From Pseudogemmobacter bohemicus (GTDB lineage: Bacteria > Pseudomonadota > Alphaproteobacteria > Rhodobacterales > Rhodobacteraceae): DNA of 64,000 bases. The notes below the pieces were generated by a model. It saw only the letters and a program-made list of their open reading frames with translations. It was not told the DNA's origin and did no database searches. Position 1 is the first letter of the stretch. Each line of letters starts with the position of its first letter. Made by a program: the position numbers and the translations under genes. The stretch is from positions 542,058 to 606,057 of the forward strand of contig NZ_QNHG01000004.1 in the NCBI RefSeq assembly GCF_003290025.1, read 5' to 3'. Below, piece after piece: positions 1-64,000 of the stretch.

Positions 1-865
1 GCACCGCGCCCGAGGCGATCCAGTAAGCGAAATCCACCGCCGCCTCACGGGCCCCGGAAAAGGCTGAAACCGCGATCCCTGTACCGCCAAGCGCCGAGCC
101 GACCGGGCCATTCGCACCCGCCACCGGCATATCGGCAAAGCGGATCAGCCGGGGGCGGAAGCCGGGAATGGCGTAATTCACATAGCCATAGATCAAGGGC
201 GCCACCGCGATACGGCTGTCGGGCTTTGCCATCTCCTCAAAGACCGCAATCGGGTCCTGGCCGGCACAGGCCGGGTCGATCAGATCGGCGATCTCGCGCA
301 GCATCTCCCAGACTTCGGCGCCGGTCGCGGGGGCGATGATCGCATCGCCGGTCACCGCGCAGGGCGCGCCGATATTGCCGGCCAGGGTGTAAAGCGACAT
401 CAGCGAATGCGGCGGACGCAGCGGCAGCGCAACGCGGCCCTCTTTCGCCAGCGCCACCACCTCGGCCCAGCTTGCCGGCGCTGCGTCGATCAGATCGGGG
501 CGCCAGGCCAGCACCTGGGTCGCGGCATCAATCGGGAAGGCCCATTGCCGCCCCTGCCAGGTATAGCTGGGGAAACTCGCGCCCACGGATCCCGCCGCCA
601 GGGCCGCGAGCTCAGCCGCGCGACCCGGCAGATCGAGAGGGGCGAGGCAATTCTCGCGGGTGATCTGGCCGACATGCGGATGGTCGATCACGATCAGATC
701 ATAGGCGCGGGCGAGGTCTTCGACCGGATAGCTTTCGAAATCCTGGAGCGAGCGCTTTTCCCAGGTAATCTCGACACCCTTTTCTGCGGCCCAGACGGTC
801 GAACAGGCGACCATCGGATCATAGCCGCGCGGATGGCTCCAGGTCATACCTTTCAGCTTGATCAC
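1..865 (-). CDS. Extracellular solute-binding protein, 3' end outside window
   Basis: Read on the minus strand from 865 the frame stays open to the window edge (288 codons). The first codon is a GTG that overlaps the stop of the preceding CoA-transferase gene (GTGA), so the two are probably translationally coupled; an ATG at 847 is the alternative start. The protein begins VIKLKGMTWSHPRGYDPMV and includes WAFPIDAATQVLAW and a glycine-rich stretch near the cut, which fits family 1 ABC solute-binding proteins. I see no signal peptide, so it may be a cytoplasmic or mis-started member. The ligand is unknown; pairing with a CoA-transferase suggests an organic acid. Confidence 0.6.
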   Translation of the reverse strand, partial: MIKLKGMTWSHPRGYDPMVACSTVWAAEKGVEITWEKRSLQDFESYPVEDLARAYDLIVIDHPHVGQITRENCLAPLDLPGRAAELAALAAGSVGASFPSYTWQGRQWAFPIDAATQVLAWRPDLIDAAPASWAEVVALAKEGRVALPLRPPHSLMSLYTLAGNIGAPCAVTGDAIIAPATGAEVWEMLREIADLIDPACAGQDPIAVFEEMAKPDSRIAVAPLIYGYVNYAIPGFRPRLIRFADMPVAGANGPVGSALGGTGIAVSAFSGAREAAVDFAYWIASGAV

Positions 866-2061
866 AGGTCGAACTCCTTGCGGATTGCGGCGGAATGGGC
901 GCCGATCAGCGGTGCGGCGCCGGTTTTCGCAGGGCGATACCCGTTCAACCGCATCGGCAGGCGGGTGGTCTCGATGGAAACCCCATCCTCGCGGGTGACG
1001 GTTTGCAGCATATCAAGGACGCGCATCCCCTCGGATTGCAGTAATTCCGGCCAGTCGAGCACTTTGGCGCACCAGATATCGGCGGGTTCCAGCACGGAAA
1101 GCCAGTGATCCACCGTAGCCGTCGCGACCTGGTCGGCAATCAGCCGCTTGATGGTGTCGCGCTGCGAGAAGGCCAGTTTCGGATCGTCGAGGTAAGGCGC
1201 CAGCGTTCCGATCCCCATCAGATCGGCCAGCCGGGCAATCGGCGTCATCGCAATCGCCAGCCAGCCATCTTTCGCCTGATAGACCCCGTATGGCGCCGAG
1301 AGATAGGCATGGGCCGAGCGGAATTCCGAGCGTTTCGGCACCCGGCGCCCGTCATTCAGATGGGTGGTCAGCACCTCGAACTGGAAGTCGATCAGCGCCT
1401 CCATCAGCGAGGTCTGCACATGCATGCCCTTGCCGGTGATCCCTTTCCGGACCAGCCCCGCCAGAACCCCCTGGCAGCAGGCGGCACCTGCCAGCATATC
1501 CGCGACCGCAAGGCCGAAAGGCACCGGTCCCTGACCCTCATCGCCATTCAGCCACATCAGACCCGAACGCGCCTGGGCCAGGAGATCCTGGCCCGGGCGC
1601 ATCACCCAGGGGCCCTCATCGCCATAGCCCGAGATCGAGGCATAGACGAGGCCCGGATTGATCGCCCGGGCGGCCTCGTAATCAAGGCCCAGCCGTTCGA
1701 TCACCCCGGGGCGGAAATTCTGGATCAGCACATCGGCACGCGCGATCAGCTTTTTCAGCGCCGCCAGATCGCCCGCGTCCTTCATATTGATCGCAAGGCT
1801 TTCCTTACCGCGATTGATCGCGTGGAAAATCGTGGAATCGCCGCCGATTTCGGTATCCGAGAGGTAGAGCCGGCGCGAGAGATCGCCGCCATCGGGGCGC
1901 TCGATCTTGATCACCCGCGCACCCAGATCCGCCAGCCGCAACGAGCAATAGGGCCCCGAAAGGAACTGGCTCATATCAAGGACGACAAGCCCTTCAAGCG
2001 GCAGCCCCTCTGACCCTGCCCCTGATCCTGACCCGGGCAGCTCTGCGGAATAGGTCGTCAT
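862..2061 (-). CDS. CaiB/BaiF family III CoA-transferase
   Basis: This 399-residue protein has the family III layout: an N-terminal Rossmann part (GLVVLDMSQFLSGPYCS near residue 24, LADLGARVIKIERP near 43), the QNFRPGVIERLGLDYEA motif near 114, and the segment PGQDLLAQARSGLM, where Asp159 is the expected acyl-carrying aspartate. Such enzymes move CoA between carboxylic acids in the cytoplasm; the acid here cannot be told. The residues after the start (PGSGSGAGSE) are low-complexity. It lies downstream of the IclR gene on the same strand but behind a terminator, and runs into the solute-binding gene with a 4-bp overlap. Confidence 0.85.
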   Translation of the reverse strand: MTTYSAELPGSGSGAGSEGLPLEGLVVLDMSQFLSGPYCSLRLADLGARVIKIERPDGGDLSRRLYLSDTEIGGDSTIFHAINRGKESLAINMKDAGDLAALKKLIARADVLIQNFRPGVIERLGLDYEAARAINPGLVYASISGYGDEGPWVMRPGQDLLAQARSGLMWLNGDEGQGPVPFGLAVADMLAGAACCQGVLAGLVRKGITGKGMHVQTSLMEALIDFQFEVLTTHLNDGRRVPKRSEFRSAHAYLSAPYGVYQAKDGWLAIAMTPIARLADLMGIGTLAPYLDDPKLAFSQRDTIKRLIADQVATATVDHWLSVLEPADIWCAKVLDWPELLQSEGMRVLDMLQTVTREDGVSIETTRLPMRLNGYRPAKTGAAPLIGAHSAAIRKEFDL

Positions 2062-2108
2062 CTCTGGCTTTCTCCCCCCGTCGCGCCCCTCCCGAAGGCG
2101 CGAGACAG

Positions 2109-2142
2109 TTTCGTATTTGAAGGATCATTTCATTTATGGAAA
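2109..2142. promoter_or_regulatory. Candidate IclR operator upstream of the CoA-transferase
   Basis: Two TTTC-N6/7-GAA elements sit 50-80 bp before the CoA-transferase start: TTTCGTATTTGAA at about 2110 and ATTTCATTTATGGAA at 2127-2141. The second resembles ATTTTACATATGGAA at about 3114 and ATTTCATATTCAGAA at 14820-14834. Assignment to the IclR regulator encoded at 2265-3035 is inference. Confidence 0.35.
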
Positions 2143-2176
2143 GTCGTCGCAAGACGGAAAATTGGCGCAAACAGCG

Positions 2177-2198
2177 AAAAGCCCGCCTTGGGCGGGCT
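2177..2198 (-). terminator. Rho-independent terminator of the IclR gene
   Basis: A perfect 8-bp stem (AGCCCGCC at 2180-2187, GGCGGGCT at 2191-2198) with a 3-nt loop is followed on the minus strand by TTTT. It lies about 65 bp past the IclR stop codon and separates that gene from the CoA-transferase. Confidence 0.75.
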
Positions 2199-2264
2199 CT
2201 TGCGAGAGGCTGAAGAGGCTGTCCGAAGCGCGGCGCCGGTTCCCGTGGCCCGGAAGGCAGAAGC

Positions 2265-3035
2265 CTAAGCGGCAGGTTCGCCCTGGCCCGAAAGCTCGCG
2301 CCCGATTTCCAGCAAAAGCCGAAGGACGCTTTCGCGATCCGGCGCATTGGGATTTTCCAGCCGTCGCACGAAGGGGCAGGTCAGAACCGCAAGCACGGCG
2401 CCATTGGCCCCAAGGATCGGCACAGAAAGGTTGGCGACCGCCGGGGTCTGCTGGCTCTCCATCGCCTCATAGCCCTGGCGACGCACCTCACGCAGGCGTT
2501 CGTCCAGCCCGGGCGGCGGCACCTCATAGGGCATAGGCTCATGTTCTTCATACATAAGGGCCTTTTCCTCAGGCGAGGCAAAGGCGAGGAAGACATGCCC
2601 CGATCCGGAATTGACCAGACCGATCTGCGCGCCGACGCGGATGGTAACGCCCCAATAGCCCGGCGCCTCGACCTGGGCGATCACCACCAGATCGCCGCGG
2701 TCATATTTGACCAGATGGCAGGCCTGCTCTGCCGCATTGGTAAAGCGGCGCATTGCCGGCATTGCCTGGGCCACCAGCCGGCGGATCGGCGGGCGCAGAT
2801 GGGCCAGCAAAAACAGCTTCAGCGTCAGCTGATAGCTGTCGCCATAGCGCGCGACATAGCCCCTGCGCGCCAGCCGGTCGAGCATGCGGTATAGCTCGGT
2901 CGGAGAGCGGCCGAGCGCGGTGGCGATGTCTTTCAGCGTCATCCCCTCTTCACGCTCGGCCAGAAGCTCGATCATATCGAGCCCCTTATCCAGCGCCGGC
3001 GCCCGGTAGCGGCCCTCGTCTTCCACATCGCTCAT
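2265..3035 (-). CDS. IclR-family transcriptional regulator
   Basis: The 256-residue protein has an N-terminal winged helix-turn-helix (residues about 15-75, KGLDMIELLAEREEGMTLKDI then ALGRSPTELYRMLDRLARRGYV) and a C-terminal IclR effector domain (about 85-250, with VTIRVGAQIGLVNSGSGHVFLA). It is divergent from the lactonase gene and stands beside the large sugar operon, so it is the likely local regulator. The start codon is hugged by a perfect inverted repeat (3038-3051), consistent with autoregulation. Effector unknown. Confidence 0.9.
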   Translation of the reverse strand: MSDVEDEGRYRAPALDKGLDMIELLAEREEGMTLKDIATALGRSPTELYRMLDRLARRGYVARYGDSYQLTLKLFLLAHLRPPIRRLVAQAMPAMRRFTNAAEQACHLVKYDRGDLVVIAQVEAPGYWGVTIRVGAQIGLVNSGSGHVFLAFASPEEKALMYEEHEPMPYEVPPPGLDERLREVRRQGYEAMESQQTPAVANLSVPILGANGAVLAVLTCPFVRRLENPNAPDRESVLRLLLEIGRELSGQGEPAA

Positions 3036-3037
3036 GG

Positions 3038-3056
3038 TTTCACCTGTGAAATTTCA
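3038..3056. promoter_or_regulatory. Inverted repeats at the IclR start, candidate autoregulatory operator
   Basis: TTTCACCTGTGAAA (3038-3051) is a perfect 6-bp inverted repeat with a 2-bp centre, and TGAAATTTCA (3047-3056) is an overlapping 10-bp palindrome. Both lie within 21 bp upstream of the IclR ATG and in the region shared with the divergent lactonase gene. IclR-family operators are commonly of TGAAA/TTTCA type; binding is not shown. Confidence 0.5.
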
Positions 3057-3178
3057 TCTTGCGATGCTACGAATTGACGGGAGGAGGTCAACACAGTTTA
3101 CTGGCAGCAAGATATTTTACATATGGAATACAGCCTGCCGCAAAAACTTGCGAGGCCCATTCCGGAGGGAGGAGAGAA

Positions 3179-4279
3179 ATGTCCGCAGAGCTGCTTTTGT
3201 TCATCGGCACGCTGAACCGCGAGACGCCGTATTTCCAGGGCGCGCGGGGGGACGGGCTCTATGCTTTCGCCTTTGACGAAGAGCGCCTGACCTTCACGCA
3301 AAAAGCGCATTTCCCCGGGATCGACAATCCGACCTTCCTTTCGGTCACCCCGGACGGGCGCCATATCTATGCCAGTTCCGAAGTGGCCGAATGGCGTGAG
3401 GGTCTCGTCACCGCCCTGCGCTATCAGCCGGATAAGGGAGGCTTTTGCTATCTGAACACCCAGCCCAGCCTTGGCAGCATCACAGCGCATAACCTGATCT
3501 CGCGCGATGGCAAACGGCTTTATGTGGTGAATTATACCGTCGGCGAAGGCGGTCCCGATCAGTCGCTGGTGGTGTTCGACATCCGTGCGGATGGCAGCCT
3601 CTCGCCGGCTGTGGGCGCCGTCGCACATCAGGGAAGTGGCCCCGATCCCGCGCGCCAGGAACGCGCCCATGCCCATAGCGTGGCCGAATTGCCCGACGGT
3701 ATTCTGATCGTCGCCGATCTCGGGATGGATGCGCTTGTGAGCTACCGGCCGGGGGCGGATGGCACAACGATAAGGCTGCACCAAACCCCAACCCGCCCCG
3801 GCGCCGGCCCAAGGCATATGGTACTGAGCCCGGACGGCGCGTTTCTCTTTACCATCAACGAGCTCGATTCCTCGATCACCGCCTTTCGTCGTGATGCGGC
3901 GACAGGCGCGCTGACCGAGACAGATCGCAGGATCACCGTGCCCGGGGAGGCGCTGGCCGGGAACCATTGCTCGGATCTGGCGATCTCCCCGGATGGCCGC
4001 TTTCTCTATGGCGCCAACAGGGGGCATGACAGCATCGTGCAGATGGAGGTGGAGGCTCTTACAGGCAAGCTGATCTCACAGCGCCTGATCACCTGCGGCG
4101 GCACCACACCGCGCAATATCGCGCTGACACCGTCCGGCCGTCATCTGCTGGTGGCAAACCAGAATTCCGACCGGGTCAGCGTGCTGGGCCGCGATGAAGC
4201 AAGCGGAATCCTGACCGAAATCGGTCGCTTTCTGGCAATCGGCACCCCCATGTGCCTGAAATTCGCTACCTCTGGCTGA
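3179..4279 (+). CDS. Lactonase family protein (6-phosphogluconolactonase-like beta-propeller)
   Basis: The ATG at 3179 follows GGAGGGAGGAGAG, a strong ribosome site, giving 366 residues (longer in-frame starts upstream lack one). It shows repeated propeller blades such as FLSVTPDGRHIYASSE, HMVLSPDGAFLFTINE, LAISPDGRFLYGANR and IALTPSGRHLLVANQ. The family (cytoplasmic or periplasmic Pgl/YkgB type) opens sugar lactones. No signal peptide is visible. Together with the fuconolactonase-like amidohydrolase at 14955 it could hydrolyse a sugar lactone made in this pathway. It is transcribed alone, divergent from IclR. Confidence 0.85.
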   Translation: MSAELLLFIGTLNRETPYFQGARGDGLYAFAFDEERLTFTQKAHFPGIDNPTFLSVTPDGRHIYASSEVAEWREGLVTALRYQPDKGGFCYLNTQPSLGSITAHNLISRDGKRLYVVNYTVGEGGPDQSLVVFDIRADGSLSPAVGAVAHQGSGPDPARQERAHAHSVAELPDGILIVADLGMDALVSYRPGADGTTIRLHQTPTRPGAGPRHMVLSPDGAFLFTINELDSSITAFRRDAATGALTETDRRITVPGEALAGNHCSDLAISPDGRFLYGANRGHDSIVQMEVEALTGKLISQRLITCGGTTPRNIALTPSGRHLLVANQNSDRVSVLGRDEASGILTEIGRFLAIGTPMCLKFATSG

Positions 4280-4289
4280 GCGCGGAAGC

Positions 4290-4308
4290 GGGGGGCTGTC
4301 TGCCCCCC
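4290..4308. terminator. GC hairpin after the lactonase gene
   Basis: GGGGGGC (4290-4296) and GCCCCCC (4302-4308) pair around a 5-nt loop about 10 bp after the lactonase stop. There is no U run, so it may be a processing or stabilising stem rather than a true terminator. Confidence 0.4.
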
Positions 4309-4330
4309 GGCGCCTGACGGCGCTCCCCCC

Positions 4331-4389
4331 GAGGATATTTAGAGACAGATGAAAAGGGCTGCTGTTTTCATCTGTCTCTAAATATCCTC
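4331..4389. repeat. Perfect 25-bp inverted repeat between convergent genes
   Basis: The arms 4331-4355 and 4365-4389 are exact reverse complements around a 9-nt loop, and are flanked by C5/G5 runs that extend the stem past one mismatch. It begins GAGGATATTT. Elements of this kind are familiar to me from 3' ends of Rhodobacterales genes, and it may end transcription from both sides. Confidence 0.8.
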
Positions 4390-4419
4390 AGGGGGTGAAT
4401 GAGCCTGCAAAGGCTCAGA

Positions 4420-4440
4420 GGGGGCGCGAGCGCCCCCTTT
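4420..4440 (+). terminator. Terminator between lactonase and FAH-family gene
   Basis: GGGGGCGC (4420-4427) and GCGCCCCC (4430-4437) form an 8-bp stem with a 2-nt loop (a 4-nt loop if the last pair opens), followed on the plus strand by TTTCTT. It lies just past the stop of the convergent hydrolase gene. Confidence 0.6.
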
Positions 4441-4445
4441 CTTCC

Positions 4446-5285
4446 TCAGGCATCGTCCTCGCAGACCTGGCGCTGTGTGCCAAGGCCCTCGATTCCCAGT
4501 TCCACCACATCGCCCGCCTTCAGATAGCGCGGCGGCTTCATCCCCAGACCGACGCCGGGCGGCGTGCCGGTCGAGATCACATCGCCCGGATGCAGGGTGA
4601 AGAATTGCGACAGATAAGAGACCAGGAACGGGATCTTGTAGACCATGGTGCTGGACGACCCGTCCTGCATGGTCTCGCCATTCACCTTCAGCCACATATG
4701 CAGGTTGTCATGGTCTTTGACCTCGTCCCTCGTCACCAGCCAGGGGCCGATCGGGCCGAAATTGTCCGAGCTTTTGCCCTTGGACCACTGGCCCGAGCGC
4801 TCGATCTGATAGGCGCGTTCCGAGACATCGTTGCAGACGCAATAGCCCGCGACATGCTCCATCGCGTCGGCTTCGGAGACGTATTTCGCGCGTTTGCCGA
4901 TCACCACAGCCAGCTCGACCTCCCAGTCGGTCTTCTCCGATCCACGCGGGATCAGGATCGGATCATCCGGCCCGCAAATGGCCGAGGTGTATTTCGCGAA
5001 GATCACCGGCTCGGGAGGCACAGCCATGCCGCTTTCCGCCGCATGGTCGGAATAATTCAGCCCGATACAGATGAATTTGCCGGTCTGACCGACACAGGCG
5101 CCGAGGCGTGGATCGCCCGCGACCAGCGGCAGCGATGCCGGGTCGAGTTTTTTCAGGGCCGACAGATCCGCCAACATCTCGCCGGCAATATCCGGGACAT
5201 GGGCGGACAGGTCGCGCAGCGCGCCATTCGCGTCGATCAGGCCGGGCTTTTCGGCACCCCGCGCGCCATAACGTACCAGTTTCAT
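4446..5285 (-). CDS. Fumarylacetoacetate hydrolase family protein, putative 2,4-diketo-3-deoxy-aldonate hydrolase
   Basis: The 279-residue protein has an FAH C-terminal fold: FICIGLNYSDHAAESG (about 71-86), WEVELAVVIG with metal ligands Glu122 and Glu124, Asp153 in CNDVSERAYQ, and VISTGTPPGVGLG. FAH-family enzymes cleave C-C bonds of diketo acids with Mg2+. In L-fucose and L-rhamnose non-phosphorylative routes such an enzyme splits the 2,4-diketo-3-deoxy acid to pyruvate and lactate. It is the last gene of the 12-gene operon, 14 bp after the SDR that would make its substrate, which supports that role. Exact sugar isomer unknown. Confidence 0.8.
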   Translation of the reverse strand: MKLVRYGARGAEKPGLIDANGALRDLSAHVPDIAGEMLADLSALKKLDPASLPLVAGDPRLGACVGQTGKFICIGLNYSDHAAESGMAVPPEPVIFAKYTSAICGPDDPILIPRGSEKTDWEVELAVVIGKRAKYVSEADAMEHVAGYCVCNDVSERAYQIERSGQWSKGKSSDNFGPIGPWLVTRDEVKDHDNLHMWLKVNGETMQDGSSSTMVYKIPFLVSYLSQFFTLHPGDVISTGTPPGVGLGMKPPRYLKAGDVVELGIEGLGTQRQVCEDDA

Positions 5286-5299
5286 AGCAGCTCCTCTCC

Positions 5300-6037
5300 T
5301 CAGGTGGTCCAGCCACCGTCGATGACATGTTCGGTCCCGGTGGTGAAGCCCGCTTCGTCCGAGGCCAGATAGCAGACCAGCGCAGCGATTTCATCCGCCC
5401 GGCCCAGACGGCCCATCGCCTGGCGGCCGATAAAGGCCTTCAGCGCGCCCTCGTAATCGCCGGTGGCCTTGAGGCGTTCATGCAGGCTGGGGCTGTCGAC
5501 GGTGCCGGGACAGATCGAATTGCAGCGGATGCCTTGCGCAACATAATCGGCGGCGACAGCCCGGGTCAGGCCGACCACGGCGGCCTTGGACGCGGAATAG
5601 ACCGCCCGGTTGATCGGGCCTTTCTTCGGCCCCGCAACCGAAGACATATTGATGATCGAGCCATTGCCCCTGGCGATCATCCCCGGCAGCACGGCGCGGA
5701 TCATACGGAACTGCGCTTTGGCGTTCAGATCAAAGGCGAAATCCCACTCAGACTCAGACGCCTCCAGCACGGTGCCGTTATGGACGACCCCGGCGCAGTT
5801 GAAGAGGATATCGACCGGCCCGACCTCATCGACCAAAGCGGTGATCGCGCCCGCGTCCAGCACGTTCAGAACCTTCGCGGTGATCCCCGGCACGCCCGCG
5901 AGGCCCTCAACCAGGCCTGGGTTCACATCGGTCGCGATAACCTCGGCGCCCTCGGCCGCCATCCGCTCGGCGCTGGCGCGGCCGATCCCCTGCCCTGCCG
6001 CCGTGATCAGCGCGCGTTTCCCCTGCAGTCTCTGCAT
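5300..6037 (-). CDS. SDR oxidoreductase, putative 2-keto-3-deoxy-L-fuconate/rhamnonate 4-dehydrogenase
   Basis: The start at 6037 is preceded by GAGGAGAGAGAG, giving 245 residues and an 11-bp gap from the upstream stop. It is a classical SDR: ITAAGQGIGRASAERM nucleotide loop (11-26), NCAG (80-83), Ser133, Tyr147 and Lys151. The ITAAGQGIG/VIATDVN pattern is that of the BDH2/DHRS6-like branch, which includes 2-keto-3-deoxy-L-fuconate and -rhamnonate dehydrogenases. It sits between the dehydratase pair and the FAH hydrolase, matching pathway order. Confidence 0.8.
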   Translation of the reverse strand: MQRLQGKRALITAAGQGIGRASAERMAAEGAEVIATDVNPGLVEGLAGVPGITAKVLNVLDAGAITALVDEVGPVDILFNCAGVVHNGTVLEASESEWDFAFDLNAKAQFRMIRAVLPGMIARGNGSIINMSSVAGPKKGPINRAVYSASKAAVVGLTRAVAADYVAQGIRCNSICPGTVDSPSLHERLKATGDYEGALKAFIGRQAMGRLGRADEIAALVCYLASDEAGFTTGTEHVIDGGWTT

Positions 6038-6047
6038 CTCTCTCTCC

Positions 6048-7262
6048 TCAGGCCGCACCCGGCAAACAGGCCGGGCCGATAGGTTCAAAGCTCTTATAGG
6101 TCAGGATGAACTCGCGATGGCCGAGCTCTTCGGATTTGGTCTGCCGCCCCGCCGCCACCGCCAGCACCAGGTCATGGATCTCCTGGCCGACCTCCGGGAT
6201 CGAACGGACACCTTCGATAATATCGCCCGCGTTGACATCCATGTCTTCGGCGAGATTGCGGTAGGTGTCGGGGTTGGCACAGATCTTGATCACCGGCGAA
6301 ATGGCCGAACCGACGACCGAGCCACGCCCGGTCACGAACAGCGTCATATGGGCACCCGAGGCGATCATCTCGACGATTTCGGCATTGTCCGAGATATTCG
6401 GGAAGCCAAAACGCACATCCCCATCCGGCACCACATCCATCAGATAAAGCCCGCCGCTGGGGGGAATATCGCCCGGTTTGATCAGACCCGAAATCGGGCT
6501 GTCGCCGGATTTCACATAGGCACCGAGCGACTTTTCCTCGATGGTGGAAAGCCCGCCCGCCGCATTCCCCGCCGCAAACGACCCATAGCCCAGCGTCGCA
6601 TAATAGCGTTCGGCCTTTTGCACGCTTTCTCGCAGGATATTCCCGAGTTCAGGCGTCACCGCGCGGGCCGCCATGATCTCTTCGCAGCCGATCAGCTCGC
6701 CGGTTTCCTCGAAGATGCAGGCGGCGCCCTCGGCGACCAGCAGATCGAACGCCTTGCCCGCCGCCGGGTTACCCGAGATGCCGCTGGTCCCGTCTGATCC
6801 GCCGCAAACCGTGCCGATGATCAGCTCATCAACCCCCATCCGGACGCGCGGCACTTCGGCGATCTGCGCCAGGGTCTGACGGATCCAGTCCGCCCCCGCC
6901 TGGATCGTCGATCGTGTCCCCCCCGCCCGCTGGATCACCAGCGTCTTGACCGGCCGGTTTGAGCTGTCGACCGCATTGGCAGCGCGCACCTTGTCGAAAC
7001 TCTCGCATCCCAAAGACACGAACAGCACCGCGCCGACATTTGGATGGGTGCAAAGCTTCTCCATCATCTGCGCCGCATATTCATTCGGATAGCAGCCGGG
7101 GAATCCGATCAGCTGCACCTCGCCCTCATGGGGGGTATTCCTGAACTGATGCACGATTTCCGAGGCCACGAAATGCGCACATTCGACCAGATAGGCCACA
7201 ACCAGCGTGTTGCGGATCCCCTTGCGGCCATCAGACCGCAGAAACGCCTGAATCTCGCTCAT
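6048..7262 (-). CDS. Altronate dehydratase (UxaA) family, large subunit of a split enzyme
   Basis: The 404-residue protein matches the catalytic C-terminal part of UxaA/SuyB: RKGIRNTLVVAYLVECA near residue 13, IGFPGCYPNEYA near 52, GTVCGGSDGTSGISGNPA near 150, and SPVIKICANPDTY. The family dehydrates sugar acids to 2-keto-3-deoxy acids using a metal; SuyAB instead releases sulfite from sulfolactate. The SAF-domain half is encoded separately just upstream with a 4-bp overlap. D-altronate dehydratase family members are reported in non-phosphorylative L-fucose and L-galactose pathways, which fits the neighbours better than sulfolactate. Confidence 0.8.
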   Translation of the reverse strand: MSEIQAFLRSDGRKGIRNTLVVAYLVECAHFVASEIVHQFRNTPHEGEVQLIGFPGCYPNEYAAQMMEKLCTHPNVGAVLFVSLGCESFDKVRAANAVDSSNRPVKTLVIQRAGGTRSTIQAGADWIRQTLAQIAEVPRVRMGVDELIIGTVCGGSDGTSGISGNPAAGKAFDLLVAEGAACIFEETGELIGCEEIMAARAVTPELGNILRESVQKAERYYATLGYGSFAAGNAAGGLSTIEEKSLGAYVKSGDSPISGLIKPGDIPPSGGLYLMDVVPDGDVRFGFPNISDNAEIVEMIASGAHMTLFVTGRGSVVGSAISPVIKICANPDTYRNLAEDMDVNAGDIIEGVRSIPEVGQEIHDLVLAVAAGRQTKSEELGHREFILTYKSFEPIGPACLPGAA

Positions 7263-7597
7263 AATGACACCCCCGCGCTGCGGCCATCGGCGTCTTGCAA
7301 CATATGCGTGGGCGTATAGGCCGAACGGATATTATGGACATGCACATGCTCGCCCGCCCGGATCGCCGTGGTCGCGATACCGATGGGCATGCCGTATTTC
7401 AGGATCACATCACCCGCCGCGATATCACGGCGCGCAATTTTATGGGCCATCGGGATCGGGCGGCTGAGGATGACCTGGCCGCCTTCCAGCGCGACCTGCA
7501 ACCCTTCGGGCGAATTGGCGCGCGCGACCAGCACATTGTCCTTGTCGGACAAAAGCAGGAACGGCCCGAATGAGGATTTTCCGCTCACTTGCGGCAC
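7259..7597 (-). CDS. SAF-domain small subunit of altronate dehydratase family enzyme
   Basis: This 112-residue protein is the UxaA/SuyA N-terminal SAF module as a separate gene, with MAHKIARRDIAAGDVILKYG (about 50-69), a GIATTAIRAGEHVHVHN segment and conserved His residues. It overlaps the MaoC gene upstream by 13 bp and the large subunit downstream by 4 bp, so the pair is almost surely co-translated. It has no activity alone in known split systems. Confidence 0.8.
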   Translation of the reverse strand: MPQVSGKSSFGPFLLLSDKDNVLVARANSPEGLQVALEGGQVILSRPIPMAHKIARRDIAAGDVILKYGMPIGIATTAIRAGEHVHVHNIRSAYTPTHMLQDADGRSAGVSL

Positions 7598-8031
7598 TCC
7601 ACCATATAGATGTGGTCGGCGACCAGGGCGGTTTCACCTGTTTGTTTGGTGACCGTGAGACGTTCGGTCACGCGCCCGTATCCGGGGCGCTTTTCCATCA
7701 GCTCTTTCGAGATGATCTCGACGCGCGAACGGATGGTGTCGCCGATGAAGACGGGTTTCACAAAGCGCATCCGGTCGTAACCATATGAAAATGCGACCGG
7801 ATTGATGATGGTCGCGGTCAGGCCGACGCCGATGGTGAACACCATCGTACCATGCGCGATGCGCTGGCCAAAGGGCAGCGTCTTGCAAAATTCCGCATCC
7901 AGGTGATGCGGGAAGAAATCGCCCGAATGGCCGGCATGGACGACGAAATCGGTCTCGGTGATGGTGCGCCCGACCGTGTCGCGCGCCTCGCCGATTTCGT
8001 AATCCTCGTAATATTTCACCTGTTCAAGCAT
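7585..8031 (-). CDS. MaoC-like hot-dog dehydratase
   Basis: I place the start at 8031 (148 residues, MLEQVKYYEDYEIGE); the longer frame lacks homology. The hydratase motif is visible in GDFFPHHLDAEFCKT followed by RIAHGTMVF, with the expected Asp/His pair. MaoC proteins normally hydrate enoyl-CoA thioesters, so its presence inside a sugar-acid operon is unexpected; it might act on a CoA ester supplied with the CoA-transferase at 862-2061, or on a free acid. It overlaps the Gfo/Idh gene by 8 bp. Confidence 0.75.
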   Translation of the reverse strand: MLEQVKYYEDYEIGEARDTVGRTITETDFVVHAGHSGDFFPHHLDAEFCKTLPFGQRIAHGTMVFTIGVGLTATIINPVAFSYGYDRMRFVKPVFIGDTIRSRVEIISKELMEKRPGYGRVTERLTVTKQTGETALVADHIYMVECRK

Positions 8032-9079
8032 CGGGGGAAGTCCTGATCGGATGCGCGGGTTTCGCGCTGGATTCATATGCGGCCTCGACAAGGGCCATTG
8101 TGTGCCAGGCATCTTCGGCGCTGCCCTGCAATTCGGCGTCTTCACCCACGGCGTAGCGCATCACCTGGGTAATCCGGCCGATGAAAGCCTCGATGAACCA
8201 GTTGCCGGAGAGCGGGATCTGCCGCCATTCGTCACCTGTGTTGAGCCAGAGCTCATCCGGCTCGCCCTTCGGGTAATCGAGATTGACGCCGAGTTTCAGA
8301 TAAGCCGCGCCCTTGGTGCCGCAGATGCGGAACTCGCAGGCCTGGAACTGGCGGCCAAAGGCGTGGTTGTGGTTGATCGAGAGATTGGCGCGCGCCTTTT
8401 GCCCGTAATCAAGGATGACTGAGCTGCGGGTATTCGAGACCGATGAGGTCGGATGCCCCATGGTTTTCGCATGCACCCCTTCGGGGTTCCCCAGGATATC
8501 CCGAACGAAATCAAGATAATGGATCGAATGAAGCAGGATCTCGACCCGGGGCAGATCTTTGAGGAAGGCCCAGAGATGCCAGGGCGTATCCAGCGCCAGC
8601 CAGGCGTCGAAATCGACCACTTCGCCCAGCAACCCCTTCGCAATGGCATCCTTCAGGGCAAGGCACATCGGAGCAAACCGCAGCTGGAAATTCACTGCCG
8701 CGCGGATCTTGCGGGCGCGAAGAATGCGGATGATCTCATCCGCCGCCCCGAGGTCCGATCCCAGCGGTTTCTGGATCAGCGCCACCGCCCCTTCGGGCAG
8801 GGCGTTCAGCACGCCCGGGATCGCGGCGGGCGGCACGGCGATGTCATAGACCGCGCCGGTGCCTGGCGCCGTCGCCTCGGCCATTGACCCATAGGCCACG
8901 GCGCCAGGCGGCAGGATCGCGCGGGCCTTGTTCTGGTCGGGGTCATAGATCCCGGCCACCTGGAACCCGGCCTTTGCATAAGCCGGCAGATGCGCGTCCG
9001 AGACGATGGAACCCGCGCCGAGGATCACAATCGGCAATGCCGTTTTCGGGGGGGTGATGCTTTGGATCAGATCAGTCAT
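8024..9079 (-). CDS. Gfo/Idh/MocA family oxidoreductase
   Basis: Starting at 9079 (351 residues, overlapping the mutarotase stop by 8 bp) it shows a dinucleotide fold VILGAGSIVSDAHLPAYAKAG, the conserved QKPLG (the EKP-type lysine) and a C-terminal half of mixed sheet. Family members oxidise sugars or inositols with NAD(P). In this operon it is the best candidate for the first oxidation of the sugar to its lactone, a step otherwise missing. Confidence 0.75.
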   Translation of the reverse strand: MTDLIQSITPPKTALPIVILGAGSIVSDAHLPAYAKAGFQVAGIYDPDQNKARAILPPGAVAYGSMAEATAPGTGAVYDIAVPPAAIPGVLNALPEGAVALIQKPLGSDLGAADEIIRILRARKIRAAVNFQLRFAPMCLALKDAIAKGLLGEVVDFDAWLALDTPWHLWAFLKDLPRVEILLHSIHYLDFVRDILGNPEGVHAKTMGHPTSSVSNTRSSVILDYGQKARANLSINHNHAFGRQFQACEFRICGTKGAAYLKLGVNLDYPKGEPDELWLNTGDEWRQIPLSGNWFIEAFIGRITQVMRYAVGEDAELQGSAEDAWHTMALVEAAYESSAKPAHPIRTSPDA

Positions 9080-9401
9080 GGTGGAAGATTTCCGACATTC
9101 CCGCCCACCATTCCCCCGTCTCGCGCGTCTCGAGCGGACGTTGCAGCGGCTTGTTGACCGCCCACCATTTCTGGGTCTCGGGATCGGCGGCCATCTTCGC
9201 CATATCGCCGGCAAAATCCTTGCCGGAATATTCGAAATAGGAAAACAAAAGGTTCTCCGGCTCTTTCAGGAAGATGGAATAGTTCGATATGTGACAGTCC
9301 GAGATCTTTGCCAGCACTGCAGGCCAGACCTCGGAATGGAGTTTGAGATACGCGGCCTTGCCCTCTTCCGAGAGGCCGATCACCGAGCCATAGCGCGTCA
9401 T
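9072..9401 (-). CDS. rhaM: L-rhamnose mutarotase family protein
   Basis: The 109-residue protein has the RhaM fold signature: YLKLHSEVWP with His22 (the catalytic histidine position of RhaM), the NYSIFLKEPENLLFSYFEY strand pair, and WWAVNKPLQ. RhaM-type enzymes interconvert alpha and beta anomers of L-rhamnose; relatives act on L-fucose. It is coupled by ATGA overlap to the enolase-superfamily gene. This gene is the strongest hint that the substrate is a 6-deoxyhexose. Confidence 0.85.
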   Translation of the reverse strand: MTRYGSVIGLSEEGKAAYLKLHSEVWPAVLAKISDCHISNYSIFLKEPENLLFSYFEYSGKDFAGDMAKMAADPETQKWWAVNKPLQRPLETRETGEWWAGMSEIFHHD

Positions 9402-10516
9402 GCCGCCCCCTCCGTGATTGTGATTTTCGAACCTTCCGAGATCCGCGCGACAATTGCATCATGGTCCCAGTCGATGCCCAGCCCCGGTGCCACCGGCGCC
9501 AGGGCGAGCCCGCCGTCACGGGCCATCGGCGCCGCGATATCGTCAAGCTGCGGGATATATTCCAGCCAGGGCGCATTCGGGACGGCGCAAACCAGCGAGA
9601 CATGCAGTTCCATCAGGAAATGCGGGCAGATCATCAGGTTATGCGCCTCGGCCATATGGGCGACCTTGAGCCAGGGCGTGATGCCGCCGATCCGCGCCAC
9701 ATCGGCCTGGACGATGCCACAGGCACCAGCCTGGATATAATCGGCGAACTGCCCCGGGGAATACATCGACTCGCCAACGGCAATCGGCACCCGGGATTGC
9801 CGGGTCAGTCGCGCGTGGCCCGCGATATCATCGGCGGGCAGCGGCTCCTCGAACCAGGCGATGTTCAGGCGTTCCAGGAGGTTCAGGCGGCGCGAGGCCT
9901 CTGGCTGCGTCATCGACTGATTGGCGTCGGTCATAATCTCGTAATCATCGCCCAGGGCACTGCGCACCGCCTCAAGCCGGGCGGCATCGCCGGCGACTGT
10001 CGGCTTGCCGATCTTGATCTTGGATCCCCGGAACCCCGCCTCGCGCATCGCCAGCGCGTCATCGACCAGCGCCGCCGGCTCCAGATGCAGCCAGCCGCCT
10101 TCGGTCGAATACATCGGCACCGCAGCCTTCGCGCCACCCGCCAGCACATGCAGCGGCAGGCCCGTGCGGCTCCCGCGCAGATCCCAGAGCGCGGTGTCAA
10201 TCGCGGCCTGGGCGAGCGCCATGATCGGACCCACGGCGGTGGCATGCGAGGAGAAGAGCAGATCGCGCCAGATCGCCTCGATCAGCCCCGCCTCGCGACC
10301 GATCAGCCGCGGCAGGAAGGTGCGGCGCAGCAGTTCCAGCACCGACCAGCCGCCATCGCCGATCGTGTAGCTGTAGCCAAGGCCCTGTGCCCCGTCCGCG
10401 TCAAACAGCCGGACGAAGATCGTCTCCTGGCTTTTGAAGGACTGGATCGCATCGGTGCGTTTCACCTTTGGGATCAGATCAACGATGAAGGCCTCGGCCC
10501 GGGTGATCAAAGCCAT
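9398..10516 (-). CDS. Mandelate racemase/enolase superfamily acid-sugar dehydratase
   Basis: The 372-residue protein has a full mandelate-racemase-subgroup active site: Lys166-x-Lys168 in SKIKIG, metal ligands Asp197 (MTDANQ), Glu223 (WFEEP) and Glu249 (VGES), and a general base His299 in CPHFLMELH with Asp272 as partner. Such enzymes dehydrate aldonates or aldarates. It is shorter than L-fuconate dehydratase (about 440 residues) and the HFLMELHVSLV region recalls talarate/galactarate dehydratase. The operon therefore has two unrelated dehydratases. Confidence 0.85.
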   Translation of the reverse strand: MALITRAEAFIVDLIPKVKRTDAIQSFKSQETIFVRLFDADGAQGLGYSYTIGDGGWSVLELLRRTFLPRLIGREAGLIEAIWRDLLFSSHATAVGPIMALAQAAIDTALWDLRGSRTGLPLHVLAGGAKAAVPMYSTEGGWLHLEPAALVDDALAMREAGFRGSKIKIGKPTVAGDAARLEAVRSALGDDYEIMTDANQSMTQPEASRRLNLLERLNIAWFEEPLPADDIAGHARLTRQSRVPIAVGESMYSPGQFADYIQAGACGIVQADVARIGGITPWLKVAHMAEAHNLMICPHFLMELHVSLVCAVPNAPWLEYIPQLDDIAAPMARDGGLALAPVAPGLGIDWDHDAIVARISEGSKITITEGAA

Positions 10517-10519
10517 GGC

Positions 10520-11605
10520 TCAGCCCCTCAGATTCAGGCCGGTTTCAGCGTCGAAGATATGGCATTTGTCGAGCGCGATGCCAAAGCGCAGCACCTCGCC
10601 CGGGGTCACCGGGCGCGGGTTCAGCATCTTGGCCTGGACCTCGGTGCCGGCGAGCTGGGCGAAGAGCACCGTCTCGGTGCCAAGCGGCTCCGACAGCACC
10701 ACCTTCATATCGACATGGGCCATATGGGCGGTGGGTGGCAGCGCATGGCCATCCGGCATGATGTTGTCGGCGCGGATGCCAAGCTGCACGCGGCGCCCGT
10801 CGGCCAGTTTCACGCCGGGCGGCAGCGGGATCGTGGTGCCATCCGTGAGCCCGATCTGATTGCCGCCGACCACGCCGGTCAGCAGGTTCATCGGCGGCGA
10901 GCCGATAAAGGTCGCGACAAAGGTATTCACCGGGTTTTCAAAGACTTCCAGCGGGGTTCCGACCTGGACGATATGGCCGTCGCGCATGATCACGATACGG
11001 TCGGCAAGGGTCATCGCCTCGATCTGGTCATGGGTGACATAGATCACCGTCGAGCCGACCTTCTGGTGCAGCTTCTTGATCTCGACCCGCATCTGGGTGC
11101 GCAGTTTCGCATCGAGGTTCGAGAGCGGCTCGTCGAAGAGGAACACATCCGGATGGCGCACAATGGCGCGGCCCATGGCGACGCGCTGGCGCTGGCCGCC
11201 GGAAAGGGCTCCGGGTTTGCGGTCGAGCAGCGGCGTGAGGGCCAGAATTTCGGCGGCTTCATCGACGGCCTTGTTGATCTCGGCCTGGCTCTTCTTCGCG
11301 ATCTTCAGCGAAAAGCCCAGATTTTCGCGCACCGTCATATGCGGATAAAGCGCGTAATTCTGGAACACCATCGCAAGGTTGCGCTCCCGTGGCGGCAGAT
11401 CATTGACGACGCGGTCGCCAATCAGGATCTCACCGCCCGAGATGTCCTCCAGCCCCGCCACCATGCGCAAAGTCGTCGACTTGCCGCAGCCCGAGGGGCC
11501 GACCAGCACGACGAATTCGCCCTCGGCAATCGAGAGATTGATCGAATGCACGACATCCAGCGCGCCATAGCTTTTCTTGACGTTTTTCAGATGGACCTGG
11601 GCCAT
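10520..11605 (-). CDS. CUT1 sugar ABC transporter ATP-binding protein (MalK/UgpC type)
   Basis: The 361-residue ATPase has Walker [10 protein letters not shown] (about 37-45), Q-loop, signature LSGGQRQR, Walker [15 protein letters not shown], and a C-terminal TOBE regulatory region (about 240-361) typical of MalK/UgpC. It energises uptake with the permeases at 11609-13373. Intergenic gaps on both sides are 3 bp. Confidence 0.9.
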
Positions 11606-11608
11606 GGC

Positions 11609-12475
11609 TTATCCTTTCACGCCGCCGAAGGTCAGGCCGGCGATCAGATGTTTCTGAACGAGGAAGGTCAGGATCAGCGCGGGGATGATCATCAGGACCG
11701 CAAGGGCGCACATGCCGCCCCAGTTCAGGGTGAATTGCGAGGTGAAGTCGAGAAGACCGACCGGCATCGTCTTGGACGAAACCGAGCGCGTCAGCTGCGA
11801 GGCCAGGGCATATTCGTTCCAGGAGGTCAGGAAGGCGAAGATACCGGCGCTTGCGATGCCAGCACGGGCGACCGGGAATTCCACACGCCAGAAGGCCTGC
11901 CAGCGGGTGCAGCCGTCGATTTCGGCGGCCTCGGCCAGCTCTTTCGGGACCTGGCGGAAAAAGCCGTCGATCAGCCAGATGGTGAAGGGGACATTCAGCG
12001 CGACATAGACAAGGATCATGCCCAGATGGGTGTCGATCAGCCCGGTGCGGCCAAAGATGATGAACACGGGCAGCGACAGCGCGACACCAGGCACCGCGCG
12101 GGTCGCCATCAGCATCACGAAGGTCATCGCCTTGCCCTTGAACTTATAGCGGGCAAAGGCATAGCCCCCGGCCATCCCGATCAGCAAAGCGATCAGGGTC
12201 GAGGTGACCGAGATGATCAGCGAATTGGTGAAATAGGTCCAGACCGGGATGCCCCCCTGCCCCGCGCCGCCGAACATGGCGCGGTAATGGTCGAGGTTCA
12301 GGCTGTTCGGGATCCAGACCGGCGGTTTCGCCATGATCTCGACGGTCGGGCGGAACGAGTTCAGCACCACCCAGAGGCCGGGAATGGTGATCACGCACAT
12401 GGCAAGGAAGAGGCCGATGAAATGGCCGGCCTTCAGCAGACGTTTGCGCAGACGGTGTTGCGAGGCGGATGCCAT
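11609..12475 (-). CDS. CUT1 sugar ABC transporter permease (MalG type)
   Basis: The start at 12475 lies 1 bp after the stop of the other permease, with GGGGG just upstream. The 288-residue protein has about six hydrophobic segments and the EAA loop ELAEAAEIDGCTRWQAFWRVEFPVA used to dock the ATPase. Inner-membrane subunit of the operon's sugar importer. Confidence 0.9.
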   Translation of the reverse strand: MASASQHRLRKRLLKAGHFIGLFLAMCVITIPGLWVVLNSFRPTVEIMAKPPVWIPNSLNLDHYRAMFGGAGQGGIPVWTYFTNSLIISVTSTLIALLIGMAGGYAFARYKFKGKAMTFVMLMATRAVPGVALSLPVFIIFGRTGLIDTHLGMILVYVALNVPFTIWLIDGFFRQVPKELAEAAEIDGCTRWQAFWRVEFPVARAGIASAGIFAFLTSWNEYALASQLTRSVSSKTMPVGLLDFTSQFTLNWGGMCALAVLMIIPALILTFLVQKHLIAGLTFGGVKG

Positions 12476-12476
12476 A

Positions 12477-13373
12477 TCAGTCCCCCATGCCCAGCTCACG
12501 CCGCGCGCTTTGCAGCTTGAGGAAGAAGTAAACGGTGAAGGCGATCGACAAGAGGATCGCGATATAGCCCATGGCATTGGCATAGCCCATGCGGGCATCG
12601 ACATAGCCGGTGCGCCCGATCATGGTCCACAAAAGCTCGGTCCGTTTGGCGGGGCCGCCGCCGGTCATCACCTGAACGATGTCATAGGCACGCGCGACGT
12701 CGAGGCTGCGGATCGCCATGGCGATATAGATGAAGGGCATGAGGAAGGGCAGCGTCACATAGCGGAACGATTGCCAGGGTGTGCAGCCATCGACCTTTGC
12801 GGCCTCCAGCGGGTCCTGCGGCAGCGCGAAAAGGCCGGCAAGGATCAGGATCGCGAAGACAGAGGTGCTCATCCACACTTCGGCGCAGATGATCGCGAAA
12901 AGCGCCAGATTGCCATCGACCAGCCAGGGGATCGCGGTTGATGCCAGGCCCATGGATTGCAGCGCGTTGTTCACCAGCCCGACATTGTCGTTGAAGATGA
13001 ACTTGAACATAAAGCCCACCAGGATGGGCGAGAACATCATCGGAAACATCATCATGGTGCGCAGCGTGCGCTGGCCGCGCTGCACTTTCGCGACCATCAG
13101 CGCGAGGCCAAGACCCAGCAGCATCTCAAGGTTCAGCGCGATGGTCAGCAAGAGCACCGTGCGCCCGAAAGCCTTCCAGAAGCCCGGATCGGTCAGCGCC
13201 TTCTCATAGTTGAAGGGGAAGTTGATCTTCCACAGCGTCTCGGGACGCGTCAGCTGATAGGGGGTGAAGCTGGAGTAGAGGGACAGCAAAAGCGGCACCA
13301 GCACCACTGCCGCCAGGATCAGGAAGGCGGGCATGAGCAGGAGAAGCCAGGGCGGAAGCTTGGCGCGGGTCAT
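12477..13373 (-). CDS. CUT1 sugar ABC transporter permease (MalF type)
   Basis: This 298-residue inner-membrane protein starts with a hydrophobic helix (LLLLMPAFLILAAVVLVPLL) and has six predicted spans plus the EAA motif (LEAAKVDGCTPWQSFRYVTLPFL). It pairs with the MalG-type permease and follows the binding-protein gene after an 85-bp gap holding a stem-loop. Confidence 0.9.
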   Translation of the reverse strand: MTRAKLPPWLLLLMPAFLILAAVVLVPLLLSLYSSFTPYQLTRPETLWKINFPFNYEKALTDPGFWKAFGRTVLLLTIALNLEMLLGLGLALMVAKVQRGQRTLRTMMMFPMMFSPILVGFMFKFIFNDNVGLVNNALQSMGLASTAIPWLVDGNLALFAIICAEVWMSTSVFAILILAGLFALPQDPLEAAKVDGCTPWQSFRYVTLPFLMPFIYIAMAIRSLDVARAYDIVQVMTGGGPAKRTELLWTMIGRTGYVDARMGYANAMGYIAILLSIAFTVYFFLKLQSARRELGMGD

Positions 13374-13417
13374 TGGTTTTCCGGGCTGAGCGTCCCATCG
13401 CGGGACAGTTGGAACAG

Positions 13418-13442
13418 GGGCGGCACCCCTCAGGTGCCGCCC
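13418..13442. promoter_or_regulatory. Intra-operon stem-loop after the sugar-binding protein gene
   Basis: GGGCGGCACC (13418-13427) and GGTGCCGCCC (13433-13442) form a perfect 10-bp stem with a 5-nt loop and no U run. Stems at this place in ABC operons often protect the binding-protein mRNA so it is made in excess over the permeases. Confidence 0.6.
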
Positions 13443-13458
13443 GCAAAGATCACGAGGA

Positions 13459-14769
13459 TCAGTAGACGCCGTTCTCGCGCATCAGATCGTCAACGGCGGC
13501 GGAGGCATCCTCCAGCGCCTGATCGACGGTCTTGTCACCAAGGATCGCGGCCTGCAATTCCGGGAAGATCAGGTTGCCGGATTCGATCCAGTAAGGGGTC
13601 GGCGGCACCGGGAAGGCAGTCAGCGCGGTTTCCTGGAAGGCGGCGAGGACTTCGGACTTGTAGGGGTCATCCTTGGCCTGCTCAATCACATATTCCCAGA
13701 CTGCGGTGCGCGAGGGCAGCGGGCCCGGCGCCGATTCCAGCTTCTGGCTGTCTTCATTGGTCAGGAAATCGACCAGCGAGGCGGCGGCCTCTTTATTGGC
13801 GCAAGACTCGGTGACCGAGAAGCCGTGGAAACCCGACCAGCCGGTCCGAACCCCTGCCGAACCCTTCGGTGCCGGCGCGACGCCGACATTGCCGGCAACT
13901 TTCGAAGCCGAAGGATCATTGAAGAAGCCCGACCAGCCCGGCCAGTCCAGGTTCAGCGCGACGGTGCCGGAGGCGAAACCATTACCCAGATCGTCCCAGA
14001 GATAGTTGGTGGTGCCCGGAGGCACCGCGCCGGCCTTGTAAAGGTCAACGAACCATTGCAGCGCCTCTTTGCCCTCGGGCGAATTGAAGGCGGGCGACAT
14101 GTCATCATTGAACATCTTGCCGCCATTGGCGACGACCAGCTCATAGAAACGGCCGTTGATCGCCTCATCCTTGCCGGCATATTGGGTGCCGTAGAAATTC
14201 GGCGGATCGGCGAAGAAGATCGCCTGATCGCGGAACTCGTCCCAGGTTTCCGGCGGAGCGAGATCCTTGCCGGTCTTGGCCTTCCAGGCCTCGGCCTTTG
14301 CCGGATCGGCATAGAGCGACTTCTGGTAATACAGCGCCGAGACGTCGAATTGTGCGCGCGGCAGCATGGTCAGTTTGCCGTCGATGGTGGCCGCAGTGAT
14401 GTTTGCAGGCACGAAACCGGCAATCGATTCTGCCGGCACCAGCGCCGCCAGATCGGTGAACAGCGCCGGGTATTGCGAGGCAAAGGACGAATGGTTCGAC
14501 CCGACGCACCAGCCGGTCGTCCCGGCGGCGATATCGGCCTTATATTCCTTATCCAGCTCGAAATGGTTTTTCTGGCTGATGATTTTGACCGTGGCGCCAG
14601 TCGCCTTTTCCCAGTCGGCAATGCGGCTGTAGAGAGCCTCGTATTGTTGCCCCCCGATCAGCTTGGCCTCGATGGTGACGCCGGCGAATTCGCCTTCGGC
14701 CATGGCTGCCGGTGCGAAACCGAAGCTGGCCACCAGTGCCAGCACAGAGCCGGCCCCGAATCCCTTCAT
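13459..14769 (-). CDS. CUT1 sugar ABC transporter substrate-binding protein
   Basis: The ATG at 14769 follows GGGAGGAGATACC, giving 436 residues; a longer upstream start has no ribosome site. A clear Sec signal peptide is present (MKGFGAGSVLALVASFGFA, cleavage after AMA near residue 24), then a family 1 binding-protein fold. It is the first gene of the operon and captures the sugar in the periplasm. The SQKNHFELDKEYKADIAAG region near 75 and the large C-lobe match long CUT1 binders. Confidence 0.9.
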   Translation of the reverse strand: MKGFGAGSVLALVASFGFAPAAMAEGEFAGVTIEAKLIGGQQYEALYSRIADWEKATGATVKIISQKNHFELDKEYKADIAAGTTGWCVGSNHSSFASQYPALFTDLAALVPAESIAGFVPANITAATIDGKLTMLPRAQFDVSALYYQKSLYADPAKAEAWKAKTGKDLAPPETWDEFRDQAIFFADPPNFYGTQYAGKDEAINGRFYELVVANGGKMFNDDMSPAFNSPEGKEALQWFVDLYKAGAVPPGTTNYLWDDLGNGFASGTVALNLDWPGWSGFFNDPSASKVAGNVGVAPAPKGSAGVRTGWSGFHGFSVTESCANKEAAASLVDFLTNEDSQKLESAPGPLPSRTAVWEYVIEQAKDDPYKSEVLAAFQETALTAFPVPPTPYWIESGNLIFPELQAAILGDKTVDQALEDASAAVDDLMRENGVY

Positions 14770-14819
14770 GGTATCTCCTCCCGTTGCGATGCCCCGGGGC
14801 CGCCTCCTGCAGCCGCGCG

Positions 14820-14834
14820 ATTTCATATTCAGAA
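14820..14834. promoter_or_regulatory. Candidate IclR operator in the sugar operon leader
   Basis: ATTTCATATTCAGAA lies just downstream of the proposed -10 box and 50 bp before the first start codon. It matches ATTTCATTTATGGAA (2127-2141) at 11 of 15 positions. A repressor bound here would block the operon. Confidence 0.4.
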
Positions 14835-14846
14835 CATCTTTTCATA

Positions 14847-14875
14847 GTTAAACGTGACACAAGGCAGTGAGTCAA
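14847..14875 (-). promoter_or_regulatory. Sigma-70-like promoter of the sugar catabolic operon
   Basis: On the minus strand TTGACT (14870-14875) is followed after 17 bp by TTTAAC (14847-14852). This would start transcription near 14840, about 70 bp before the binding-protein gene. Confidence 0.5.
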
Positions 14876-14954
14876 GTAACACTGTCGCCCGGACGCCGGA
14901 TTCCGTCGTTATGATAGCGCCGCCATTGCCGCGTGACGCGGATGAGGAGGAAGC

Positions 14955-15785
14955 ATGATCTTCGACACCCATCTTCACCTGATCGACCGCAGCCGGCTGG
15001 CTTATCCCTGGCTTGCCGGCGTGCCGGCACTGGATCGCGACTGGCGTTATGAGGAGTATGAATCGCTGGCGCGACGCTGCGGCATCACCGATGTGCTGCA
15101 TATGGAAGTCGATGTGGCAGAAGACCAGATCGGCGCCGAGACCGCTTTTGTGGCGGATCTGATGGCGCGGCCCGGCAGCCTGATCCGCGGCGCGATCTCA
15201 TCGGCGAGGCCCGAGGCTGCGGGCTTTGCCGCCTGGCTCGACGCGCAGGACCGGGGCGTGGTCAAAGGCATCCGCCGGGTTCTGCATGTGATGCCGGATG
15301 GTCTGTCAGAGCAGCCGCTCTTTCGCGAGAATATCCGCCGGCTCGGCCCCACCGGCCTGCCTTTCGATCTGTGTCTGCTGGCACGGCAATTGCCGCTTGG
15401 CGCCGCCCTGGCCGATGCAGCGCCCGAGGTCAGCTTCGTGCTGGATCACTGCGGTGTGCCCGATATTGCCGGCGGCGCTTTCGCCCCCTGGGCGGCGGCG
15501 ATCACCGATCTCGCGCGGCGGCCAAATGTGAGCCTCAAGCTTTCCGGCCTGCCGACCTATACCGGCGGCGGCTGGAGCCTGGAGACGCTCCGCCCCTGGG
15601 TTGCGCATGTGCTGGAGGCCTTCGGCCCTGCGCGTTTGGTCTGGGGGTCGGACAGCCCGGTCGTCACACTGCAGTCCGGGCTGGCGGAATGGGTGGCGGC
15701 GAGCCATGCGCTGCTGGCCGACCTGACCACGGCCGAGCGCACCGCGATCCTGTCGGGAAATGCGCGCCGGATCTGGGGCGTCTAG
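14955..15785 (+). CDS. Amidohydrolase family lactonase (L-fuconolactone hydrolase type)
   Basis: The ATG at 14955 has GAGGAGGAAGC upstream. The 276-residue TIM-barrel protein shows the metal motif DTHLHLID (4-11), FVLDHCGVPD near 174 and RLVWGSDSPV near 231, as in COG3618 lactonases that include L-fuconolactonase and L-rhamnono-lactonase-like enzymes. It is divergent from the operon and shares its control region, so it most likely hydrolyses the sugar lactone to the aldonate. Its 3' end overlaps the convergent entA-like gene by 4 bp. Confidence 0.8.
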   Translation: MIFDTHLHLIDRSRLAYPWLAGVPALDRDWRYEEYESLARRCGITDVLHMEVDVAEDQIGAETAFVADLMARPGSLIRGAISSARPEAAGFAAWLDAQDRGVVKGIRRVLHVMPDGLSEQPLFRENIRRLGPTGLPFDLCLLARQLPLGAALADAAPEVSFVLDHCGVPDIAGGAFAPWAAAITDLARRPNVSLKLSGLPTYTGGGWSLETLRPWVAHVLEAFGPARLVWGSDSPVVTLQSGLAEWVAASHALLADLTTAERTAILSGNARRIWGV

Positions 15786-16543
15786 GCCTGCTGCGTGGCG
15801 CCACCATCAACGTAAAGGTCAGCCATGGTGACATGGCCAGCCTGATCGGACAGCAGGAACATCACCGCATTGGCGACATCTTCGGGCTCGGCGATCTTGC
15901 CCAGCGGAATGCCGGGTTTGAACTGTTCGGGAATGCCCCGGATCACCCGCGCCTCGCCCGAGGCATCTTCCCACATGCCGGTCTGCATCGGCGTTCTGGT
16001 CGAGCCCGGCGCCACGATATTGCAGCGGATGCCCTGGGCCGCCAGCTCCATCCCCAAAGCGCGCATATACATCGTCGCCGCCGCTTTTGACGCCGCATAA
16101 GCCGCCATGCCGTAGCGCGGCACCCCGGCCGCATTGGACGAGACCGCAACCAGCGCGCCCGCACCCCTTGGCCCCATCACCCGCGCCAGCGCCCGCGTCA
16201 GGTGGAAAACACCATCCGCATTCACCGAAAACACCCGCCGCCAGTCGGCATCGCTGGTCTCGGTCACCAGCCCGGTCGCCAGCACGCCCGCGACCGAGAC
16301 ACCGAAATGCACCGGGCCAAGCGTCGCCTCGGTTTGCGTGACCAGATGCTCCACCGCCGCAGAATCGGAAACATCCAGCGCCCGCAGCACCAGACCGGGC
16401 GCCGGCGCCAGATCGGGCACCGCGAGATCGGTCGCCACCACCCGCGCGCCCGCCTCCAGGAGCGCCGCCACCACCGCGCGACCGATACCACCGCCGGCCC
16501 CGGTCACCAGAGCCAGCCGGTTCTCAAACCCCGTCAGCCGCAT
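15782..16543 (-). CDS. entA: 2,3-dihydro-2,3-dihydroxybenzoate dehydrogenase
   Basis: This 253-residue SDR has GAGGGIGRA (15-23), Ser135/136, Tyr149 and Lys153. Its C-terminal half closely follows EntA (GSTRTPMQTGMWED, GIPEQFKPGIPLGKIA, YVDGGAT), which separates it from generic SDRs. It oxidises 2,3-dihydro-2,3-DHB to 2,3-dihydroxybenzoate with NAD+. It is third in an entC-entB-entA operon with 2-3 bp gaps. Confidence 0.88.
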   Translation of the reverse strand: MRLTGFENRLALVTGAGGGIGRAVVAALLEAGARVVATDLAVPDLAPAPGLVLRALDVSDSAAVEHLVTQTEATLGPVHFGVSVAGVLATGLVTETSDADWRRVFSVNADGVFHLTRALARVMGPRGAGALVAVSSNAAGVPRYGMAAYAASKAAATMYMRALGMELAAQGIRCNIVAPGSTRTPMQTGMWEDASGEARVIRGIPEQFKPGIPLGKIAEPEDVANAVMFLLSDQAGHVTMADLYVDGGATQQA

Positions 16544-16546
16544 CTC

Positions 16547-17188
16547 TTACCCCTCCAGCGCCGACAGCAGCGCATCGGTCAGTTGCACCACACCGCAGCG
16601 CCCGGCCACCCATTCCAGCGCCATATCATGCTCGGCCCGGCTGAAATCCGCGAGCGCATCGGCGGCCATGAAGGGTTCGATATCACGCTGGAAGGCCTCG
16701 CCTGCGGTCATCAGACAGCCGATATGGGCATAGACGCCGCAGATGATCAGCTGATCGCGCCCCCGGACCCGCATCAGGTGTTCCAGATTCGAGCGCTGAA
16801 AGGCGGAATAGCGGTGCTTGACCAGCACGAAATCGGAAGGCTCCGGCGCGAGTTCCGGAATGATCGCCTGGTGGTCGGGGTCTGCCGACATGCCCGGCCC
16901 CCAGAGATCGGCCTGGAGGCCCCGGTCGCGGCGGTCCTGGTCGCCCTCTTGCGCGGTGTAGAAGACCGGCAGGCCAGCGGCGCGGGCGGCTGCGGCCAGC
17001 GTTGCAATATTGGCGATGGCGGGCGCGATGGGGCTGGTCCCTGCCGCATAGGGGCGCAGGAAATAGCGCTGCATATCATGGATCAACAGCGCCGCGCGGG
17101 CGGGCTGCAAGCGCCACGGCCCGCGCGAGGGCGGGATTTCCGCAAGTATGGGCAGTGGATAGGGCTGGATCTGCGGCAGGCCGGCCAT
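16547..17188 (-). CDS. entB: Isochorismatase, EntB-like, without aryl carrier domain
   Basis: The start at 17188 is 2 bp after the entC stop, giving 213 residues. Isochorismatase features are LLIHDMQRYFL with Asp38, LVKHRYSAF with Lys124, and ICGVYAHIGCLMTA with Cys158, as in EntB. The C-terminal ArCP present in the 285-residue enteric EntB is absent: the protein stops at the end of the hydrolase domain. It makes 2,3-dihydro-2,3-DHB plus pyruvate but cannot itself carry an aryl group for NRPS assembly. Confidence 0.88.
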   Translation of the reverse strand: MAGLPQIQPYPLPILAEIPPSRGPWRLQPARAALLIHDMQRYFLRPYAAGTSPIAPAIANIATLAAAARAAGLPVFYTAQEGDQDRRDRGLQADLWGPGMSADPDHQAIIPELAPEPSDFVLVKHRYSAFQRSNLEHLMRVRGRDQLIICGVYAHIGCLMTAGEAFQRDIEPFMAADALADFSRAEHDMALEWVAGRCGVVQLTDALLSALEG

Positions 17189-17190
17189 GG

Positions 17191-18393
17191 TTATTCCCCG
17201 ATTTTCCCATCGCTGTCCTGCCCGAAAGCGGCCAGCATTGCCAGGAATTTGGCACCCGTCTCGGCCTCTTCCGCTTCGGGGTCGGACCCCAGGACGATCC
17301 CGGCCCCGGCATAAAGCCGCGCCTCGGTCCCCTCGATCTCGGCGCAGCGCAGCGCCAGATACCAGCAACCATCGCCATTGGCCTCAAGCCAGCCGACAGC
17401 GCCGGCATAAAAGTCGCGGGCATAGCCTTCAAGTTCGGGCAGCGCCGCCTCGGCCGCCGCGCGCGGCAGGCCGCAAACGGCAGGTGTCGGATGCAAGGCC
17501 GCGAGGAGATCCGCACAGGGCGTGGCAGGGTCGCGCAGCACGCCCTCGATCCGTGTCCCCAGATGCCACATCCGCGCGGTTGCGCTGAGCGTCACCCCAT
17601 CGGGTGCGGCCAGCGTCGCGCAGAAGGGCACCAGCGTGTCCAGCACCATCTCGGCCGCCATCGCATGTTCGCGCCGGTCTTTGTCCGAGCGCAAAAGCGC
17701 CTCGCCCGCCGCACGATCAGACTGCGGGTCTGTTGCGCGCCGCGCCGATCCGGCCAGCGGATGCGAGGCAACCAGCGATCCGCGTTTCTCGACCAGCAGC
17801 TCCGGTGTGGCGCCGATCAGGCGGCGCGGCCGGCCCGGGGCGCGTGGCCTGAGTGGCACCGAGAACAGCGTCGCCAGCCCGTCACGCCGCATCATCGAGA
17901 ACAGCGCCTCGGGATCATGCGGCGTATCGGCGCTGAGAACCAGGCTGCGCGACAGCACGATCTTGGAAAATTCCCCCGCAGCGATGCGGGCGACGGCAGC
18001 GGATACCGCATCACGATAATGGCGGGCGGGAGGCTCTGCCCGGATCCTGAGGGCGGCGCGCGGGGCGGCGGGGATAGCGCCGGAGCCGGGGGGCATCGCG
18101 ACAAGGGTGCCGGGCTGGAACAGGCAATCCGCCGCCTCGCGGTGATAGGGGACCGCACCGGCCAGCAATTGCGGCCCGTCATGCCCGGCCGCAAAGAAAG
18201 CCGCCGCCCGGGCGGCAAGCCCGTCCAACGGGCCGGCAGGCAAATGCCGCCGCGCCGGGCCAAGCGCCAGCGCATGATGCGGGCCGCTGATCAGGAAGTC
18301 CGGCGCTTTCGCAGCCAGCGCCGCGTCAGAGGGCATCAGCGCCGCCGCAACAGTTGTGATACCAAGGGCGGTGGCACAGGCAGGGATGGTCAT
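17191..18393 (-). CDS. entC: Isochorismate synthase
   Basis: The chorismate-binding domain is evident: SKIVLSRSLVL, ATPELLVEKRG, HPLAGSARR, EHAMAAEMVLD, LHPTPAVCGLPR, GWLEANGDGCWY and YAGAGIVLGSDPEAE. This set matches EntC/DhbC rather than anthranilate synthase. I chose ATG 18393 (400 residues, GAGA upstream); 18414 and 18336 are also possible. It converts chorismate to isochorismate as the first step of DHB synthesis. Confidence 0.88.
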   Translation of the reverse strand: MTIPACATALGITTVAAALMPSDAALAAKAPDFLISGPHHALALGPARRHLPAGPLDGLAARAAAFFAAGHDGPQLLAGAVPYHREAADCLFQPGTLVAMPPGSGAIPAAPRAALRIRAEPPARHYRDAVSAAVARIAAGEFSKIVLSRSLVLSADTPHDPEALFSMMRRDGLATLFSVPLRPRAPGRPRRLIGATPELLVEKRGSLVASHPLAGSARRATDPQSDRAAGEALLRSDKDRREHAMAAEMVLDTLVPFCATLAAPDGVTLSATARMWHLGTRIEGVLRDPATPCADLLAALHPTPAVCGLPRAAAEAALPELEGYARDFYAGAVGWLEANGDGCWYLALRCAEIEGTEARLYAGAGIVLGSDPEAEEAETGAKFLAMLAAFGQDSDGKIGE

Positions 18394-18588
18394 CAGGCGA
18401 TCTCGCATCAGCATAGCCGCGTGGGCGCGGCGCTCCGGATCGCTTGGGCAGAGTTTCCACGCGGAAAGACTGCACCTGGCTGACGGCTACAACGTGCCCC
18501 GGCCCGCCTTCCGTCGCGCTAAAGTCACAAATTGTCAAGATTTTGCGCGCGACTGAGGGCGGGGGCCCCGCAAAGGTGACGGCGGCGG
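18394..18588. other. Intergenic region, likely entCBA promoter
   Basis: On the minus strand a TTGACA element (18533-18538) and an ACAATTTGT near-palindrome lie about 140 bp before entC. I could not find a convincing -10 box or a Fur, Irr or RirA box by eye. No gene is seen here. Confidence 0.3.
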
Positions 18589-20160
18589 TCAGTGCCCGCC
18601 CCCTCCACCACTGGCACCCCTTCCGGCCCGGGCCGGCGGTCGCATTGCCAGCGCCATCACCGCAAGCCCCATGAAAAGAACGGTCAGCAGCGTGAAGATG
18701 TCGATGAAGGACATGATCGCCGCCTGCCCCGCCACTTTCCCCGCCATCTGCGCCAGCGCCGCATCCGGGTTCAGCCCGTTGGCCGCCAGGTTCTGGCGCA
18801 TCATCTCAAGCTGCCGCAGCGCCTCGGGATTGGCCCAGTTCACCGCCTCATCCAGCCGGGCCGTGTGCAGCGCGCGGCGGTCGGTCAGGATGGTGTTGAT
18901 CATTGCCAGCCCCACCGCGCCGCCCAGGTTGCGCATCAGGTTGTAAAGCCCCGAGGCCGATTTCATCTTTGCCGGCGGCAATGTGCCAAGCGCCAGGTTG
19001 TTGATCGGCACCATGCAGATCATCAGCGAGATGCCGCGCAGCACCTGGGGCCAGAACAGCTCGTTGAAATCCCAGTCAGCGGTCATATGGGTCAGCATCC
19101 AGGACGAGCTGCCAAAGCCGATAAAGCCAGCCAGCAGCATGACGCGCAGGTCGATCTTTGACGCCAGCATCCCCGCGAAAGGCGCAGTGAAGAACATGGC
19201 AAGGCCCGAGACAAACACCGTCTCGCCGATCATCAGGCTGTCATAGCCGCGCACCGCCGAGAGATAGAGCGGGTAGAGATATGTCATGCCGTAAAGGCCG
19301 ATCCCCATCACGAAGGAGAACACCGATCCGACCGCAAAATTGGTGTTGGAGAAGGCCGAGAAATCCACCACCGGCTCTTCGCGGGTGAAAGCGCGCCAGA
19401 AGGTGAGGATGCCGCCCGCGACCATCACGACGAAAAGGGTCGCGACCACCTCATCCTGGAACCAGTCATTATTGGGGCCTTCCTCCAGCACATATTCCAT
19501 CGCGCCGAGGAAAGCGGCCAGGGCGACAAGGCCGGTCCAGTCGAATTTCTGAAAGAGCGACCAGTCGGGCTCGTCGAAATCGACCAGAGCGAGGACGCCG
19601 ATGGTCACCGCAATGCCGGCGGGGACGTTCACCAGAAACAGCCAGTGCCAGGACAGCGCATGGCTCAGATAGCCGCCGACCGTTGGCCCGACCGTCGGAG
19701 CCAGCGTCGCCACCAGCCCGATCATCGGCGAGACCACATTGCGCTTTGATGGCGGGAAGATGGTGAAGGCCGCCGCAAAGACCGAGGGGATCATGCCGCC
19801 GCCGAGGAACCCCTGGACGCCGCGCCACAGGATCATCTCATTGATCGAGGTCGAGGTGGCGCAAAGGAAGGAGGCCGCCGTAAACCCCGCCGCCGACAGC
19901 GCAAACAGGTATTTTGTCGACATCATCCGGCCCAGGAGGCCCGAAAGCGGGATCATCACCACTTCGGCGATCAGATAGGAAGTCTGCACCCATGAGATTT
20001 CATCCGACGAGGCCCCCAGCCCCGCCTGGATTTCCGGCAATGAGGCCGAGACGATCTGGATGTCGAGGATCGCCATGAACATCCCGAACACCATGACCAG
20101 AAACGCCGCGACCCGGCGCGGCGACATCTCCGGCTCTGCCAGGCTTGCGGCGACGGACAT
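18589..20160 (-). CDS. DHA2-family MFS efflux transporter (EmrB-like)
   Basis: The 523-residue protein has about 14 hydrophobic segments, motif A-like GLLGRMMSTK and the DHA2 motif C region LAPTVGPTVGGYLS. It overlaps its HlyD partner by 1 bp (TAATG). EmrB-type pumps with EmrA adaptors export toxic aromatics; beside entCBA it may export 2,3-dihydroxybenzoate or a derived siderophore. The tail ends in a glycine run. Confidence 0.9.
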   Translation of the reverse strand: MSVAASLAEPEMSPRRVAAFLVMVFGMFMAILDIQIVSASLPEIQAGLGASSDEISWVQTSYLIAEVVMIPLSGLLGRMMSTKYLFALSAAGFTAASFLCATSTSINEMILWRGVQGFLGGGMIPSVFAAAFTIFPPSKRNVVSPMIGLVATLAPTVGPTVGGYLSHALSWHWLFLVNVPAGIAVTIGVLALVDFDEPDWSLFQKFDWTGLVALAAFLGAMEYVLEEGPNNDWFQDEVVATLFVVMVAGGILTFWRAFTREEPVVDFSAFSNTNFAVGSVFSFVMGIGLYGMTYLYPLYLSAVRGYDSLMIGETVFVSGLAMFFTAPFAGMLASKIDLRVMLLAGFIGFGSSSWMLTHMTADWDFNELFWPQVLRGISLMICMVPINNLALGTLPPAKMKSASGLYNLMRNLGGAVGLAMINTILTDRRALHTARLDEAVNWANPEALRQLEMMRQNLAANGLNPDAALAQMAGKVAGQAAIMSFIDIFTLLTVLFMGLAVMALAMRPPARAGRGASGGGGGH

Positions 20161-21305
20161 TACTCGGCTCCGCTTGCTGCGGCCTCTGGCCCGCCGGTGC
20201 GGGTGTCGATGGAAACCTCTACCGAGAGCCCGGCACGCAGGCCCTTTGTCGCTTCCGGCAGTTCGATCCTGACCGGCACCCGCTGCACGATCTTGGTGAA
20301 ATTGCCGGTGGCATTCTCGGCCGGCAGCAGGGAAAACACGGCGCCCGTGGCGGGTGCCAGCGAGACGACGCGGCCCTTGACCTCATGCCCGTCCAGCGCG
20401 TCGATCCCCACGAGGGCGGTCTGGCCAACGCGGATTTCGGCGAGCTGGGTCTCTTTCAGATTGGCCTCGACATAAAGCCCATGGTCGGGGACCACCGCCG
20501 CCAGACGCGCGCCGGCGCTGACCAGTTCGCCCTGTTTTATGGCGATATTGGCGACCGTGCCGTCAAAGGGCGCCCGCATCACGGTGAATTCCAGATCGCG
20601 CTGCACCTGGGCGACGGCCAGCTCCAGTTCGCGCCGGGTCGCGGCGGTCTCGACCCGCTGCGCCTTCAGCACCTCGACCTGGGCCTTCGCGCCGGTAATC
20701 GCCGCCAGGGCTGCGGTGCGATTCGCCTCAGCGGTCGCCAGCGCTTCATTGGCGTTGTCGAGATCGGCCTGACTAGACACCCGCCGCTCGGCAAGGCCCC
20801 TCACCCGCCCGGCATTGCTTTTCGCCGCCGTCAGCACCGCATCCGAGGCCGCCAGCTGCGCCTCTGCCTGGGTGACGGCGCTTTCGGCCGCATCGACCTG
20901 GGCGTCGATCCGGGCAAGCGTTGCGGTCAGTTCGGTCAGTTTGACCTCGGACTGTTCCAGCGAGATGCGGTAATCGCCATCATCAATGCGAAAGAGCACA
21001 TCGCCCATTGTCACATGCTGGTTGGCAGTGACAGCGATTTCAGAGACATAGCCGGTGATCTTGGACGAGATCAGCGACAGATCCGCCTGGACATAGGCAT
21101 CATCGGTCGAGACCAGAAACCGCCCATTGGTCCACCAGGACCAGCCCTGATAGCCCCCCGCCAGCAAGACGGCCAAAGCAAGGCCACCCAGCACATATTT
21201 CCGGCGCCCCGATTTCGCGGGCGCGGCAGGCGGCACTGCGGCGGTGACGACGGGGCCGGTGGCAGTATCCGGCTGGCTGTTTTCGGGGCGTTCGTGACGG
21301 GACAT
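20160..21305 (-). CDS. HlyD/EmrA-family membrane fusion protein
   Basis: From ATG 21305 this is a 381-residue adaptor: a proline-rich cytoplasmic tail, one membrane helix (YVLGGLALAVLLAGG, about 37-51), biotinyl-lipoyl half VSTDDAYVQADLSLIS, a long coiled coil rich in Ala and Gln (about 110-220), and the second lipoyl half FTVMRAPFDGTVA. It bridges the EmrB-like pump to an outer-membrane channel, which is not encoded nearby. Two TetR-type operators lie upstream. Confidence 0.9.
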   Translation of the reverse strand: MSRHERPENSQPDTATGPVVTAAVPPAAPAKSGRRKYVLGGLALAVLLAGGYQGWSWWTNGRFLVSTDDAYVQADLSLISSKITGYVSEIAVTANQHVTMGDVLFRIDDGDYRISLEQSEVKLTELTATLARIDAQVDAAESAVTQAEAQLAASDAVLTAAKSNAGRVRGLAERRVSSQADLDNANEALATAEANRTAALAAITGAKAQVEVLKAQRVETAATRRELELAVAQVQRDLEFTVMRAPFDGTVANIAIKQGELVSAGARLAAVVPDHGLYVEANLKETQLAEIRVGQTALVGIDALDGHEVKGRVVSLAPATGAVFSLLPAENATGNFTKIVQRVPVRIELPEATKGLRAGLSVEVSIDTRTGGPEAAASGAE

Positions 21306-21331
21306 GAGAGACTCACCCGGCTGAAAATAAC

Positions 21332-21409
21332 TGAACCCAACGGTTCGATACCCCCAGATAATCCTGTATTTCGGGAGATTCAATATTCCATCGAACCACT
21401 CGGTTCGAT
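21332..21409. promoter_or_regulatory. Twin TetR operators between efflux genes and tetR
   Basis: ATCGAACC-ACTC-GGTTCGAT (21390-21409) is a perfect 8-bp inverted repeat, and GAACC-CAAC-GGTTC (21333-21346) repeats its core with the same 4-bp spacer. They sit 13 bp upstream of the tetR start and 28 bp upstream of the adaptor gene, so one regulator can control both directions. Confidence 0.75.
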
Positions 21410-21421
21410 TATATTGCCCCC

Positions 21422-22141
21422 ATGACAAAGCCGCTGCCCAACCCCGTTCTGCCCAGCCCCGTTCTGCCCAGCCCTGCCATGCGCGCGAAACGCCATGCTG
21501 CCGGCACCGATCCGCGCAAGCGCGACCAGATCCTTGCCGGCGCCTGGGCAGAGTTCCGCGCGCATGGCTTTGACGCGACGACGATGAACGGCATCTGCCG
21601 CGCAGCCCTGGTGTCGAAAGGCACGCTCTATGTCTATTTCCAGGGCAAGGAGGACCTTTTCGTCGCCCTGGTCGAGCAGCAGCGCGACCGGCTGACCGGC
21701 CAGCTGGGCTTTGCGCTTTCCGGCCCGGGCGATGTGGCCGCAAAGCTGACCGCCTATGCGGTGGCCCTGGTGACCGTGCTGACTTCGGACGAGATGCTGC
21801 GCGCCCAGCGGATCGTCGTCGCCGTGGCCGAGCGGATGCCCGATCTCGCGCAGCGCTTTTACGATGCGGGCGGGCGCCATGTGCTGGGCCGGCTGGCGCG
21901 CTGGCTCGCCGAGGCGACCGAAGCCGGCGTTCTCGCAACCCCCGAGCCCATCCGCGCCGCGCAACAATTCACCGAACTCGCCATGGCCGGGGTCTGGCGC
22001 CAGCGCCTGTTCGGCGTGCTGCGCGAGCCGCCCGATGAGGCCGCCATTACCGCCCTCGCCGCCGATGCGGTGCGGATCTTCCTCGCCGCCTATGCCGGCA
22101 AGGCGCCGCCCGACAGCTGGCAAAGCACCGCAGGCTTCTGA
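21422..22141 (+). CDS. TetR-family regulator of the efflux operon
   Basis: The 239-residue protein has a TetR helix-turn-helix (KRDQILAGAWAEFRAHGFDATTMNG, then VSKGTLYVYFQGKEDLFVAL; about 33-85) and an all-helical ligand domain. The N-terminus contains a short repeat (NPVLPSPVLPSP), so the true start may be Met20 at 21479; neither start has a good ribosome site. Divergent from the EmrAB pair with two matched operators between, so it likely represses both. Confidence 0.88.
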   Translation: MTKPLPNPVLPSPVLPSPAMRAKRHAAGTDPRKRDQILAGAWAEFRAHGFDATTMNGICRAALVSKGTLYVYFQGKEDLFVALVEQQRDRLTGQLGFALSGPGDVAAKLTAYAVALVTVLTSDEMLRAQRIVVAVAERMPDLAQRFYDAGGRHVLGRLARWLAEATEAGVLATPEPIRAAQQFTELAMAGVWRQRLFGVLREPPDEAAITALAADAVRIFLAAYAGKAPPDSWQSTAGF

Positions 22142-22314
22142 CCGCCCCTCTGGCCCGGCGCAGGCGGTTTTTGAACAGAACTGCTGTAAAACGCAGCAAC
22201 CGGCGGCAACGCTTTCCCGGCCCGGCTTGCCACATCGGGGAAACTCTGACAGATCGACCCTATACCTGACAAACTTAGTTGGAAATCGGGCAAGTGGTGC
22301 AGAACGGAACAGCG
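22142..22314. other. Intergenic leader of the siderophore uptake operon
   Basis: It contains a CTGACAAA element (22266-22273) similar to ones before entC and the AraC gene, which may be -35 boxes. A small imperfect hairpin (TGCTG/CAGCA) lies near 22185. No gene is seen. Confidence 0.3.
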
Positions 22315-23151
22315 ATGCACAGCGGAACGAGTGCCGCATCCAACCCCGGATACGAAACCGGATCCGGGGCCGGTCTTATCGCGGTCCGCTCCCTCTCGGT
22401 TCTGCGTGGCGGGCGCCAGGTGCTGCATGATCTGACGCTTGAGATCCGGCCGGCGGCGCTGACCGTGCTGATCGGCCCCAATGGCTGCGGGAAATCGACG
22501 CTTCTGAAAACCATCGCCCGCCTGTTGCCACCGTCATCGGGCGGGGTCAGCATTGGCGGGCGGCCGCTGGACCGGCTGGGCGGGCGCGAGGCGGCGCGCG
22601 CCATGGCGTTGTTGCCGCAAAGCCCGGTCCTGCCCGAAGGGCTGCGGGTGCGCGACCTGATCGCGCTTGGCCGCCACCCCTGGCGCGGACTGTTGCGCAG
22701 CTGGTCGCCCGAGGATGACGCCGCGATCGCCCGCGCCATGGCGGAGACGGGCGTGACAACGCTGGCCGACCGCCCGGTCGAGGCGCTGTCGGGCGGCCAG
22801 CGCCAGCGCTGCTGGATCGCGATGGTGCTGGCGCAGGAGACCGGCATCCTGATGCTTGACGAGCCGACGACCTGGCTCGACCTCTCGGTGCAGATGGAGA
22901 TCATGGCGATCCTTGCGCGGCGGGCAAAGGCCGGCGCGACGGTGCTGGTGGTGCTGCATGAGCTGAACCTGGCGGCGGCTTTCGCCGACCGGATGGTGAT
23001 GATGAAGGACGGCCGCATCCTTGCGGATGGACCGCCGGACGCGGTGATGACGGCGGAGACCCTGGCGGCGATCTTCGGGCTGAGCGCCGATATCCTGCAA
23101 GATCCGCTGACCGGCCGCCCGGTCTGCCTGCCGCGCGGCACAAGGGTATGA
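22315..23151 (+). CDS. Iron-siderophore ABC transporter ATP-binding protein (FepC/FhuC type)
   Basis: I use ATG 22315 (278 residues); a TTG at 22279 is an alternative. Walker A GPNGCGKSTLLK, signature LSGGQRQR, Walker B GILMLDEPTTWLD and H-loop LHELNLAAAFADR are all present, with the short FepC-type length. It powers uptake through the two FecCD permeases that follow with 4-bp ATGA overlaps. Confidence 0.92.
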   Translation: MHSGTSAASNPGYETGSGAGLIAVRSLSVLRGGRQVLHDLTLEIRPAALTVLIGPNGCGKSTLLKTIARLLPPSSGGVSIGGRPLDRLGGREAARAMALLPQSPVLPEGLRVRDLIALGRHPWRGLLRSWSPEDDAAIARAMAETGVTTLADRPVEALSGGQRQRCWIAMVLAQETGILMLDEPTTWLDLSVQMEIMAILARRAKAGATVLVVLHELNLAAAFADRMVMMKDGRILADGPPDAVMTAETLAAIFGLSADILQDPLTGRPVCLPRGTRV

Positions 23152-24134
23152 CGACAGGCCGGGCGAGACTGCCGCTGCTCCTTGCCGCCGCGCTGATCGC
23201 CGCACTGGCGCTGCATCTGACATTCGGCGCGGTTTCCATGCCGCTGTCGCAGGTCTGGCAGGGGTTGAGCGGCGGTGATGACCTCAGTTTCGAGGCGGCG
23301 GTGGTGCGTGAGCTGCGCCTGCCCCGCGCCATTGCTGCCGCACTGGCCGGGGCGGGGCTGGCAGCGGCAGGTGTGCTGATGCAGGCGGTGACCCGAAACC
23401 CGCTGGCCGAGCCGGGGCTGTTCGGTCTTTTGGCCGGGGCGGCGCTGGCGGTGCTTTTGGGCCGCACCATCCCCGCGCTCGCCTCGCCCGACTGGCTGGC
23501 GCCGCTGGCCGCACTTGGCAGCCTTGCGGGCGCCGGCCTCGTCTGGGCGCTGGTGCGCGCCGCAGGCGACGGGGGCGGGCTGTTGCTGCCCGCCCTGGCC
23601 GGTTCGGCGGTGACGGCCTTCCTCGTGGCGCTGACGACACTGATCTCGCTGATGGATGCACGGGCTTTCGAGGATATGCGGATCTGGCTTTCCGGATCAC
23701 TCGCCGGGCTGCGGCTGCCGGTGCTGGCCTGGATCGCCCCCTGGGCGCTGGCGGGCCTCGCACTGGCGGCACTGGTGGGGCCACGTCTCACCATCCTCAC
23801 CATGGGGGATGAGGCCGCAACCGGGCTGGGCCTGAACCCGGGGCGGCTGCGCGCGATGGCGCTGGCCTCGGTGGTGGTGATGACGGCGGCGGCGGTGGCG
23901 ATGGCCGGCCCCCTTGGCTTTGTCGGGCTGACCGTGCCGCATCTTCTGCGCCTGACCGGGCCGATGGATCAAAGCCGCCTCCTGCGGCTTTCGATGCTGG
24001 CTGGCGCCGCCTATCTGGTGCTGGCCGATACGCTCGCGCGGGTGCTGATCGCCCCGGTCGAGGTCTCTGCCGGCATCCTGACCGCGCTGATCGGCGCGCC
24101 GGTTCTGGTGGCACTGGTGAGGATGCGGGCATGA
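23148..24134 (+). CDS. FecCD-family iron-siderophore permease
   Basis: The 328-residue inner-membrane protein has the FecCD signature LRLPRAIAAALAGAGLAAAG near 46 and VTRNPLAEPGLFGLLAGAAL near 77, with about nine to ten hydrophobic segments. It forms the channel with the following permease; coupling is by ATGA at both ends. Confidence 0.92.
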   Translation: MTTGRARLPLLLAAALIAALALHLTFGAVSMPLSQVWQGLSGGDDLSFEAAVVRELRLPRAIAAALAGAGLAAAGVLMQAVTRNPLAEPGLFGLLAGAALAVLLGRTIPALASPDWLAPLAALGSLAGAGLVWALVRAAGDGGGLLLPALAGSAVTAFLVALTTLISLMDARAFEDMRIWLSGSLAGLRLPVLAWIAPWALAGLALAALVGPRLTILTMGDEAATGLGLNPGRLRAMALASVVVMTAAAVAMAGPLGFVGLTVPHLLRLTGPMDQSRLLRLSMLAGAAYLVLADTLARVLIAPVEVSAGILTALIGAPVLVALVRMRA

Positions 24135-25189
24135 GGCAGGTGCGGCTTTCGGCCTTTGGCGGGCGCCTCGCGCTGGAACCTTCGTGCCCCGGGCTGATCG
24201 CGCTGGCGCTGATGATCCTGGCGCTGGCGGCGCTGCTGGTGGCGAGTGTGGTGCTGGGATCGGACGGGCCTTCGCCCCGCGCGGCGCTGGCGGCGCTGTT
24301 CGGATCGGGCGACGCCCAGGCGCTGCTGGTGACGGGCGAGTTCCGCCTGCCCCGCGCGCTGGTCGCGTTGCTGGCCGGCGGGCTGTTGGGCCTTGCCGGA
24401 GCGCTGACCCAGGGTGCCACCCGCAACCCGCTGGCCGATCCGGCGCTGCTGGGGATCAGCCAGGGCGCTGCACTGACGGTGATCGCACTGGCGGTGCTGG
24501 CGCCGGGCCTTGGAGGCAACTGGGGCGACAGCTGGCGACCGGCGGCGGCCTTTGCGGGCGGGCTGGGCATTGCCGGGCTGATCCTCGCGCTGTCCATTGA
24601 GCGCGACGGCGCCGGGCCGGTGCGGCTTTTGCTGATCGGGATCGGGGTCGCGGCCTTCCTTGGCGCTATGACCACGGCGCTTTTGACCTATGGCGGCGTG
24701 AATGAGGCGCATTCGGCGCTGGCCTGGATCGCGGGCTCGGTGCGCAATGCCGGCTGGAGCGCGGTCTGGCTGCTGGCCTGGCTGACGCCGCTTGCCGGCC
24801 TGATCGCGCTGCTGGCGGTCCGGCCCCTGGCGGTGCTGCGGCTGGGGGATGAGCTGGCCACCACGCTGGGGCACCGCGCCGGGCAAAGCCGCATGGCCCT
24901 GATGGCGGGGGCGGCGGCACTGGCGGCGGCCTCGGTCTCGGTGGTGGGGCCGATTGCCTTTACCGGTCTTGTCGCGCCGCATCTGGCCGCAAGGCTGGCA
25001 CCGGCCGGCCCCGGCCTGCATCTGGCGCTGTCCTGGGCGGCGGGCGCCGGGCTGACCGGGCTGGCCGATCTGGCGGGGCGCACCCTCTTTGCACCCGCGC
25101 AGGTGCCGGCGGGCCTTGTGACCGCGCTGGCCGGCGCGCCGCTGATGGCCTTCCTGATGATCCGCAGCTTTGGGAGAAAGCCGGAATGA
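24131..25189 (+). CDS. FecCD-family iron-siderophore permease, second subunit
   Basis: The 352-residue protein repeats the family hallmarks: FRLPRALVALLAGGLLGLAG, GATRNPLADPALLGISQGA and GPIAFTGLVAPHLA, and is largely hydrophobic. It overlaps both neighbours by 4 bp, so the importer is heteromeric as in FepDG. Confidence 0.92.
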   Translation: MRQVRLSAFGGRLALEPSCPGLIALALMILALAALLVASVVLGSDGPSPRAALAALFGSGDAQALLVTGEFRLPRALVALLAGGLLGLAGALTQGATRNPLADPALLGISQGAALTVIALAVLAPGLGGNWGDSWRPAAAFAGGLGIAGLILALSIERDGAGPVRLLLIGIGVAAFLGAMTTALLTYGGVNEAHSALAWIAGSVRNAGWSAVWLLAWLTPLAGLIALLAVRPLAVLRLGDELATTLGHRAGQSRMALMAGAAALAAASVSVVGPIAFTGLVAPHLAARLAPAGPGLHLALSWAAGAGLTGLADLAGRTLFAPAQVPAGLVTALAGAPLMAFLMIRSFGRKPE

Positions 25190-26130
25190 AAGCCCTCGCT
25201 TTGCTTTTGTCCCTGACCGCCGCCCCGGCCCTGGCACAGGATTTCCCGCTGACCATCGCGCATAAATTCGGCGAGACCACCATCCCCGAACGGCCCGCAA
25301 GGGTGGCTTCCGTCGATTTCACCGGCGCCGATGACCTGCTGGCCCTTGGGGTGCAGCCGGTGGTGATCCGCGACTGGTATGGTGATTTTCCGGGCGCGCT
25401 CTGGCCCTGGGCTTCGGCCCTGTCGACCAGGGTGCCCTCGATCCTGCGCGGCGAGATCAATTACGAACAGATCGCGGCGCAGGATCCCGATGTGATCATC
25501 GCGCTCTGGTCGGGGATCGGCTCGGCCGATTACGCCCAGCTCAGCCGCATCGCGCCGGTGGTGGCGGTGCCGGCGGGCATGGGTGATTTCTCGCTGCCCT
25601 GGGAGGAGCGCGCTGTGATCGCCGGCCGCGCCATCGGGCGCGAGACCGAGGCGAAAGCCCAGGTCGCCGCGATCAATGCGCGGATCACGGCCCTGCGCAA
25701 CGCCCATCCCGACTGGCAGCGGCGCAGCGCCAGCGTCGTGTGGTTCCTTGGGGGCGGTCTCGGCGCCTATACCGCCTCGGATGTGCGGGTGCAGATCATG
25801 GCGCGGCTGGGCTTTTCGATGCCCGAACGGCTGGCGGAGCAGCAGGGCGGCGACGGCTTTTCGCTGCCTTTGTCGGAAGAGGCCATCGGCATTCTTGAGG
25901 CCGATCTGATCCTCTGGACCATGGCCGATGGCGATATGTCGGCACCGGACCGTGTCGTCACCCGCCCCTTTTTGCGCACCGCCAAAGCCGGGCGCGAGAT
26001 CTTTGCCGGCAAGCTGCTGACGGGCGCGATGTCGCATGCCTCGCTCTTGAGCCTGCCCTATGCGCTGGACCGGCTGGAGCCGGCAATCGGGGCCGCGCTT
26101 GAGGGCCAGGGGCCGGTCCGGATCGAATGA
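25186..26130 (+). CDS. Periplasmic iron-siderophore binding protein (FecB/FhuD type)
   Basis: A signal peptide is clear (MKALALLLSLTAAPALAQ, cleavage after ALA). The 314-residue protein has the PERPARVASVDFTGADDLLALG start of the class III binding fold and a long backbone helix. It lacks a lipobox Cys, so it is soluble. It would deliver ferric siderophore to the FecCD permeases encoded just upstream. Confidence 0.9.
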   Translation: MKALALLLSLTAAPALAQDFPLTIAHKFGETTIPERPARVASVDFTGADDLLALGVQPVVIRDWYGDFPGALWPWASALSTRVPSILRGEINYEQIAAQDPDVIIALWSGIGSADYAQLSRIAPVVAVPAGMGDFSLPWEERAVIAGRAIGRETEAKAQVAAINARITALRNAHPDWQRRSASVVWFLGGGLGAYTASDVRVQIMARLGFSMPERLAEQQGGDGFSLPLSEEAIGILEADLILWTMADGDMSAPDRVVTRPFLRTAKAGREIFAGKLLTGAMSHASLLSLPYALDRLEPAIGAALEGQGPVRIE

Positions 26131-26735
26131 GACGCGCAATCGCCTTTGACCTCCAGGACAGCACCGCCGTGGCGGCGGCGCTTTTTGCGATGAATGCCGG
26201 GGTCAGGCCCGAGATGGGGCCGCGCGACCATGCGGCCTGGGTGATGAATGTGCTGGCGCATGTGCTGGGGCCATGGATTGCCGCGCGCGATTGCAGCGGC
26301 GCGGGGCTGCCGCCCGATACCGGGATGCGGCTTCTGGCCCGGGTGGCAGAGGGCGGCTGTCTGACCTTTGACCTGCCCGGGGAACCGCCCGGCGCGGCGC
26401 GGCTGGCCATGCTGCCCCCCGAGGCCGCCGCCGGGGCGGTCGCGAGGCTTTTCGCGCCGGCGGTCGGCGCTTTTGCCTTCACCGGCAATCTGGCGCCCTC
26501 GGCGCTGTGGCGGATCGTCGGGGACGGGCTGGCCTGGGGCTGGGTGGAGGCCGGCGCGCATCAGCGCGGCCAGGCGGTGTTGACCACCCCCGGCGCGCCC
26601 TTTGCCAATCGCCAGCTGCGGCTGGAACGCGGTGCGGTGCGCCGTCGCGGCGGCTGCTGCCGCTGGCTTTCGGTGAATGGCGAAACCTGCGCCAATTGCC
26701 CTTTGCGCAAGACCCCAAACAAAACGGGCGGCTGA
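26127..26735 (+). CDS. FhuF-like [2Fe-2S] siderophore-iron reductase
   Basis: The 202-residue protein ends with GGCCRWLSVNGETCANCPL, the CC-x10-C-x2-C cluster ligand set of FhuF. FhuF-type proteins reduce ferric siderophores in the cytoplasm to release iron. It is fifth in the uptake operon by ATGA overlap, which supports that role. Its stop codon lies inside the terminator stem of the convergent receptor gene. Confidence 0.85.
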   Translation: MRRAIAFDLQDSTAVAAALFAMNAGVRPEMGPRDHAAWVMNVLAHVLGPWIAARDCSGAGLPPDTGMRLLARVAEGGCLTFDLPGEPPGAARLAMLPPEAAAGAVARLFAPAVGAFAFTGNLAPSALWRIVGDGLAWGWVEAGAHQRGQAVLTTPGAPFANRQLRLERGAVRRRGGCCRWLSVNGETCANCPLRKTPNKTGG

Positions 26736-26750
26736 TTTCTCAGCCGCCCG
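26721..26750 (-). terminator. Terminator of the TonB receptor gene
   Basis: CGGGCGGCTG (26725-26734) and CAGCCGCCCG (26741-26750) pair perfectly over 10 bp with a 6-nt loop; on the minus strand the stem is followed by TTTTGTTT. It may also end the convergent uptake operon. Confidence 0.8.
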
Positions 26751-26771
26751 CCCGGGATTATCGAGAGACAG

Positions 26772-28916
26772 TCAGAAGCGGCTGGTCACGCCCAGGCTCA
26801 CCACCCGGCCCTCGCCCTGCCAGCAGGACGAGACCCCCCAGGAGGTCTGGCAGCTGGAGACATATTTCTCATCCGCGAGATTGGTGACGTTGAAATCCGC
26901 CGACCACTGATCGTTGATCGCCCAGCTGGCGCCGATATCAAGCAGCCAGGCATCGCCCACTTTCAGCGTATTGGCATTATCCGCCCAACTCGAGCCCAGG
27001 TAGCGGGTGCCGGCGCGCAGTTCCAGCCCCTCGACCGCAGCCGGGGTCCACAGGAGTTGCAGATTGCCAAAGCTCTCGGCCACCGATTGCGGCACCTTGC
27101 CGATGATGGAGGGATCGGCGCCGAATTCCTCGATCTCGACCGACATTTTCGTCGCCGCGAGCTTCATCCGCCATTCGTCGTTCAGCGCGTAATTCGCCTC
27201 GATCTCGATGCCTTTCGAGCGCAGCTTGCCCAGCGTACGCGAGTCGAAGACACCGCCATTCACATAGCTTTGCGACACATCCTTGCGGGTGATATCAAAG
27301 GCCGAGACGGTGATCAGCGAGCTTTCATTCGGCTGCCATTTCAGCCCGATCTCGGCCTGGTAGCCGGTCTCGGGGTCTGCCAGCAGCGAGCTGACCGACA
27401 GGGTCTGCGGGTTGAAATAGGTGCCGAAGGTGACATAGGGCGTCACATCACCCATCTTCTTCGCAAGCGCTACGCGGCCGGTAAAGGCAGTGTCGCGGCG
27501 CGACAGGTCGGTGCCGCCGGTGACCCGGTCCCCGACATCCGACCAGACGATGTCATAGCGCCCGTTCAGCGTCGCGATCCAGCCATCGCCCCATTCGATC
27601 TGGTCCTGCGCGTAAAGACCCAGCTGCTTTTGCGTGCTGATATTGTCGATATAGGGCGCGAAGAGGCCCGGGGGCTGCACCACCGAATAATCAGGATTGA
27701 CCGGATCCAGCGGGATGCTCGATCCGACGGCCTGCCACTGATCCAGCCGGTACTGGCGCATATCCAGCCCGAACAGAAGCTTATGCCGCACCGCGCCATT
27801 GTCGAATTCGCGGGTGAAGCGCAGATCGTTTTGCAGGATCGTCGCTTTGCTTTGATGGGCAAAGTTGACCAGGTTCAGATCTGCGGTCGGGGTCGGGATC
27901 TGGCCCGTGGTATAGCCCCAGGGATAGAGGAAATGCTCTTTCAGATCGGAATAGCCGACGCGGAACGTATCGACCATCGCCCAGCCCGCCACATCGCGGC
28001 GATAGATGCCGGTCGCGATCAGCTGGTCACGCTTGTATTCATCAAGACCCGGGCTGCCGGCGTTGAAATAATCGGCCAGATAGCCGAAGGGGGCCGCTTC
28101 GACCGTGCCATAATAGGGCAGGAACTGACCGCCGACATGGTCCTCGTCCATTTTGGTATAAGAGAGGTGGAAGGTCAGCCGGCTGCCATCGTCAAAGCTC
28201 TTGGTGACGGCACCGTAAGCCACGCCCTCGAACCCGGCATCGAACATGCCATGGCCGTCCTGGCGGGTGGCCTGGATGCCATAGGTCCAGGCAAGGGTAT
28301 CGCCATCGCTGCCCGAACCTTCGACCGAGGCGCGGGCCTGGCCCTCGCTGTCAACGCTGAACGAAAGCGCGGTTCCCGTCGATCCGTCGGGCAGCCGCGA
28401 GACGTAATTCACCACGCCGCCGGGGCTTGATGCGCCATAAAGCATCGAGGCCGGGCCTTTCAGCACCTCGACCCGCTCCAGCAGGAAAGGGTCGATATAG
28501 AAGGTGCCGAAGCTGTAAGAGAAGAGCGACAGCCCGTCCATGAAGGCGCCGGTGTCGAAAGAGTTGAAGCCGCGGATATAGAACCAGTTGGTATCGCTGT
28601 CATAACCGTAAAGCTGCGACTGTACCCCGGCGATGCCGTTCAGGATCTGGTCCACCTTGCGCGGCTGTTCTTTCGCGAAGAAATCACGCCCGACAACGCT
28701 GACCGATTGCGGCACCTCGGTCAGGCTGGTTGCGGTCTTCATCCCCGACAGCGTGTTCGGGTTGACCGCATTGCCCACCGCTTCGGCGCCCTCATATTCC
28801 AGCGTGATGGTGCCCAGTTCGACCGGCTCTTCCTGGGCCATGGCCGGCAAAGCAAAGGCGCAGCTCAGCGCGGTGGTGCCCGCCAGAAGCCGAAGGAAAG
28901 ATGGTCTTGTTGTCAT
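26772..28916 (-). CDS. TonB-dependent siderophore receptor
   Basis: The 714-residue outer-membrane receptor has a signal peptide (to AMAQ, about 28), a plug domain with SLTEVPQSVSVVGRDFF, NWFYIRGFNSFDTGAFMDG and ERVEVLKGPASMLYGASSPGG, and a beta barrel ending in Phe (GVTSRF). A Cys pair in YVSSCQTSWGVSSCWQG near the end is typical of FhuE/FoxA-like receptors. It is convergent with the uptake operon and downstream of the AraC gene, so it is the likely entry gate. Confidence 0.93.
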   Translation of the reverse strand: MTTRPSFLRLLAGTTALSCAFALPAMAQEEPVELGTITLEYEGAEAVGNAVNPNTLSGMKTATSLTEVPQSVSVVGRDFFAKEQPRKVDQILNGIAGVQSQLYGYDSDTNWFYIRGFNSFDTGAFMDGLSLFSYSFGTFYIDPFLLERVEVLKGPASMLYGASSPGGVVNYVSRLPDGSTGTALSFSVDSEGQARASVEGSGSDGDTLAWTYGIQATRQDGHGMFDAGFEGVAYGAVTKSFDDGSRLTFHLSYTKMDEDHVGGQFLPYYGTVEAAPFGYLADYFNAGSPGLDEYKRDQLIATGIYRRDVAGWAMVDTFRVGYSDLKEHFLYPWGYTTGQIPTPTADLNLVNFAHQSKATILQNDLRFTREFDNGAVRHKLLFGLDMRQYRLDQWQAVGSSIPLDPVNPDYSVVQPPGLFAPYIDNISTQKQLGLYAQDQIEWGDGWIATLNGRYDIVWSDVGDRVTGGTDLSRRDTAFTGRVALAKKMGDVTPYVTFGTYFNPQTLSVSSLLADPETGYQAEIGLKWQPNESSLITVSAFDITRKDVSQSYVNGGVFDSRTLGKLRSKGIEIEANYALNDEWRMKLAATKMSVEIEEFGADPSIIGKVPQSVAESFGNLQLLWTPAAVEGLELRAGTRYLGSSWADNANTLKVGDAWLLDIGASWAINDQWSADFNVTNLADEKYVSSCQTSWGVSSCWQGEGRVVSLGVTSRF

Positions 28917-29063
28917 ATGCCTGATCCCTGCGTGACAGTCCCGGGGCAGCGCCGGCGGCTCTGCCCTTTGCCTCGCGTCTAGAGCATGGCGGCGGCCCGG
29001 TATTGACTAAAACTGTCGGGAATTTTGCACCAGGTCGGCCGCCATTCCCGGGCAGCGGAAGGG

Positions 29064-29951
29064 TCAGGAGCGCCTGGCCCCCGTCTGGTCGCGCCGCCAA
29101 TGGCCTGGCGTGGCCCCGGTCTGCTTGCGGAACGAGCGGGTGAAATGCGCCTGATCGGCAAAACCCGAATCCTGAGCGACCGAGGCGAGGCTCTGATCGC
29201 TTTGCACGAGCAGCTCTTTGGCGCGCTCGATCCTCAGGCGCTGCAGGGCGCGATGCGGAGGCTCTCCCCGGCTCTGGCTCCAGGCATGGTCGAACCAGCT
29301 TTCCGAGAGATCTACCGCCGCCGCCATTTCCGCAACCGTCACCGGGCGGTGCAGCTCCTCGCGCATCAGCCGGTCAACCCGCGCCAGCTGCCCGGGCGTC
29401 AACCCGCCCCGGTAGAGTGGCGCCTGCGGCAGGCGGGCCTCTCCGAACAGCGCCATAAGCAATTTATCCAGAATACCGTCCAGGGCTGCGGCGCTGAAAC
29501 TCGCGGCCCGGATCTCCTCGGCCATCGCCGCCGCCAGCGCCTCGGCCGGCGCCAGCGCGGCCAGCATCAAGGGCGTATGGATCAGCGCCGCCGGGTCGAT
29601 ACCGGCCGAAACCAGCCGCCCGGCAAGTGTCGCCTCATGCAGATGGATATCGAGATGCGCCAGCAGCCCTGGCCTGCGAAAACTGGATCGCATCGCCAGC
29701 CCGGCAGGGACAAAACCGATCCGCACCGGCTGCGCCCGCCGCCCGCGCCCATTGGCCAGCCGCATCTCGCTGTCACCCTCTCCCAGCACCGCGACGATCC
29801 TCGGATCCGGCGCCAGGTAGCTGCCCTGACCATTGCGGCCCACCGCCACCTGCCAGACATCGGTGACCACCCCCGGCAATTCGCGCCAGGTCAAAGGCGC
29901 AAGCAGGTCGATGCCGGTCGTCTCACTGGTCATTGCGGGGCGAAAATTCAT
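29064..29951 (-). CDS. AraC-family regulator of siderophore uptake
   Basis: I place the start at ATG 29951, immediately after TTGGAGGC (295 residues); an in-frame TTG at 29993 is possible. The C-terminus holds two helix-turn-helix motifs (VTVAEMAAAVDLSESWF, then LASVAQDSGFADQAHFTRSFRKQTGATP). The N-terminal part resembles the effector domain of PchR-like proteins that sense the siderophore. It lies 147 bp upstream of the receptor on the same strand and probably activates it. Confidence 0.85.
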   Translation of the reverse strand: MNFRPAMTSETTGIDLLAPLTWRELPGVVTDVWQVAVGRNGQGSYLAPDPRIVAVLGEGDSEMRLANGRGRRAQPVRIGFVPAGLAMRSSFRRPGLLAHLDIHLHEATLAGRLVSAGIDPAALIHTPLMLAALAPAEALAAAMAEEIRAASFSAAALDGILDKLLMALFGEARLPQAPLYRGGLTPGQLARVDRLMREELHRPVTVAEMAAAVDLSESWFDHAWSQSRGEPPHRALQRLRIERAKELLVQSDQSLASVAQDSGFADQAHFTRSFRKQTGATPGHWRRDQTGARRS

Positions 29952-30092
29952 GCCTCCAATATACCTTAATATTTTTGTCAGGAAACAGGGCAATCACTTC
30001 CCAGGCAGGATTCCGGCCAGGTGTTCCATTTGTGCCCTGACAGAGAAGCGCAAGGCCCGGGCAAGGCTGCTTGTCATTGCGCCCCGCAGTTC

Positions 30093-30100
30093 TGTATACA
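30093..30100. promoter_or_regulatory. TGTATACA palindrome upstream of aldehyde dehydrogenase
   Basis: A perfect 8-bp palindrome lies 77 bp before the aldehyde dehydrogenase start. GntR-family operators often have a TATA-centred palindrome like this, but no such regulator is adjacent. Confidence 0.25.
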
Positions 30101-30176
30101 TACTGTCGGCAACTACCGGCAAATGCTGCCCCGGCCCGATCCGGCCGCAGCCGCCGCGACCAGGAAAGAGGCTGAC

Positions 30177-31694
30177 ATGATATTCACCCCGCATGGCAAA
30201 CATCTGATCGCAGGCGCCTGGGTTTCGGGCGCGGGCAGGTTCCGCTCGGAGCCTGCGCAGGGCGCGGGGTTTGAGTTTTCGACCGGCACGGTTGCGCAGG
30301 TTGACCTTGCGGCGCAGGCAGCCGAGGAGGCCTTCTGGTCCTTCGGCTGGTCGACCCGCGACGAGCGCGCCGTCTTTCTTGAGACCATCGCCGATGAGAT
30401 CGAGGCCCGCGCAGAGGCGATCACCGAAATCGGGTCCTCGGAAACCGGCCTGCCCGCCGCGCGCCTCCAGGGCGAGCGCGGCCGCACCACCGGCCAGCTG
30501 CGCCTTTTCGCGAGCCATATCCGCAAGGGCGATTATCTCGACCGCCGCCATGACGCGGCGCTGCCCGAGCGCCAGCCGCTGCCGCGCCCCGATCTGAAAC
30601 TGGTCGAGCGGCCGATCGGCCCGGTTGCGGTGTTCGGGGCCTCGAACTTCCCGCTGGCCTTCTCGACCGCCGGCGGCGACACCGCTGCCGCGCTGGCTGC
30701 GGGCTGCCCGGTCGTCGTCAAGGGCCACTCTGCCCATCCCGGCACCGGCGAGATCATCGCCGAGGCGGTCCATGCAGCAATCACCAGATGTGGTATCCAT
30801 CCGGGCGTCTTCAGCCTGATCCAGGGCGGCAATCGCGAGGTCGGCGCCGCCCTTGTGCAGCATCCGCTGATCAAGGCGGTCGGCTTCACCGGCTCGCTGG
30901 CCGGCGGCCGCGCGCTTTTTGACCTCTGCGCGGCGCGCCCCGAACCGATCCCCTTCTTCGGCGAGCTGGGCTCGGTCAACCCGATGTTCATCCTGCCCGA
31001 GGCCGCCCGCGCCCGCGCCGAGGCGCTTGGCACCGGCTGGGCCGCCTCGCTGACCATGGGCGCCGGCCAGTTCTGCACCAATCCGGGCATCGCCGTGGTG
31101 GTGGACGGGGCTGATGCCGACCGGCTGGTTGGCGCGATGAAAGAGGCGCTGGCGAAAACCGGGCCGCAGACCATGCTGACCGATGGCATCGCAAAGGCCT
31201 ACCGCGACGGCCAGGCCCGTTTTCAGGTGCGCAACAGCGTGAAACCGCTTTACGAGACAGAGTCCGGCGGCCGCCAGGCCTCGCCCAACCTTTACGAGAC
31301 CACGGGCGATCAGTTCCTCGCCGATCACACGCTGTCGGAAGAGGTGTTCGGCCCGCTGGCGCTGGTGGTGCGGGTGGAGTCGCTGGCCGCGATGCAGCGC
31401 CTCGCGCGCGGCTTCGAGGGCCAGCTGACCGCGACGATCCATATGGACGAAGGCGATACCGAAGCGGCGAAAGCCCTCTTGCCGGTGCTGGAGCGCAAGG
31501 CCGGCCGGGTGCTGGTCAACGGCTTCCCGACCGGCGTGGAAGTCGCCGATGCCATGGTCCATGGCGGCCCTTACCCCGCCAGTACCAATTTCGGCGCAAC
31601 ATCGGTCGGAACCCTCTCCATCCGCCGCTTCCTGCGACCCGTTTCCTACCAGAACCTCCCCGATGCCCTCATACCAGCCGATTTCAAAGCCTGA
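30177..31694 (+). CDS. Aldehyde dehydrogenase, alpha-ketoglutaric semialdehyde (2,5-dioxovalerate) type
   Basis: ATG 30177 follows AGGAAAGAGG and gives 505 residues. It has the KGSADH-type features: GASNFPLAFSTAGGDTAAALAAGCPVVVKGH, FTGSLAGGRALFDL, ELGSVNPMF with the catalytic Glu, and MGAGQFCTNPG with the catalytic Cys. These NADP enzymes oxidise the semialdehyde made from pentonates or hexarates to 2-oxoglutarate. No pentonate genes adjoin it, so it may serve the sugar locus in trans. Confidence 0.85.
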   Translation: MIFTPHGKHLIAGAWVSGAGRFRSEPAQGAGFEFSTGTVAQVDLAAQAAEEAFWSFGWSTRDERAVFLETIADEIEARAEAITEIGSSETGLPAARLQGERGRTTGQLRLFASHIRKGDYLDRRHDAALPERQPLPRPDLKLVERPIGPVAVFGASNFPLAFSTAGGDTAAALAAGCPVVVKGHSAHPGTGEIIAEAVHAAITRCGIHPGVFSLIQGGNREVGAALVQHPLIKAVGFTGSLAGGRALFDLCAARPEPIPFFGELGSVNPMFILPEAARARAEALGTGWAASLTMGAGQFCTNPGIAVVVDGADADRLVGAMKEALAKTGPQTMLTDGIAKAYRDGQARFQVRNSVKPLYETESGGRQASPNLYETTGDQFLADHTLSEEVFGPLALVVRVESLAAMQRLARGFEGQLTATIHMDEGDTEAAKALLPVLERKAGRVLVNGFPTGVEVADAMVHGGPYPASTNFGATSVGTLSIRRFLRPVSYQNLPDALIPADFKA

Positions 31695-31710
31695 GGGAAG
31701 GAGAAACAAG

Positions 31711-31743
31711 AAAAGGCGCCTCCGGTCGGGGGCGCCTTTTCCT
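31711..31743 (+). terminator. Strong bidirectional terminator
   Basis: AAAAGGCGCC (31711-31720) and GGCGCCTTTT (31731-31740) are perfect arms around a 10-nt loop, with A and T tracts at both ends, 17 bp past the dehydrogenase stop. Confidence 0.9.
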
Positions 31744-31764
31744 TTGCGGGAGTGTGGCAAAGGT

Positions 31765-32014
31765 TCAGAACATCTGGGTCTTGCGGACCTGGCTCAGGTA
31801 GCGCTTCATCCGCAGCAGGCGCTGGCTTTCCACCCGGTCATGCCGTCGCGCCACCAGGGTCGAGAGGATATCCACCGCCACCAGCGCCGCGATGCGCGAG
31901 GTGGTCGGCGTGAAGAGATCGGTGTTCTCCAGCGTCTCGACATTGATCAGCACATCGGAATAATTCGCCAGCGCCGTATTCGAGGCGCCGGTGATCGAGA
32001 TGACTTTCGCCCCC
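31765..32014 (-). pseudogene. C-terminal fragment of an RpiR/MurR-family regulator
   Basis: Only the last ~80 residues of the SIS sugar-phosphate domain remain (GAKVISITGASNTALANYSD, then TPTTSRIAALVAVDILSTL and KRYLSQVRKTQMF). Upstream of about 32014 the frame joins unrelated sequence, and neither the N-terminal helix-turn-helix nor the rest of the SIS domain is present. It cannot encode a working regulator. Confidence 0.7.
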
Positions 32015-32039
32015 GGGCCGCAGCCCGCCTGCCCTGCCC

Positions 32040-32570
32040 GCCGCCCCGTTCCGCGATCCGGGGCTCGTCCGGTCCTGTGCCGACCTCATACCGGGCCGGG
32101 TGCCGGGCTTTAACGACCTGCACCGGATCGCGCAGATACTCCTGCCGGAAGCCGCGCCGGATTCTGCGAGAATGCCGGTCCCCGGCGCCGGTGGCGGGCT
32201 GGAGTTGCGGGCCTTTCCCACGGCCCGCCCAGCCCGGACCGTCCTCGGGATCGCCCCGTCCGGGCCGATGCCGGACGAGGCCGCCCGGCTTCCTGGCAGG
32301 CTTGCGGCGCGGGTTACGGTGCGGCAGGGGCTGATCGGGGATGCAGAACCTGGCCCCTTTGACGGCGCCACCTGCTTTCCGGGGCTGCAGTTCCTGGGCG
32401 GCGCCGGGTGTCTCGCGACGCTGACCGCGCGAGTCGTGGCCGAAAACCGATGCGGCCTTCCCAGGTCGAAGAGGAAATGCAGTTGCGCGAGGCCGGCTTT
32501 GCCGATCCCGCGCTGTTTTATACCGTTCTGTCCTGCCGGGGCCGGGTTGCCCGCGCGCGCCCCGGCCCCC
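32040..32570 (+). pseudogene. Class I SAM-dependent methyltransferase pseudogene
   Basis: One frame (about 32040-32440) reads ADLIPGRVPGFNDLHRIAQI, PGAGGGLELRAF (SAM motif I) and GPFDGATCFPGLQFL; another (about 32456-32560) reads VEEEMQLREAGFADPALFYT, the usual C-terminus of such enzymes. The middle, roughly 80-100 residues, is missing and the frame changes, so the gene is inactivated by a deletion. It abuts the RpiR fragment. Confidence 0.55.
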
Positions 32571-32595
32571 CCCGGAACAGCCTCCAGGATCAGGC

Positions 32596-33702
32596 TCAGA
32601 CCAGAGCGGCCAGCGCCTCGGGGGTAAAGCCCTTCAGATCATCAAGCCGCCCCGCCTCGACCTTGGCCGCCCAGTCCGGATCGGCCAACAACACCCGCCC
32701 GACCGCGATCAGGTCGAACTCGTCGCGTGCCATCCGCTCCAGCAGATTGCCGATCGGCGCCGCGCCGGAGCCCTGCCCTTTGAACGCGCCGAAAAACTCG
32801 CTGTCCAGCCCGACCGAGCCGACCGAGATCGTTGCTGCCCCGGTCAGCTTCTTGGCCCAGCCGGCGAAATTCAGCCCGTTCTCGCCGTCGAGCTCGGGGA
32901 ATTCCGGCACCCAGACCCGGCGTTGCGAGCAATGGAGGATATCCACCCCTGCCTCGACCAGCGGCGCGAGCCAGGCGGTCATCTCGTCAGGCGTCGCGGC
33001 AAGACGCGCATCGTAATTCTGCTGTTTCCACTGGCTCACGCGCAGGATCAGCGGGAAATCCGGGCCGACGGCCGCGCGCACAGCCCGGACCGCCTCGGCC
33101 GCGAAACGGGCGCGTTCGGCGATGGTGGCGCCCCCATAGACATCGGTGCGGGTATTCGAGCCTTCCCAGAAGAACTGGTCGATCAGATAGCCATGGGCGC
33201 CATGCAGCTCGACCGTGTCAAAGCCCAGCCGTTTCGCATCCGCCGCAGCGCGGGCAAAAGCCGCAACCGTATCGGCAATATCCTCTTCGGTCATGGCGAC
33301 GCCCCGCGGCTGATCCGGCCCGATCACGCCCGAGGGGCTTTCGACCGGCGCCTCCGGCTCCCATTTGCCGGCGCGGGTCGAGCCGGTATGCCAGAGCTGC
33401 GGCCCGATCCTGCCGCCCGCCGCATGCACGGCATCGGCAACACCCTTCCAGCCCGCAAGCGCCGCCTCGCCATGGAAAAACGGGATCCCCGGCAGATTGC
33501 GCGAGGCCGGACGGTCGATCACCGTGCCCTCGGTCAGGATCAGCCCGACATCACCAGCGGCACGTTTGCGGTAATATTCGGCATTGGCGGCGCCCGGAAT
33601 GCCATCCGGCGCCATGCCCCGCGTCATCGGCGCCATGACGATGCGGTTCTTCAGCGCAAGGGTTTTCAGCGTAAAGGGGCGAAACAGGGTCTCGGTCGAC
33701 AT
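32596..33702 (-). CDS. Old Yellow Enzyme family NADH:flavin oxidoreductase
   Basis: The start at 33702 gives 368 residues (MSTETLFRPFTLKTLALKNR). Hallmarks are MAPMTRGMA, LWHTGSTR, VELHGAHGYLIDQFFW, TDVYGG and the FMN-phosphate loop VGRVLLADPDW. OYEs reduce activated C=C bonds using FMN. The divergent TetR gene and a long inverted repeat between them suggest induction by an electrophile, as with NemRA. Confidence 0.88.
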   Translation of the reverse strand: MSTETLFRPFTLKTLALKNRIVMAPMTRGMAPDGIPGAANAEYYRKRAAGDVGLILTEGTVIDRPASRNLPGIPFFHGEAALAGWKGVADAVHAAGGRIGPQLWHTGSTRAGKWEPEAPVESPSGVIGPDQPRGVAMTEEDIADTVAAFARAAADAKRLGFDTVELHGAHGYLIDQFFWEGSNTRTDVYGGATIAERARFAAEAVRAVRAAVGPDFPLILRVSQWKQQNYDARLAATPDEMTAWLAPLVEAGVDILHCSQRRVWVPEFPELDGENGLNFAGWAKKLTGAATISVGSVGLDSEFFGAFKGQGSGAAPIGNLLERMARDEFDLIAVGRVLLADPDWAAKVEAGRLDDLKGFTPEALAALV

Positions 33703-33787
33703 CTGGGGCAATCCGGTTCTGAGGCGCCGGCCCCGGGAGGGAGGTGACCGGCGGAGGAGGTTGTTTTGCCCGCGGGCGCGGGCTATA

Positions 33788-33834
33788 AACATGACAGCCA
33801 TCACGTTTGCCGCATTCATTACGGCTGTCATGTT
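33788..33834. promoter_or_regulatory. Long-spaced inverted repeat, TetR operator pair
   Basis: AACATGACAGCC (33788-33799) and GGCTGTCATGTT (33823-33834) are perfect 12-bp arms 23 bp apart, lying between the divergent OYE and TetR genes. They probably form two binding sites for the TetR protein. Confidence 0.65.
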
Positions 33835-33868
33835 AAATGTCAACAAAGGAAACGGGCAAGGTCAGGCG

Positions 33869-34426
33869 ATGAAGGTCTCTCGCGCACAAATGGCTGAAAA
33901 CAGGGAGAAAATCCTGGAGGAAGCCTGCCATATGTTTCAGCAGAAGGGCTTTGACGGCGTGACCGTGGCCGAGGTGATGCGCGCCGCAGGCCTGACTCAT
34001 GGCGCGTTTTACGGCCATTTCCGCTCGAAAGAGGATCTGATCGCGCAGATTCTCCGCCATCGCTGCGAGAAGATGCGCGAGGCGAAACCCGATCTGGAAA
34101 GCTTCCTCGACGCCTATCTCTCGCCCGGGCTTTGCGATGATCCCTCGAAGGGCTGCCATATCCCGGCGCTGGCCCCGGCGCTTGGCCCCGATATGGTGCA
34201 TCACTCGCCCGAGGCCCGCGCGGCGCTGACTGAAAGCATCCGCGTCCAGATCGACCGGCTGGGGGTGCTGGCGCCCGGGGCCGCGTCTGACGAGCAGCGC
34301 CGCATCGCGATCCGGACCTGGGCCGCGATGGTGGGGGCGGTGGTGCTGGCGAAAGCCTGCGACGATCCGGCGCTGGCCGGGGAAATCCTCGCCGAGGTGC
34401 GCGCGGGGATCACGGTCGGGCCTTAG
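33869..34426 (+). CDS. TetR-family regulator
   Basis: ATG 33869 gives 185 residues; an ATG at 33830 lies within the operator repeat and is less likely. The N-terminal helix-turn-helix reads AENREKILEEACHMFQQKGF and THGAFYGHFRSKEDLIAQIL. Divergent from OYE. The 3' end overlaps the convergent hydrolase gene by 4 bp. Confidence 0.88.
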   Translation: MKVSRAQMAENREKILEEACHMFQQKGFDGVTVAEVMRAAGLTHGAFYGHFRSKEDLIAQILRHRCEKMREAKPDLESFLDAYLSPGLCDDPSKGCHIPALAPALGPDMVHHSPEARAALTESIRVQIDRLGVLAPGAASDEQRRIAIRTWAAMVGAVVLAKACDDPALAGEILAEVRAGITVGP

Positions 34427-35109
34427 CGCAGGATCAGCCGCTTCAGCGCCTCGCTTACCAGAAGCGGCGCCTCAAGCGGCAGCATATGGCCGGCATGGTT
34501 TGCGATGGCGATCCGTGCCCCAGGGATCAGGCGGGCCATTTCGCGGCTGATTTCAGGGGGCGTGATCTGGTCATGCGCGCCGCACAAAACCAGGGACGGC
34601 ACCGTGATCCGGGGCAAGAGATCGCGGCTATCGGGTCGCTGGATCAGGCTTTGGCGGATAAAGACCCCGGGCCCCAGCCGGCGGGTCATCTCACGGATCC
34701 GGGCCGCAATCGCCGCATTGCCGAGGTTTTCCGGCGCCAGATAGCGCGCCAGCAGCTTTTCACCAAAGCCGTGGAATGTGCCGGGATCGGCGGCCAGCGC
34801 CATCAGACAGCGCCGTTCTGCCGCGCGGTCTGCGCCATCGGGCAGCATGGTGGTGTCGATCAGTGCGAGATGGCTGACGCGCTCCGGCGCGCGGCGCATC
34901 ACCTCTTGCGCGACGATACCGCCCAGCGAGAACCCCGCCAGCGCGAAACGCGGGCCGCCCGCCGTAAGCACTGCCCGTGCAAGCTCCTCCAGGGTCTCGC
35001 CTTGCGTGATATCGGCCACCACCGGCTCGCAGACCGCAGCCAGCGGGGCAAGCTGGTCATGCCACAGCGCCGCATCGTTCAGAAGACCAGGCACCAGGAC
35101 CAGCCGCAT
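34423..35109 (-). CDS. Alpha/beta hydrolase
   Basis: From ATG 35109 the protein has 228 residues with LVLVPGLLNDAALWHDQL at the N-terminus, nucleophile elbow GFSLGG, acid in CGAHDQITPP and catalytic His in NHAGHMLPLE. Substrate unknown. It follows the MFS gene after 5 bp, so the pair likely forms one operon; it may hydrolyse what the transporter moves. Confidence 0.85.
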   Translation of the reverse strand: MRLVLVPGLLNDAALWHDQLAPLAAVCEPVVADITQGETLEELARAVLTAGGPRFALAGFSLGGIVAQEVMRRAPERVSHLALIDTTMLPDGADRAAERRCLMALAADPGTFHGFGEKLLARYLAPENLGNAAIAARIREMTRRLGPGVFIRQSLIQRPDSRDLLPRITVPSLVLCGAHDQITPPEISREMARLIPGARIAIANHAGHMLPLEAPLLVSEALKRLILR

Positions 35110-35114
35110 CGCCC

Positions 35115-36335
35115 TCACCCCCTGTAGCTGCCGACCCGGGCGCCGAAGGCGGCAAGAAGCCCGCCCGCCACCGTCATCACCAGCGCCAGCCCGACCACTG
35201 CCGGCCAGCCGCCCTGCTGCCACAGCCAGCCCGCCGCCGAGCCGGTCACGCTGACCCCGGCATAATAGAATAAAAGATACAGCGAAGCCGCATGCCCCTT
35301 TGCCCCAATCGCCGCCTGGCCTACCGCGCTGCTTGCCACCGAATGGGCGATGAAAAAGCCGATGGTTGTCAAAGCGATACCGGTGATGATCACCCAGAGA
35401 TCGCCTGACAGCGTCACCAGCGCGCCCGCCCCCGACAACAGGAAGGCGAGGATCAGCAAAGGCCTTCGCCCCAGCCGGTCCAGCAGATTGCCCGCCACCT
35501 GGGAGGAGATCATGCCGAAACCGAAAGTCAGGAAGATCAGGCTCACCTGCAGCTGCGACAGGCCGAATTCCGGCGCGCGCAGGCGGAAGGTGGCATAGTT
35601 GAACAGGGTGACAAAGATGCTCGTCAGGCAAAAGCCGATGCCGTAAAGCCGGCGCAAAGCGGGGTTCCTCAGATGCCCGGCCCAGGCGGCAAGGTGGAAG
35701 CGCAGCCCCGCCCCGCGCGCGGCCTGGAAATTCCGCGAGGGCGGCAGCAGCCAGGCGAAGCCAAGGGCGGAAACCAGGCACAGCCCGCCCAGCACCGCCA
35801 TGGCAAGCCGCCAGTCGCCCAGATCCGCGAGTATCCCCATGCCCACCCGGCCACACATGGCGCCAAAACCGGTGCCGGCGATATAGATCCCCATGGCGCG
35901 GCCCAGATCCTCGGGCGCGATCTCTTCGGCAAGCCAGGCCATCGCCACCGCCGGCACGCCGCCCAGCAAAAGCCCCTCTGCCGCCCGCGCGACCAGCAAC
36001 AGATGCCAGCCCTCCAGCGCCCCGATGCCCAGGTTGATCAGCGCCGCCCCCAGCATCGAGACCACCATGACCCCTTTGCGGCCAAGGCTTTGCGACCAGG
36101 CGCCCATCACCATGATAGACAGCGCGAGGCAGCCGGTGGTCAGCGACAGCGCCAGCGAGCTGACCGCAGGCGAGACATCGAAAGCAGTGGCAAAGGCCGG
36201 CAACAGCGGCTGCACGCTATAGATCAGCGCGAAACTGGCAAAACCGGCCAGAAACAGCGCCAGCCGCACCCGCGTGAATTCCGGGCTGCCACGATGGATA
36301 TGGCTGTCTCCGGCGGGATTGGGATTCTGGCTCAT
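35115..36335 (-). CDS. MFS transporter (YnfM-like)
   Basis: The 406-residue protein has 12 hydrophobic segments, SVQPLLPAFATAFDVSPA in the first loop, motif A-like QSLGRKGVMV and a second LLDRLGRRPLLIL. Members of this branch export drugs or small metabolites. The divergent LysR at 36434 is the likely regulator. Confidence 0.88.
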   Translation of the reverse strand: MSQNPNPAGDSHIHRGSPEFTRVRLALFLAGFASFALIYSVQPLLPAFATAFDVSPAVSSLALSLTTGCLALSIMVMGAWSQSLGRKGVMVVSMLGAALINLGIGALEGWHLLLVARAAEGLLLGGVPAVAMAWLAEEIAPEDLGRAMGIYIAGTGFGAMCGRVGMGILADLGDWRLAMAVLGGLCLVSALGFAWLLPPSRNFQAARGAGLRFHLAAWAGHLRNPALRRLYGIGFCLTSIFVTLFNYATFRLRAPEFGLSQLQVSLIFLTFGFGMISSQVAGNLLDRLGRRPLLILAFLLSGAGALVTLSGDLWVIITGIALTTIGFFIAHSVASSAVGQAAIGAKGHAASLYLLFYYAGVSVTGSAAGWLWQQGGWPAVVGLALVMTVAGGLLAAFGARVGSYRG

Positions 36336-36433
36336 GGCGCTTTCGGGGCTTTGACTTTGCCCAGAGCTATTGCCCGCCAGCCCATTCGTCCAATATATAA
36401 TTCAGCGCAGTCCGATATGAAAAAGGTATTGCA

Positions 36434-37333
36434 ATGGAGCTGCGCCATATCCGCTATTTCCTCGCCATCGCCGCCGAGGGAAACTTCACCCGCGCGGCGC
36501 AGCGGCTGGGGATCGCGCAGCCGCCGCTGAGCCAGCAGATCCGCGATCTTGAGGCCGAGATCGGCACCGCTTTGTTTCGCCGGGTGCCGCATGGGGCCGA
36601 GCTGACCGAGGCCGGCCGCGCCTTTCGCGACCGGGTTCAGGCGCTGCCCGATGCTGCCGCCGGGGCTGCCGCTGCCGCGCGTCTTGCGGCCGAGGGGCGC
36701 ACCGGGCTTTTGCGTCTGGGGATCACCGGCACGGCGGCGCTGAACCCGCTGGTGCCGCAATTGATCCGCGAATTCCGCACCGAGCGGCCTGGCATCGCGC
36801 TGATGCTGACGGAATCAAATTCGGTGCGGTTGCGCGAAGATGTGCTGGAGGGACGGCTTGATGCCGCGATCCTGCGGCCCTCGCGCTCGGATCCACCGGG
36901 GCTCGAATGCCTGACTTTCGCTTCTGAACGGCTGGTGCTGGCGCGGTCCGGGGCCAGCGACCCCTTTCCCCGCGAACCCGCCGCCCGGCTGCAGGACATG
37001 GCGGAAGAGCCGTTGATCCTGACCCCGCGCGAGGTGGGCATCAGTCTGCATGACGCCGCCATCCTCGCCTGTCGCGAGGCCGGGTTCGAGCCGCGCATGG
37101 GCCAGCTCGCGCCGCAGATCGTCACAGTCCTGTCGCTGATTTCTGCGGGCCTGGGCTTTTCACTGATGCCGGCGGCGATGCGGCGGCTGAGGCTGGAGGG
37201 CGTGGTCTATAAGGAGCTCGCCGGTCCCTCGCCTCAGGTCTCGATCGCATTGGCGACGCGGCGCCCCGCGCCCCATGCCGCGCGCGCTTTGCCGGTCCAG
37301 GCCTTCATGGCAAAGGTGCAGGCGCTCAGCTGA
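36434..37333 (+). CDS. LysR-family regulator
   Basis: The 299-residue protein starts with the canonical winged helix MELRHIRYFLAIAAEGNFTR and RLGIAQPPLSQQIRDLE, followed by a periplasmic-binding-like effector domain. The 98-bp region to the divergent MFS gene includes an AT-rich ATATATAATTCAG stretch that may hold its promoter. The 3' end overlaps the convergent peptidase gene by 8 bp. Confidence 0.9.
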   Translation: MELRHIRYFLAIAAEGNFTRAAQRLGIAQPPLSQQIRDLEAEIGTALFRRVPHGAELTEAGRAFRDRVQALPDAAAGAAAAARLAAEGRTGLLRLGITGTAALNPLVPQLIREFRTERPGIALMLTESNSVRLREDVLEGRLDAAILRPSRSDPPGLECLTFASERLVLARSGASDPFPREPAARLQDMAEEPLILTPREVGISLHDAAILACREAGFEPRMGQLAPQIVTVLSLISAGLGFSLMPAAMRRLRLEGVVYKELAGPSPQVSIALATRRPAPHAARALPVQAFMAKVQALS

Positions 37334-38543
37334 GCCCGCCCAAGCCCGGGTTCCCGGATCTGAGCCGTTCCACCAGCGAGGCCAGCATCGTGTCACAGGC
37401 GGCCAGCTGCGCAAGGCTGACATATTCGTCCGGCTTATGCCCCTGATCCATCGAGCCCGGGCCGCAGATCAGCACCGGCAGGCCAAGCGTCTGGTCGAAA
37501 AGCCCGCCCTCGGTGCCAAAAGCGACCTTGATCAGCCCGGCATCGGGGCCCAGGAGGCTACGCAGCCAGGCCACCGCCGCGCTGTCCTTCGGCGTGTCGA
37601 GACCGGGATAGCCCGAGACCTCCTCCACCCCGATCCGCGCCGTGGGAAAGCGGTTCCCGTGCCGCGCGGTGATCCCGGCCGCCGCGCCCCGGATATCCGC
37701 AAGGATCCGCGCCGGATCATCGGCCGCGACATTGCGGATCTCGAAGTCGATTTCGCACAGGTTGGGCACGATGTTCAGCGCGGTGCCGCCCTGCATCACG
37801 CCGGCATGGATGGTGGAATAGGGAATATCGTAATCCGGATCCTGCGCGCCGCTCTCGCGCAGACGCGCCTGTTCGGCCTCCAGCGCCAGGATGAATTCGG
37901 CACCCAGATGCAGCGCGTTCAGCGCTTTTGGCGCCAGCGCGGAATGGCCCTCGACCCCGTGGCAGCAGGCTTTCAGCGCGCGCTTGCCCTTATGGCCGGT
38001 GGCGATCTGCATCGCGGTCGGCTCGCCGATGATACACAGAGCCGGGCGGTCCACCCGCCCCGCCAGCGCCCCGATCAGCGCGCGCACGCCGATACAGCCG
38101 ATTTCCTCGTCATAGGACAGCGCGAGATGCAGCGGCACCGCGAGCCCCCCTTGCGCAGCCAGCAGCGCGGCGCGGATGGCGCTTGCGACGAAGCCCTTCA
38201 TATCCGCCGTGCCGCGCCCATAAAGCCGCCCGTCCTTTTCCGTCAGCGTGAACGGATCAGAGCTCCAGGCCTGGCCCGTCACCGGCACCACGTCACTATG
38301 GCCCGACAGGATGACGCCGCCGGGGCCATCGGGCCCGATTGTGGCCCAAAGATTGGCACGGCTGCCATCGGGAGCGGCAAAACGCTCGATCCTGGCGCCG
38401 GCGGGGACCAGCAGCCCCTCGACATAATCCAGCAGCGCGAGGTTCGGCTGGCGCGACAGCGTCGGCTCGGCGATCAGCCGGGCGAGAATCTCGGTCGTCC
38501 CGGGGATCTCGGTGGCCTCGGGGATCTCGGTCGTCTCAGGCAT
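37326..38543 (-). CDS. M20 family amidohydrolase/peptidase (ArgE/DapE-like)
   Basis: From ATG 38543 it has 405 residues with LSGHSDVVPV (metal His, Asp), YGRGTADMKGF, SYDEEIGCIG (catalytic Glu), EPTAM and a C-terminal GPGSMDQGHKPDEY. It resembles acetylornithine deacetylase. Substrate unknown; as the last gene of the amine block it might remove an N-acyl or N-formimino group from an amino acid. The N-terminus is encoded by an 18-bp tandem repeat. Confidence 0.85.
   Translation of the reverse strand: MPETTEIPEATEIPGTTEILARLIAEPTLSRQPNLALLDYVEGLLVPAGARIERFAAPDGSRANLWATIGPDGPGGVILSGHSDVVPVTGQAWSSDPFTLTEKDGRLYGRGTADMKGFVASAIRAALLAAQGGLAVPLHLALSYDEEIGCIGVRALIGALAGRVDRPALCIIGEPTAMQIATGHKGKRALKACCHGVEGHSALAPKALNALHLGAEFILALEAEQARLRESGAQDPDYDIPYSTIHAGVMQGGTALNIVPNLCEIDFEIRNVAADDPARILADIRGAAAGITARHGNRFPTARIGVEEVSGYPGLDTPKDSAAVAWLRSLLGPDAGLIKVAFGTEGGLFDQTLGLPVLICGPGSMDQGHKPDEYVSLAQLAACDTMLASLVERLRSGNPGLGGLS
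38484..38537. repeat. Three 18-bp tandem units inside the M20 gene
   Basis: Units start at 38484, 38502 and 38520 and share the core ATCTCGGT; they encode TTEIPEATEIPGTTEI at the protein N-terminus. Copy-number change would stay in frame. Confidence 0.7.
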
Positions 38544-38670
38544 CGCGTCAGGCCTCTGGCAGGGTCCGGCAGAGTGGAAATTGGCGGCCGGGGAAGCGGG
38601 AGCCATTGCCCCCGACCGCCCTCAGGGGAGGCAGGTAACCACCCCGAAAGCAAGCATTGCGGATCGCGCT

Positions 38671-39345
38671 TCAGGGATCTCCGGGCACGCCGTAACCCGG
38701 CGCCTGAGACGGGTTCAGGGCGCGGGTGACATAGGCCGCCATCTCGGGCTGCCAGCGGGTCCAGAGTGCGGCGCATTCCGCAATCGGATCGCCCTCGGTC
38801 CAGTCGATGCGCAGATCGGCGACATTCCACGAGACCTTGTCAACCATCACAAGACCCATCGAATGGACCGGGCCTTCCTCGCCGCCCGCCCCGATCGCGG
38901 CACGCATCGCCGTCAGCAGACGGTCGCCGAGATGGCCCGGTGCCGCCTGAAAGGCCGCGACCATGGTGGCGGGGATGGTGTCGGAGGACAGCATATTCCC
39001 CGCCGCCACCACACCCGTGCCTTGCGCCGAAGCGTGACGGCCCAGTGTCCGGGCGCCGGAATGGCTGGCCGTGCCGCCATTGCGGTCCACCAGCGCCAGC
39101 TGGCGGTATTCGATATGCGGCGCCCCGGCCACCAGCCGCGCCAGCGCCGCCCCGGCCGACAGACCCGATGCCATCAGATCAAGCCCTTTCGGCCCCAGCG
39201 ACGGGTCGGTGATATTTTGCGTCGAGACCGCGCCCACCCCGGCCCTGACATGCGCACAGCGCGCCGCGACCGCAGGCGAGGACGAACTGACCGCGATCCC
39301 GAACATGCCGGTATCGGCACAACGGGCCGAGATGGAGAAGGTCAT
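38671..39345 (-). CDS. DUF1028 Ntn-hydrolase-like protein
   Basis: The 224-residue protein matches DUF1028: TFSISARCADTGMFGIAVSS at the start, GVGAVSTQNITDPSLGPKGL and GNMLSSDTIPATM. The family has an Ntn-hydrolase fold and is often found with RidA and M20 peptidases, as here; its reaction is not established. GGGGAG precedes the start, 16 bp after the RidA stop. Confidence 0.85.
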   Translation of the reverse strand: MTFSISARCADTGMFGIAVSSSSPAVAARCAHVRAGVGAVSTQNITDPSLGPKGLDLMASGLSAGAALARLVAGAPHIEYRQLALVDRNGGTASHSGARTLGRHASAQGTGVVAAGNMLSSDTIPATMVAAFQAAPGHLGDRLLTAMRAAIGAGGEEGPVHSMGLVMVDKVSWNVADLRIDWTEGDPIAECAALWTRWQPEMAAYVTRALNPSQAPGYGVPGDP

Positions 39346-39361
39346 CGCTTATGCTCCCCGA

Positions 39362-39784
39362 TCAGACCGTATCCGGGATGACGGCGGTGGCCTCGATCTC
39401 GACCAGCCATTCGGGGCGGGCAAGCGCGGAGACAACAAGGCCGGTCGAGACCGGGAACACGCCCTTCAGATATTCTCCCATCACATTATAGACCGCCTCG
39501 CGGTAGCGGATGTCGATCAGATAGATCACCACGCGGCAGATATGGGTCAGGTCGGAACCCGATTCCTCCAGCAGCATTTTGATGTTTTCCATCGCCTTGC
39601 GCGCCTGGCCCGCCACATCGCCGATCGCGACGCTTTCGCGGGTGTCGAGATCCTGGCCGATCTGGCCGCGCACGAATACGGTCGCCCCACGCGCCACAAC
39701 GGCCTGGCAGAGGTCATTGTTCAGCTTTTGCTCGGGATAGGTTTCTTTGGTGTTGAAGGGGCGGATCCGCTTGTGGACGGGCAT
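39362..39784 (-). CDS. RidA family protein
   Basis: The 140-residue protein has the YjgF/RidA core, with GDVAGQARKAMENIKMLLEE, DLTHICRVVIYLIDI and the C-terminal ARPEWLVEIEATAVI (Glu kept; the usual Arg-rich pocket is partly changed). RidA hydrolyses reactive imines released by amine or amino-acid oxidation, which suits a neighbour of an amine dehydrogenase. AGGAG precedes the start. Confidence 0.85.
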   Translation of the reverse strand: MPVHKRIRPFNTKETYPEQKLNNDLCQAVVARGATVFVRGQIGQDLDTRESVAIGDVAGQARKAMENIKMLLEESGSDLTHICRVVIYLIDIRYREAVYNVMGEYLKGVFPVSTGLVVSALARPEWLVEIEATAVIPDTV

Positions 39785-39908
39785 GTCATGCTCCTGAAGG
39801 GTATAAAGGCCTCGGGGGATTTGTAACCGCTTCGCCCGGGGCTTGGGATGAGTATTTGTTGAGCCTGTGTTTCAGCGAAACCTATGCCGCGAGGATGGCC
39901 CGCCGCGT

Positions 39909-39960
39909 CATGCGGCAGGGACTGGGCACCGCGCCATGCGGCGGGGACTGGGCAGCGCCT
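39909..39960. repeat. 26-bp imperfect tandem repeat between RidA and GMC genes
   Basis: CATGCGGCAGGGACTGGGCA begins at 39909 and a close copy at 39935 (22 of 26 positions the same). It lies in the 175-bp gap just past the GMC stop codon. Confidence 0.6.
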
Positions 39961-41558
39961 CACGCGGCAAGGATCGCCCTTGCCGCCTTTTCGCCGATCA
40001 TCTGGCTCGGCGCATTGGTGTTGCCGCCGATCAGCGTCGGCATCACCGAGGCATCGGCCACGCGCAACCCGTCGATGCCATGCACCTTCATCGTCACCGG
40101 ATCGACCACTGCCATCGCGTCAGTACCCATCTTCGCGGTGCCCACCGGGTGATAGACGGTCAGCGCCTCGGCCCTAAGGTAAGCGAGGATCTCGTCATCG
40201 GTCTGAACCGCAGGCCCGGGCAGGACCTCGCGCCCCCTGAGGCCGGCCATCGGTGCTGCGGCAAAGATGCGGCGGGAGAGTTTGATCCCCTCGACCAGCA
40301 CATGCGCATCGCGGGGGTCGCTGAAAAAGCGGTGGTCGATCTCATGGGTGACGCCCGCGCCGTCGCGCCGCAGCCGGATCTCGCCGACCGAGCGCGGCCG
40401 CAAGACGCAGGTATGCACCGCGAAACCATGGCCCCATTCGACCAGCCTGCCGCGATGGCTGCGATAGCCGGGGACGAAATGGAACTGCACATCCGGCAAA
40501 TCGTTTTCCGCCAGGGCTGTGCGGGCAAACCCACCGGCGACGACGTAATTCGTCGACAGCATCCCCTTTCGGCTTGCGGCGAAGCGGAAGGGCGCGGCCA
40601 GCAGGCTTGCCGCATTGCGGACCGAAAAGCCGAGCGTCCGGGTCGAATCCGACCTGACCGTGATCATGCCGTCGACATGGTCGCGCAGGTTCTGGCCGAC
40701 GCCGGGCAGGTCATGGACCACCTGGAGCCCCTGCCCCGCAAGCGCCGCCCCCGGCCCGATCCCCGACGCCATCAGCGCCATGGGCGTGCCGATTGCGCCC
40801 GTCGAAAGCACCACCTCGCCCCGGCACCGGATGGTCTGTACCACACCACCCCGCAAAACCTCGACCCCGGTGACGCGGCGCCCCTGCAGGATCAGCCGCC
40901 TGAGGTCAGTGCCGGTCATAATGGTAAGGTTCGCCCGGCCCTGCACCGGCTCCAGATACGCATTATAGGCGGAAAAGCGGATGCCGTTCTTCTGCGTCAC
41001 ATCATAGACGCCAAGGCCCAGCTGGCTGTCGCCGTTGAAATCGGTGTTCCTTGGCAGGCCGAGCGTCTCGCCCGCGCGGATGTAATCCTCGCAAACCGGG
41101 TTCGGGTCTTTCGGACGCGCCACGATCAGCTCGCCCTTGGCGCCATGGAGCCGCGGGTCCTGGCCGACCTGGTTCTGCTCGAGGTCTTTGAACAATGGCA
41201 GCACATCCGACCAGGCCCAGCCCTGACAGCCAAGCGCCGCCCATTCGTCGTAATCCGCCGCTGCGCCGCGAATATAAAGCATCGAGTTCAGCGAGGACGA
41301 GCCCCCGAGCATCCGCCCCCGATTGACCGGGATCTCACGGTTGTTCAGTTCGGGCTGTTTCACCCCGGTATAGCCGTAATCAAAGCGTTTGCGGCCATAC
41401 ATAGCCAGAATTCCCGCCGGCACTTTCACACGGATATCGCGATCCGAGCCGCCGGATTCGATCACCAGCACACGCGATTTCGGATTGGCGGAAAGCCGGT
41501 TCGCCAGCACGCAGCCCGCCGCCCCGGCGCCGATGATGATATAGTCAAAGCTGTCCAT
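39960..41558 (-). CDS. GMC family oxidoreductase (choline dehydrogenase-like)
   Basis: The 532-residue flavoenzyme has an ADP-binding loop IIIGAGAAGCVLANRL, GMC signature 1 GRMLGGSSSLNSMLYIRG, signature 2 STGAIGTPMALMASGIGP, and active-site TVYHPVGTAKMG (His) plus GGNTNAPSQMIGEKAA (Asn). It oxidises an alcohol with FAD. It overlaps the amidohydrolase gene by 1 bp in the amine-block operon; the alcohol is unknown. Confidence 0.88.
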   Translation of the reverse strand: MDSFDYIIIGAGAAGCVLANRLSANPKSRVLVIESGGSDRDIRVKVPAGILAMYGRKRFDYGYTGVKQPELNNREIPVNRGRMLGGSSSLNSMLYIRGAAADYDEWAALGCQGWAWSDVLPLFKDLEQNQVGQDPRLHGAKGELIVARPKDPNPVCEDYIRAGETLGLPRNTDFNGDSQLGLGVYDVTQKNGIRFSAYNAYLEPVQGRANLTIMTGTDLRRLILQGRRVTGVEVLRGGVVQTIRCRGEVVLSTGAIGTPMALMASGIGPGAALAGQGLQVVHDLPGVGQNLRDHVDGMITVRSDSTRTLGFSVRNAASLLAAPFRFAASRKGMLSTNYVVAGGFARTALAENDLPDVQFHFVPGYRSHRGRLVEWGHGFAVHTCVLRPRSVGEIRLRRDGAGVTHEIDHRFFSDPRDAHVLVEGIKLSRRIFAAAPMAGLRGREVLPGPAVQTDDEILAYLRAEALTVYHPVGTAKMGTDAMAVVDPVTMKVHGIDGLRVADASVMPTLIGGNTNAPSQMIGEKAARAILAA

Positions 41559-43204
41559 CAGAATGTTCCATATGTGATTTTGCCGGCGCAGATGGTCAGC
41601 GCGACTGTGGCCGCGCGCGCATCTGTCGCAAGGTTTTCGAGGCTGCCATCAATCAACACCAGATCGGCGTCATAGCCCGGGGCCAGGCGCCCGGCCCGGG
41701 TCTCATTGAAATCGGCAAAGGCGCCGCCGGTCGTATAGGCGGCCAGGCATTCATCAAGACTGATGCGCTGGTCGGGCATGTCATCCGCCCAAAGGCGGCG
41801 CGTCAGGGCGCAATGGATCGCGTAGAGCGGCGACAGCGGCGAGACCGGCCAGTCGGTGCCGAAAGCCAGCGGCACATCGCGGGCCAGGATCATCGCCCAG
41901 GGGAAGGCGGTGGGCCAGCGGGCGCGGCCCATGATGGTGGTCGTCGGCTCCAGTGGCAGCCCGGCGGACCCCGGCGGATGCACCGGCTGCATCGAGGCGG
42001 TGATGCCAAGGGGTTTCAGCCGGTCAAGGTCATCGGGCGTGATGGTGTCGATATGTTCGATCCGGTGGCGGGCATCGCGCTTACCATTGGCAAGGGCCGC
42101 CGCCTCATAGCCGTCGATCACCGCGCGCACCGCGCCATCCCCCACCGCATGGGTGGTGATCTGAAGGCCCCTGCGGTCGGCCTCGACACAGATCCGGTTG
42201 AACAGATCCGGCGGGATCAGGGGGTCCGATCGGAAACCGGGCCGGTCGGGATAATCGGTGACGGTCAGCGCGGTCCAGGTGTCGAATACCCCGTCCATGA
42301 ACAGTTTGATGCGGCCAAAGGACAGCCAGCCGGGCACTTCCGCGCCGAAATCACCGATCCGGGCAACGCCTTCGACGCCGTCTTTCGCCTCAAGCATCAA
42401 AGGCAGGCTGACCCTGACCGGCATCTCACCCGCGAGCGCCAGATCGCGCATCAGCCCGGCCTGCCAGGCATTGCCGTCCATATTCACCGCGCGGGTGATG
42501 CCAAGGCTCGCGCAATAATCGCCCGCAGCCCGGATCACTGCGCGGTCATGGTCGCGCGCGCCGGCGGTCTCCTGCCCGGTCATGCGGTAATCCATCGCGT
42601 CACGGCCCTGCAGGGGCGAGAGCATCTTAACCCTGTTCATCGCCGCAAACTCGCGCAATTCACCACTGGCGAGACCATCCGCCCCCATCACCACCTCAGA
42701 CCCGGGGCCAGGATCGGCGCCATGGAGGATCCCGGCCAGTTCCAGCGCGCTTGTATTGGCCCAGGCACAATGGAGATCGGTCGCGATCAGGCAAAGCGGG
42801 CGATCCGGGATGATGCGGTCAAGGATGTGGCGGTCGGGGCGCGTCCCCTCGCCAAAGATCACATAATTCACCGCATAGCCGAACAGGATGCCGTCGCCGG
42901 GTTGCGTGGCGGCGAAATCCGTCAGCGCCGCACGGACCGGATCAAAGCCGAACAGCGCGCCCATATTCAGCATCGAAAGTGCTGCGCCGCCCATCATCAG
43001 ATGCAGATGACTCTCGATAAAGCCGGGCATCAGCGCGCGCCCTCCGGCGTCGATCACCCGGGTCTCCGCCCCGATATGGGTGCGGATCGCCGCATCATCG
43101 CCGGTTGCAAGGATGCGCCCCGCCGCCACCGCAATCGCAGTGGAGCCGGGGGCGGCGAAAAGCGGGCGCATATGTGCGTTCAGGATCACCAGATCGGCGG
43201 ACAT
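41558..43204 (-). CDS. Amidohydrolase, YtcJ-like (amidohydrolase 3 family)
   Basis: The 548-residue protein shows ALMPGFIESHLHLMMGG (metal HxH), carboxylated-Lys region, TTHAVGDGAVRAVIDGYE, HRIEHIDTITPDDLDRL and FGTDWPVSPLSPLYAI. Such enzymes hydrolyse cyclic or acyl C-N bonds. GGAGGGGAAG precedes the start. In the histamine hypothesis it is a candidate for imidazolone ring opening, but this is inference. Confidence 0.85.
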   Translation of the reverse strand: MSADLVILNAHMRPLFAAPGSTAIAVAAGRILATGDDAAIRTHIGAETRVIDAGGRALMPGFIESHLHLMMGGAALSMLNMGALFGFDPVRAALTDFAATQPGDGILFGYAVNYVIFGEGTRPDRHILDRIIPDRPLCLIATDLHCAWANTSALELAGILHGADPGPGSEVVMGADGLASGELREFAAMNRVKMLSPLQGRDAMDYRMTGQETAGARDHDRAVIRAAGDYCASLGITRAVNMDGNAWQAGLMRDLALAGEMPVRVSLPLMLEAKDGVEGVARIGDFGAEVPGWLSFGRIKLFMDGVFDTWTALTVTDYPDRPGFRSDPLIPPDLFNRICVEADRRGLQITTHAVGDGAVRAVIDGYEAAALANGKRDARHRIEHIDTITPDDLDRLKPLGITASMQPVHPPGSAGLPLEPTTTIMGRARWPTAFPWAMILARDVPLAFGTDWPVSPLSPLYAIHCALTRRLWADDMPDQRISLDECLAAYTTGGAFADFNETRAGRLAPGYDADLVLIDGSLENLATDARAATVALTICAGKITYGTF

Positions 43205-43229
43205 CTTCCCCTCCGGCCAAAACGGGAAA

Positions 43230-43253
43230 GGGGCCGGGATCGCTCCCGGCCCC
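43230..43253 (-). terminator. Stem-loop after the PotD-like gene
   Basis: GGGGCCGGGA (43230-43239) and TCCCGGCCCC (43244-43253) form a perfect 10-bp stem with a 4-nt loop; on the minus strand TTTCCCGTTTT follows. It probably attenuates transcription between the importer and the enzymes downstream. Confidence 0.7.
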
Positions 43254-43269
43254 GGTCAGGCAAGGCGGC

Positions 43270-44298
43270 TTATTGCAGCAGCTGGGTCCAGACCCGGTTC
43301 ACCAGATCCTGAGCCGCAGGCGAGCAGGTGCGCGAGAATTCAATCGGCACTTCGATGAACAGCTCCGGCGCGTTTTCCGGCGTGTAGATGATATCCTCGG
43401 CATTGACCTTCATCGGCGAGGAATAGGCGTAGTAATTCATCTGCGCGGTGGCATTTTCCGGACGCGACATGAACTCGATGAACTTCACCGCATTCTCCTG
43501 GTTTGGCGCGCCTTTCGGGATCACCATGGAATCGATCCAGCCCACCAGCCCCTCTTTCGGGAAGGCAAAGGCAAAGGGCGCCCCGCCCTTGCGGGCTTTC
43601 AGAACCTCACCCTGCCACCAGAAATGCGACAGCACCTCACCCGAGCCCAGACGGCTGGCGATATTGTCCGAGGAATAGGCGGCAACTGCGGGCTTTTGCG
43701 CCATCAGAAGATCCAGCACGCGCTTCATCTCATCGGGGTCTTCCGAACAGAAAGGCACGCCAAGATAAAGCTGCGCCGCGCCGACCACCTCATCGGGATA
43801 AGACAGCATGGCGATCTTGCCAAAGAGCTCTCCCTCGGGCTCGAAGAACACTTTCATCGAGTCGGTCGGGCCTTTGTAGAGATCGGAATTGATCGCGAAA
43901 CCGGCCGTGCCATAGGCGATCGGGATCGAATATTCCTGGGTCTCATCCCACCACTGATTGCGCCATTTTTCTTCGATATTGTTGAAGGCCTCGAGCTTGT
44001 TTGCCCCGTAATTCTCGATCAGCCCCTCATCGATCATCACACGCAGGAAATGCTGCGAGGGGGTCGAGAGGTCATAGCCCGAAGACCCCGCCTGCAGCTT
44101 GGTCAACAGATCCTCGTTCGAGGTATAGCTGTCGACATTGACCTTGACATCGTACTCTTTCGAAAACGTCGCGATCAGTTCGGGATTGATGGAATCCGCC
44201 CAGACATAAAGGTTCAGATTGCCCTCAGCCTGAGCGGCGGTGCCAGTGGCGGTGGCGGTGATCAGCGCAAGGGCCGATGCGGAAAGCAGGGTTTTCAT
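43270..44298 (-). CDS. Polyamine/amine ABC transporter substrate-binding protein (PotD-like)
   Basis: ATG 44298 starts a signal peptide (MKTLLSASALALITATATG, cleavage after AQA near 24), giving 342 residues. The mature protein opens NLNLYVWADSINPELIATF and has the PotD/PotF-type GYDLSTPSQHFLRVMI and FAFPKEGLVGWIDSMVIPKG segments. It binds a cationic amine or similar ligand in the periplasm. It is the fourth transporter gene of the amine operon. Confidence 0.88.
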   Translation of the reverse strand: MKTLLSASALALITATATGTAAQAEGNLNLYVWADSINPELIATFSKEYDVKVNVDSYTSNEDLLTKLQAGSSGYDLSTPSQHFLRVMIDEGLIENYGANKLEAFNNIEEKWRNQWWDETQEYSIPIAYGTAGFAINSDLYKGPTDSMKVFFEPEGELFGKIAMLSYPDEVVGAAQLYLGVPFCSEDPDEMKRVLDLLMAQKPAVAAYSSDNIASRLGSGEVLSHFWWQGEVLKARKGGAPFAFAFPKEGLVGWIDSMVIPKGAPNQENAVKFIEFMSRPENATAQMNYYAYSSPMKVNAEDIIYTPENAPELFIEVPIEFSRTCSPAAQDLVNRVWTQLLQ

Positions 44299-44329
44299 AG
44301 TCACATCCTCTGTTGGTTTCTTTGGTTTT

Positions 44330-45127
44330 TCAGGGTTTTGTGCCGCGCCGCGCGACCAGAAGTGCTGCGGTGGCAAGGATCAGCGAGGCCAGGATCATCA
44401 GCGTGCCGATGGCGTTCAGCTCGGGCGTGGTGCCGGACCGGATCAGCGAGAAGATATAGACCGGCAATGTGGTGGTGCCGCCCGAGGCCAGCATGTTCGA
44501 GGTGATGAAGTCATCCATCGAGATCAGGAAGGCGAGCATCGCGCCGGAGAACACGCCCGGGAAGATCAGCGGCAGCGTCACCCGGCGGAAGGTGGTCCAG
44601 CGGCCGGCATAGAGATCGGCGCTGGCCTCTTCGAAATCGAGGCTCATGCCCTGCAGCCGCGCCCGGATCGGCAGGAAGGCAAAGGGCGTGCAAAAGGCGG
44701 AATGGGCAAGGATCAGCTTCAGGAGCCCGTTTTGCAGCCCGACCAGCGAGAAGAGGATCAGGCTCGCCACTGCCAGCACGATCTCGGGCAGTAAAAGCGG
44801 CAGGTTCACAACCGTCTCGGACAGGCGCCGAAACCGCACATTCTTGCCCCGGATGATCGCCAGCGCCGCCATCAGCGCCACGCTCGTCGCCACCGCCGTC
44901 GCGATCAGCGCCACCGTGACCGAAGTTTTCAGCGCATTCATCAGCGCCTGGTTCTTCAGCGCCGAAGCATACCAGTCGAGGGAAAATCCGGTCCAGACCC
45001 CGGCGATGCGGTTCGCGTTGAAGGAATAGACCACCACCACCATCAGCGGCAGATAGAGCCAGACGAAGAATACCAGCGTCAGCCAGCCAAAGCCCGGATA
45101 ACGTTTCACATCATGGCTACGGCTCAT
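44330..45127 (-). CDS. PotC-like ABC transporter permease
   Basis: The 265-residue inner-membrane protein has six hydrophobic segments and an EAA loop (FEEASADLYAGRWTTFRRVTLPLIFPG). It is coupled to the preceding permease by ATGA overlap and precedes PotD by 31 bp. Confidence 0.9.
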   Translation of the reverse strand: MSRSHDVKRYPGFGWLTLVFFVWLYLPLMVVVVYSFNANRIAGVWTGFSLDWYASALKNQALMNALKTSVTVALIATAVATSVALMAALAIIRGKNVRFRRLSETVVNLPLLLPEIVLAVASLILFSLVGLQNGLLKLILAHSAFCTPFAFLPIRARLQGMSLDFEEASADLYAGRWTTFRRVTLPLIFPGVFSGAMLAFLISMDDFITSNMLASGGTTTLPVYIFSLIRSGTTPELNAIGTLMILASLILATAALLVARRGTKP

Positions 45128-46017
45128 GCGCGTGCCTCCATCCCGGCGGTCCGGCGTGCGGCACGCAGCGCGGTGACGATCAGGAACAGCATCACCAGCC
45201 CCATCAGCACCATGGCAATCGCGGCACCAAACGGCCAGTTGCGCCCGCCGCCGAATTGCAGCTGAATGAGCGAGCCCATCATCATCTGCTTGCCGCCGCC
45301 CATCAGCACAGGCTCCAGCACCGCGCCCAAAGCGGGAACGAAGACGAGAATGGCGCCCGAGACGATCCCCGGCGCGGTCAGCGGCAGGATCACCCGGCGG
45401 AAGGTGGTGAAACGGTTTCCATGCAGGTCATGCGAGGCCTCGATCAGCGTCAGATCCAGCTTTTCGATCGAGGCATAGATCGGCAGCACCATCAGCGGCA
45501 TGCAGGTATAGACCATTGCCACCAGTGTCGCGCCATCGTTGAACATAAAGCTCGTCCCCGGCGCGAGGCCGAAAGTCTCCAGAAACCGTGGCAGGGGGCC
45601 GTCTTTGCCGAGGATGATCATCCAGGCATAGACCCTGAGGATCATCGAGACCCAGAAGGGCAGCGTCACCAGATAGACCAGGATCGCGCGCATCCCCGGC
45701 GTCTGGCGCGAGATATACCAGGCCACCGGCAGCGCGAAAATCAGGCAAAGCGCCGTCGTGGCACCCGCCAGCAGGAAGGTGCGGCCAATGATGATCAGAT
45801 ATTGCGGGGTGAATTCCAGTTCCCCCGACCAGCCCTCGTTGAAGAGGATCTGGGCATAGCCCGCCGGGTTGAAATCCCAGGTGAAACCACCATGCGAGCC
45901 GCGCGTCGCGACCGAAACGGCGGCGATGATCAGGATCGGCAGGATCAGCGCGAACCCCATCAGCGCCCAGGCCGGCAACAGTCCCCAGAAGGGCAGATTG
46001 TTCGCAAGCCGCCTCAT
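45124..46017 (-). CDS. PotB-like ABC transporter permease
   Basis: The 297-residue protein has six hydrophobic segments and the EAA loop LIEASHDLHGNRFTTFRRVILPLTAPG. It is coupled by 4-bp overlaps to the ATPase and PotC genes and forms the translocation channel with PotC. Confidence 0.9.
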   Translation of the reverse strand: MRRLANNLPFWGLLPAWALMGFALILPILIIAAVSVATRGSHGGFTWDFNPAGYAQILFNEGWSGELEFTPQYLIIIGRTFLLAGATTALCLIFALPVAWYISRQTPGMRAILVYLVTLPFWVSMILRVYAWMIILGKDGPLPRFLETFGLAPGTSFMFNDGATLVAMVYTCMPLMVLPIYASIEKLDLTLIEASHDLHGNRFTTFRRVILPLTAPGIVSGAILVFVPALGAVLEPVLMGGGKQMMMGSLIQLQFGGGRNWPFGAAIAMVLMGLVMLFLIVTALRAARRTAGMEARA

Positions 46018-47099
46018 GATGCCAGCACCCGCGCGGATCCCGGCAGGAAACCGATGGTGACATCCGCCCCCGTCGCCACCAGATCGCCCTGGCGCGACGC
46101 ATTGCGGCGCGAGGCGCGTAAGGTCACCCCTCCGGTCTCCAGCGTATAATGGGTGAAGCCGCCCATGTAATTCTGGTTCACGACACGCGCGGCCAGCGTG
46201 ATGCCTCCGGCGGCCTGATCACCGAGATTGATCTTTTCCGGCCGGATCGACAGCGTCGCGCGGCCCTTTTGCGCCGCGCCGGTCGCGGGCACCCCGAAGG
46301 TGCCAAGGGGCGTGCGGATCGTGGCCTGACCCTCACGCGAGTCCAGCACCTCGACATCGAGGAAATTGGTCTCGCCCACGAAATCCGCGACGAAACGGTT
46401 CACGGGTTCTTCGTAGATCTGCGCCGGGGTGCCGATCTGCTGCACCTCACCCGCGCCCAGGACCGCGATGCGGTCCGACATGTCGAGCGCCTCTTCCTGG
46501 TCATGGGTGACGAAGACAAAAGTGATGCCGGTATCGCGCTGCAGATTGCGCAATTCATCGCGCATCGCCTGGCGCAGCTTCAGATCCAGCGCCGAAAGCG
46601 GCTCATCCAGCAGCAGGATCTCCGGCTCGGGCGCCAGCGCGCGGGCCAGCGCCACCCGCTGCCGCTGCCCGCCCGAAAGCTGGCCGGGCTTGCGGGTGGC
46701 CATTGCCGACATATGCACGCGCTCCAGCATCTCGCCGGTGCGGGCGCGGATCTTTGCCCGCTCCCAGCCAAGGTTTTCAAGGCCGTAAGCGACATTCTGT
46801 TCCAGCGTCATATGCGGAAACAGCGCGTAGGACTGGAAGACCGTATTCACGCGGCGCTTATGCGGCGGGATCTGCGTCACCTCGCGCCCATGCAAGAGGA
46901 TCGAGCCCTGATCGGGGGACTCGAACCCCGCCAGCATCCGCAAAAGCGTGGTCTTGCCGCAGCCCGAAGGCCCCAGCATGGTGAAAAACTCATTCTCGCC
47001 AATGTCGAAGCTGACCGATTTCAGCGCCTGATAGGTGCCGAAATGTTTGGAAACGCTTTTGACCTCGACGGCCTTATCCCTGTCCATGGCCATCCTCAC
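46014..47099 (-). CDS. PotA-like ABC transporter ATP-binding protein
   Basis: The GTG at 47099 overlaps the dehydrogenase stop (GTGA); ATG 47093 or 47087 are alternatives. The 361-residue ATPase has [46 protein letters not shown] and a TOBE tail. Translational coupling to the amine dehydrogenase links uptake to catabolism. Confidence 0.9.
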   Translation of the reverse strand: MRMAMDRDKAVEVKSVSKHFGTYQALKSVSFDIGENEFFTMLGPSGCGKTTLLRMLAGFESPDQGSILLHGREVTQIPPHKRRVNTVFQSYALFPHMTLEQNVAYGLENLGWERAKIRARTGEMLERVHMSAMATRKPGQLSGGQRQRVALARALAPEPEILLLDEPLSALDLKLRQAMRDELRNLQRDTGITFVFVTHDQEEALDMSDRIAVLGAGEVQQIGTPAQIYEEPVNRFVADFVGETNFLDVEVLDSREGQATIRTPLGTFGVPATGAAQKGRATLSIRPEKINLGDQAAGGITLAARVVNQNYMGGFTHYTLETGGVTLRASRRNASRQGDLVATGADVTIGFLPGSARVLAS

Positions 47100-49177
47100 A
47101 GCGGTTCAAGTTCGGTGACTTCGCGGCGGAACGGCAGCGCGTCGCCGATATCGGGCATGTCCAGTTCGCGCGCATAGCGGTGCCCGGCATAGGTGGCCCA
47201 GGCGATGGGCGCAGGGGCTGCGGCATCACCGATCAGTTTGACGGAACGGATACCGGCATCGGCCCAGTCTGCCTCTCTCGCGACCAGATCATTGTAAAGT
47301 GCATCATCGCCAAGGCGCGAGGCGACCATCACCACGGCATCCGCCTCGATCTGCTGGCGGCGGTCGGTATAGGTGCAATTCACCTCAACCGACGCGCCAC
47401 GCACCGCCGTCATGCCGGTGTTCAGACGGATATCGACGCCCAGCTCCGCCAGCCGCAGATGGATCGCGCCCTGCTCCAGCGTGTTTCTGGTCCAGTCCGA
47501 GACATAGGCCGAGGGCGTCACCAGGGTCACCGTCGCGCCCGCCTTCGCCATCACCTCGGCCATGACGCCGCCCATGTAATAATGGTCATCATCATAGACC
47601 ACGACGGTCTTGCCGCTCAGGTCCTGGCGGTGTTTCCCGGCCATCACATCATCGGGCGTCCAGAGGGCCATGGCACCGTCGATCTCCATCGGCACCACAT
47701 GCTGACGCGCCACGCCATCGCGGCGCCAATGCGCACCCGTGGCGATACAGACATTCTGGAAGCCGAATTCCAGGATCTCTTCGGCGCCAAGGCGGCTGTC
47801 GAAATAGGTCTCGACATTGGGGCGCTGGCTGATCTGGTATTGCCGGTAATCAACGACGCGCCCCCAGGCGCTCAGCCCCGGCAGCAGGCGTTCACGCGCC
47901 ACGCGGCCACCGAGAATCGTCGTCGCCTCGGCCAGCGCGACGTCATAGCCGCGCAAGGACAGCGCGCGCGCGGCCTCAAGGCCCGCAGGGCCGGAGCCGA
48001 CGATCAGCACATTCTGGCTGTCGCCTTTGGCGTTCATCTTCTCGGGATGCCAGCCCTTCCTCCACTCCTCCATAAAGGTCGGGTTCTGGGTACAGCGGCT
48101 GATCGACATCGTCATATCGCCGGTGATGCAGATATTGCAGCCAATGCATTCGCGGATGTCTTCCACCCGCCCCTCGTCAATCTTTTTCGGAATGAACGGG
48201 TCGGCGATCGAGGGCCGCGCGCAGCCGATGAAATCGAGCACCCCCTGACGGATCATCCGCGCCATCACATCGGGGGAGGTGAAACGGCCCACGCCGACAA
48301 CCGGCTTCGACGACAGCTCGCGAATGCCGGAAACCAGCACCTCCTGCGCGGCTTCCTCTTTGAACCGCGACGGGCCCGAGCAATCCTCCCAGGCGCCCTG
48401 GGCCAGATCCCAGAGATCGGGCAGATCGGCATTCATCTCGACAAACTCACGCACCTCGGCATTGGAAAAGCCGAGATTGCCGATATTCTCGTCAAGGCTG
48501 ACCCGCATGGTGATCGCCATCGTATCGCCCACCGCATCGCGGATATCGGCGACGACCTCGCGGGCAAACCGCGAGCGGTTCTCCAGGCTGCCGCCATATT
48601 CGTCGGTCCGGTGATTGGTGGCGCGCGACAGGAAATGCTGGAAGATCCCGAAACCATGCGCGCCGTACAGGCAGATCAGGTCAAACCCGGCGATTTTCGA
48701 GCGTTTCGCGGCATTGACGAACCAGCGCCGCAGGTCGGTGATATCGGATTTCGTCATTGCCCGCGCCGAGACCGGGTCATTGGTGAAGGTCCGGATCGGC
48801 AGCGCCGAGGGTGCCAGCGGCACCTCTTTCGTGTAGAAATTCGGGCCGTTGATGCCGGAATAGGCCAGCTGGATACCGGCCAGCGCGCCATGGGTCTTCA
48901 TCGCATCCGACATGCGGCGCAGCCCCGGAATATCCTTGTCCTCCCAGAGCCTCAGCTCGATGAAAGGGGTGATTTCCGAGGTATGGTGCATCTCGGTCTG
49001 CTCGGTGAAGATGACACCCCAGCCGCCTTCCGACTTGATCCCGCGCATCGCGGCGGCGGCCGAGGGATCGCGGTAGCCGCCCCCGTTGCAATGCGGCACC
49101 TGGTAGAAACGGTTCTTCGCCACCAGCGGGCCAATGGCCAGCGGCTCGAACAGGATGTCATATTTCGGGTCGCGCAT
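47096..49177 (-). CDS. Trimethylamine/histamine dehydrogenase family iron-sulfur flavoprotein
   Basis: The 693-residue protein follows TMADH along its length: N-terminal OYE barrel with FYQVPHC (Cys30, the 6-S-cysteinyl-FMN attachment), YGAH (171-174), [4Fe-4S] ligands Cys344, Cys347, Cys350 and Cys362, and two Rossmann-type domains (VLIVGSGPAGLEAARAL onward). The substrate cage has Gln60, Trp263 and Asp354 where TMADH has Tyr60, Trp264 and Trp355; I recall Gln/Trp/Asp from histamine dehydrogenase. It oxidatively deaminates an amine and passes electrons to an electron-transfer flavoprotein, not encoded here. Confidence 0.85.
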   Translation of the reverse strand: MRDPKYDILFEPLAIGPLVAKNRFYQVPHCNGGGYRDPSAAAAMRGIKSEGGWGVIFTEQTEMHHTSEITPFIELRLWEDKDIPGLRRMSDAMKTHGALAGIQLAYSGINGPNFYTKEVPLAPSALPIRTFTNDPVSARAMTKSDITDLRRWFVNAAKRSKIAGFDLICLYGAHGFGIFQHFLSRATNHRTDEYGGSLENRSRFAREVVADIRDAVGDTMAITMRVSLDENIGNLGFSNAEVREFVEMNADLPDLWDLAQGAWEDCSGPSRFKEEAAQEVLVSGIRELSSKPVVGVGRFTSPDVMARMIRQGVLDFIGCARPSIADPFIPKKIDEGRVEDIRECIGCNICITGDMTMSISRCTQNPTFMEEWRKGWHPEKMNAKGDSQNVLIVGSGPAGLEAARALSLRGYDVALAEATTILGGRVARERLLPGLSAWGRVVDYRQYQISQRPNVETYFDSRLGAEEILEFGFQNVCIATGAHWRRDGVARQHVVPMEIDGAMALWTPDDVMAGKHRQDLSGKTVVVYDDDHYYMGGVMAEVMAKAGATVTLVTPSAYVSDWTRNTLEQGAIHLRLAELGVDIRLNTGMTAVRGASVEVNCTYTDRRQQIEADAVVMVASRLGDDALYNDLVAREADWADAGIRSVKLIGDAAAPAPIAWATYAGHRYARELDMPDIGDALPFRREVTELEPL

Positions 49178-49274
49178 CTGGGGACGTCCTTGATGCCTGA
49201 AGGGGATAAAAGCGGGATCTGTCCCATAGGATTGCCCGCGCAGGGTCTGGTAAATGATGGGTTTCGGAAGCCTT

Positions 49275-49293
49275 GGTTAGACTGTGCCTAATC
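49275..49293. promoter_or_regulatory. LysR-type box upstream of the amine dehydrogenase
   Basis: GGTTAGACTGTGCCTAATC contains TTAG-N7-CTAA, which includes a T-N11-A LysR core. Its reverse complement matches GATTAGGGAGGGTCTAAGC at 54949-54967 upstream of the flavin monooxygenase. It lies about 107 bp before the dehydrogenase start. Confidence 0.6.
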
Positions 49294-49449
49294 AATGTCG
49301 CGAAGACGCCAGGCCGAGACGCGGACCGGAGGACCGGACCGCGAACAAAGTGTAAAACATTGTAATAACTAACATTTCAACCGGGCGCCATTAAAGGCAT
49401 CGCCCGGCACCCGCTACCCCGCCGCAAGGCAGGGCAATCACCGGTTTCT

Positions 49450-49472
49450 GGCCGGGGCAGACCGCCCCGGCC
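49450..49472 (-). terminator. GC stem after the aldehyde dehydrogenase
   Basis: GGCCGGGGC (49450-49458) and GCCCCGGCC (49464-49472) pair perfectly around 5 nt. No U run follows, so termination is uncertain. Confidence 0.4.
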
Positions 49473-49498
49473 TGTGCCTCAGGAAGAGGCGGATTTGC

Positions 49499-50989
49499 TC
49501 AGTATTTGATCCAGATTGTTTTCAGCGCCGAGTATTTGTCAAAGCTGTGCAGCGACAGATCGCGGCCGAATCCCGATTGTTTCATCCCGCCAAAGGGCGT
49601 CATCGCCGACAGCGCATCCACCGTATTCACCGATACCGTGCCGGCATGAAGGCGGTCGGATACCGACAGAGCCCGGCTCAGATCCCGCGTCCAGACCGAA
49701 GCGGCAAGGCCGTATTCGCTGGCATTGGCGATCTGCAGCGCCTCCTCCTCGCTGTCGAAAGGCGTCACCGCCAGCACCGGGCCAAAGACCTCCTCGCGGG
49801 CAATCCGCGCCGTGGGCGCCACATCGGCAAAGATGGTGGCACCGATATAACAGTCTGATCCGTCGCGGGTCTCGCGCGTGCCTCCATGAACCAGCCGCGC
49901 CTCGGCTTTGCCGATCCCGATATACTGCGCCACCTTGTCGGCATGCGCCTTTTCGACCAGCGGCCCCATGCGGGTGGCCAGATCCATCGGGTCTCCCAAA
50001 GGCCAGGCGGCGGTAGCCGCGATCAGCTTTTCGGTGAACTCCTCCTGCACCGCGCGCGCGATGAGGATGCGGGAATTGGCGGAGCAGACCTCGCCCGAGT
50101 TGAAGAGGATGCCGAAAGCCGCCATCTGCGCCGCCTGGTCAAGATCGGCATCGGCGAAGATCAGGTTCGGCGATTTGCCTCCGGTCTCAAGCCAGACCTG
50201 CTTCATATTGCTTTGGGCAGCATAATTCATAAACCGCTTGCCGGTCGCAGTCGAGCCGGTGAAGACCAGCGCATCGACATCCGGGTGCAGCCCAAGCGCC
50301 TGGCCCGCCTCGGCCCCGTAACCCGGCACCACGTTCAACACGCCATCGGGCAGCCCGGCCCGGGAGGCCAGCTCCGCCAGAAACAAGGCCGACAGGGGCG
50401 ATTGCTCGGCCGGTTTCAGCACCACCGAATTCCCCATCGCCAGCGCCGGCGCCAGTTTCCAGGTCGCCATGTCGAGCGGGAAGTTCCACGGCACCACCGC
50501 GCCCACCACCCCCAGAGGGGCGCGCCGGATCAGCGCCAGGTCGCGGCCCCCGGTCGGCGCAACCTCGTCATAAAGCTTGTCGATGGCCTCGGCATGCCAC
50601 TGAAAGAAATGCGCCGAGCCCGGCGCGTCGATGGTCGAGCTGTCGCCGATGGGTTTCCCCATATCCAGCGTCTCCAGCAGCGCAAGCTCAGCGATATTCT
50701 CGCGGATAAGGCCCGCCAGTTTCAGCAGCACCTCTTTGCGGGCCGAGGGCGTCTGGCGCGACCAGCGCCCGTCCTCAAAGGCCCGCCGCGCCGCCGCGAC
50801 TGCCAGGTCGATATCCGCCGCCATGCCGCGCGACACTTCGGTCAGAACCGCGCCATTCGCCGGGTTCACCGTGGCAAAACACCCGCCCCCCACCGCATCG
50901 CGAAACGCCCCGTCGATATAAAGCTGGTTGCGAAAGCGCAGGCTGCCTGCGCGGGCGCGCCATTCGGCGGAGGTGGCGGGAAGGGTCAT
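49499..50989 (-). CDS. Aldehyde dehydrogenase (PuuC/betaine-aldehyde type)
   Basis: The 496-residue NAD(P) enzyme has VVPWNFPLDMATWKLAPALA, FTGSTATGKRFM, LETGGKSPNLIF (catalytic Glu) and NSGEVCSANSR (catalytic Cys). It resembles PuuC, which oxidises aminoaldehydes. AGGAG precedes the start, 13 bp after the LysR stop. It would oxidise the aldehyde made by the amine dehydrogenase encoded downstream. Confidence 0.9.
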   Translation of the reverse strand: MTLPATSAEWRARAGSLRFRNQLYIDGAFRDAVGGGCFATVNPANGAVLTEVSRGMAADIDLAVAAARRAFEDGRWSRQTPSARKEVLLKLAGLIRENIAELALLETLDMGKPIGDSSTIDAPGSAHFFQWHAEAIDKLYDEVAPTGGRDLALIRRAPLGVVGAVVPWNFPLDMATWKLAPALAMGNSVVLKPAEQSPLSALFLAELASRAGLPDGVLNVVPGYGAEAGQALGLHPDVDALVFTGSTATGKRFMNYAAQSNMKQVWLETGGKSPNLIFADADLDQAAQMAAFGILFNSGEVCSANSRILIARAVQEEFTEKLIAATAAWPLGDPMDLATRMGPLVEKAHADKVAQYIGIGKAEARLVHGGTRETRDGSDCYIGATIFADVAPTARIAREEVFGPVLAVTPFDSEEEALQIANASEYGLAASVWTRDLSRALSVSDRLHAGTVSVNTVDALSAMTPFGGMKQSGFGRDLSLHSFDKYSALKTIWIKY

Positions 50990-51002
50990 GGTCTTGCTCC
51001 TG

Positions 51003-51962
51003 TCAGGTCTCGGGTGGCGTCTCGGGAGGCATCGAGAGGCGGCGGATCCCGGGATGCACCCCGTCCTTCAGCTTCTCGCTGCAAAATTCGATGAAGCGGC
51101 GCACGGTCAGCGATTTCGCAGCCTCGCGCATGGTGATGATCCCCAGCCGCATCGGGCGCAGATCGCCGCTGATCGGGATGTCGATCAGCCGGCTGCCATC
51201 CAGCGCCAGTTCAATCGCGGGGCGGATATTGGCGATGGAATAGCCGAAGCGATTGGCAACCAGCGCGCGCATCACCCAGATATCGCGGGTGCGTTCGACG
51301 ATATTCGGGCTGCATCCGGCATCGCGGAACAGTGAGATGAAATAGCTGGCGCTATAGGGCAGATCGAGGAGGATCATCGGGTGGCTGGCCAGATCCGCCA
51401 TGCTGACACTGTCATTGCCCGCCAGCGGATGACCCTCGTGCAAGACGGCATGGGGCGGCAGGGCGCCCAGCTCATGGAATTCCATATCCGATGGAATATC
51501 AAGATCATAACTGAGCGCGAGATCGAAACGTGCCAGCCGCAGCCCCTCGATAATACCCGCGTGATCCAGCTCGTTTTGCGCGAACTCCACTTCCGGGTAG
51601 CTTTCACAGAAGGTGCGGCGCAGCGCCGGGATCACAACCTGGGCAAAGGTCATCAGGCAGGCGACATGCAAAGGGCCGCGCACCTGACCCGTCACCTCAT
51701 TCGAAAGCGCATTCAGCTGCGCGGCCTCGGTCAGGATGCGTCGCGCCTGCTCGACAAAGCTGCGCCCGGCCTGGGTCAGCGACAACCCATGCGCGTGGCG
51801 GCGCACAAACAGCGTGATGCGGAATTCGCGCTCCAGCTGCGAGATCGCCGCCGAAACCGAAGGGGCCGAGACATTCACCCGCTCGGCTGCTTCGGTGACC
51901 GAGCCGAAATCCCCCACCGCCACCAGATATTCCAGCTGCCTGAGCGTGAACCTGAGCGCCAT
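51003..51962 (-). CDS. LysR-family regulator of the amine block
   Basis: From ATG 51962 the protein has 319 residues with the helix-turn-helix MALRFTLRQLEYLVAVGDF and VNVSAPSVSAAISQLEREF, then a substrate-binding-like effector domain. It is located between the two transcription units that carry the matched TTAG-N7-CTAA boxes, so it is the natural candidate to bind them; that is inference. It is transcribed with, not against, its neighbours. Confidence 0.88.
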   Translation of the reverse strand: MALRFTLRQLEYLVAVGDFGSVTEAAERVNVSAPSVSAAISQLEREFRITLFVRRHAHGLSLTQAGRSFVEQARRILTEAAQLNALSNEVTGQVRGPLHVACLMTFAQVVIPALRRTFCESYPEVEFAQNELDHAGIIEGLRLARFDLALSYDLDIPSDMEFHELGALPPHAVLHEGHPLAGNDSVSMADLASHPMILLDLPYSASYFISLFRDAGCSPNIVERTRDIWVMRALVANRFGYSIANIRPAIELALDGSRLIDIPISGDLRPMRLGIITMREAAKSLTVRRFIEFCSEKLKDGVHPGIRRLSMPPETPPET

Positions 51963-52122
51963 GCCTGCCCCTTTCCGATCCCCTGTTGCCGCCCGATCAT
52001 AGACCAGACCGCCCGCCGGCTGCGAGACTTGCGCGGGGCCGGCGACAGAATTCTGGGCAGGTACAGCGGCGGTGATCATCGCGCTGGCCTCTTGCGGCAG
52101 GAAATGGGCATCGGGGCACCCC

Positions 52123-53538
<1,416 letters not shown>

Positions 53539-53603
53539 GGCTCCGGCCGGCAGAGGGATCCCCCCGGGGGGCTGCCCCCGGGTGGCGGTTCGCGAAATGG
53601 GGG

Positions 53604-54836
53604 TCAGGCCGGCGTCACCCGGGCCGCAGCGATATGGCCGGCAAGGCTGTCGGCATCATGCCAGACCCCCCAGATGAAGGAGGACCCGCGCCGGGACAGC
53701 CAGGGCAGGCCGAGGAAATACAGCCCCGGCACCGGCGAGACACCGTTTTTATGCTGCGGGCGGCCGCGCTCGTCGAAGATATCGGCCTTGATCCAGCTGA
53801 AATCCAGCGCATAGCCGGTGGCCCAGAGGATGGTGGTGATCCCCTCTTTCGCCAGATCCAGCGCCAGCACCGGATCGGTCAGGCAGCCAGGGTCCGCCCC
53901 GATCAGATGGGCACCGGGTTCAGGCGGCAGGTCGAGGCCATGCTTTGCCACATGGGCATCGGCCTGTTGCAGAAGGCCCAGGTAATTCGCATCGCCCATG
54001 GCGACATTTTTCGCCAGATCGGCGGCGAAATGCATCACGCCATTCTCAAAGCGCGCGGTCATGCCGACCAGCCCCATCCCCGCGCCCGCGAGGCGGCGGA
54101 AATCGACGGTCTGGCCGCCATGGGCACCGCTGACCGCGATGGTCACATGTTCGGTGCCGGGCGCCGGGGTGGTGGTGTCCCAGATGCCAAGCGCACCCAG
54201 CCACCAGACGAAATCCTTGCCGCGGTAGCGCCTCGGCGGGCGGTCATGCGGCCCGACCGAAAGCCAGACCTTGCGGCCGGCGCGGCGCAGCTCATCCGCG
54301 ATCTGCACGCCGGAAGATCCCGCGCCCACCACCAGAACGCCGCCTTCGGGCAGCTGGCCGGGGGTCTTGTAGCCATGCGAATGCAGCTGATGAATGCCGG
54401 AGGAGGCCGGCACCACCGGCGGGATGATCGGCTTCTGAAAGGGGCCGGTGGCGGCGACGACGTTCTTCGCCTCGATCACGCCCTGCGAGGTCTCGACCCG
54501 GAAGCCGCCCGGCTGCGGCGTAAGCGACGTCACCGTCACGCCGCAGCGCACCGGGGATTTGTTCTGCGCCACGCAATCCTCAAAATATTGCGCCACCCGG
54601 TCGTGATGGGCAAAGGCATCCGGGTCCAGATCGTCGAAATTCAGCGAGGGAAAACGGTCATGCCAGGCCGGGCCATTCGCCACCAGGGAATCCCACCGTG
54701 CCGTGCGCCAGCTTTCCGCGATGCGGTTCTTTTCCACCACCAGATGCGACAGGCCGCGCCGGCCCAGATGCTCGCTCATCGCGACACCGGCCTGGCCGGC
54801 CCCGATGACGAGAGTATCGACTTTTTCGACGGACAT
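53604..54836 (-). CDS. FAD/NAD(P)-dependent flavin monooxygenase (YUC/FMO-like)
   Basis: The 410-residue protein has an FAD loop VIGAGQAGVAMSEHL (10-24), the FMO-type motif near GPFQKP, a second Rossmann loop VVGAGSSGVQIADELRRAG and the ATGYALDF segment. Such enzymes hydroxylate nitrogenous or aromatic compounds, so it could act on imidazoleacetate in the proposed pathway. A LysR-type box lies about 115 bp upstream. Confidence 0.85.
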   Translation of the reverse strand: MSVEKVDTLVIGAGQAGVAMSEHLGRRGLSHLVVEKNRIAESWRTARWDSLVANGPAWHDRFPSLNFDDLDPDAFAHHDRVAQYFEDCVAQNKSPVRCGVTVTSLTPQPGGFRVETSQGVIEAKNVVAATGPFQKPIIPPVVPASSGIHQLHSHGYKTPGQLPEGGVLVVGAGSSGVQIADELRRAGRKVWLSVGPHDRPPRRYRGKDFVWWLGALGIWDTTTPAPGTEHVTIAVSGAHGGQTVDFRRLAGAGMGLVGMTARFENGVMHFAADLAKNVAMGDANYLGLLQQADAHVAKHGLDLPPEPGAHLIGADPGCLTDPVLALDLAKEGITTILWATGYALDFSWIKADIFDERGRPQHKNGVSPVPGLYFLGLPWLSRRGSSFIWGVWHDADSLAGHIAAARVTPA

Positions 54837-54948
54837 TACGGCTTCCTCAAGCGGATTGGGTTCAGTGTGACCGCCGGAACGGCCGGTCGCCTGAGGAAAT
54901 GATGCCGCTGAAAAACCTGATTTGCCTATGAGCCTTTCTTGCAGCCCT

Positions 54949-54967
54949 GATTAGGGAGGGTCTAAGC
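54949..54967. promoter_or_regulatory. LysR-type box upstream of the flavin monooxygenase
   Basis: GATTAGGGAGGGTCTAAGC has TTAG (54951-54954), a 7-bp spacer and CTAA (54962-54965), matching the box at 49275-49293 in arms, spacing and flanks. Confidence 0.6.
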
Positions 54968-55053
54968 CGCAGCCCGGCGCCGAAGCAGCAAACGCGCTGC
55001 CCGCAGAACGGGCAATGCTTACGGCGAAGGCCGGCAGCCTTGCCATCACCCCC

Positions 55054-56004
55054 TCAGCCGCAGGGACGTTTCCAGTCGAAAAAGTCAGGGCCGGCGCGGC
55101 CCAGCAGATCGCGCGCAAGGCTTGCGCCAAGCGCGGCTGCGTCCGGGGCGGGGCATGTCCCCCCGACCGTCAGACGCCCGGCCCCATTGGTGCGCAGGAT
55201 CTCGCCCCGGAAATGGATCACGCCATCGGTCAGCCGCGCAAGGCCGGCAATCGGCGTCTGGCAATTCCCTTCCAGCGTGGCAAGAAAGGTCCTCTCGCAG
55301 GCCATTTCCCGCTCGCAAACCGGGTCATGCAGCGGCATCAGCAGATCGCGCACCCAGAGGTCGCCCTTGCGGCGCTGGATCGCCAGCGCGGCCTGACCGA
55401 CAGCGGGCAGCATCTCTTCGGTCTCGATGATCTTCCAGCCGTGATCCTTCATCCCCAGCCGGTTCAGCCCGGCCAGCGCAAGGAAGGTGCAATCGGCCAG
55501 CCCCTGTTCCAGTTTCGCCAGCCGCGACTGCACATTGCCACGGAAATTCACGATGCGCAGATCGGGGCGGGCGAACAGCGTCTGCGCGCCGCGCCGCATG
55601 CTCGACGTGCCGACCGTCGCGCCCGGAGGCAGATCGTCAAGGCTGCGATATTTATGGGAAACCAGCACGTCGCGCGGGTCTTCGCGGGGCAGGAAAATAT
55701 CCGAGACGAGGCCATCGGGCTCGGCCACGGCCATATCCTTGACGCAATGCACGGCAAGGTCGATGCGACCATCCAGCAGCGCCTCTTCCAGCTCTTTGGT
55801 GAACAGCCCCTTGCCACCGATCTCTTTCAGAAGCTTGTCAAGCACCCGGTCGGCCGTGGTCTTGATCACCACGATCTCGAAAGCCTCGACCGGCAGATTA
55901 TGCCTTGCGCGAAGCCAGTCGCGGGTCTGGAACGCCTGCACCAGCGCCAGCGGCGATCCGCGCGTACCGATACGAAGAGGAGTGCTGGCGTCAGGCTGTC
56001 TCAT
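55054..56004 (-). CDS. hemC: Porphobilinogen deaminase
   Basis: From ATG 56004 the 316-residue protein has RIGTRGSPLALVQA, EIGGKGLFTKELEEALLDG, GTSSMRRGAQ, FRGNVQSRLAKLE and the dipyrromethane-cofactor Cys in LEGNCQTPIAG. It assembles hydroxymethylbilane for heme, siroheme and related tetrapyrroles. The usually strict VHSxKDxP motif reads VHCVKDMA, so it may be a diverged or second copy. No other heme gene adjoins. Confidence 0.85.
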   Translation of the reverse strand: MRQPDASTPLRIGTRGSPLALVQAFQTRDWLRARHNLPVEAFEIVVIKTTADRVLDKLLKEIGGKGLFTKELEEALLDGRIDLAVHCVKDMAVAEPDGLVSDIFLPREDPRDVLVSHKYRSLDDLPPGATVGTSSMRRGAQTLFARPDLRIVNFRGNVQSRLAKLEQGLADCTFLALAGLNRLGMKDHGWKIIETEEMLPAVGQAALAIQRRKGDLWVRDLLMPLHDPVCEREMACERTFLATLEGNCQTPIAGLARLTDGVIHFRGEILRTNGAGRLTVGGTCPAPDAAALGASLARDLLGRAGPDFFDWKRPCG

Positions 56005-56120
56005 GGCGCTTCCGATAGGCTGGCAAAGCTGCGCTGGCAACTGGAATCATTCTCAAACGGACGGATTGCCGCGACGCGATTTGTCGCAGCGAAGGGTCCG
56101 TCAGGCCCCGGCTGTCGGGA

Positions 56121-56663
56121 TCAGCCGCCGGCAGCCGCCCGCATCCGGCCAGCCTCGCTGTCATGGTCGATCAGATTGCGCATCAGCATGACGCCGCCCA
56201 TGAATTCGACGCCGCCGGCCATGGAATCCATGATCACCTTCACCGTCTCATCGGCGCCGATCGCATTGCCATCCAGCGCGATTTCCGACGGCAGCTCCAC
56301 CACGCCAAGCGTCGTCATGGTCTTATAGGCCTGGCTCAGATGCGGGCAGGACCATTCCATATGCATGGTCAGCGGGCATTTGATGAAGAGCCCGGGTTTT
56401 GTGTGCCAGAGCTTCAGCTCATTGCGGTCCTCCAGCGCGAAGGACAGCTCCACCGCGCTGTTGAGACGGAATTCCTGCTGGAAGATGCGGCGCGCCACCT
56501 GTTCGCAGCCCTGAAGCAGCGTGTCGAAATCGGTCGATGCCAGCGGCACCACCACCTCGCCGCTGCCATTGCCACTGTAGCGGACGCGGAGTTCACGCGC
56601 CCCTTCCGGAGTCGTCCCGATCTTCGCCGAAGCAATCGAAAGGCTGTAAGTCTGCACTGACAT
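56121..56663 (-). CDS. Hypothetical protein
   Basis: I do not recognise this 180-residue protein. It is soluble, with no signal peptide or membrane segment, begins MSVQTYSLSIASAKIGTT, and has a central CPLTMHMEWSCPH with two Cys and two His that could bind metal. The start has no good ribosome site. Base composition is like its neighbours. Gaps of 116 and 96 bp suggest it is a single-gene unit. Confidence 0.55.
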   Translation of the reverse strand: MSVQTYSLSIASAKIGTTPEGARELRVRYSGNGSGEVVVPLASTDFDTLLQGCEQVARRIFQQEFRLNSAVELSFALEDRNELKLWHTKPGLFIKCPLTMHMEWSCPHLSQAYKTMTTLGVVELPSEIALDGNAIGADETVKVIMDSMAGGVEFMGGVMLMRNLIDHDSEAGRMRAAAGG

Positions 56664-56675
56664 GACGGGATTCCT

Positions 56676-56695
56676 GATATACGCCCGATATACGC
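56676..56695. repeat. GATATACGC direct repeat upstream of the hypothetical gene
   Basis: Two exact GATATACGC copies (56676-56684, 56687-56695) are 11 bp apart, one helical turn, beginning 13 bp before the start codon; a weaker CAATATAGG follows. It may be a regulator site. Confidence 0.4.
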
Positions 56696-56759
56696 GCGCC
56701 CAATATAGGCCGCGCAGCGCCCGGTCACAACGGTTTCCCCAGGGATTTCCCGCCGCGGT

Positions 56760-58118
56760 TCAGCCTTTCCAGGGACCGGCCAGCCCCGCCTCGCGCATCA
56801 GCGTCGAAAGCCGGTTCGCGGCCAGAACCAGCGCCTCGCCCTGCGAGACATTCCCTGCCTCAAGCCGTGCCATCCCCGCCGCGAAATCGGCGGCGGCGGC
56901 CCCTAGCCCGCTGCCGGCGACACGCGCCAGATCCGGCTTTGCGACGCCGCCAAGGCCTGCCGGCGTCAACGGGCCGCCATCGCTATAGCCCTCGGGCAGG
57001 TCGCCTTTCAGATTGCGCACCACCCGGTTCCGGATCGCCTCCAGCAGCTGATCCGCCGCCTGGATCGCGCCGGCCACCCGGGTCGGGTGATCGGTATCGG
57101 CCGCCGCATGCGGCAACAGCGAAAGCCGCGCGCCATGGCGCGCGACCAGGGCCAGATAAGGTTGCATCGGCCCGGACAGCGCGCCCGCCGCGTCGCTGAA
57201 CAGATCCGCATCAATCGCCGCGAAACCAACCTGGCCCGCGCTCAGCGCCCGGTCCAGCGCCGGGATATCCACCAGCTCGCCCCGGTCATAGTTCAGCAGC
57301 ACCGCGCCCGGCGCGAGCGCGGCCAGCACCGCCTCATTGATCAGCCCGGCATTGGCAAAACCCTCGGGCCCCTTCGGCCCCAGCCCCAGATGGACCGAGA
57401 GTGCATCCGCCCCGATTGCTGCCTCCTCGGGGCTGGCGGCCCAGCGAAACCCCTCGCTCTGGATCCAGAGCCGGTGACGCGGGCGGGCATGGATCACCAC
57501 CTCCATCCCGAAGGCGCGGGCCAACAGCGCCACCTCGCGCCCGATATTGCCGTAACCGATCACCGCGAGCCGCTGCCCCTCCAGCTTGCGCGTCGGATAT
57601 TGCGCCAGGTCGCGGCCGGTATCGAAGCGCCCCGCCACCACCAGCGCATGCAGCGCCTCGACCGGCAGATCGGGCCGCTGCCGGATCAGCGCCTTCATCA
57701 CCATCTGCGCCGTTGCCCGCGCATTGATCCCGGGCGTGTTCATCAAAGGCGCTGCGCCCCCCAGCCCGTCACCGCCGCCCCAGCTGGCCGATCCCATATT
57801 GCCGGTGCCGGTGCCGATCCGCACCCCGCCCAGATCGAACCGCGTCCCGGCGGGCAGAAAGGTCGCCGCCGCGATCACCGCGTCGTAAAGCCCATCCCCC
57901 GCCTCGGCGATCAGCGCGTCGCTGGTCGAGAGATGCGGCATATAGAAGAAACCCGCCCTGCCTTCTTCCGCCCGCACCGCCCTGGCCGAGCCGATATGGA
58001 ACCGCCCTCCGCCGCTTTCGACATGGGCGCGAAAGCCCGAGCAATCCGGCTCTCCCGCCGCATCAAAGGCAAGGCCAACAAGGTCGGCCACCAGAATCTT
58101 CGGGCTGTTGCGGGTCAT
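56760..58118 (-). CDS. D-isomer-specific 2-hydroxyacid dehydrogenase family protein with C-terminal extension
   Basis: The 452-residue protein has the NAD-binding VIGYGNIGREVALLARAFGM, the LNYDRGELVD motif (catalytic Arg region) and LLPHAAADT (catalytic His). It is about 110 residues longer than the usual family; the extra C-terminal part (from about 340) is Gly/Ala-rich helical sequence of unknown role. Substrate unknown. It is divergent from the sulfone genes. Confidence 0.75.
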   Translation of the reverse strand: MTRNSPKILVADLVGLAFDAAGEPDCSGFRAHVESGGGRFHIGSARAVRAEEGRAGFFYMPHLSTSDALIAEAGDGLYDAVIAAATFLPAGTRFDLGGVRIGTGTGNMGSASWGGGDGLGGAAPLMNTPGINARATAQMVMKALIRQRPDLPVEALHALVVAGRFDTGRDLAQYPTRKLEGQRLAVIGYGNIGREVALLARAFGMEVVIHARPRHRLWIQSEGFRWAASPEEAAIGADALSVHLGLGPKGPEGFANAGLINEAVLAALAPGAVLLNYDRGELVDIPALDRALSAGQVGFAAIDADLFSDAAGALSGPMQPYLALVARHGARLSLLPHAAADTDHPTRVAGAIQAADQLLEAIRNRVVRNLKGDLPEGYSDGGPLTPAGLGGVAKPDLARVAGSGLGAAAADFAAGMARLEAGNVSQGEALVLAANRLSTLMREAGLAGPWKG

Positions 58119-58441
58119 CCGGCGCTCCTTTTCGGGCAGTCTCCATCACAGAGCCGGGCCAGGGATCCTCTGCAAGCGATTTTCACCGCCCATCCGAGGA
58201 TGACACGAAAAAATTCCCCTTCTGCGATGCAGCATTTCCCCCCTTCGATGCGACGACAGCGCAGATCCTTCCCCCGGTACGGCCAGATCCGGTTGATCGA
58301 GGCGCCGGATCCGCTGCCCCTGACGGGCGCATTTTTGTATATTGCGGAAGAAACTGTCTGCGTTTTGGTTGAATTTGGAATGGCTTGTTCCGGGCATCGG
58401 GTTTTATCACGACGGGACTGGTCGGGATTGAGGAAAGCCGG
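58119..58441. other. Intergenic region upstream of the sulfone genes
   Basis: This 323-bp stretch has no gene I can support. It is less GC-rich in its second half and ends in a possible sigma-54 promoter (58381-58396). Confidence 0.5.
58381..58396 (+). promoter_or_regulatory. Possible sigma-54 promoter
   Basis: TGGCTTGTTCCGGGCA has the GG-N10-GC spacing of sigma-54 promoters (TGGC at -24, GGGC at -12), 46 bp before the FMN reductase start. Sulfone genes of pseudomonads are sigma-54 controlled. The -12 box deviates from TTGC. Confidence 0.3.
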
Positions 58442-59002
58442 ATGTCTGAACTTCATATCGTGGGCCTTGCCGGCAATATCACCGCGCCGTCGAAGACGCG
58501 GGCGCTTGTCGGGCAGGCGCTTGGGCTGGCGGGGGATGCGCTTCATGCCCGCACCACCCTCTTTGACATCGCCGATTTCGGCGAGGATCTTGGCCGGGCG
58601 CGCCGGGCCGGCGATCTGGCTCCGGGGGCGCAGCGCAATCTCGAGACGCTTTTGCGCGCCGATGCGCTGATTGTGGCGACGCCGGTTTACAAGGGCTCTT
58701 ACCCCGGGCTTTTCAAACATCTGATCGACCTGATCGACCCTGCTGCGCTGATCCGCAAACCGGTGCTGATCGCGGCCACCGGCGGCGGTGAGAAACACGC
58801 GCTGGCGGTCGAACACCAGCTGCGCCCGCTCTTCGCCTTTTTCGAGGCCCGGCTCCTGTCGACCGCCGTGCATGTCTCGGATCGCGACTTCTCGGAAGGG
58901 CGGCTGGGCGACGGCCCCGCGCTCGACCGGCTGGCCCGCGCCATCGAGGAATTCACCACGATTTTCCCCGGCGCCGCCCGCATCCGCGCCGCCGCCGAAT
59001 AG
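58442..59002 (+). CDS. NADH-dependent FMN reductase (MsuE/SsuE-like)
   Basis: ATG 58442 gives 186 residues in a flavodoxin-like fold: LHIVGLAGNITAPSKTRAL (phosphate loop) and ATPVYKGSYPGLFKHLIDLID. It supplies FMNH2 to a two-component monooxygenase, here SfnG, whose gene starts 18 bp downstream. Confidence 0.85.
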   Translation: MSELHIVGLAGNITAPSKTRALVGQALGLAGDALHARTTLFDIADFGEDLGRARRAGDLAPGAQRNLETLLRADALIVATPVYKGSYPGLFKHLIDLIDPAALIRKPVLIAATGGGEKHALAVEHQLRPLFAFFEARLLSTAVHVSDRDFSEGRLGDGPALDRLARAIEEFTTIFPGAARIRAAAE

Positions 59003-59020
59003 ATATTCAGGAGCCCCCCC

Positions 59021-60112
59021 ATGACCGCCGATCCCGTCAGATTCGCCTATTGGGTGCCCAATGTTTCGGGCGGCCTCGTGATCTCGACTGTCGAACAGCG
59101 CACCAGCTGGACCCCCGAATACAACCGCAAACTGGCGCAGATCGCCGAGGCCGCCGGCTTTGACTACGCGCTGAGCCAGATCCGCTTTACCGCCGGCTAT
59201 GGTGCTGACAATCAACATGAATCCGTCTCGTTCAGCCAGGATCTTCTGGCCCATACCCAGCGTCTGAAGGTGATTGCGGCGCTGCTGCCAGGCCCCTGGA
59301 ACCCGGCGCTGGCGGCCAAGCAGATCGCCACCATCAACCATCTTTCCGGCGGGCGGATCGCGGTCAATGTGGTCTCGGGCTGGTTTCGGGGCGAGTTCGC
59401 CGCGATCGGCGAGCACTGGCTGGACCATGATGAGCGCTACCGCAGATCCGAGGAATTCATCCGGGCGCTGCGCGGCATCTGGGCCGAGGAAAGCTTTACC
59501 TTCCGCGGCGATTTCTACCGCTTCAACGACTATAGCCTCAAGCCCAAACCTCTTGATCCGCAACCGGAAATCTTCCAGGGTGGCTCGTCGCGCGCGGCGC
59601 GGGACATGGCGGCGCGCGTCTCGGACTGGTATTTCACCAACGGCAATACCCCCGAGGGGCTCCGTGCCCAGGTCGATGACATCCGCGAGAAAGCCGCCGC
59701 AAACGGGCACAAGGTGAAGGTCGGCATCAACGCCTTCGCCATCATCCGCGAGACCGAGGCCGAGGCCCGGGCGGTCTTGCAAGAGATCATCGCGAAGGCG
59801 AACCCCGAAGCCGTGGCCGGCTTTGCCGGCCAGGTGAAAAACGCCGGAAAGGCCAGCCCCGAAGGCGAGGGAAACTGGGCGAAATCCTCCTTCGAGGACC
59901 TGGTGCAGTATAATGACGGCTTCCGGTCAAACCTGATCGGAACCCCCCGCCAGGTGGCCGAACGCATCGTCGGCCTCAAACAGGCAGGCGCCGATCTCGT
60001 GCTGCTGGGCTTCCTCCATTTCCAGGAAGAGGTCGAATATTTCGGGAAACACGTCATCCCAATCGTCCGCGAAATCGAAACAAAACAAAAACAAAACATC
60101 GCCGCCGAATAA
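59021..60112 (+). CDS. sfnG: FMNH2-dependent dimethylsulfone monooxygenase
   Basis: The 363-residue protein is a flavin luciferase-like monooxygenase with SfnG-type sequence from end to end: FAYWVPNVSGGLVIS, QIRFTAGYGADNQHESVSF, AVNVVSGWFRGEF and HDERYRRSEEFIRAL. It oxidises dimethylsulfone to methanesulfinate and formaldehyde for sulfur supply. The adjacent FMN reductase completes the system. AGGAG precedes the start. Confidence 0.9.
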   Translation: MTADPVRFAYWVPNVSGGLVISTVEQRTSWTPEYNRKLAQIAEAAGFDYALSQIRFTAGYGADNQHESVSFSQDLLAHTQRLKVIAALLPGPWNPALAAKQIATINHLSGGRIAVNVVSGWFRGEFAAIGEHWLDHDERYRRSEEFIRALRGIWAEESFTFRGDFYRFNDYSLKPKPLDPQPEIFQGGSSRAARDMAARVSDWYFTNGNTPEGLRAQVDDIREKAAANGHKVKVGINAFAIIRETEAEARAVLQEIIAKANPEAVAGFAGQVKNAGKASPEGEGNWAKSSFEDLVQYNDGFRSNLIGTPRQVAERIVGLKQAGADLVLLGFLHFQEEVEYFGKHVIPIVREIETKQKQNIAAE

Positions 60113-60257
60113 ACGCGATACCCAAACCCCATGGTCGGCCCGATATGCCGGCGGCCCGCTGCCGCCGCGCGCCAAGGGTTGCCCGCTGCCGGAGCGGCGC
60201 CCTTTTGCATCCCGGACCGACGCCGCGGGGCCGCTGACGGCCAGCGTCGCGCCGGCC

Positions 60258-60969
60258 TTGCAGCTCGGTGGCCTCTCGCTGGGTTTTGGCGGCAGCCGGG
60301 CGCTGAAAGATGGGTCTTTCGATGTCCGCCCCGGCGAGATGGGCGGTGATCGGGCCGAATGGCGCCCGGAAATCCTCGCTGATCAATGGGATCAGCGGGC
60401 TTTGTCGCACCGATCAGGGCCAGAGCGCTCTTGGCGGCCATAGCTTTGCCCATGTGCCGCCCGGCCGGCTGCCCGGGCCTCGCGTGGCGCGGACCTTCCA
60501 GAATCTCGCCCGGTTTCCCGGGCTGACGATCGCCGAAAACATCGCCTGTGGCCTCGTCTTCCGCCACCGCGCCTTTGCCAGGCCCCCGTCCTGCCCGCCA
60601 CCCGGCGCGAGGCGCGCGGAACCGATGCAAGGCTGCGCGAGATCGCCGACCTTCCCGGCCTTGGCCCGCATCTGCCGCGCCTTGTCCCGACCCAGCCTTT
60701 CGGCTGCAACAACAGGTGGGCTGGCGCGCCCTGATCGCGGATCCACGCCTTCTCTTGCCGGATGAGCCGATGGCCGGGCTGACCGGCACCGAAAAAGCCG
60801 CCATGGCCAGCCATATCCGCATCATCCGCGACCGGCTGGGCCTGCCGGTGATCCTGATCGAGCATGATATCGGCGTTGTGATGGGGCTTTCAGACCGCAT
60901 CGTCGTGCTCAACCATGGCGAGATGATCGCCGATGGCAGCCCCACCGGCACCGCCGCGACCCCGAGGTG
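60258..60969 (+). pseudogene. ABC transporter ATP-binding protein pseudogene (LivG-like)
   Basis: Three frames are needed to read it: LQLGGLSLGFGGSRALKDGS; then AVIGPNGARKSSLINGISGL and VARTFQNLARFPGLTIAEN; then LLLPDEPMAGLTGTEK and IEHDIGVVMGLSDRIVVLNH. Walker A has Arg for Gly, and the LSxGQ signature region is scrambled. It once belonged to a branched-chain amino acid or urea type importer; no other subunit remains. Confidence 0.75.
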
Positions 60970-61026
60970 ACCGCCCCTGCCGAATTTTCGGGCAACTGCC
61001 GCGCTACAGTGATCAGGTTGACAGCT

Positions 61027-61234
61027 TCAAGCTCTCTATGCCGGATCAGGCTACATTGACCTGTCGGTACGGGATGAGCAAAATATCCGGATCCAAGCCG
61101 CCAGGCATCGGAGCCGTGCCACCTTCGATTACAGCAAGGATCTGCCGCTGACATCGGTGCCCATGACCGCCAGCGATGCCGATCTGGGGGCTGCCGTTCT
61201 GAAGGCACTGACAAGCTGTCAGGCTGCCATCTGA
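61027..61234 (+). pseudogene. C-terminal fragment resembling a small immunity-type protein
   Basis: A frame without a start reads LYAGSGYIDLSVRDEQNIRI and ends VPMTASDADLGAAVLKALTSC before TGA at 61232-61234. The ASDADLGAAVLKAL tail recalls immunity proteins of contact-dependent inhibition systems, but the match is short and from memory. A TGA stop precedes the fragment, so it is a remnant. Confidence 0.3.
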
Positions 61235-61367
61235 AACAGTCTTCATGCAGAACAGGCACGGCGGGCTTTCTTCCCTTTGCTGGTGACCCAAGAGGGTGCA
61301 GAGCCTCTGGCCCATGGCAATTAGCGTAGCGGCCAGAAGGCGCAGCCGGAAAGAATTGCCCAGGATG

Positions 61368-61538
61368 TGTTGACAAATGGCGAAGCGAGAGCCTGATGCA
61401 GGCGATGTCGATGAAGCCGAGGAAACTGTCTGCGGTTTTGTCGTAGCGGGTTGCCAAGCGGCGACTGTTCTTGAGTTTGTTGAAGCACCGCCCGACCATG
61501 TTGCGCAGGGTATAGATCGTCATGTCGACCACCTTGCG
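61368..61538 (-). mobile_element. IS5-type transposase C-terminal fragment
   Basis: The minus strand encodes RNMVGRCFNKLKNSRRLATR and YDKTADSFLGFIDIACIRLS, the C-terminal end of IS5-family DDE transposases. The catalytic domain is missing upstream and no terminal inverted repeats were found, so it is inactive. Confidence 0.65.
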
Positions 61539-61907
61539 CACCCTGCCGCAGAATTCGGAAGCACCGGACAGCGATTTCACATAGTCGCGGAGAGTTGAGT
61601 GGCGGCAGATCGTCGGGTTGCTGGCATCGAACCCGGGAGAGGATTTCGGGGGTTTTTGCCGGGATCTCTCGGGGCTTTGCGCATTTTCACCGCCGGCGGT
61701 CGTCCTTCGCTTCGGTGCGGTGGGCGTTGGGGTGATCCGGTCGGGGAAAGCACCGGCGCTGGCAGGGCCTTGGCGGCCGCGAGAAGATCCTCGGGCTGCG
61801 ATCCCTGGACTGCTCAGGGCCGCCGTCACGCCGCCTCTCGGACCAGGCGGAGGCCCGGGGCTGGTGCCCCCCCGGTTACAGATATCCCGGGGGAAGAAGG
61901 CAGACCC
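61539..61907. other. Region without a recognisable gene
   Basis: Frames here are low in recognisable content and look like further decayed sequence between the transposase fragment and the GntR gene. I see no RNA gene or clear hairpin. Confidence 0.4.
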
Positions 61908-62567
61908 TCAGCTCTCCAGATGGATTGCCAGCACCTCTGCAGCGTCGCGTATGTCTTTCGCCAGCGCCACCGAGACCGCCCCACGGTCCCGATTGCGCAA
62001 CGCCTGGATCATCTGGCCATGCTCTTCATTCGCGATCACATGAAAGCGCCCCTCATCGGCGAGCCGGTTCAGCCAGGGGCCGGTCCGCAGCCAGCAAAGC
62101 CCGATCATTTGCTGCAAAAAGGGCTGGTTCGCGCTTTCATAGATCAGGAAATGGAAGCTCTGATTGTCGGCAAGGTAATCTGAAAATCTGCCCTCGGCCA
62201 TCGAGGCAAACATGCGATTATTCAGTTCTTCGAGCCTTGCACAAAGGGCGGCATCGGCATTGGGCAGCGCCTCTTCTCCCGCAAACGGCTCCAGCCGCAG
62301 GCGGATGGCGGTGATCTCGGCAAAGCGGGCACGCGTCATGATCGGCACCTGCACCGTCCGGTTGGCGGCCAGCTCAAGCGCCCCTTCGGCGATCAGACGC
62401 TGCAAGGCCTCGCGGACGGGCGTGGCGGAAATGCCGAGACTTGCCCCCAGACCGCGAATGGTCACGGATTGCCCCGGGGCGAACCGCCCCATGAGAAGCG
62501 CCTTGCGCAAAGAAGAATAGGCCTTCTCATGCAAGGGTTCGGCGGTCAGCGGAGCAAAATCCATCAT
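61908..62567 (-). CDS. GntR-family regulator (FadR subfamily, FCD domain)
   Basis: The 219-residue protein has an N-terminal winged helix (EKAYSSLRKALLMGRFAPGQ, LGISATPVREALQRLIAEGAL) and a helical FCD domain with metal-type residues (ITAIRLRLEPFAG, NQSFHFLIYES). It follows the aminotransferase gene by 83 bp on the same strand and likely regulates it. Effector unknown. Confidence 0.88.
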   Translation of the reverse strand: MMDFAPLTAEPLHEKAYSSLRKALLMGRFAPGQSVTIRGLGASLGISATPVREALQRLIAEGALELAANRTVQVPIMTRARFAEITAIRLRLEPFAGEEALPNADAALCARLEELNNRMFASMAEGRFSDYLADNQSFHFLIYESANQPFLQQMIGLCWLRTGPWLNRLADEGRFHVIANEEHGQMIQALRNRDRGAVSVALAKDIRDAAEVLAIHLES

Positions 62568-62650
62568 ACTATCTTTCCAGCACTTTGACCGAAGCTATCA
62601 GCTTCCCCGGTAAGGCGCGAGCCTGCACCTGACCGCAACACCGCTGCAGC

Positions 62651-63979
62651 TCAGGCGGATGCGATCGCCGCGTTTATTGCCTCAAGGAGGCGGGTGGCTT
62701 CGGGCTTTTGCAAAACGAGCGGCGGGCGGATCTTGAGGATATTGGCCCCGGGCCCGGTGGCGCTGATCAGGACGCCATTGCGCCGCAGATGATTGACGAT
62801 ATGGCCCGCAAGCCGCGCATTCGGCGCATTCGTGCTGCGGCTTTCCACACATTCCACCGCGAGAAACAGCCCCGCGCCCCTGACATCGCCGATACCGTCG
62901 CGCCGGGCTGTGATCCCTCGCAACCCTTCTTTCAGGAAAACGCCGATCTCGCGGGCATTTTGTTGCAGGCCTTCTTCCCTGATCACATCCAGCACCGTCA
63001 TCCCTGCGGCTGCGGCCACCGGATTGCCGCCGAATGTGTTGAAATATCTTGCCTTTGCCCCGAACTCGCTGACCAGTTCCGGGCGGAGCGCCGCACCCGC
63101 CACCGGAAAGCCATTGCCCATCGGCTTACCCATGGTGACAATATCGGGGATGATGCCATGCCGCTGGAAGCCCCAGAACGTATCGCCGGTGCGGGCAAAG
63201 CCGGGTTGCACCTCATCGGCGATGAACAGCCCGCCTTCGGCGCGGATCAGATCAGCGGCCGGTTTGAGAAACCCCGCAGGATCGGGACAGAGCCCGTCGC
63301 TTGAAAAGATCGTGTCGACGATGAAAGCGGCCGGCTCGATCCCGTCGGCACGCATTTCCGCGATGGCGGCGGCAAGATCGGCGGCCAGTTTCGCGCCCTG
63401 ACCGGCGGGCGGCACGAAAAGCGCGTTCGGGGCATCAATCAACCGCACCCGGGCGCCTCTTTGCACGAAATCGCCCAGCGAGGGCGAAATCTCGGACACG
63501 GCCTCGGTCAGCCCGTGATAGGCAAGGCGGGTGACGATGACCCCCTGGCGTCCGGTGAAGGACCGCGCGATCCGCAACGCAAGATCATTTGCCTCGGACC
63601 CGGTGCAGGTGAACATCATATGGCCGAGTGCGCCGGGCAATGTCGCCAGCAGTCTCTCGGCATAGGTGACCACGCCATCATGGAGATAGCGGGTATGGGT
63701 GTTCAGGGTCGCAAGCTGGCGGCTGACGGCCTCGACCACTTTCGGATGGCAATGCCCAAGCGAGGCCACATTGTTATAGGCGTCAAGCCAGGCGCGCCCA
63801 TGGGCATCGTAAAGCCAGACGCCCTCCCCGCGCACCAGATGCAGGGGTTCCTCATAAAACAGGCGGTAAGCCGGGCCAAGCGCCTTGCCGCGCCGTTCGA
63901 TCAGGGCGAGATCCCCGGCATCAAGCCCGGCGGTCCGGCCGGGATCGAAAGCGTTAACCATGGTCGCATCGCGTGTCAT
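62651..63979 (-). CDS. Class III aminotransferase (AGXT2/phospholyase-like)
   Basis: The 442-residue PLP enzyme has VRGEGVWLYDAHGRAWLDAY, NNVASLGHCHP, CTGSEANDLALRIAR, LFIADEVQPGFARTG and the PLP lysine in VTMGKPMGNGFPVAG. Class III enzymes transfer omega-amino groups; the NNVASLGHCHP pattern is of the AGXT2/ETNPPL branch, which also includes lyases. GGAG precedes ATG 63979. Substrate unknown. Confidence 0.88.
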   Translation of the reverse strand: MTRDATMVNAFDPGRTAGLDAGDLALIERRGKALGPAYRLFYEEPLHLVRGEGVWLYDAHGRAWLDAYNNVASLGHCHPKVVEAVSRQLATLNTHTRYLHDGVVTYAERLLATLPGALGHMMFTCTGSEANDLALRIARSFTGRQGVIVTRLAYHGLTEAVSEISPSLGDFVQRGARVRLIDAPNALFVPPAGQGAKLAADLAAAIAEMRADGIEPAAFIVDTIFSSDGLCPDPAGFLKPAADLIRAEGGLFIADEVQPGFARTGDTFWGFQRHGIIPDIVTMGKPMGNGFPVAGAALRPELVSEFGAKARYFNTFGGNPVAAAAGMTVLDVIREEGLQQNAREIGVFLKEGLRGITARRDGIGDVRGAGLFLAVECVESRSTNAPNARLAGHIVNHLRRNGVLISATGPGANILKIRPPLVLQKPEATRLLEAINAAIASA

Positions 63980-64000
63980 GGCTGTTTACTCCGTTGCTTT

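What the first reader, a model, noticed from the sequence alone, without database searches (positions are those of the whole stretch)
47096..54836. Putative histamine-like amine catabolic island
Seen: a TMADH-family enzyme with Gln60/Trp263/Asp354 in the substrate cage, coupled to PotABCD, with an aldehyde dehydrogenase, flavin monooxygenase and aspartase on the same strand, plus amidohydrolase, RidA and M20 downstream. Known: histamine is degraded to imidazoleacetaldehyde, imidazoleacetate, imidazoloneacetate, N-formimino-aspartate and aspartate. Each step has a plausible enzyme here, and aspartase would give fumarate. As far as I know this gene arrangement has not been described; the Gln/Trp/Asp cage of histamine dehydrogenase is recalled from memory.
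Basis: partly seen in the sequence, partly recalled or inferred. Interest (0 to 1): 0.8.

Follow-up and report, generated by a model that had tools for sequence, protein, structure and literature searches.

The report
Histamine breakdown gene island
This stretch carries what looks like a complete set of bacterial genes for taking up histamine and breaking it down to a common metabolite, built from known parts but starting with a different first enzyme than the pathway described in Pseudomonas.

Summary
The TMADH-like enzyme (47096-49177, minus strand) is 86.9% identical to the characterised histamine dehydrogenase (HDH) of Rhizobium sp. and shares 18 of 19 compared active-site and tunnel residues, including Gln60, Trp263 and Asp354. 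Its neighbours match the published Pseudomonas hin pathway: HinF monooxygenase, HinL RidA-like, HinH (DUF1028), HinG (M20), HinI aspartase, HinD aldehyde dehydrogenase and a HinK-like LysR. HDH stands in for aminotransferase HinC; PotABCD probably for permease HinA. Hin genes lie near HDH in 59 of 63 full-flank close relatives (2 of 20 controls); HDH and HinF co-occur in 37 of 38 HDH-bearing genomes. New here: a LysR-type box, TTAG-N7-CTAA, before HDH and before HinF; the 5.6 Mb genome has five sites, two of them these. In 80 relatives 117 of 129 sites lie before island-type genes. New variant of a known kind; no biochemistry was done.

The parts
53604..54836 (-). HinF-like FAD monooxygenase (imidazoleacetate monooxygenase, EC 1.14.13.5 by the published HinF)
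   Evidence: Pfam Pyr_redox_3; TIGR04046 349 bits, under its cut-off 498; 61-64% to the first gene of FMO-RidA-DUF1028-M20 operons in four RsmY-positive genomes; function by homology
52123..53538 (-). HinI-like aspartate ammonia-lyase
   Evidence: NF008909 721 bits over cut-off 510; TIGR00839 669.3 bits, just under 681.2; the two best solved matches are aspartate ammonia-lyases
51003..51962 (-). HinK-like LysR regulator (longest ORF starts at 52079; start by homology 51962)
   Evidence: 36.7% to PDB 6m5f, whose sequence is 79-87% identical to the LysR beside hin genes in L140, L141 and L145; LysR in 56 of 63 full-flank HDH loci
49499..50989 (-). HinD-like imidazoleacetaldehyde dehydrogenase
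   Evidence: PF00171; 61% to the ALDH in the hin cluster of G576; no NCBIfam cut-off reached among the 25 best of 44 families shown
47096..49177 (-). Histamine dehydrogenase (6-S-Cys-FMN, 4Fe-4S, TMADH family)
   Evidence: 86.9% over 692 aa to 6de6; 18 of 19 compared residues same; same tree group
46014..47099 (-). PotA ATPase of the polyamine-type ABC importer
   Evidence: TIGR01187 over cut-off; in relatives 28 operator sites lie before PotA
45124..46017 (-). PotB permease
   Evidence: PF00528
44330..45127 (-). PotC permease
   Evidence: PF00528
43270..44298 (-). PotD-type binding protein (start inferred at the ATG 44298; the listed ORF starts at 44376)
   Evidence: SBP_bac_8; NF007048 158 bits, under cut-off 582
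41558..43204 (-). Amidohydro_3 enzyme, optional add-on, function open
   Evidence: PF07969 297 bits; 12 of 63 full-flank loci
39960..41558 (-). GMC oxidoreductase, optional add-on (alcohol oxidation proposed)
   Evidence: PF00732/PF05199; 57% to the GMC in the hin cluster of G576; 8 of 63 full-flank loci
39362..39784 (-). HinL-like RidA-fold protein
   Evidence: PF01042; position 113 Ser (89) or Cys (10) in 99 rows where human RidA has Arg
38671..39345 (-). HinH-like DUF1028, predicted Thr-nucleophile Ntn hydrolase
37326..38606 (-). HinG-like M20 deacylase (N-formylaspartate deformylase proposed)
   Evidence: PF01546; NCBIfam names it acetylornithine deacetylase, over cut-off; 46-50% to the fourth gene of hinFLHG-type operons
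49277..49291 (-). LysR-type operator TTAG-N7-CTAA before HDH, centre 107 bp upstream
54951..54965 (-). LysR-type operator TTAG-N7-CTAA before the monooxygenase gene, centre 122 bp upstream

Best explanation
A histamine-catabolic regulon of 14 co-oriented genes. PotABCD imports histamine (inferred). HDH oxidatively deaminates it to imidazoleacetaldehyde (very likely, by 86.9% identity to a characterised HDH). HinD-like ALDH gives imidazoleacetate. HinF-like monooxygenase gives imidazoloneacetate. HinH (a predicted Thr-nucleophile Ntn amidase), HinL (RidA fold) and HinG (M20) open the ring and remove the formimino and formyl groups, giving aspartate. HinI aspartase gives fumarate. I propose that HinH cleaves the lactam, HinL the C=N, and HinG the formyl amide; the split between H and L is inference. 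A HinK-like LysR, probably sensing imidazoleacetate as HinK does, activates the promoters before HinF and before HDH through TTAG-N7-CTAA (inferred from site conservation; no binding shown).
For: HDH identity, residues and tree. The published hin gene functions match the window genes one by one (passages; section). The order FMO-RidA-DUF1028-M20 occurs in four genomes with RsmY over cut-off and in annotated Pantoea and Streptomyces plasmids. 59 of 63 full-flank HDH loci have one or more of these four genes, against 2 of 20 controls, and those two controls alone share the HDH substrate cage. HDH and HinF co-occur in 37 of 38 genomes with HDH, against HinF in 31 of 160 without. Operator: 5 sites in the genome, 2 in the island; 117 of 129 sites in 80 relatives lie within 400 bp before an island-type gene; a site is present in 52 of 56 full-flank loci with the LysR and 1 of 7 without.
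Against: No biochemistry or growth data for this organism. NCBIfam names the M20 enzyme acetylornithine deacetylase, over cut-off; the aspartase falls just under the AspA equivalog cut-off, and the ALDH reaches no cut-off among the families shown. Aspartase is rare in these loci (2 of 63), so it may be a local addition. PotABCD-like transporters also flank 11 of the 18 controls that lack hin genes. The genome holds a 51% relative of the HinC-like aminotransferase of L171. Four of 63 loci have none of FMO, RidA, DUF1028 and M20 nearby, and 40 of 63 have all four.
Confidence: 0.88

Rival explanations
1. The dehydrogenase acts mainly on another amine (for example a methylated amine, agmatine, putrescine or a nicotine intermediate), and the neighbours serve that pathway.
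For: The TMADH family includes enzymes for other amines. Pno of the nicotine pathway is 46-48% identical to HDHs (PMC5500553 passage). Amine-type ABC transporters flank many family members.
Against: 86.9% identity to Rhizobium sp. HDH and the same cage residues. All 18 controls without hin genes have different cages, and both hin-linked controls share it. The linked genes are those of imidazoleacetate breakdown.
Confidence: 0.06
2. HDH and the hin genes are real, but the amidohydrolase and GMC enzyme carry the ring-opening and a further oxidation step, as the first reader suggested for the amidohydrolase.
For: Both are in the same array, and GMC homologues recur in hin clusters of other genomes.
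Against: Amidohydrolase in 12 and GMC in 8 of 63 full-flank HDH loci, against 53-55 for HinF, HinL and HinH and 44 for HinG. In the 198-genome family sample GMC at 66% or more and amidohydrolase at 54% or more occur only in G000, G009 and G092. The review passage names 11 required Hin proteins and neither of these.
Confidence: 0.05
3. The genes are a neutral collection around an ArgE/RidA/DUF1028 housekeeping set, and the HDH linkage is accidental.
For: M20 is over the acetylornithine deacetylase cut-off.
Against: Co-occurrence (Fisher one-sided 3.6e-20, relatedness not modelled), conserved order in distant bacteria and shared operators.
Confidence: 0.01

Closest known systems
Histamine dehydrogenase of Rhizobium sp. 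4-9 (PDB 6de6) and of Nocardioides simplex (PDB 3k30)
   Same: 86.9% and 54.9% identity; the same residues at Gln60, Ile69, Phe72, Glu74, Asn110, Trp263 and Asp354 in 6de6 numbering
   Different: Position 262 is Ala where 6de6 has Thr; Nocardioides HDH also differs at 176 and 265. The passages of PMC10180351 that I saw treat the enzyme for assay use, and a search of that text for operon and gene cluster gave no occurrence.
hin histamine pathway of Pseudomonas putida U and P. aeruginosa PAO1 (de la Torre 2018, seen only as cited in PMC8231116 and PMC6467879; an earlier proposal for PA0218-PA0221 in PMC2542419, passages)
   Same: Counterparts of HinD, F, L, H, G, I and K; F-L-H-G contiguous in PAO1 by gene number
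   Different: HDH instead of the aminotransferase HinC; PotABCD where HinA is an APC permease; aspartase and LysR in the same array; F separated from L-H-G by the other genes; the TTAG-N7-CTAA box not found in the Pseudomonadaceae-like loci L138-L141; extra amidohydrolase and GMC genes
Putative histamine pathway of cheese Brevibacterium (PMC6467879, histamine section)
   Same: HinF, L, H, G, I and D homologues; growth on histamine shown there
   Different: Entry there is proposed through a copper histamine oxidase or a HinC homologue, not HDH

Membership tests
Histamine dehydrogenase | Full-length similarity closest to characterised HDHs rather than TMADH | tested here: met
   1413 bits to 6de6, 818 to 3k30, 527 to TMADH; same 11-row set as 6de6, SH-aLRT 100 (quick method)
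Histamine dehydrogenase | Substrate-cage and catalytic residues of Rhizobium sp. HDH | tested here: met
   18 of 19 compared residues same; exception 262 Ala for Thr
Histamine dehydrogenase | Activity on histamine | not testable with these tools
   needs purified protein
Trimethylamine dehydrogenase | Aromatic cage with Tyr60 (its role recalled) | tested here: not met
   Gln60 here, Tyr in 1djn
Dimethylamine and dimethylglycine dehydrogenases | Closest similarity to those enzymes | not tested
   no sequence of either was held; neither is named among the 49 solved-structure hits
hin histamine pathway | Homologues of HinF, HinL, HinH and HinG | tested here: met
   61-64, 62-64, 51-55 and 46-50% to the four-gene operon in G255, G259, G477 and G576; equation with the named Hin proteins rests on order and published descriptions, no named Hin sequence was held
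hin histamine pathway | Aminotransferase HinC and permease HinA | tested here: inconclusive
   No close relative of the HinC-like protein of L171 in the window (29% at 62654-63985); a 51% relative elsewhere in the genome; HinA not tested
hin histamine pathway | Imidazoleacetate-responsive LysR HinK | tested here: inconclusive
   LysR 36.7% to 6m5f, probably HinK by context; ligand not testable
RidA 2-imino-acid deaminase | Conserved substrate-binding Arg (role recalled) | tested here: not met
   Ser 89, Cys 10 of 99 rows; Arg at the aligned place of 1oni
Ntn hydrolase | Fold and N-terminal nucleophile after Met removal | tested here: met
Aspartate ammonia-lyase | NCBIfam aspA equivalog cut-off | tested here: not met
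   669.3 against 681.2; the subfamily model NF008909 is met

The most novel reading that the evidence does not exclude
A self-contained histamine regulon of alphaproteobacteria in which an HDH displaced the aminotransferase entry, a polyamine-type ABC importer was recruited for histamine, and both promoters answer to a HinK-like LysR through TTAG-N7-CTAA. In some lineages PotABCD, an amidohydrolase and a GMC oxidoreductase add an upper branch that feeds in histamine conjugates or histaminol. HinH would be a small-molecule Ntn amidase that opens the imidazolone ring, giving the family DUF1028 a defined reaction.
Probability: 0.35. Interest if true: 0.7.

Novelty: new variant of a known kind. 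Interest (0 to 1): 0.55.

Why it matters
It gives HDH, an enzyme used in food-safety kits, a likely physiological pathway. It joins two literatures, HDH enzymology and the Pseudomonas hin genes, which no listing or passage seen in my ten searches had linked. It gives a residue signature and an operator sequence by which histamine users can be recognised among alphaproteobacteria. It makes the open division of work between HinH and HinL directly testable.

Tried and rejected
Amidohydro_3 as the ring-opening enzyme: rejected as a core step, because 51 of 63 full-flank HDH loci lack it at 45% identity.

Sigma-70 promoter and terminator scan of 36000-55500: no more sites than in shuffles (2 against 3.1, 13 against 11.8). 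Shared k-mers between the window's own intergenic stretches: only chance-length matches. The operator emerged only from the alignment with relatives.

A search for further gene families around HDH listed 12 families in 11 or more of 63 loci. The comparison with the window's genes failed in that script, so I matched families to window genes by eye: I recognised no extra enzyme, but a few of the listed ORFs looked like antisense shadows or could not be named, one cluster had merged several families, and the greedy ORF choice undercounts.

Paper searches: (all ten allowed). None of the listings or passages I saw links HDH to hin genes. The 30 of 107 papers listed were mainly metabolomics. One search (DUF1028) found none. 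Passages or sections were read of PMC10180351, PMC6467879, PMC8231116, PMC10912698, PMC5500553, PMC2542419 and PMC9227395. The original hin paper (de la Torre 2018) was neither looked up nor read.

The second structure job (LysR) had not finished at its last poll and is not used. The identity of 6m5f with HinK therefore rests on sequence and context and on the statement in PMC8231116 that a HinK structure exists; its title was not read.

Choices that affect counts. Identity thresholds were set after seeing the data, and gene starts in 113 and 119 are estimates from alignments. The HDH loci are the best 80 of 577 confirmed stretches; 63 of the 80 have full flanks. In one search, G144 (39% to HinF) was dropped from the 69 HinF-positive genomes, leaving 68. 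G182 and G036 were counted as HDH-bearing although partial; G036 has a stop inside and was only described. The hin-linked control genomes G014 and G059 were counted there as not HDH-bearing. The 20 controls were picked from the rows at 44-56% identity (49 such rows by my count). The DUF1028 alignment used 36 of the 62 relatives listed plus the window. In the annotated Streptomyces stretch the M20 gene is known by annotation only: my comparison with the window's M20 did not list it.

Full report
Observation. HDH/PotA, PotA/PotB and PotB/PotC overlap by 4 bp, and amidohydrolase/GMC by 1 bp. The largest gap, 321 bp, lies between ALDH and HDH (coordinates). The array is bounded by a porphobilinogen deaminase gene (55054-56040) on one side and by a plus-strand LysR gene (36434-37333) on the other. 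The genome belongs to the Rhodobacteraceae by inference: HDH coordinates of family members G092 and G089 equal those of the named records L035 and L054.

First enzyme. A search of solved structures gives Rhizobium sp. histamine dehydrogenase 6de6 as best match at 1413 bits, Nocardioides HDH at 818 and TMADH at 527. Identities are 86.9, 54.9 and 40.7%. The protein-engineering paper on Rhizobium sp. HDH (PMC10180351, passages) names active-site and tunnel residues; 18 of the 19 that I compared are identical in the window, with the same numbering. It also reports that in its Tyr171, Phe176, Trp263, Asp265 and Asp354 libraries the vast majority of clones were inactive. In a tree of 105 rows the window falls with 6de6, Shinella, Rhizobium, Xanthobacter and one Rhodobacteraceae isolate in an 11-row set with SH-aLRT 100 (quick search, no bootstrap). 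The first step is therefore about as secure as sequence can make it.

Downstream enzymes. PMC8231116 (passages) and PMC6467879 (passages and histamine section) report that P. putida U needs HinABCDFLHGIJK, with HinF an FAD-monooxygenase (EC 1.14.13.5), HinL an enamine deaminase, HinH an amidase, HinG EC 3.5.1.8 and HinI aspartase, and that PAO1 has hinF-L-H-G as PA5393-PA5390. The window's FMO, RidA, DUF1028 and M20 are homologous to four-gene operons of that order in G255, G259, G477 and G576 (61-64, 62-64, 51-55 and 46-50%). In a phylum sample, RidA lies in the 4.2 kb around HinF in 27 of 29 loci and DUF1028 in 25 of 29, the window's own locus left out. The same four genes are annotated side by side on Pantoea sp. 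At-9b and Streptomyces sp. NBC_01471 plasmids. In G576 the operon lies beside a LysR, an ALDH (61% to the window's), a class-III aminotransferase and a GMC oxidoreductase (57%) (the aminotransferase named by reading). The best solved relative of the window's LysR, 6m5f (36.7%), is 79-87% identical to the LysR beside these operons in L140, L141 and L145, so it is very probably HinK. No named Hin sequence was held, so the equation with Hin proteins rests on order, family and description.

Linkage. The 80 HDH loci fetched are the best of 577 confirmed stretches; 63 have full flanks. In these, FMO is present in 55, RidA 54, DUF1028 53, M20 44, LysR 56, ALDH 36, orthologous Pot genes 16-17, amidohydrolase 12, GMC 8 and aspartase 2; 59 of 63 have at least one of FMO, RidA, DUF1028 and M20, and 40 have all four; L015, L016, L026 and L039 have none. 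Of 20 control loci around TMADH-family genes at 44-56% identity, 2 have any (L161: M20; L162: RidA and DUF1028). Those two are the only controls with the HDH cage residues Gln60, Ile69, Phe72, Glu74 and Asn110; the other 18 differ. These five residues are kept in 87 HDH-clade rows, but for one row with an unreadable letter at position 60; position 265 varies (Asp 79, Glu 7, Ala 1). Cage and hin linkage thus agree in all 20 controls. In 198 genomes of the family, 38 have HDH at 65% or more and 68 have HinF; 37 have both (Fisher one-sided 3.6e-20; 1.0e-19 without the window's own genome; relatedness not modelled). The exception, G036, has only an HDH fragment with a stop inside. The 22 genomes with only more distant TMADH-family enzymes have HinF in 6, no different from the rest (25 of 138, p = 0.38).

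Operator. Aligning the HDH upstream region of the window and seven close relatives showed a conserved dyad. TTAG-N7-CTAA, which fits the T-N11-A form of LysR boxes (recalled), occurs twice in the window against 0.04 expected: 49277-49291 before HDH and 54951-54965 before HinF. The whole 5.6 Mb genome has five sites; the pattern read backwards has 42. Two of the other three have the shape TTAGAA-N3-TTCTAA beside genes that read like an Rrf2/IscR regulator and a bacterioferritin (my reading of ORFs; the iron-box explanation is recalled), a shape seen in none of the relatives' 117 island sites. In the 80 HDH loci there are 129 sites; 117 lie within 400 bp upstream of an island-type gene (HDH 41, FMO 30, PotA 28, LysR 10, RidA 5, M20 3). 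Before HDH, 40 of 41 lie 83-109 bp from the start; before PotA, 25 of 28 lie 79-119 bp. Nine other dyads of the same form gave 123 sites, of which 2 lie before HDH or FMO, against 71 of 129. Among full-flank loci, 52 of 56 with the LysR have a site, and 1 of 7 without it; the 20 controls have two sites, L151 and L161, neither placed before a hin gene. So the LysR and both window promoters, and in relatives the Pot transporter, look like one regulon, which is the best evidence that PotABCD serves histamine. The site is absent from the Pseudomonadaceae-like loci L138-L141.

Add-on. Amidohydrolase at 54% or more and GMC at 66% or more occur in only 3 of 198 family genomes, G000, G009 and G092, all with HDH and HinF; weaker amidohydrolase relatives (39-48%) are common. 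GMC homologues also lie in hin clusters of G576 and G252. They look like optional upper-pathway genes; substrates such as histaminol or N-acylhistamine are guesses.

Verdict. A histamine-degradation regulon: known kind, new variant. What is known: HDH, and the hin pathway. What I did not find in print: their linkage, the operator, and the Ntn reading of HinH. Nothing here is biochemical proof.

Noticed in passing
L161 (G014) and L162 (G059): HDH-like genes at 53-56% with the HDH cage beside M20, or RidA plus DUF1028, in genomes that gave no HinF at E 1e-80; perhaps a divergent or partial histamine route.
   Followed up: partly
window HDH against L006-L020: The HDH of this genome is nearer to Shinella and Rhizobium (86-89%) and to one Rhodobacteraceae isolate (L010, 86%) than to other members of the 198-genome family sample (82% at best), which suggests horizontal transfer of the island; 18 plasmid records carry an HDH at 60% or more.
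   Followed up: partly
L171:4603-6261 and window 39960-41558: A GMC oxidoreductase recurs in hin clusters of distant bacteria; no role is given for it in the passages seen.
   Followed up: partly
L011 and L012 (Xanthobacter): Two HDH-family genes, 55-56% and 85-86% to the window's, flank one hin cluster.
   Followed up: no
window 58385-60112, plus strand: A short flavodoxin-fold reductase-like gene and an LLM-type (SsuD-like) monooxygenase-like gene; read from the translations, no family search run.
   Followed up: no
window 62651-63979, minus strand: A class-III aminotransferase-like gene, 29% to the HinC-like protein of L171, next to a GntR-like gene (both named by reading); relation to histamine not shown.
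   Followed up: partly
plasmid hits: HinF-like genes at about 59% occur on Klebsiella and Escherichia plasmids; only the listing was seen.
   Followed up: no
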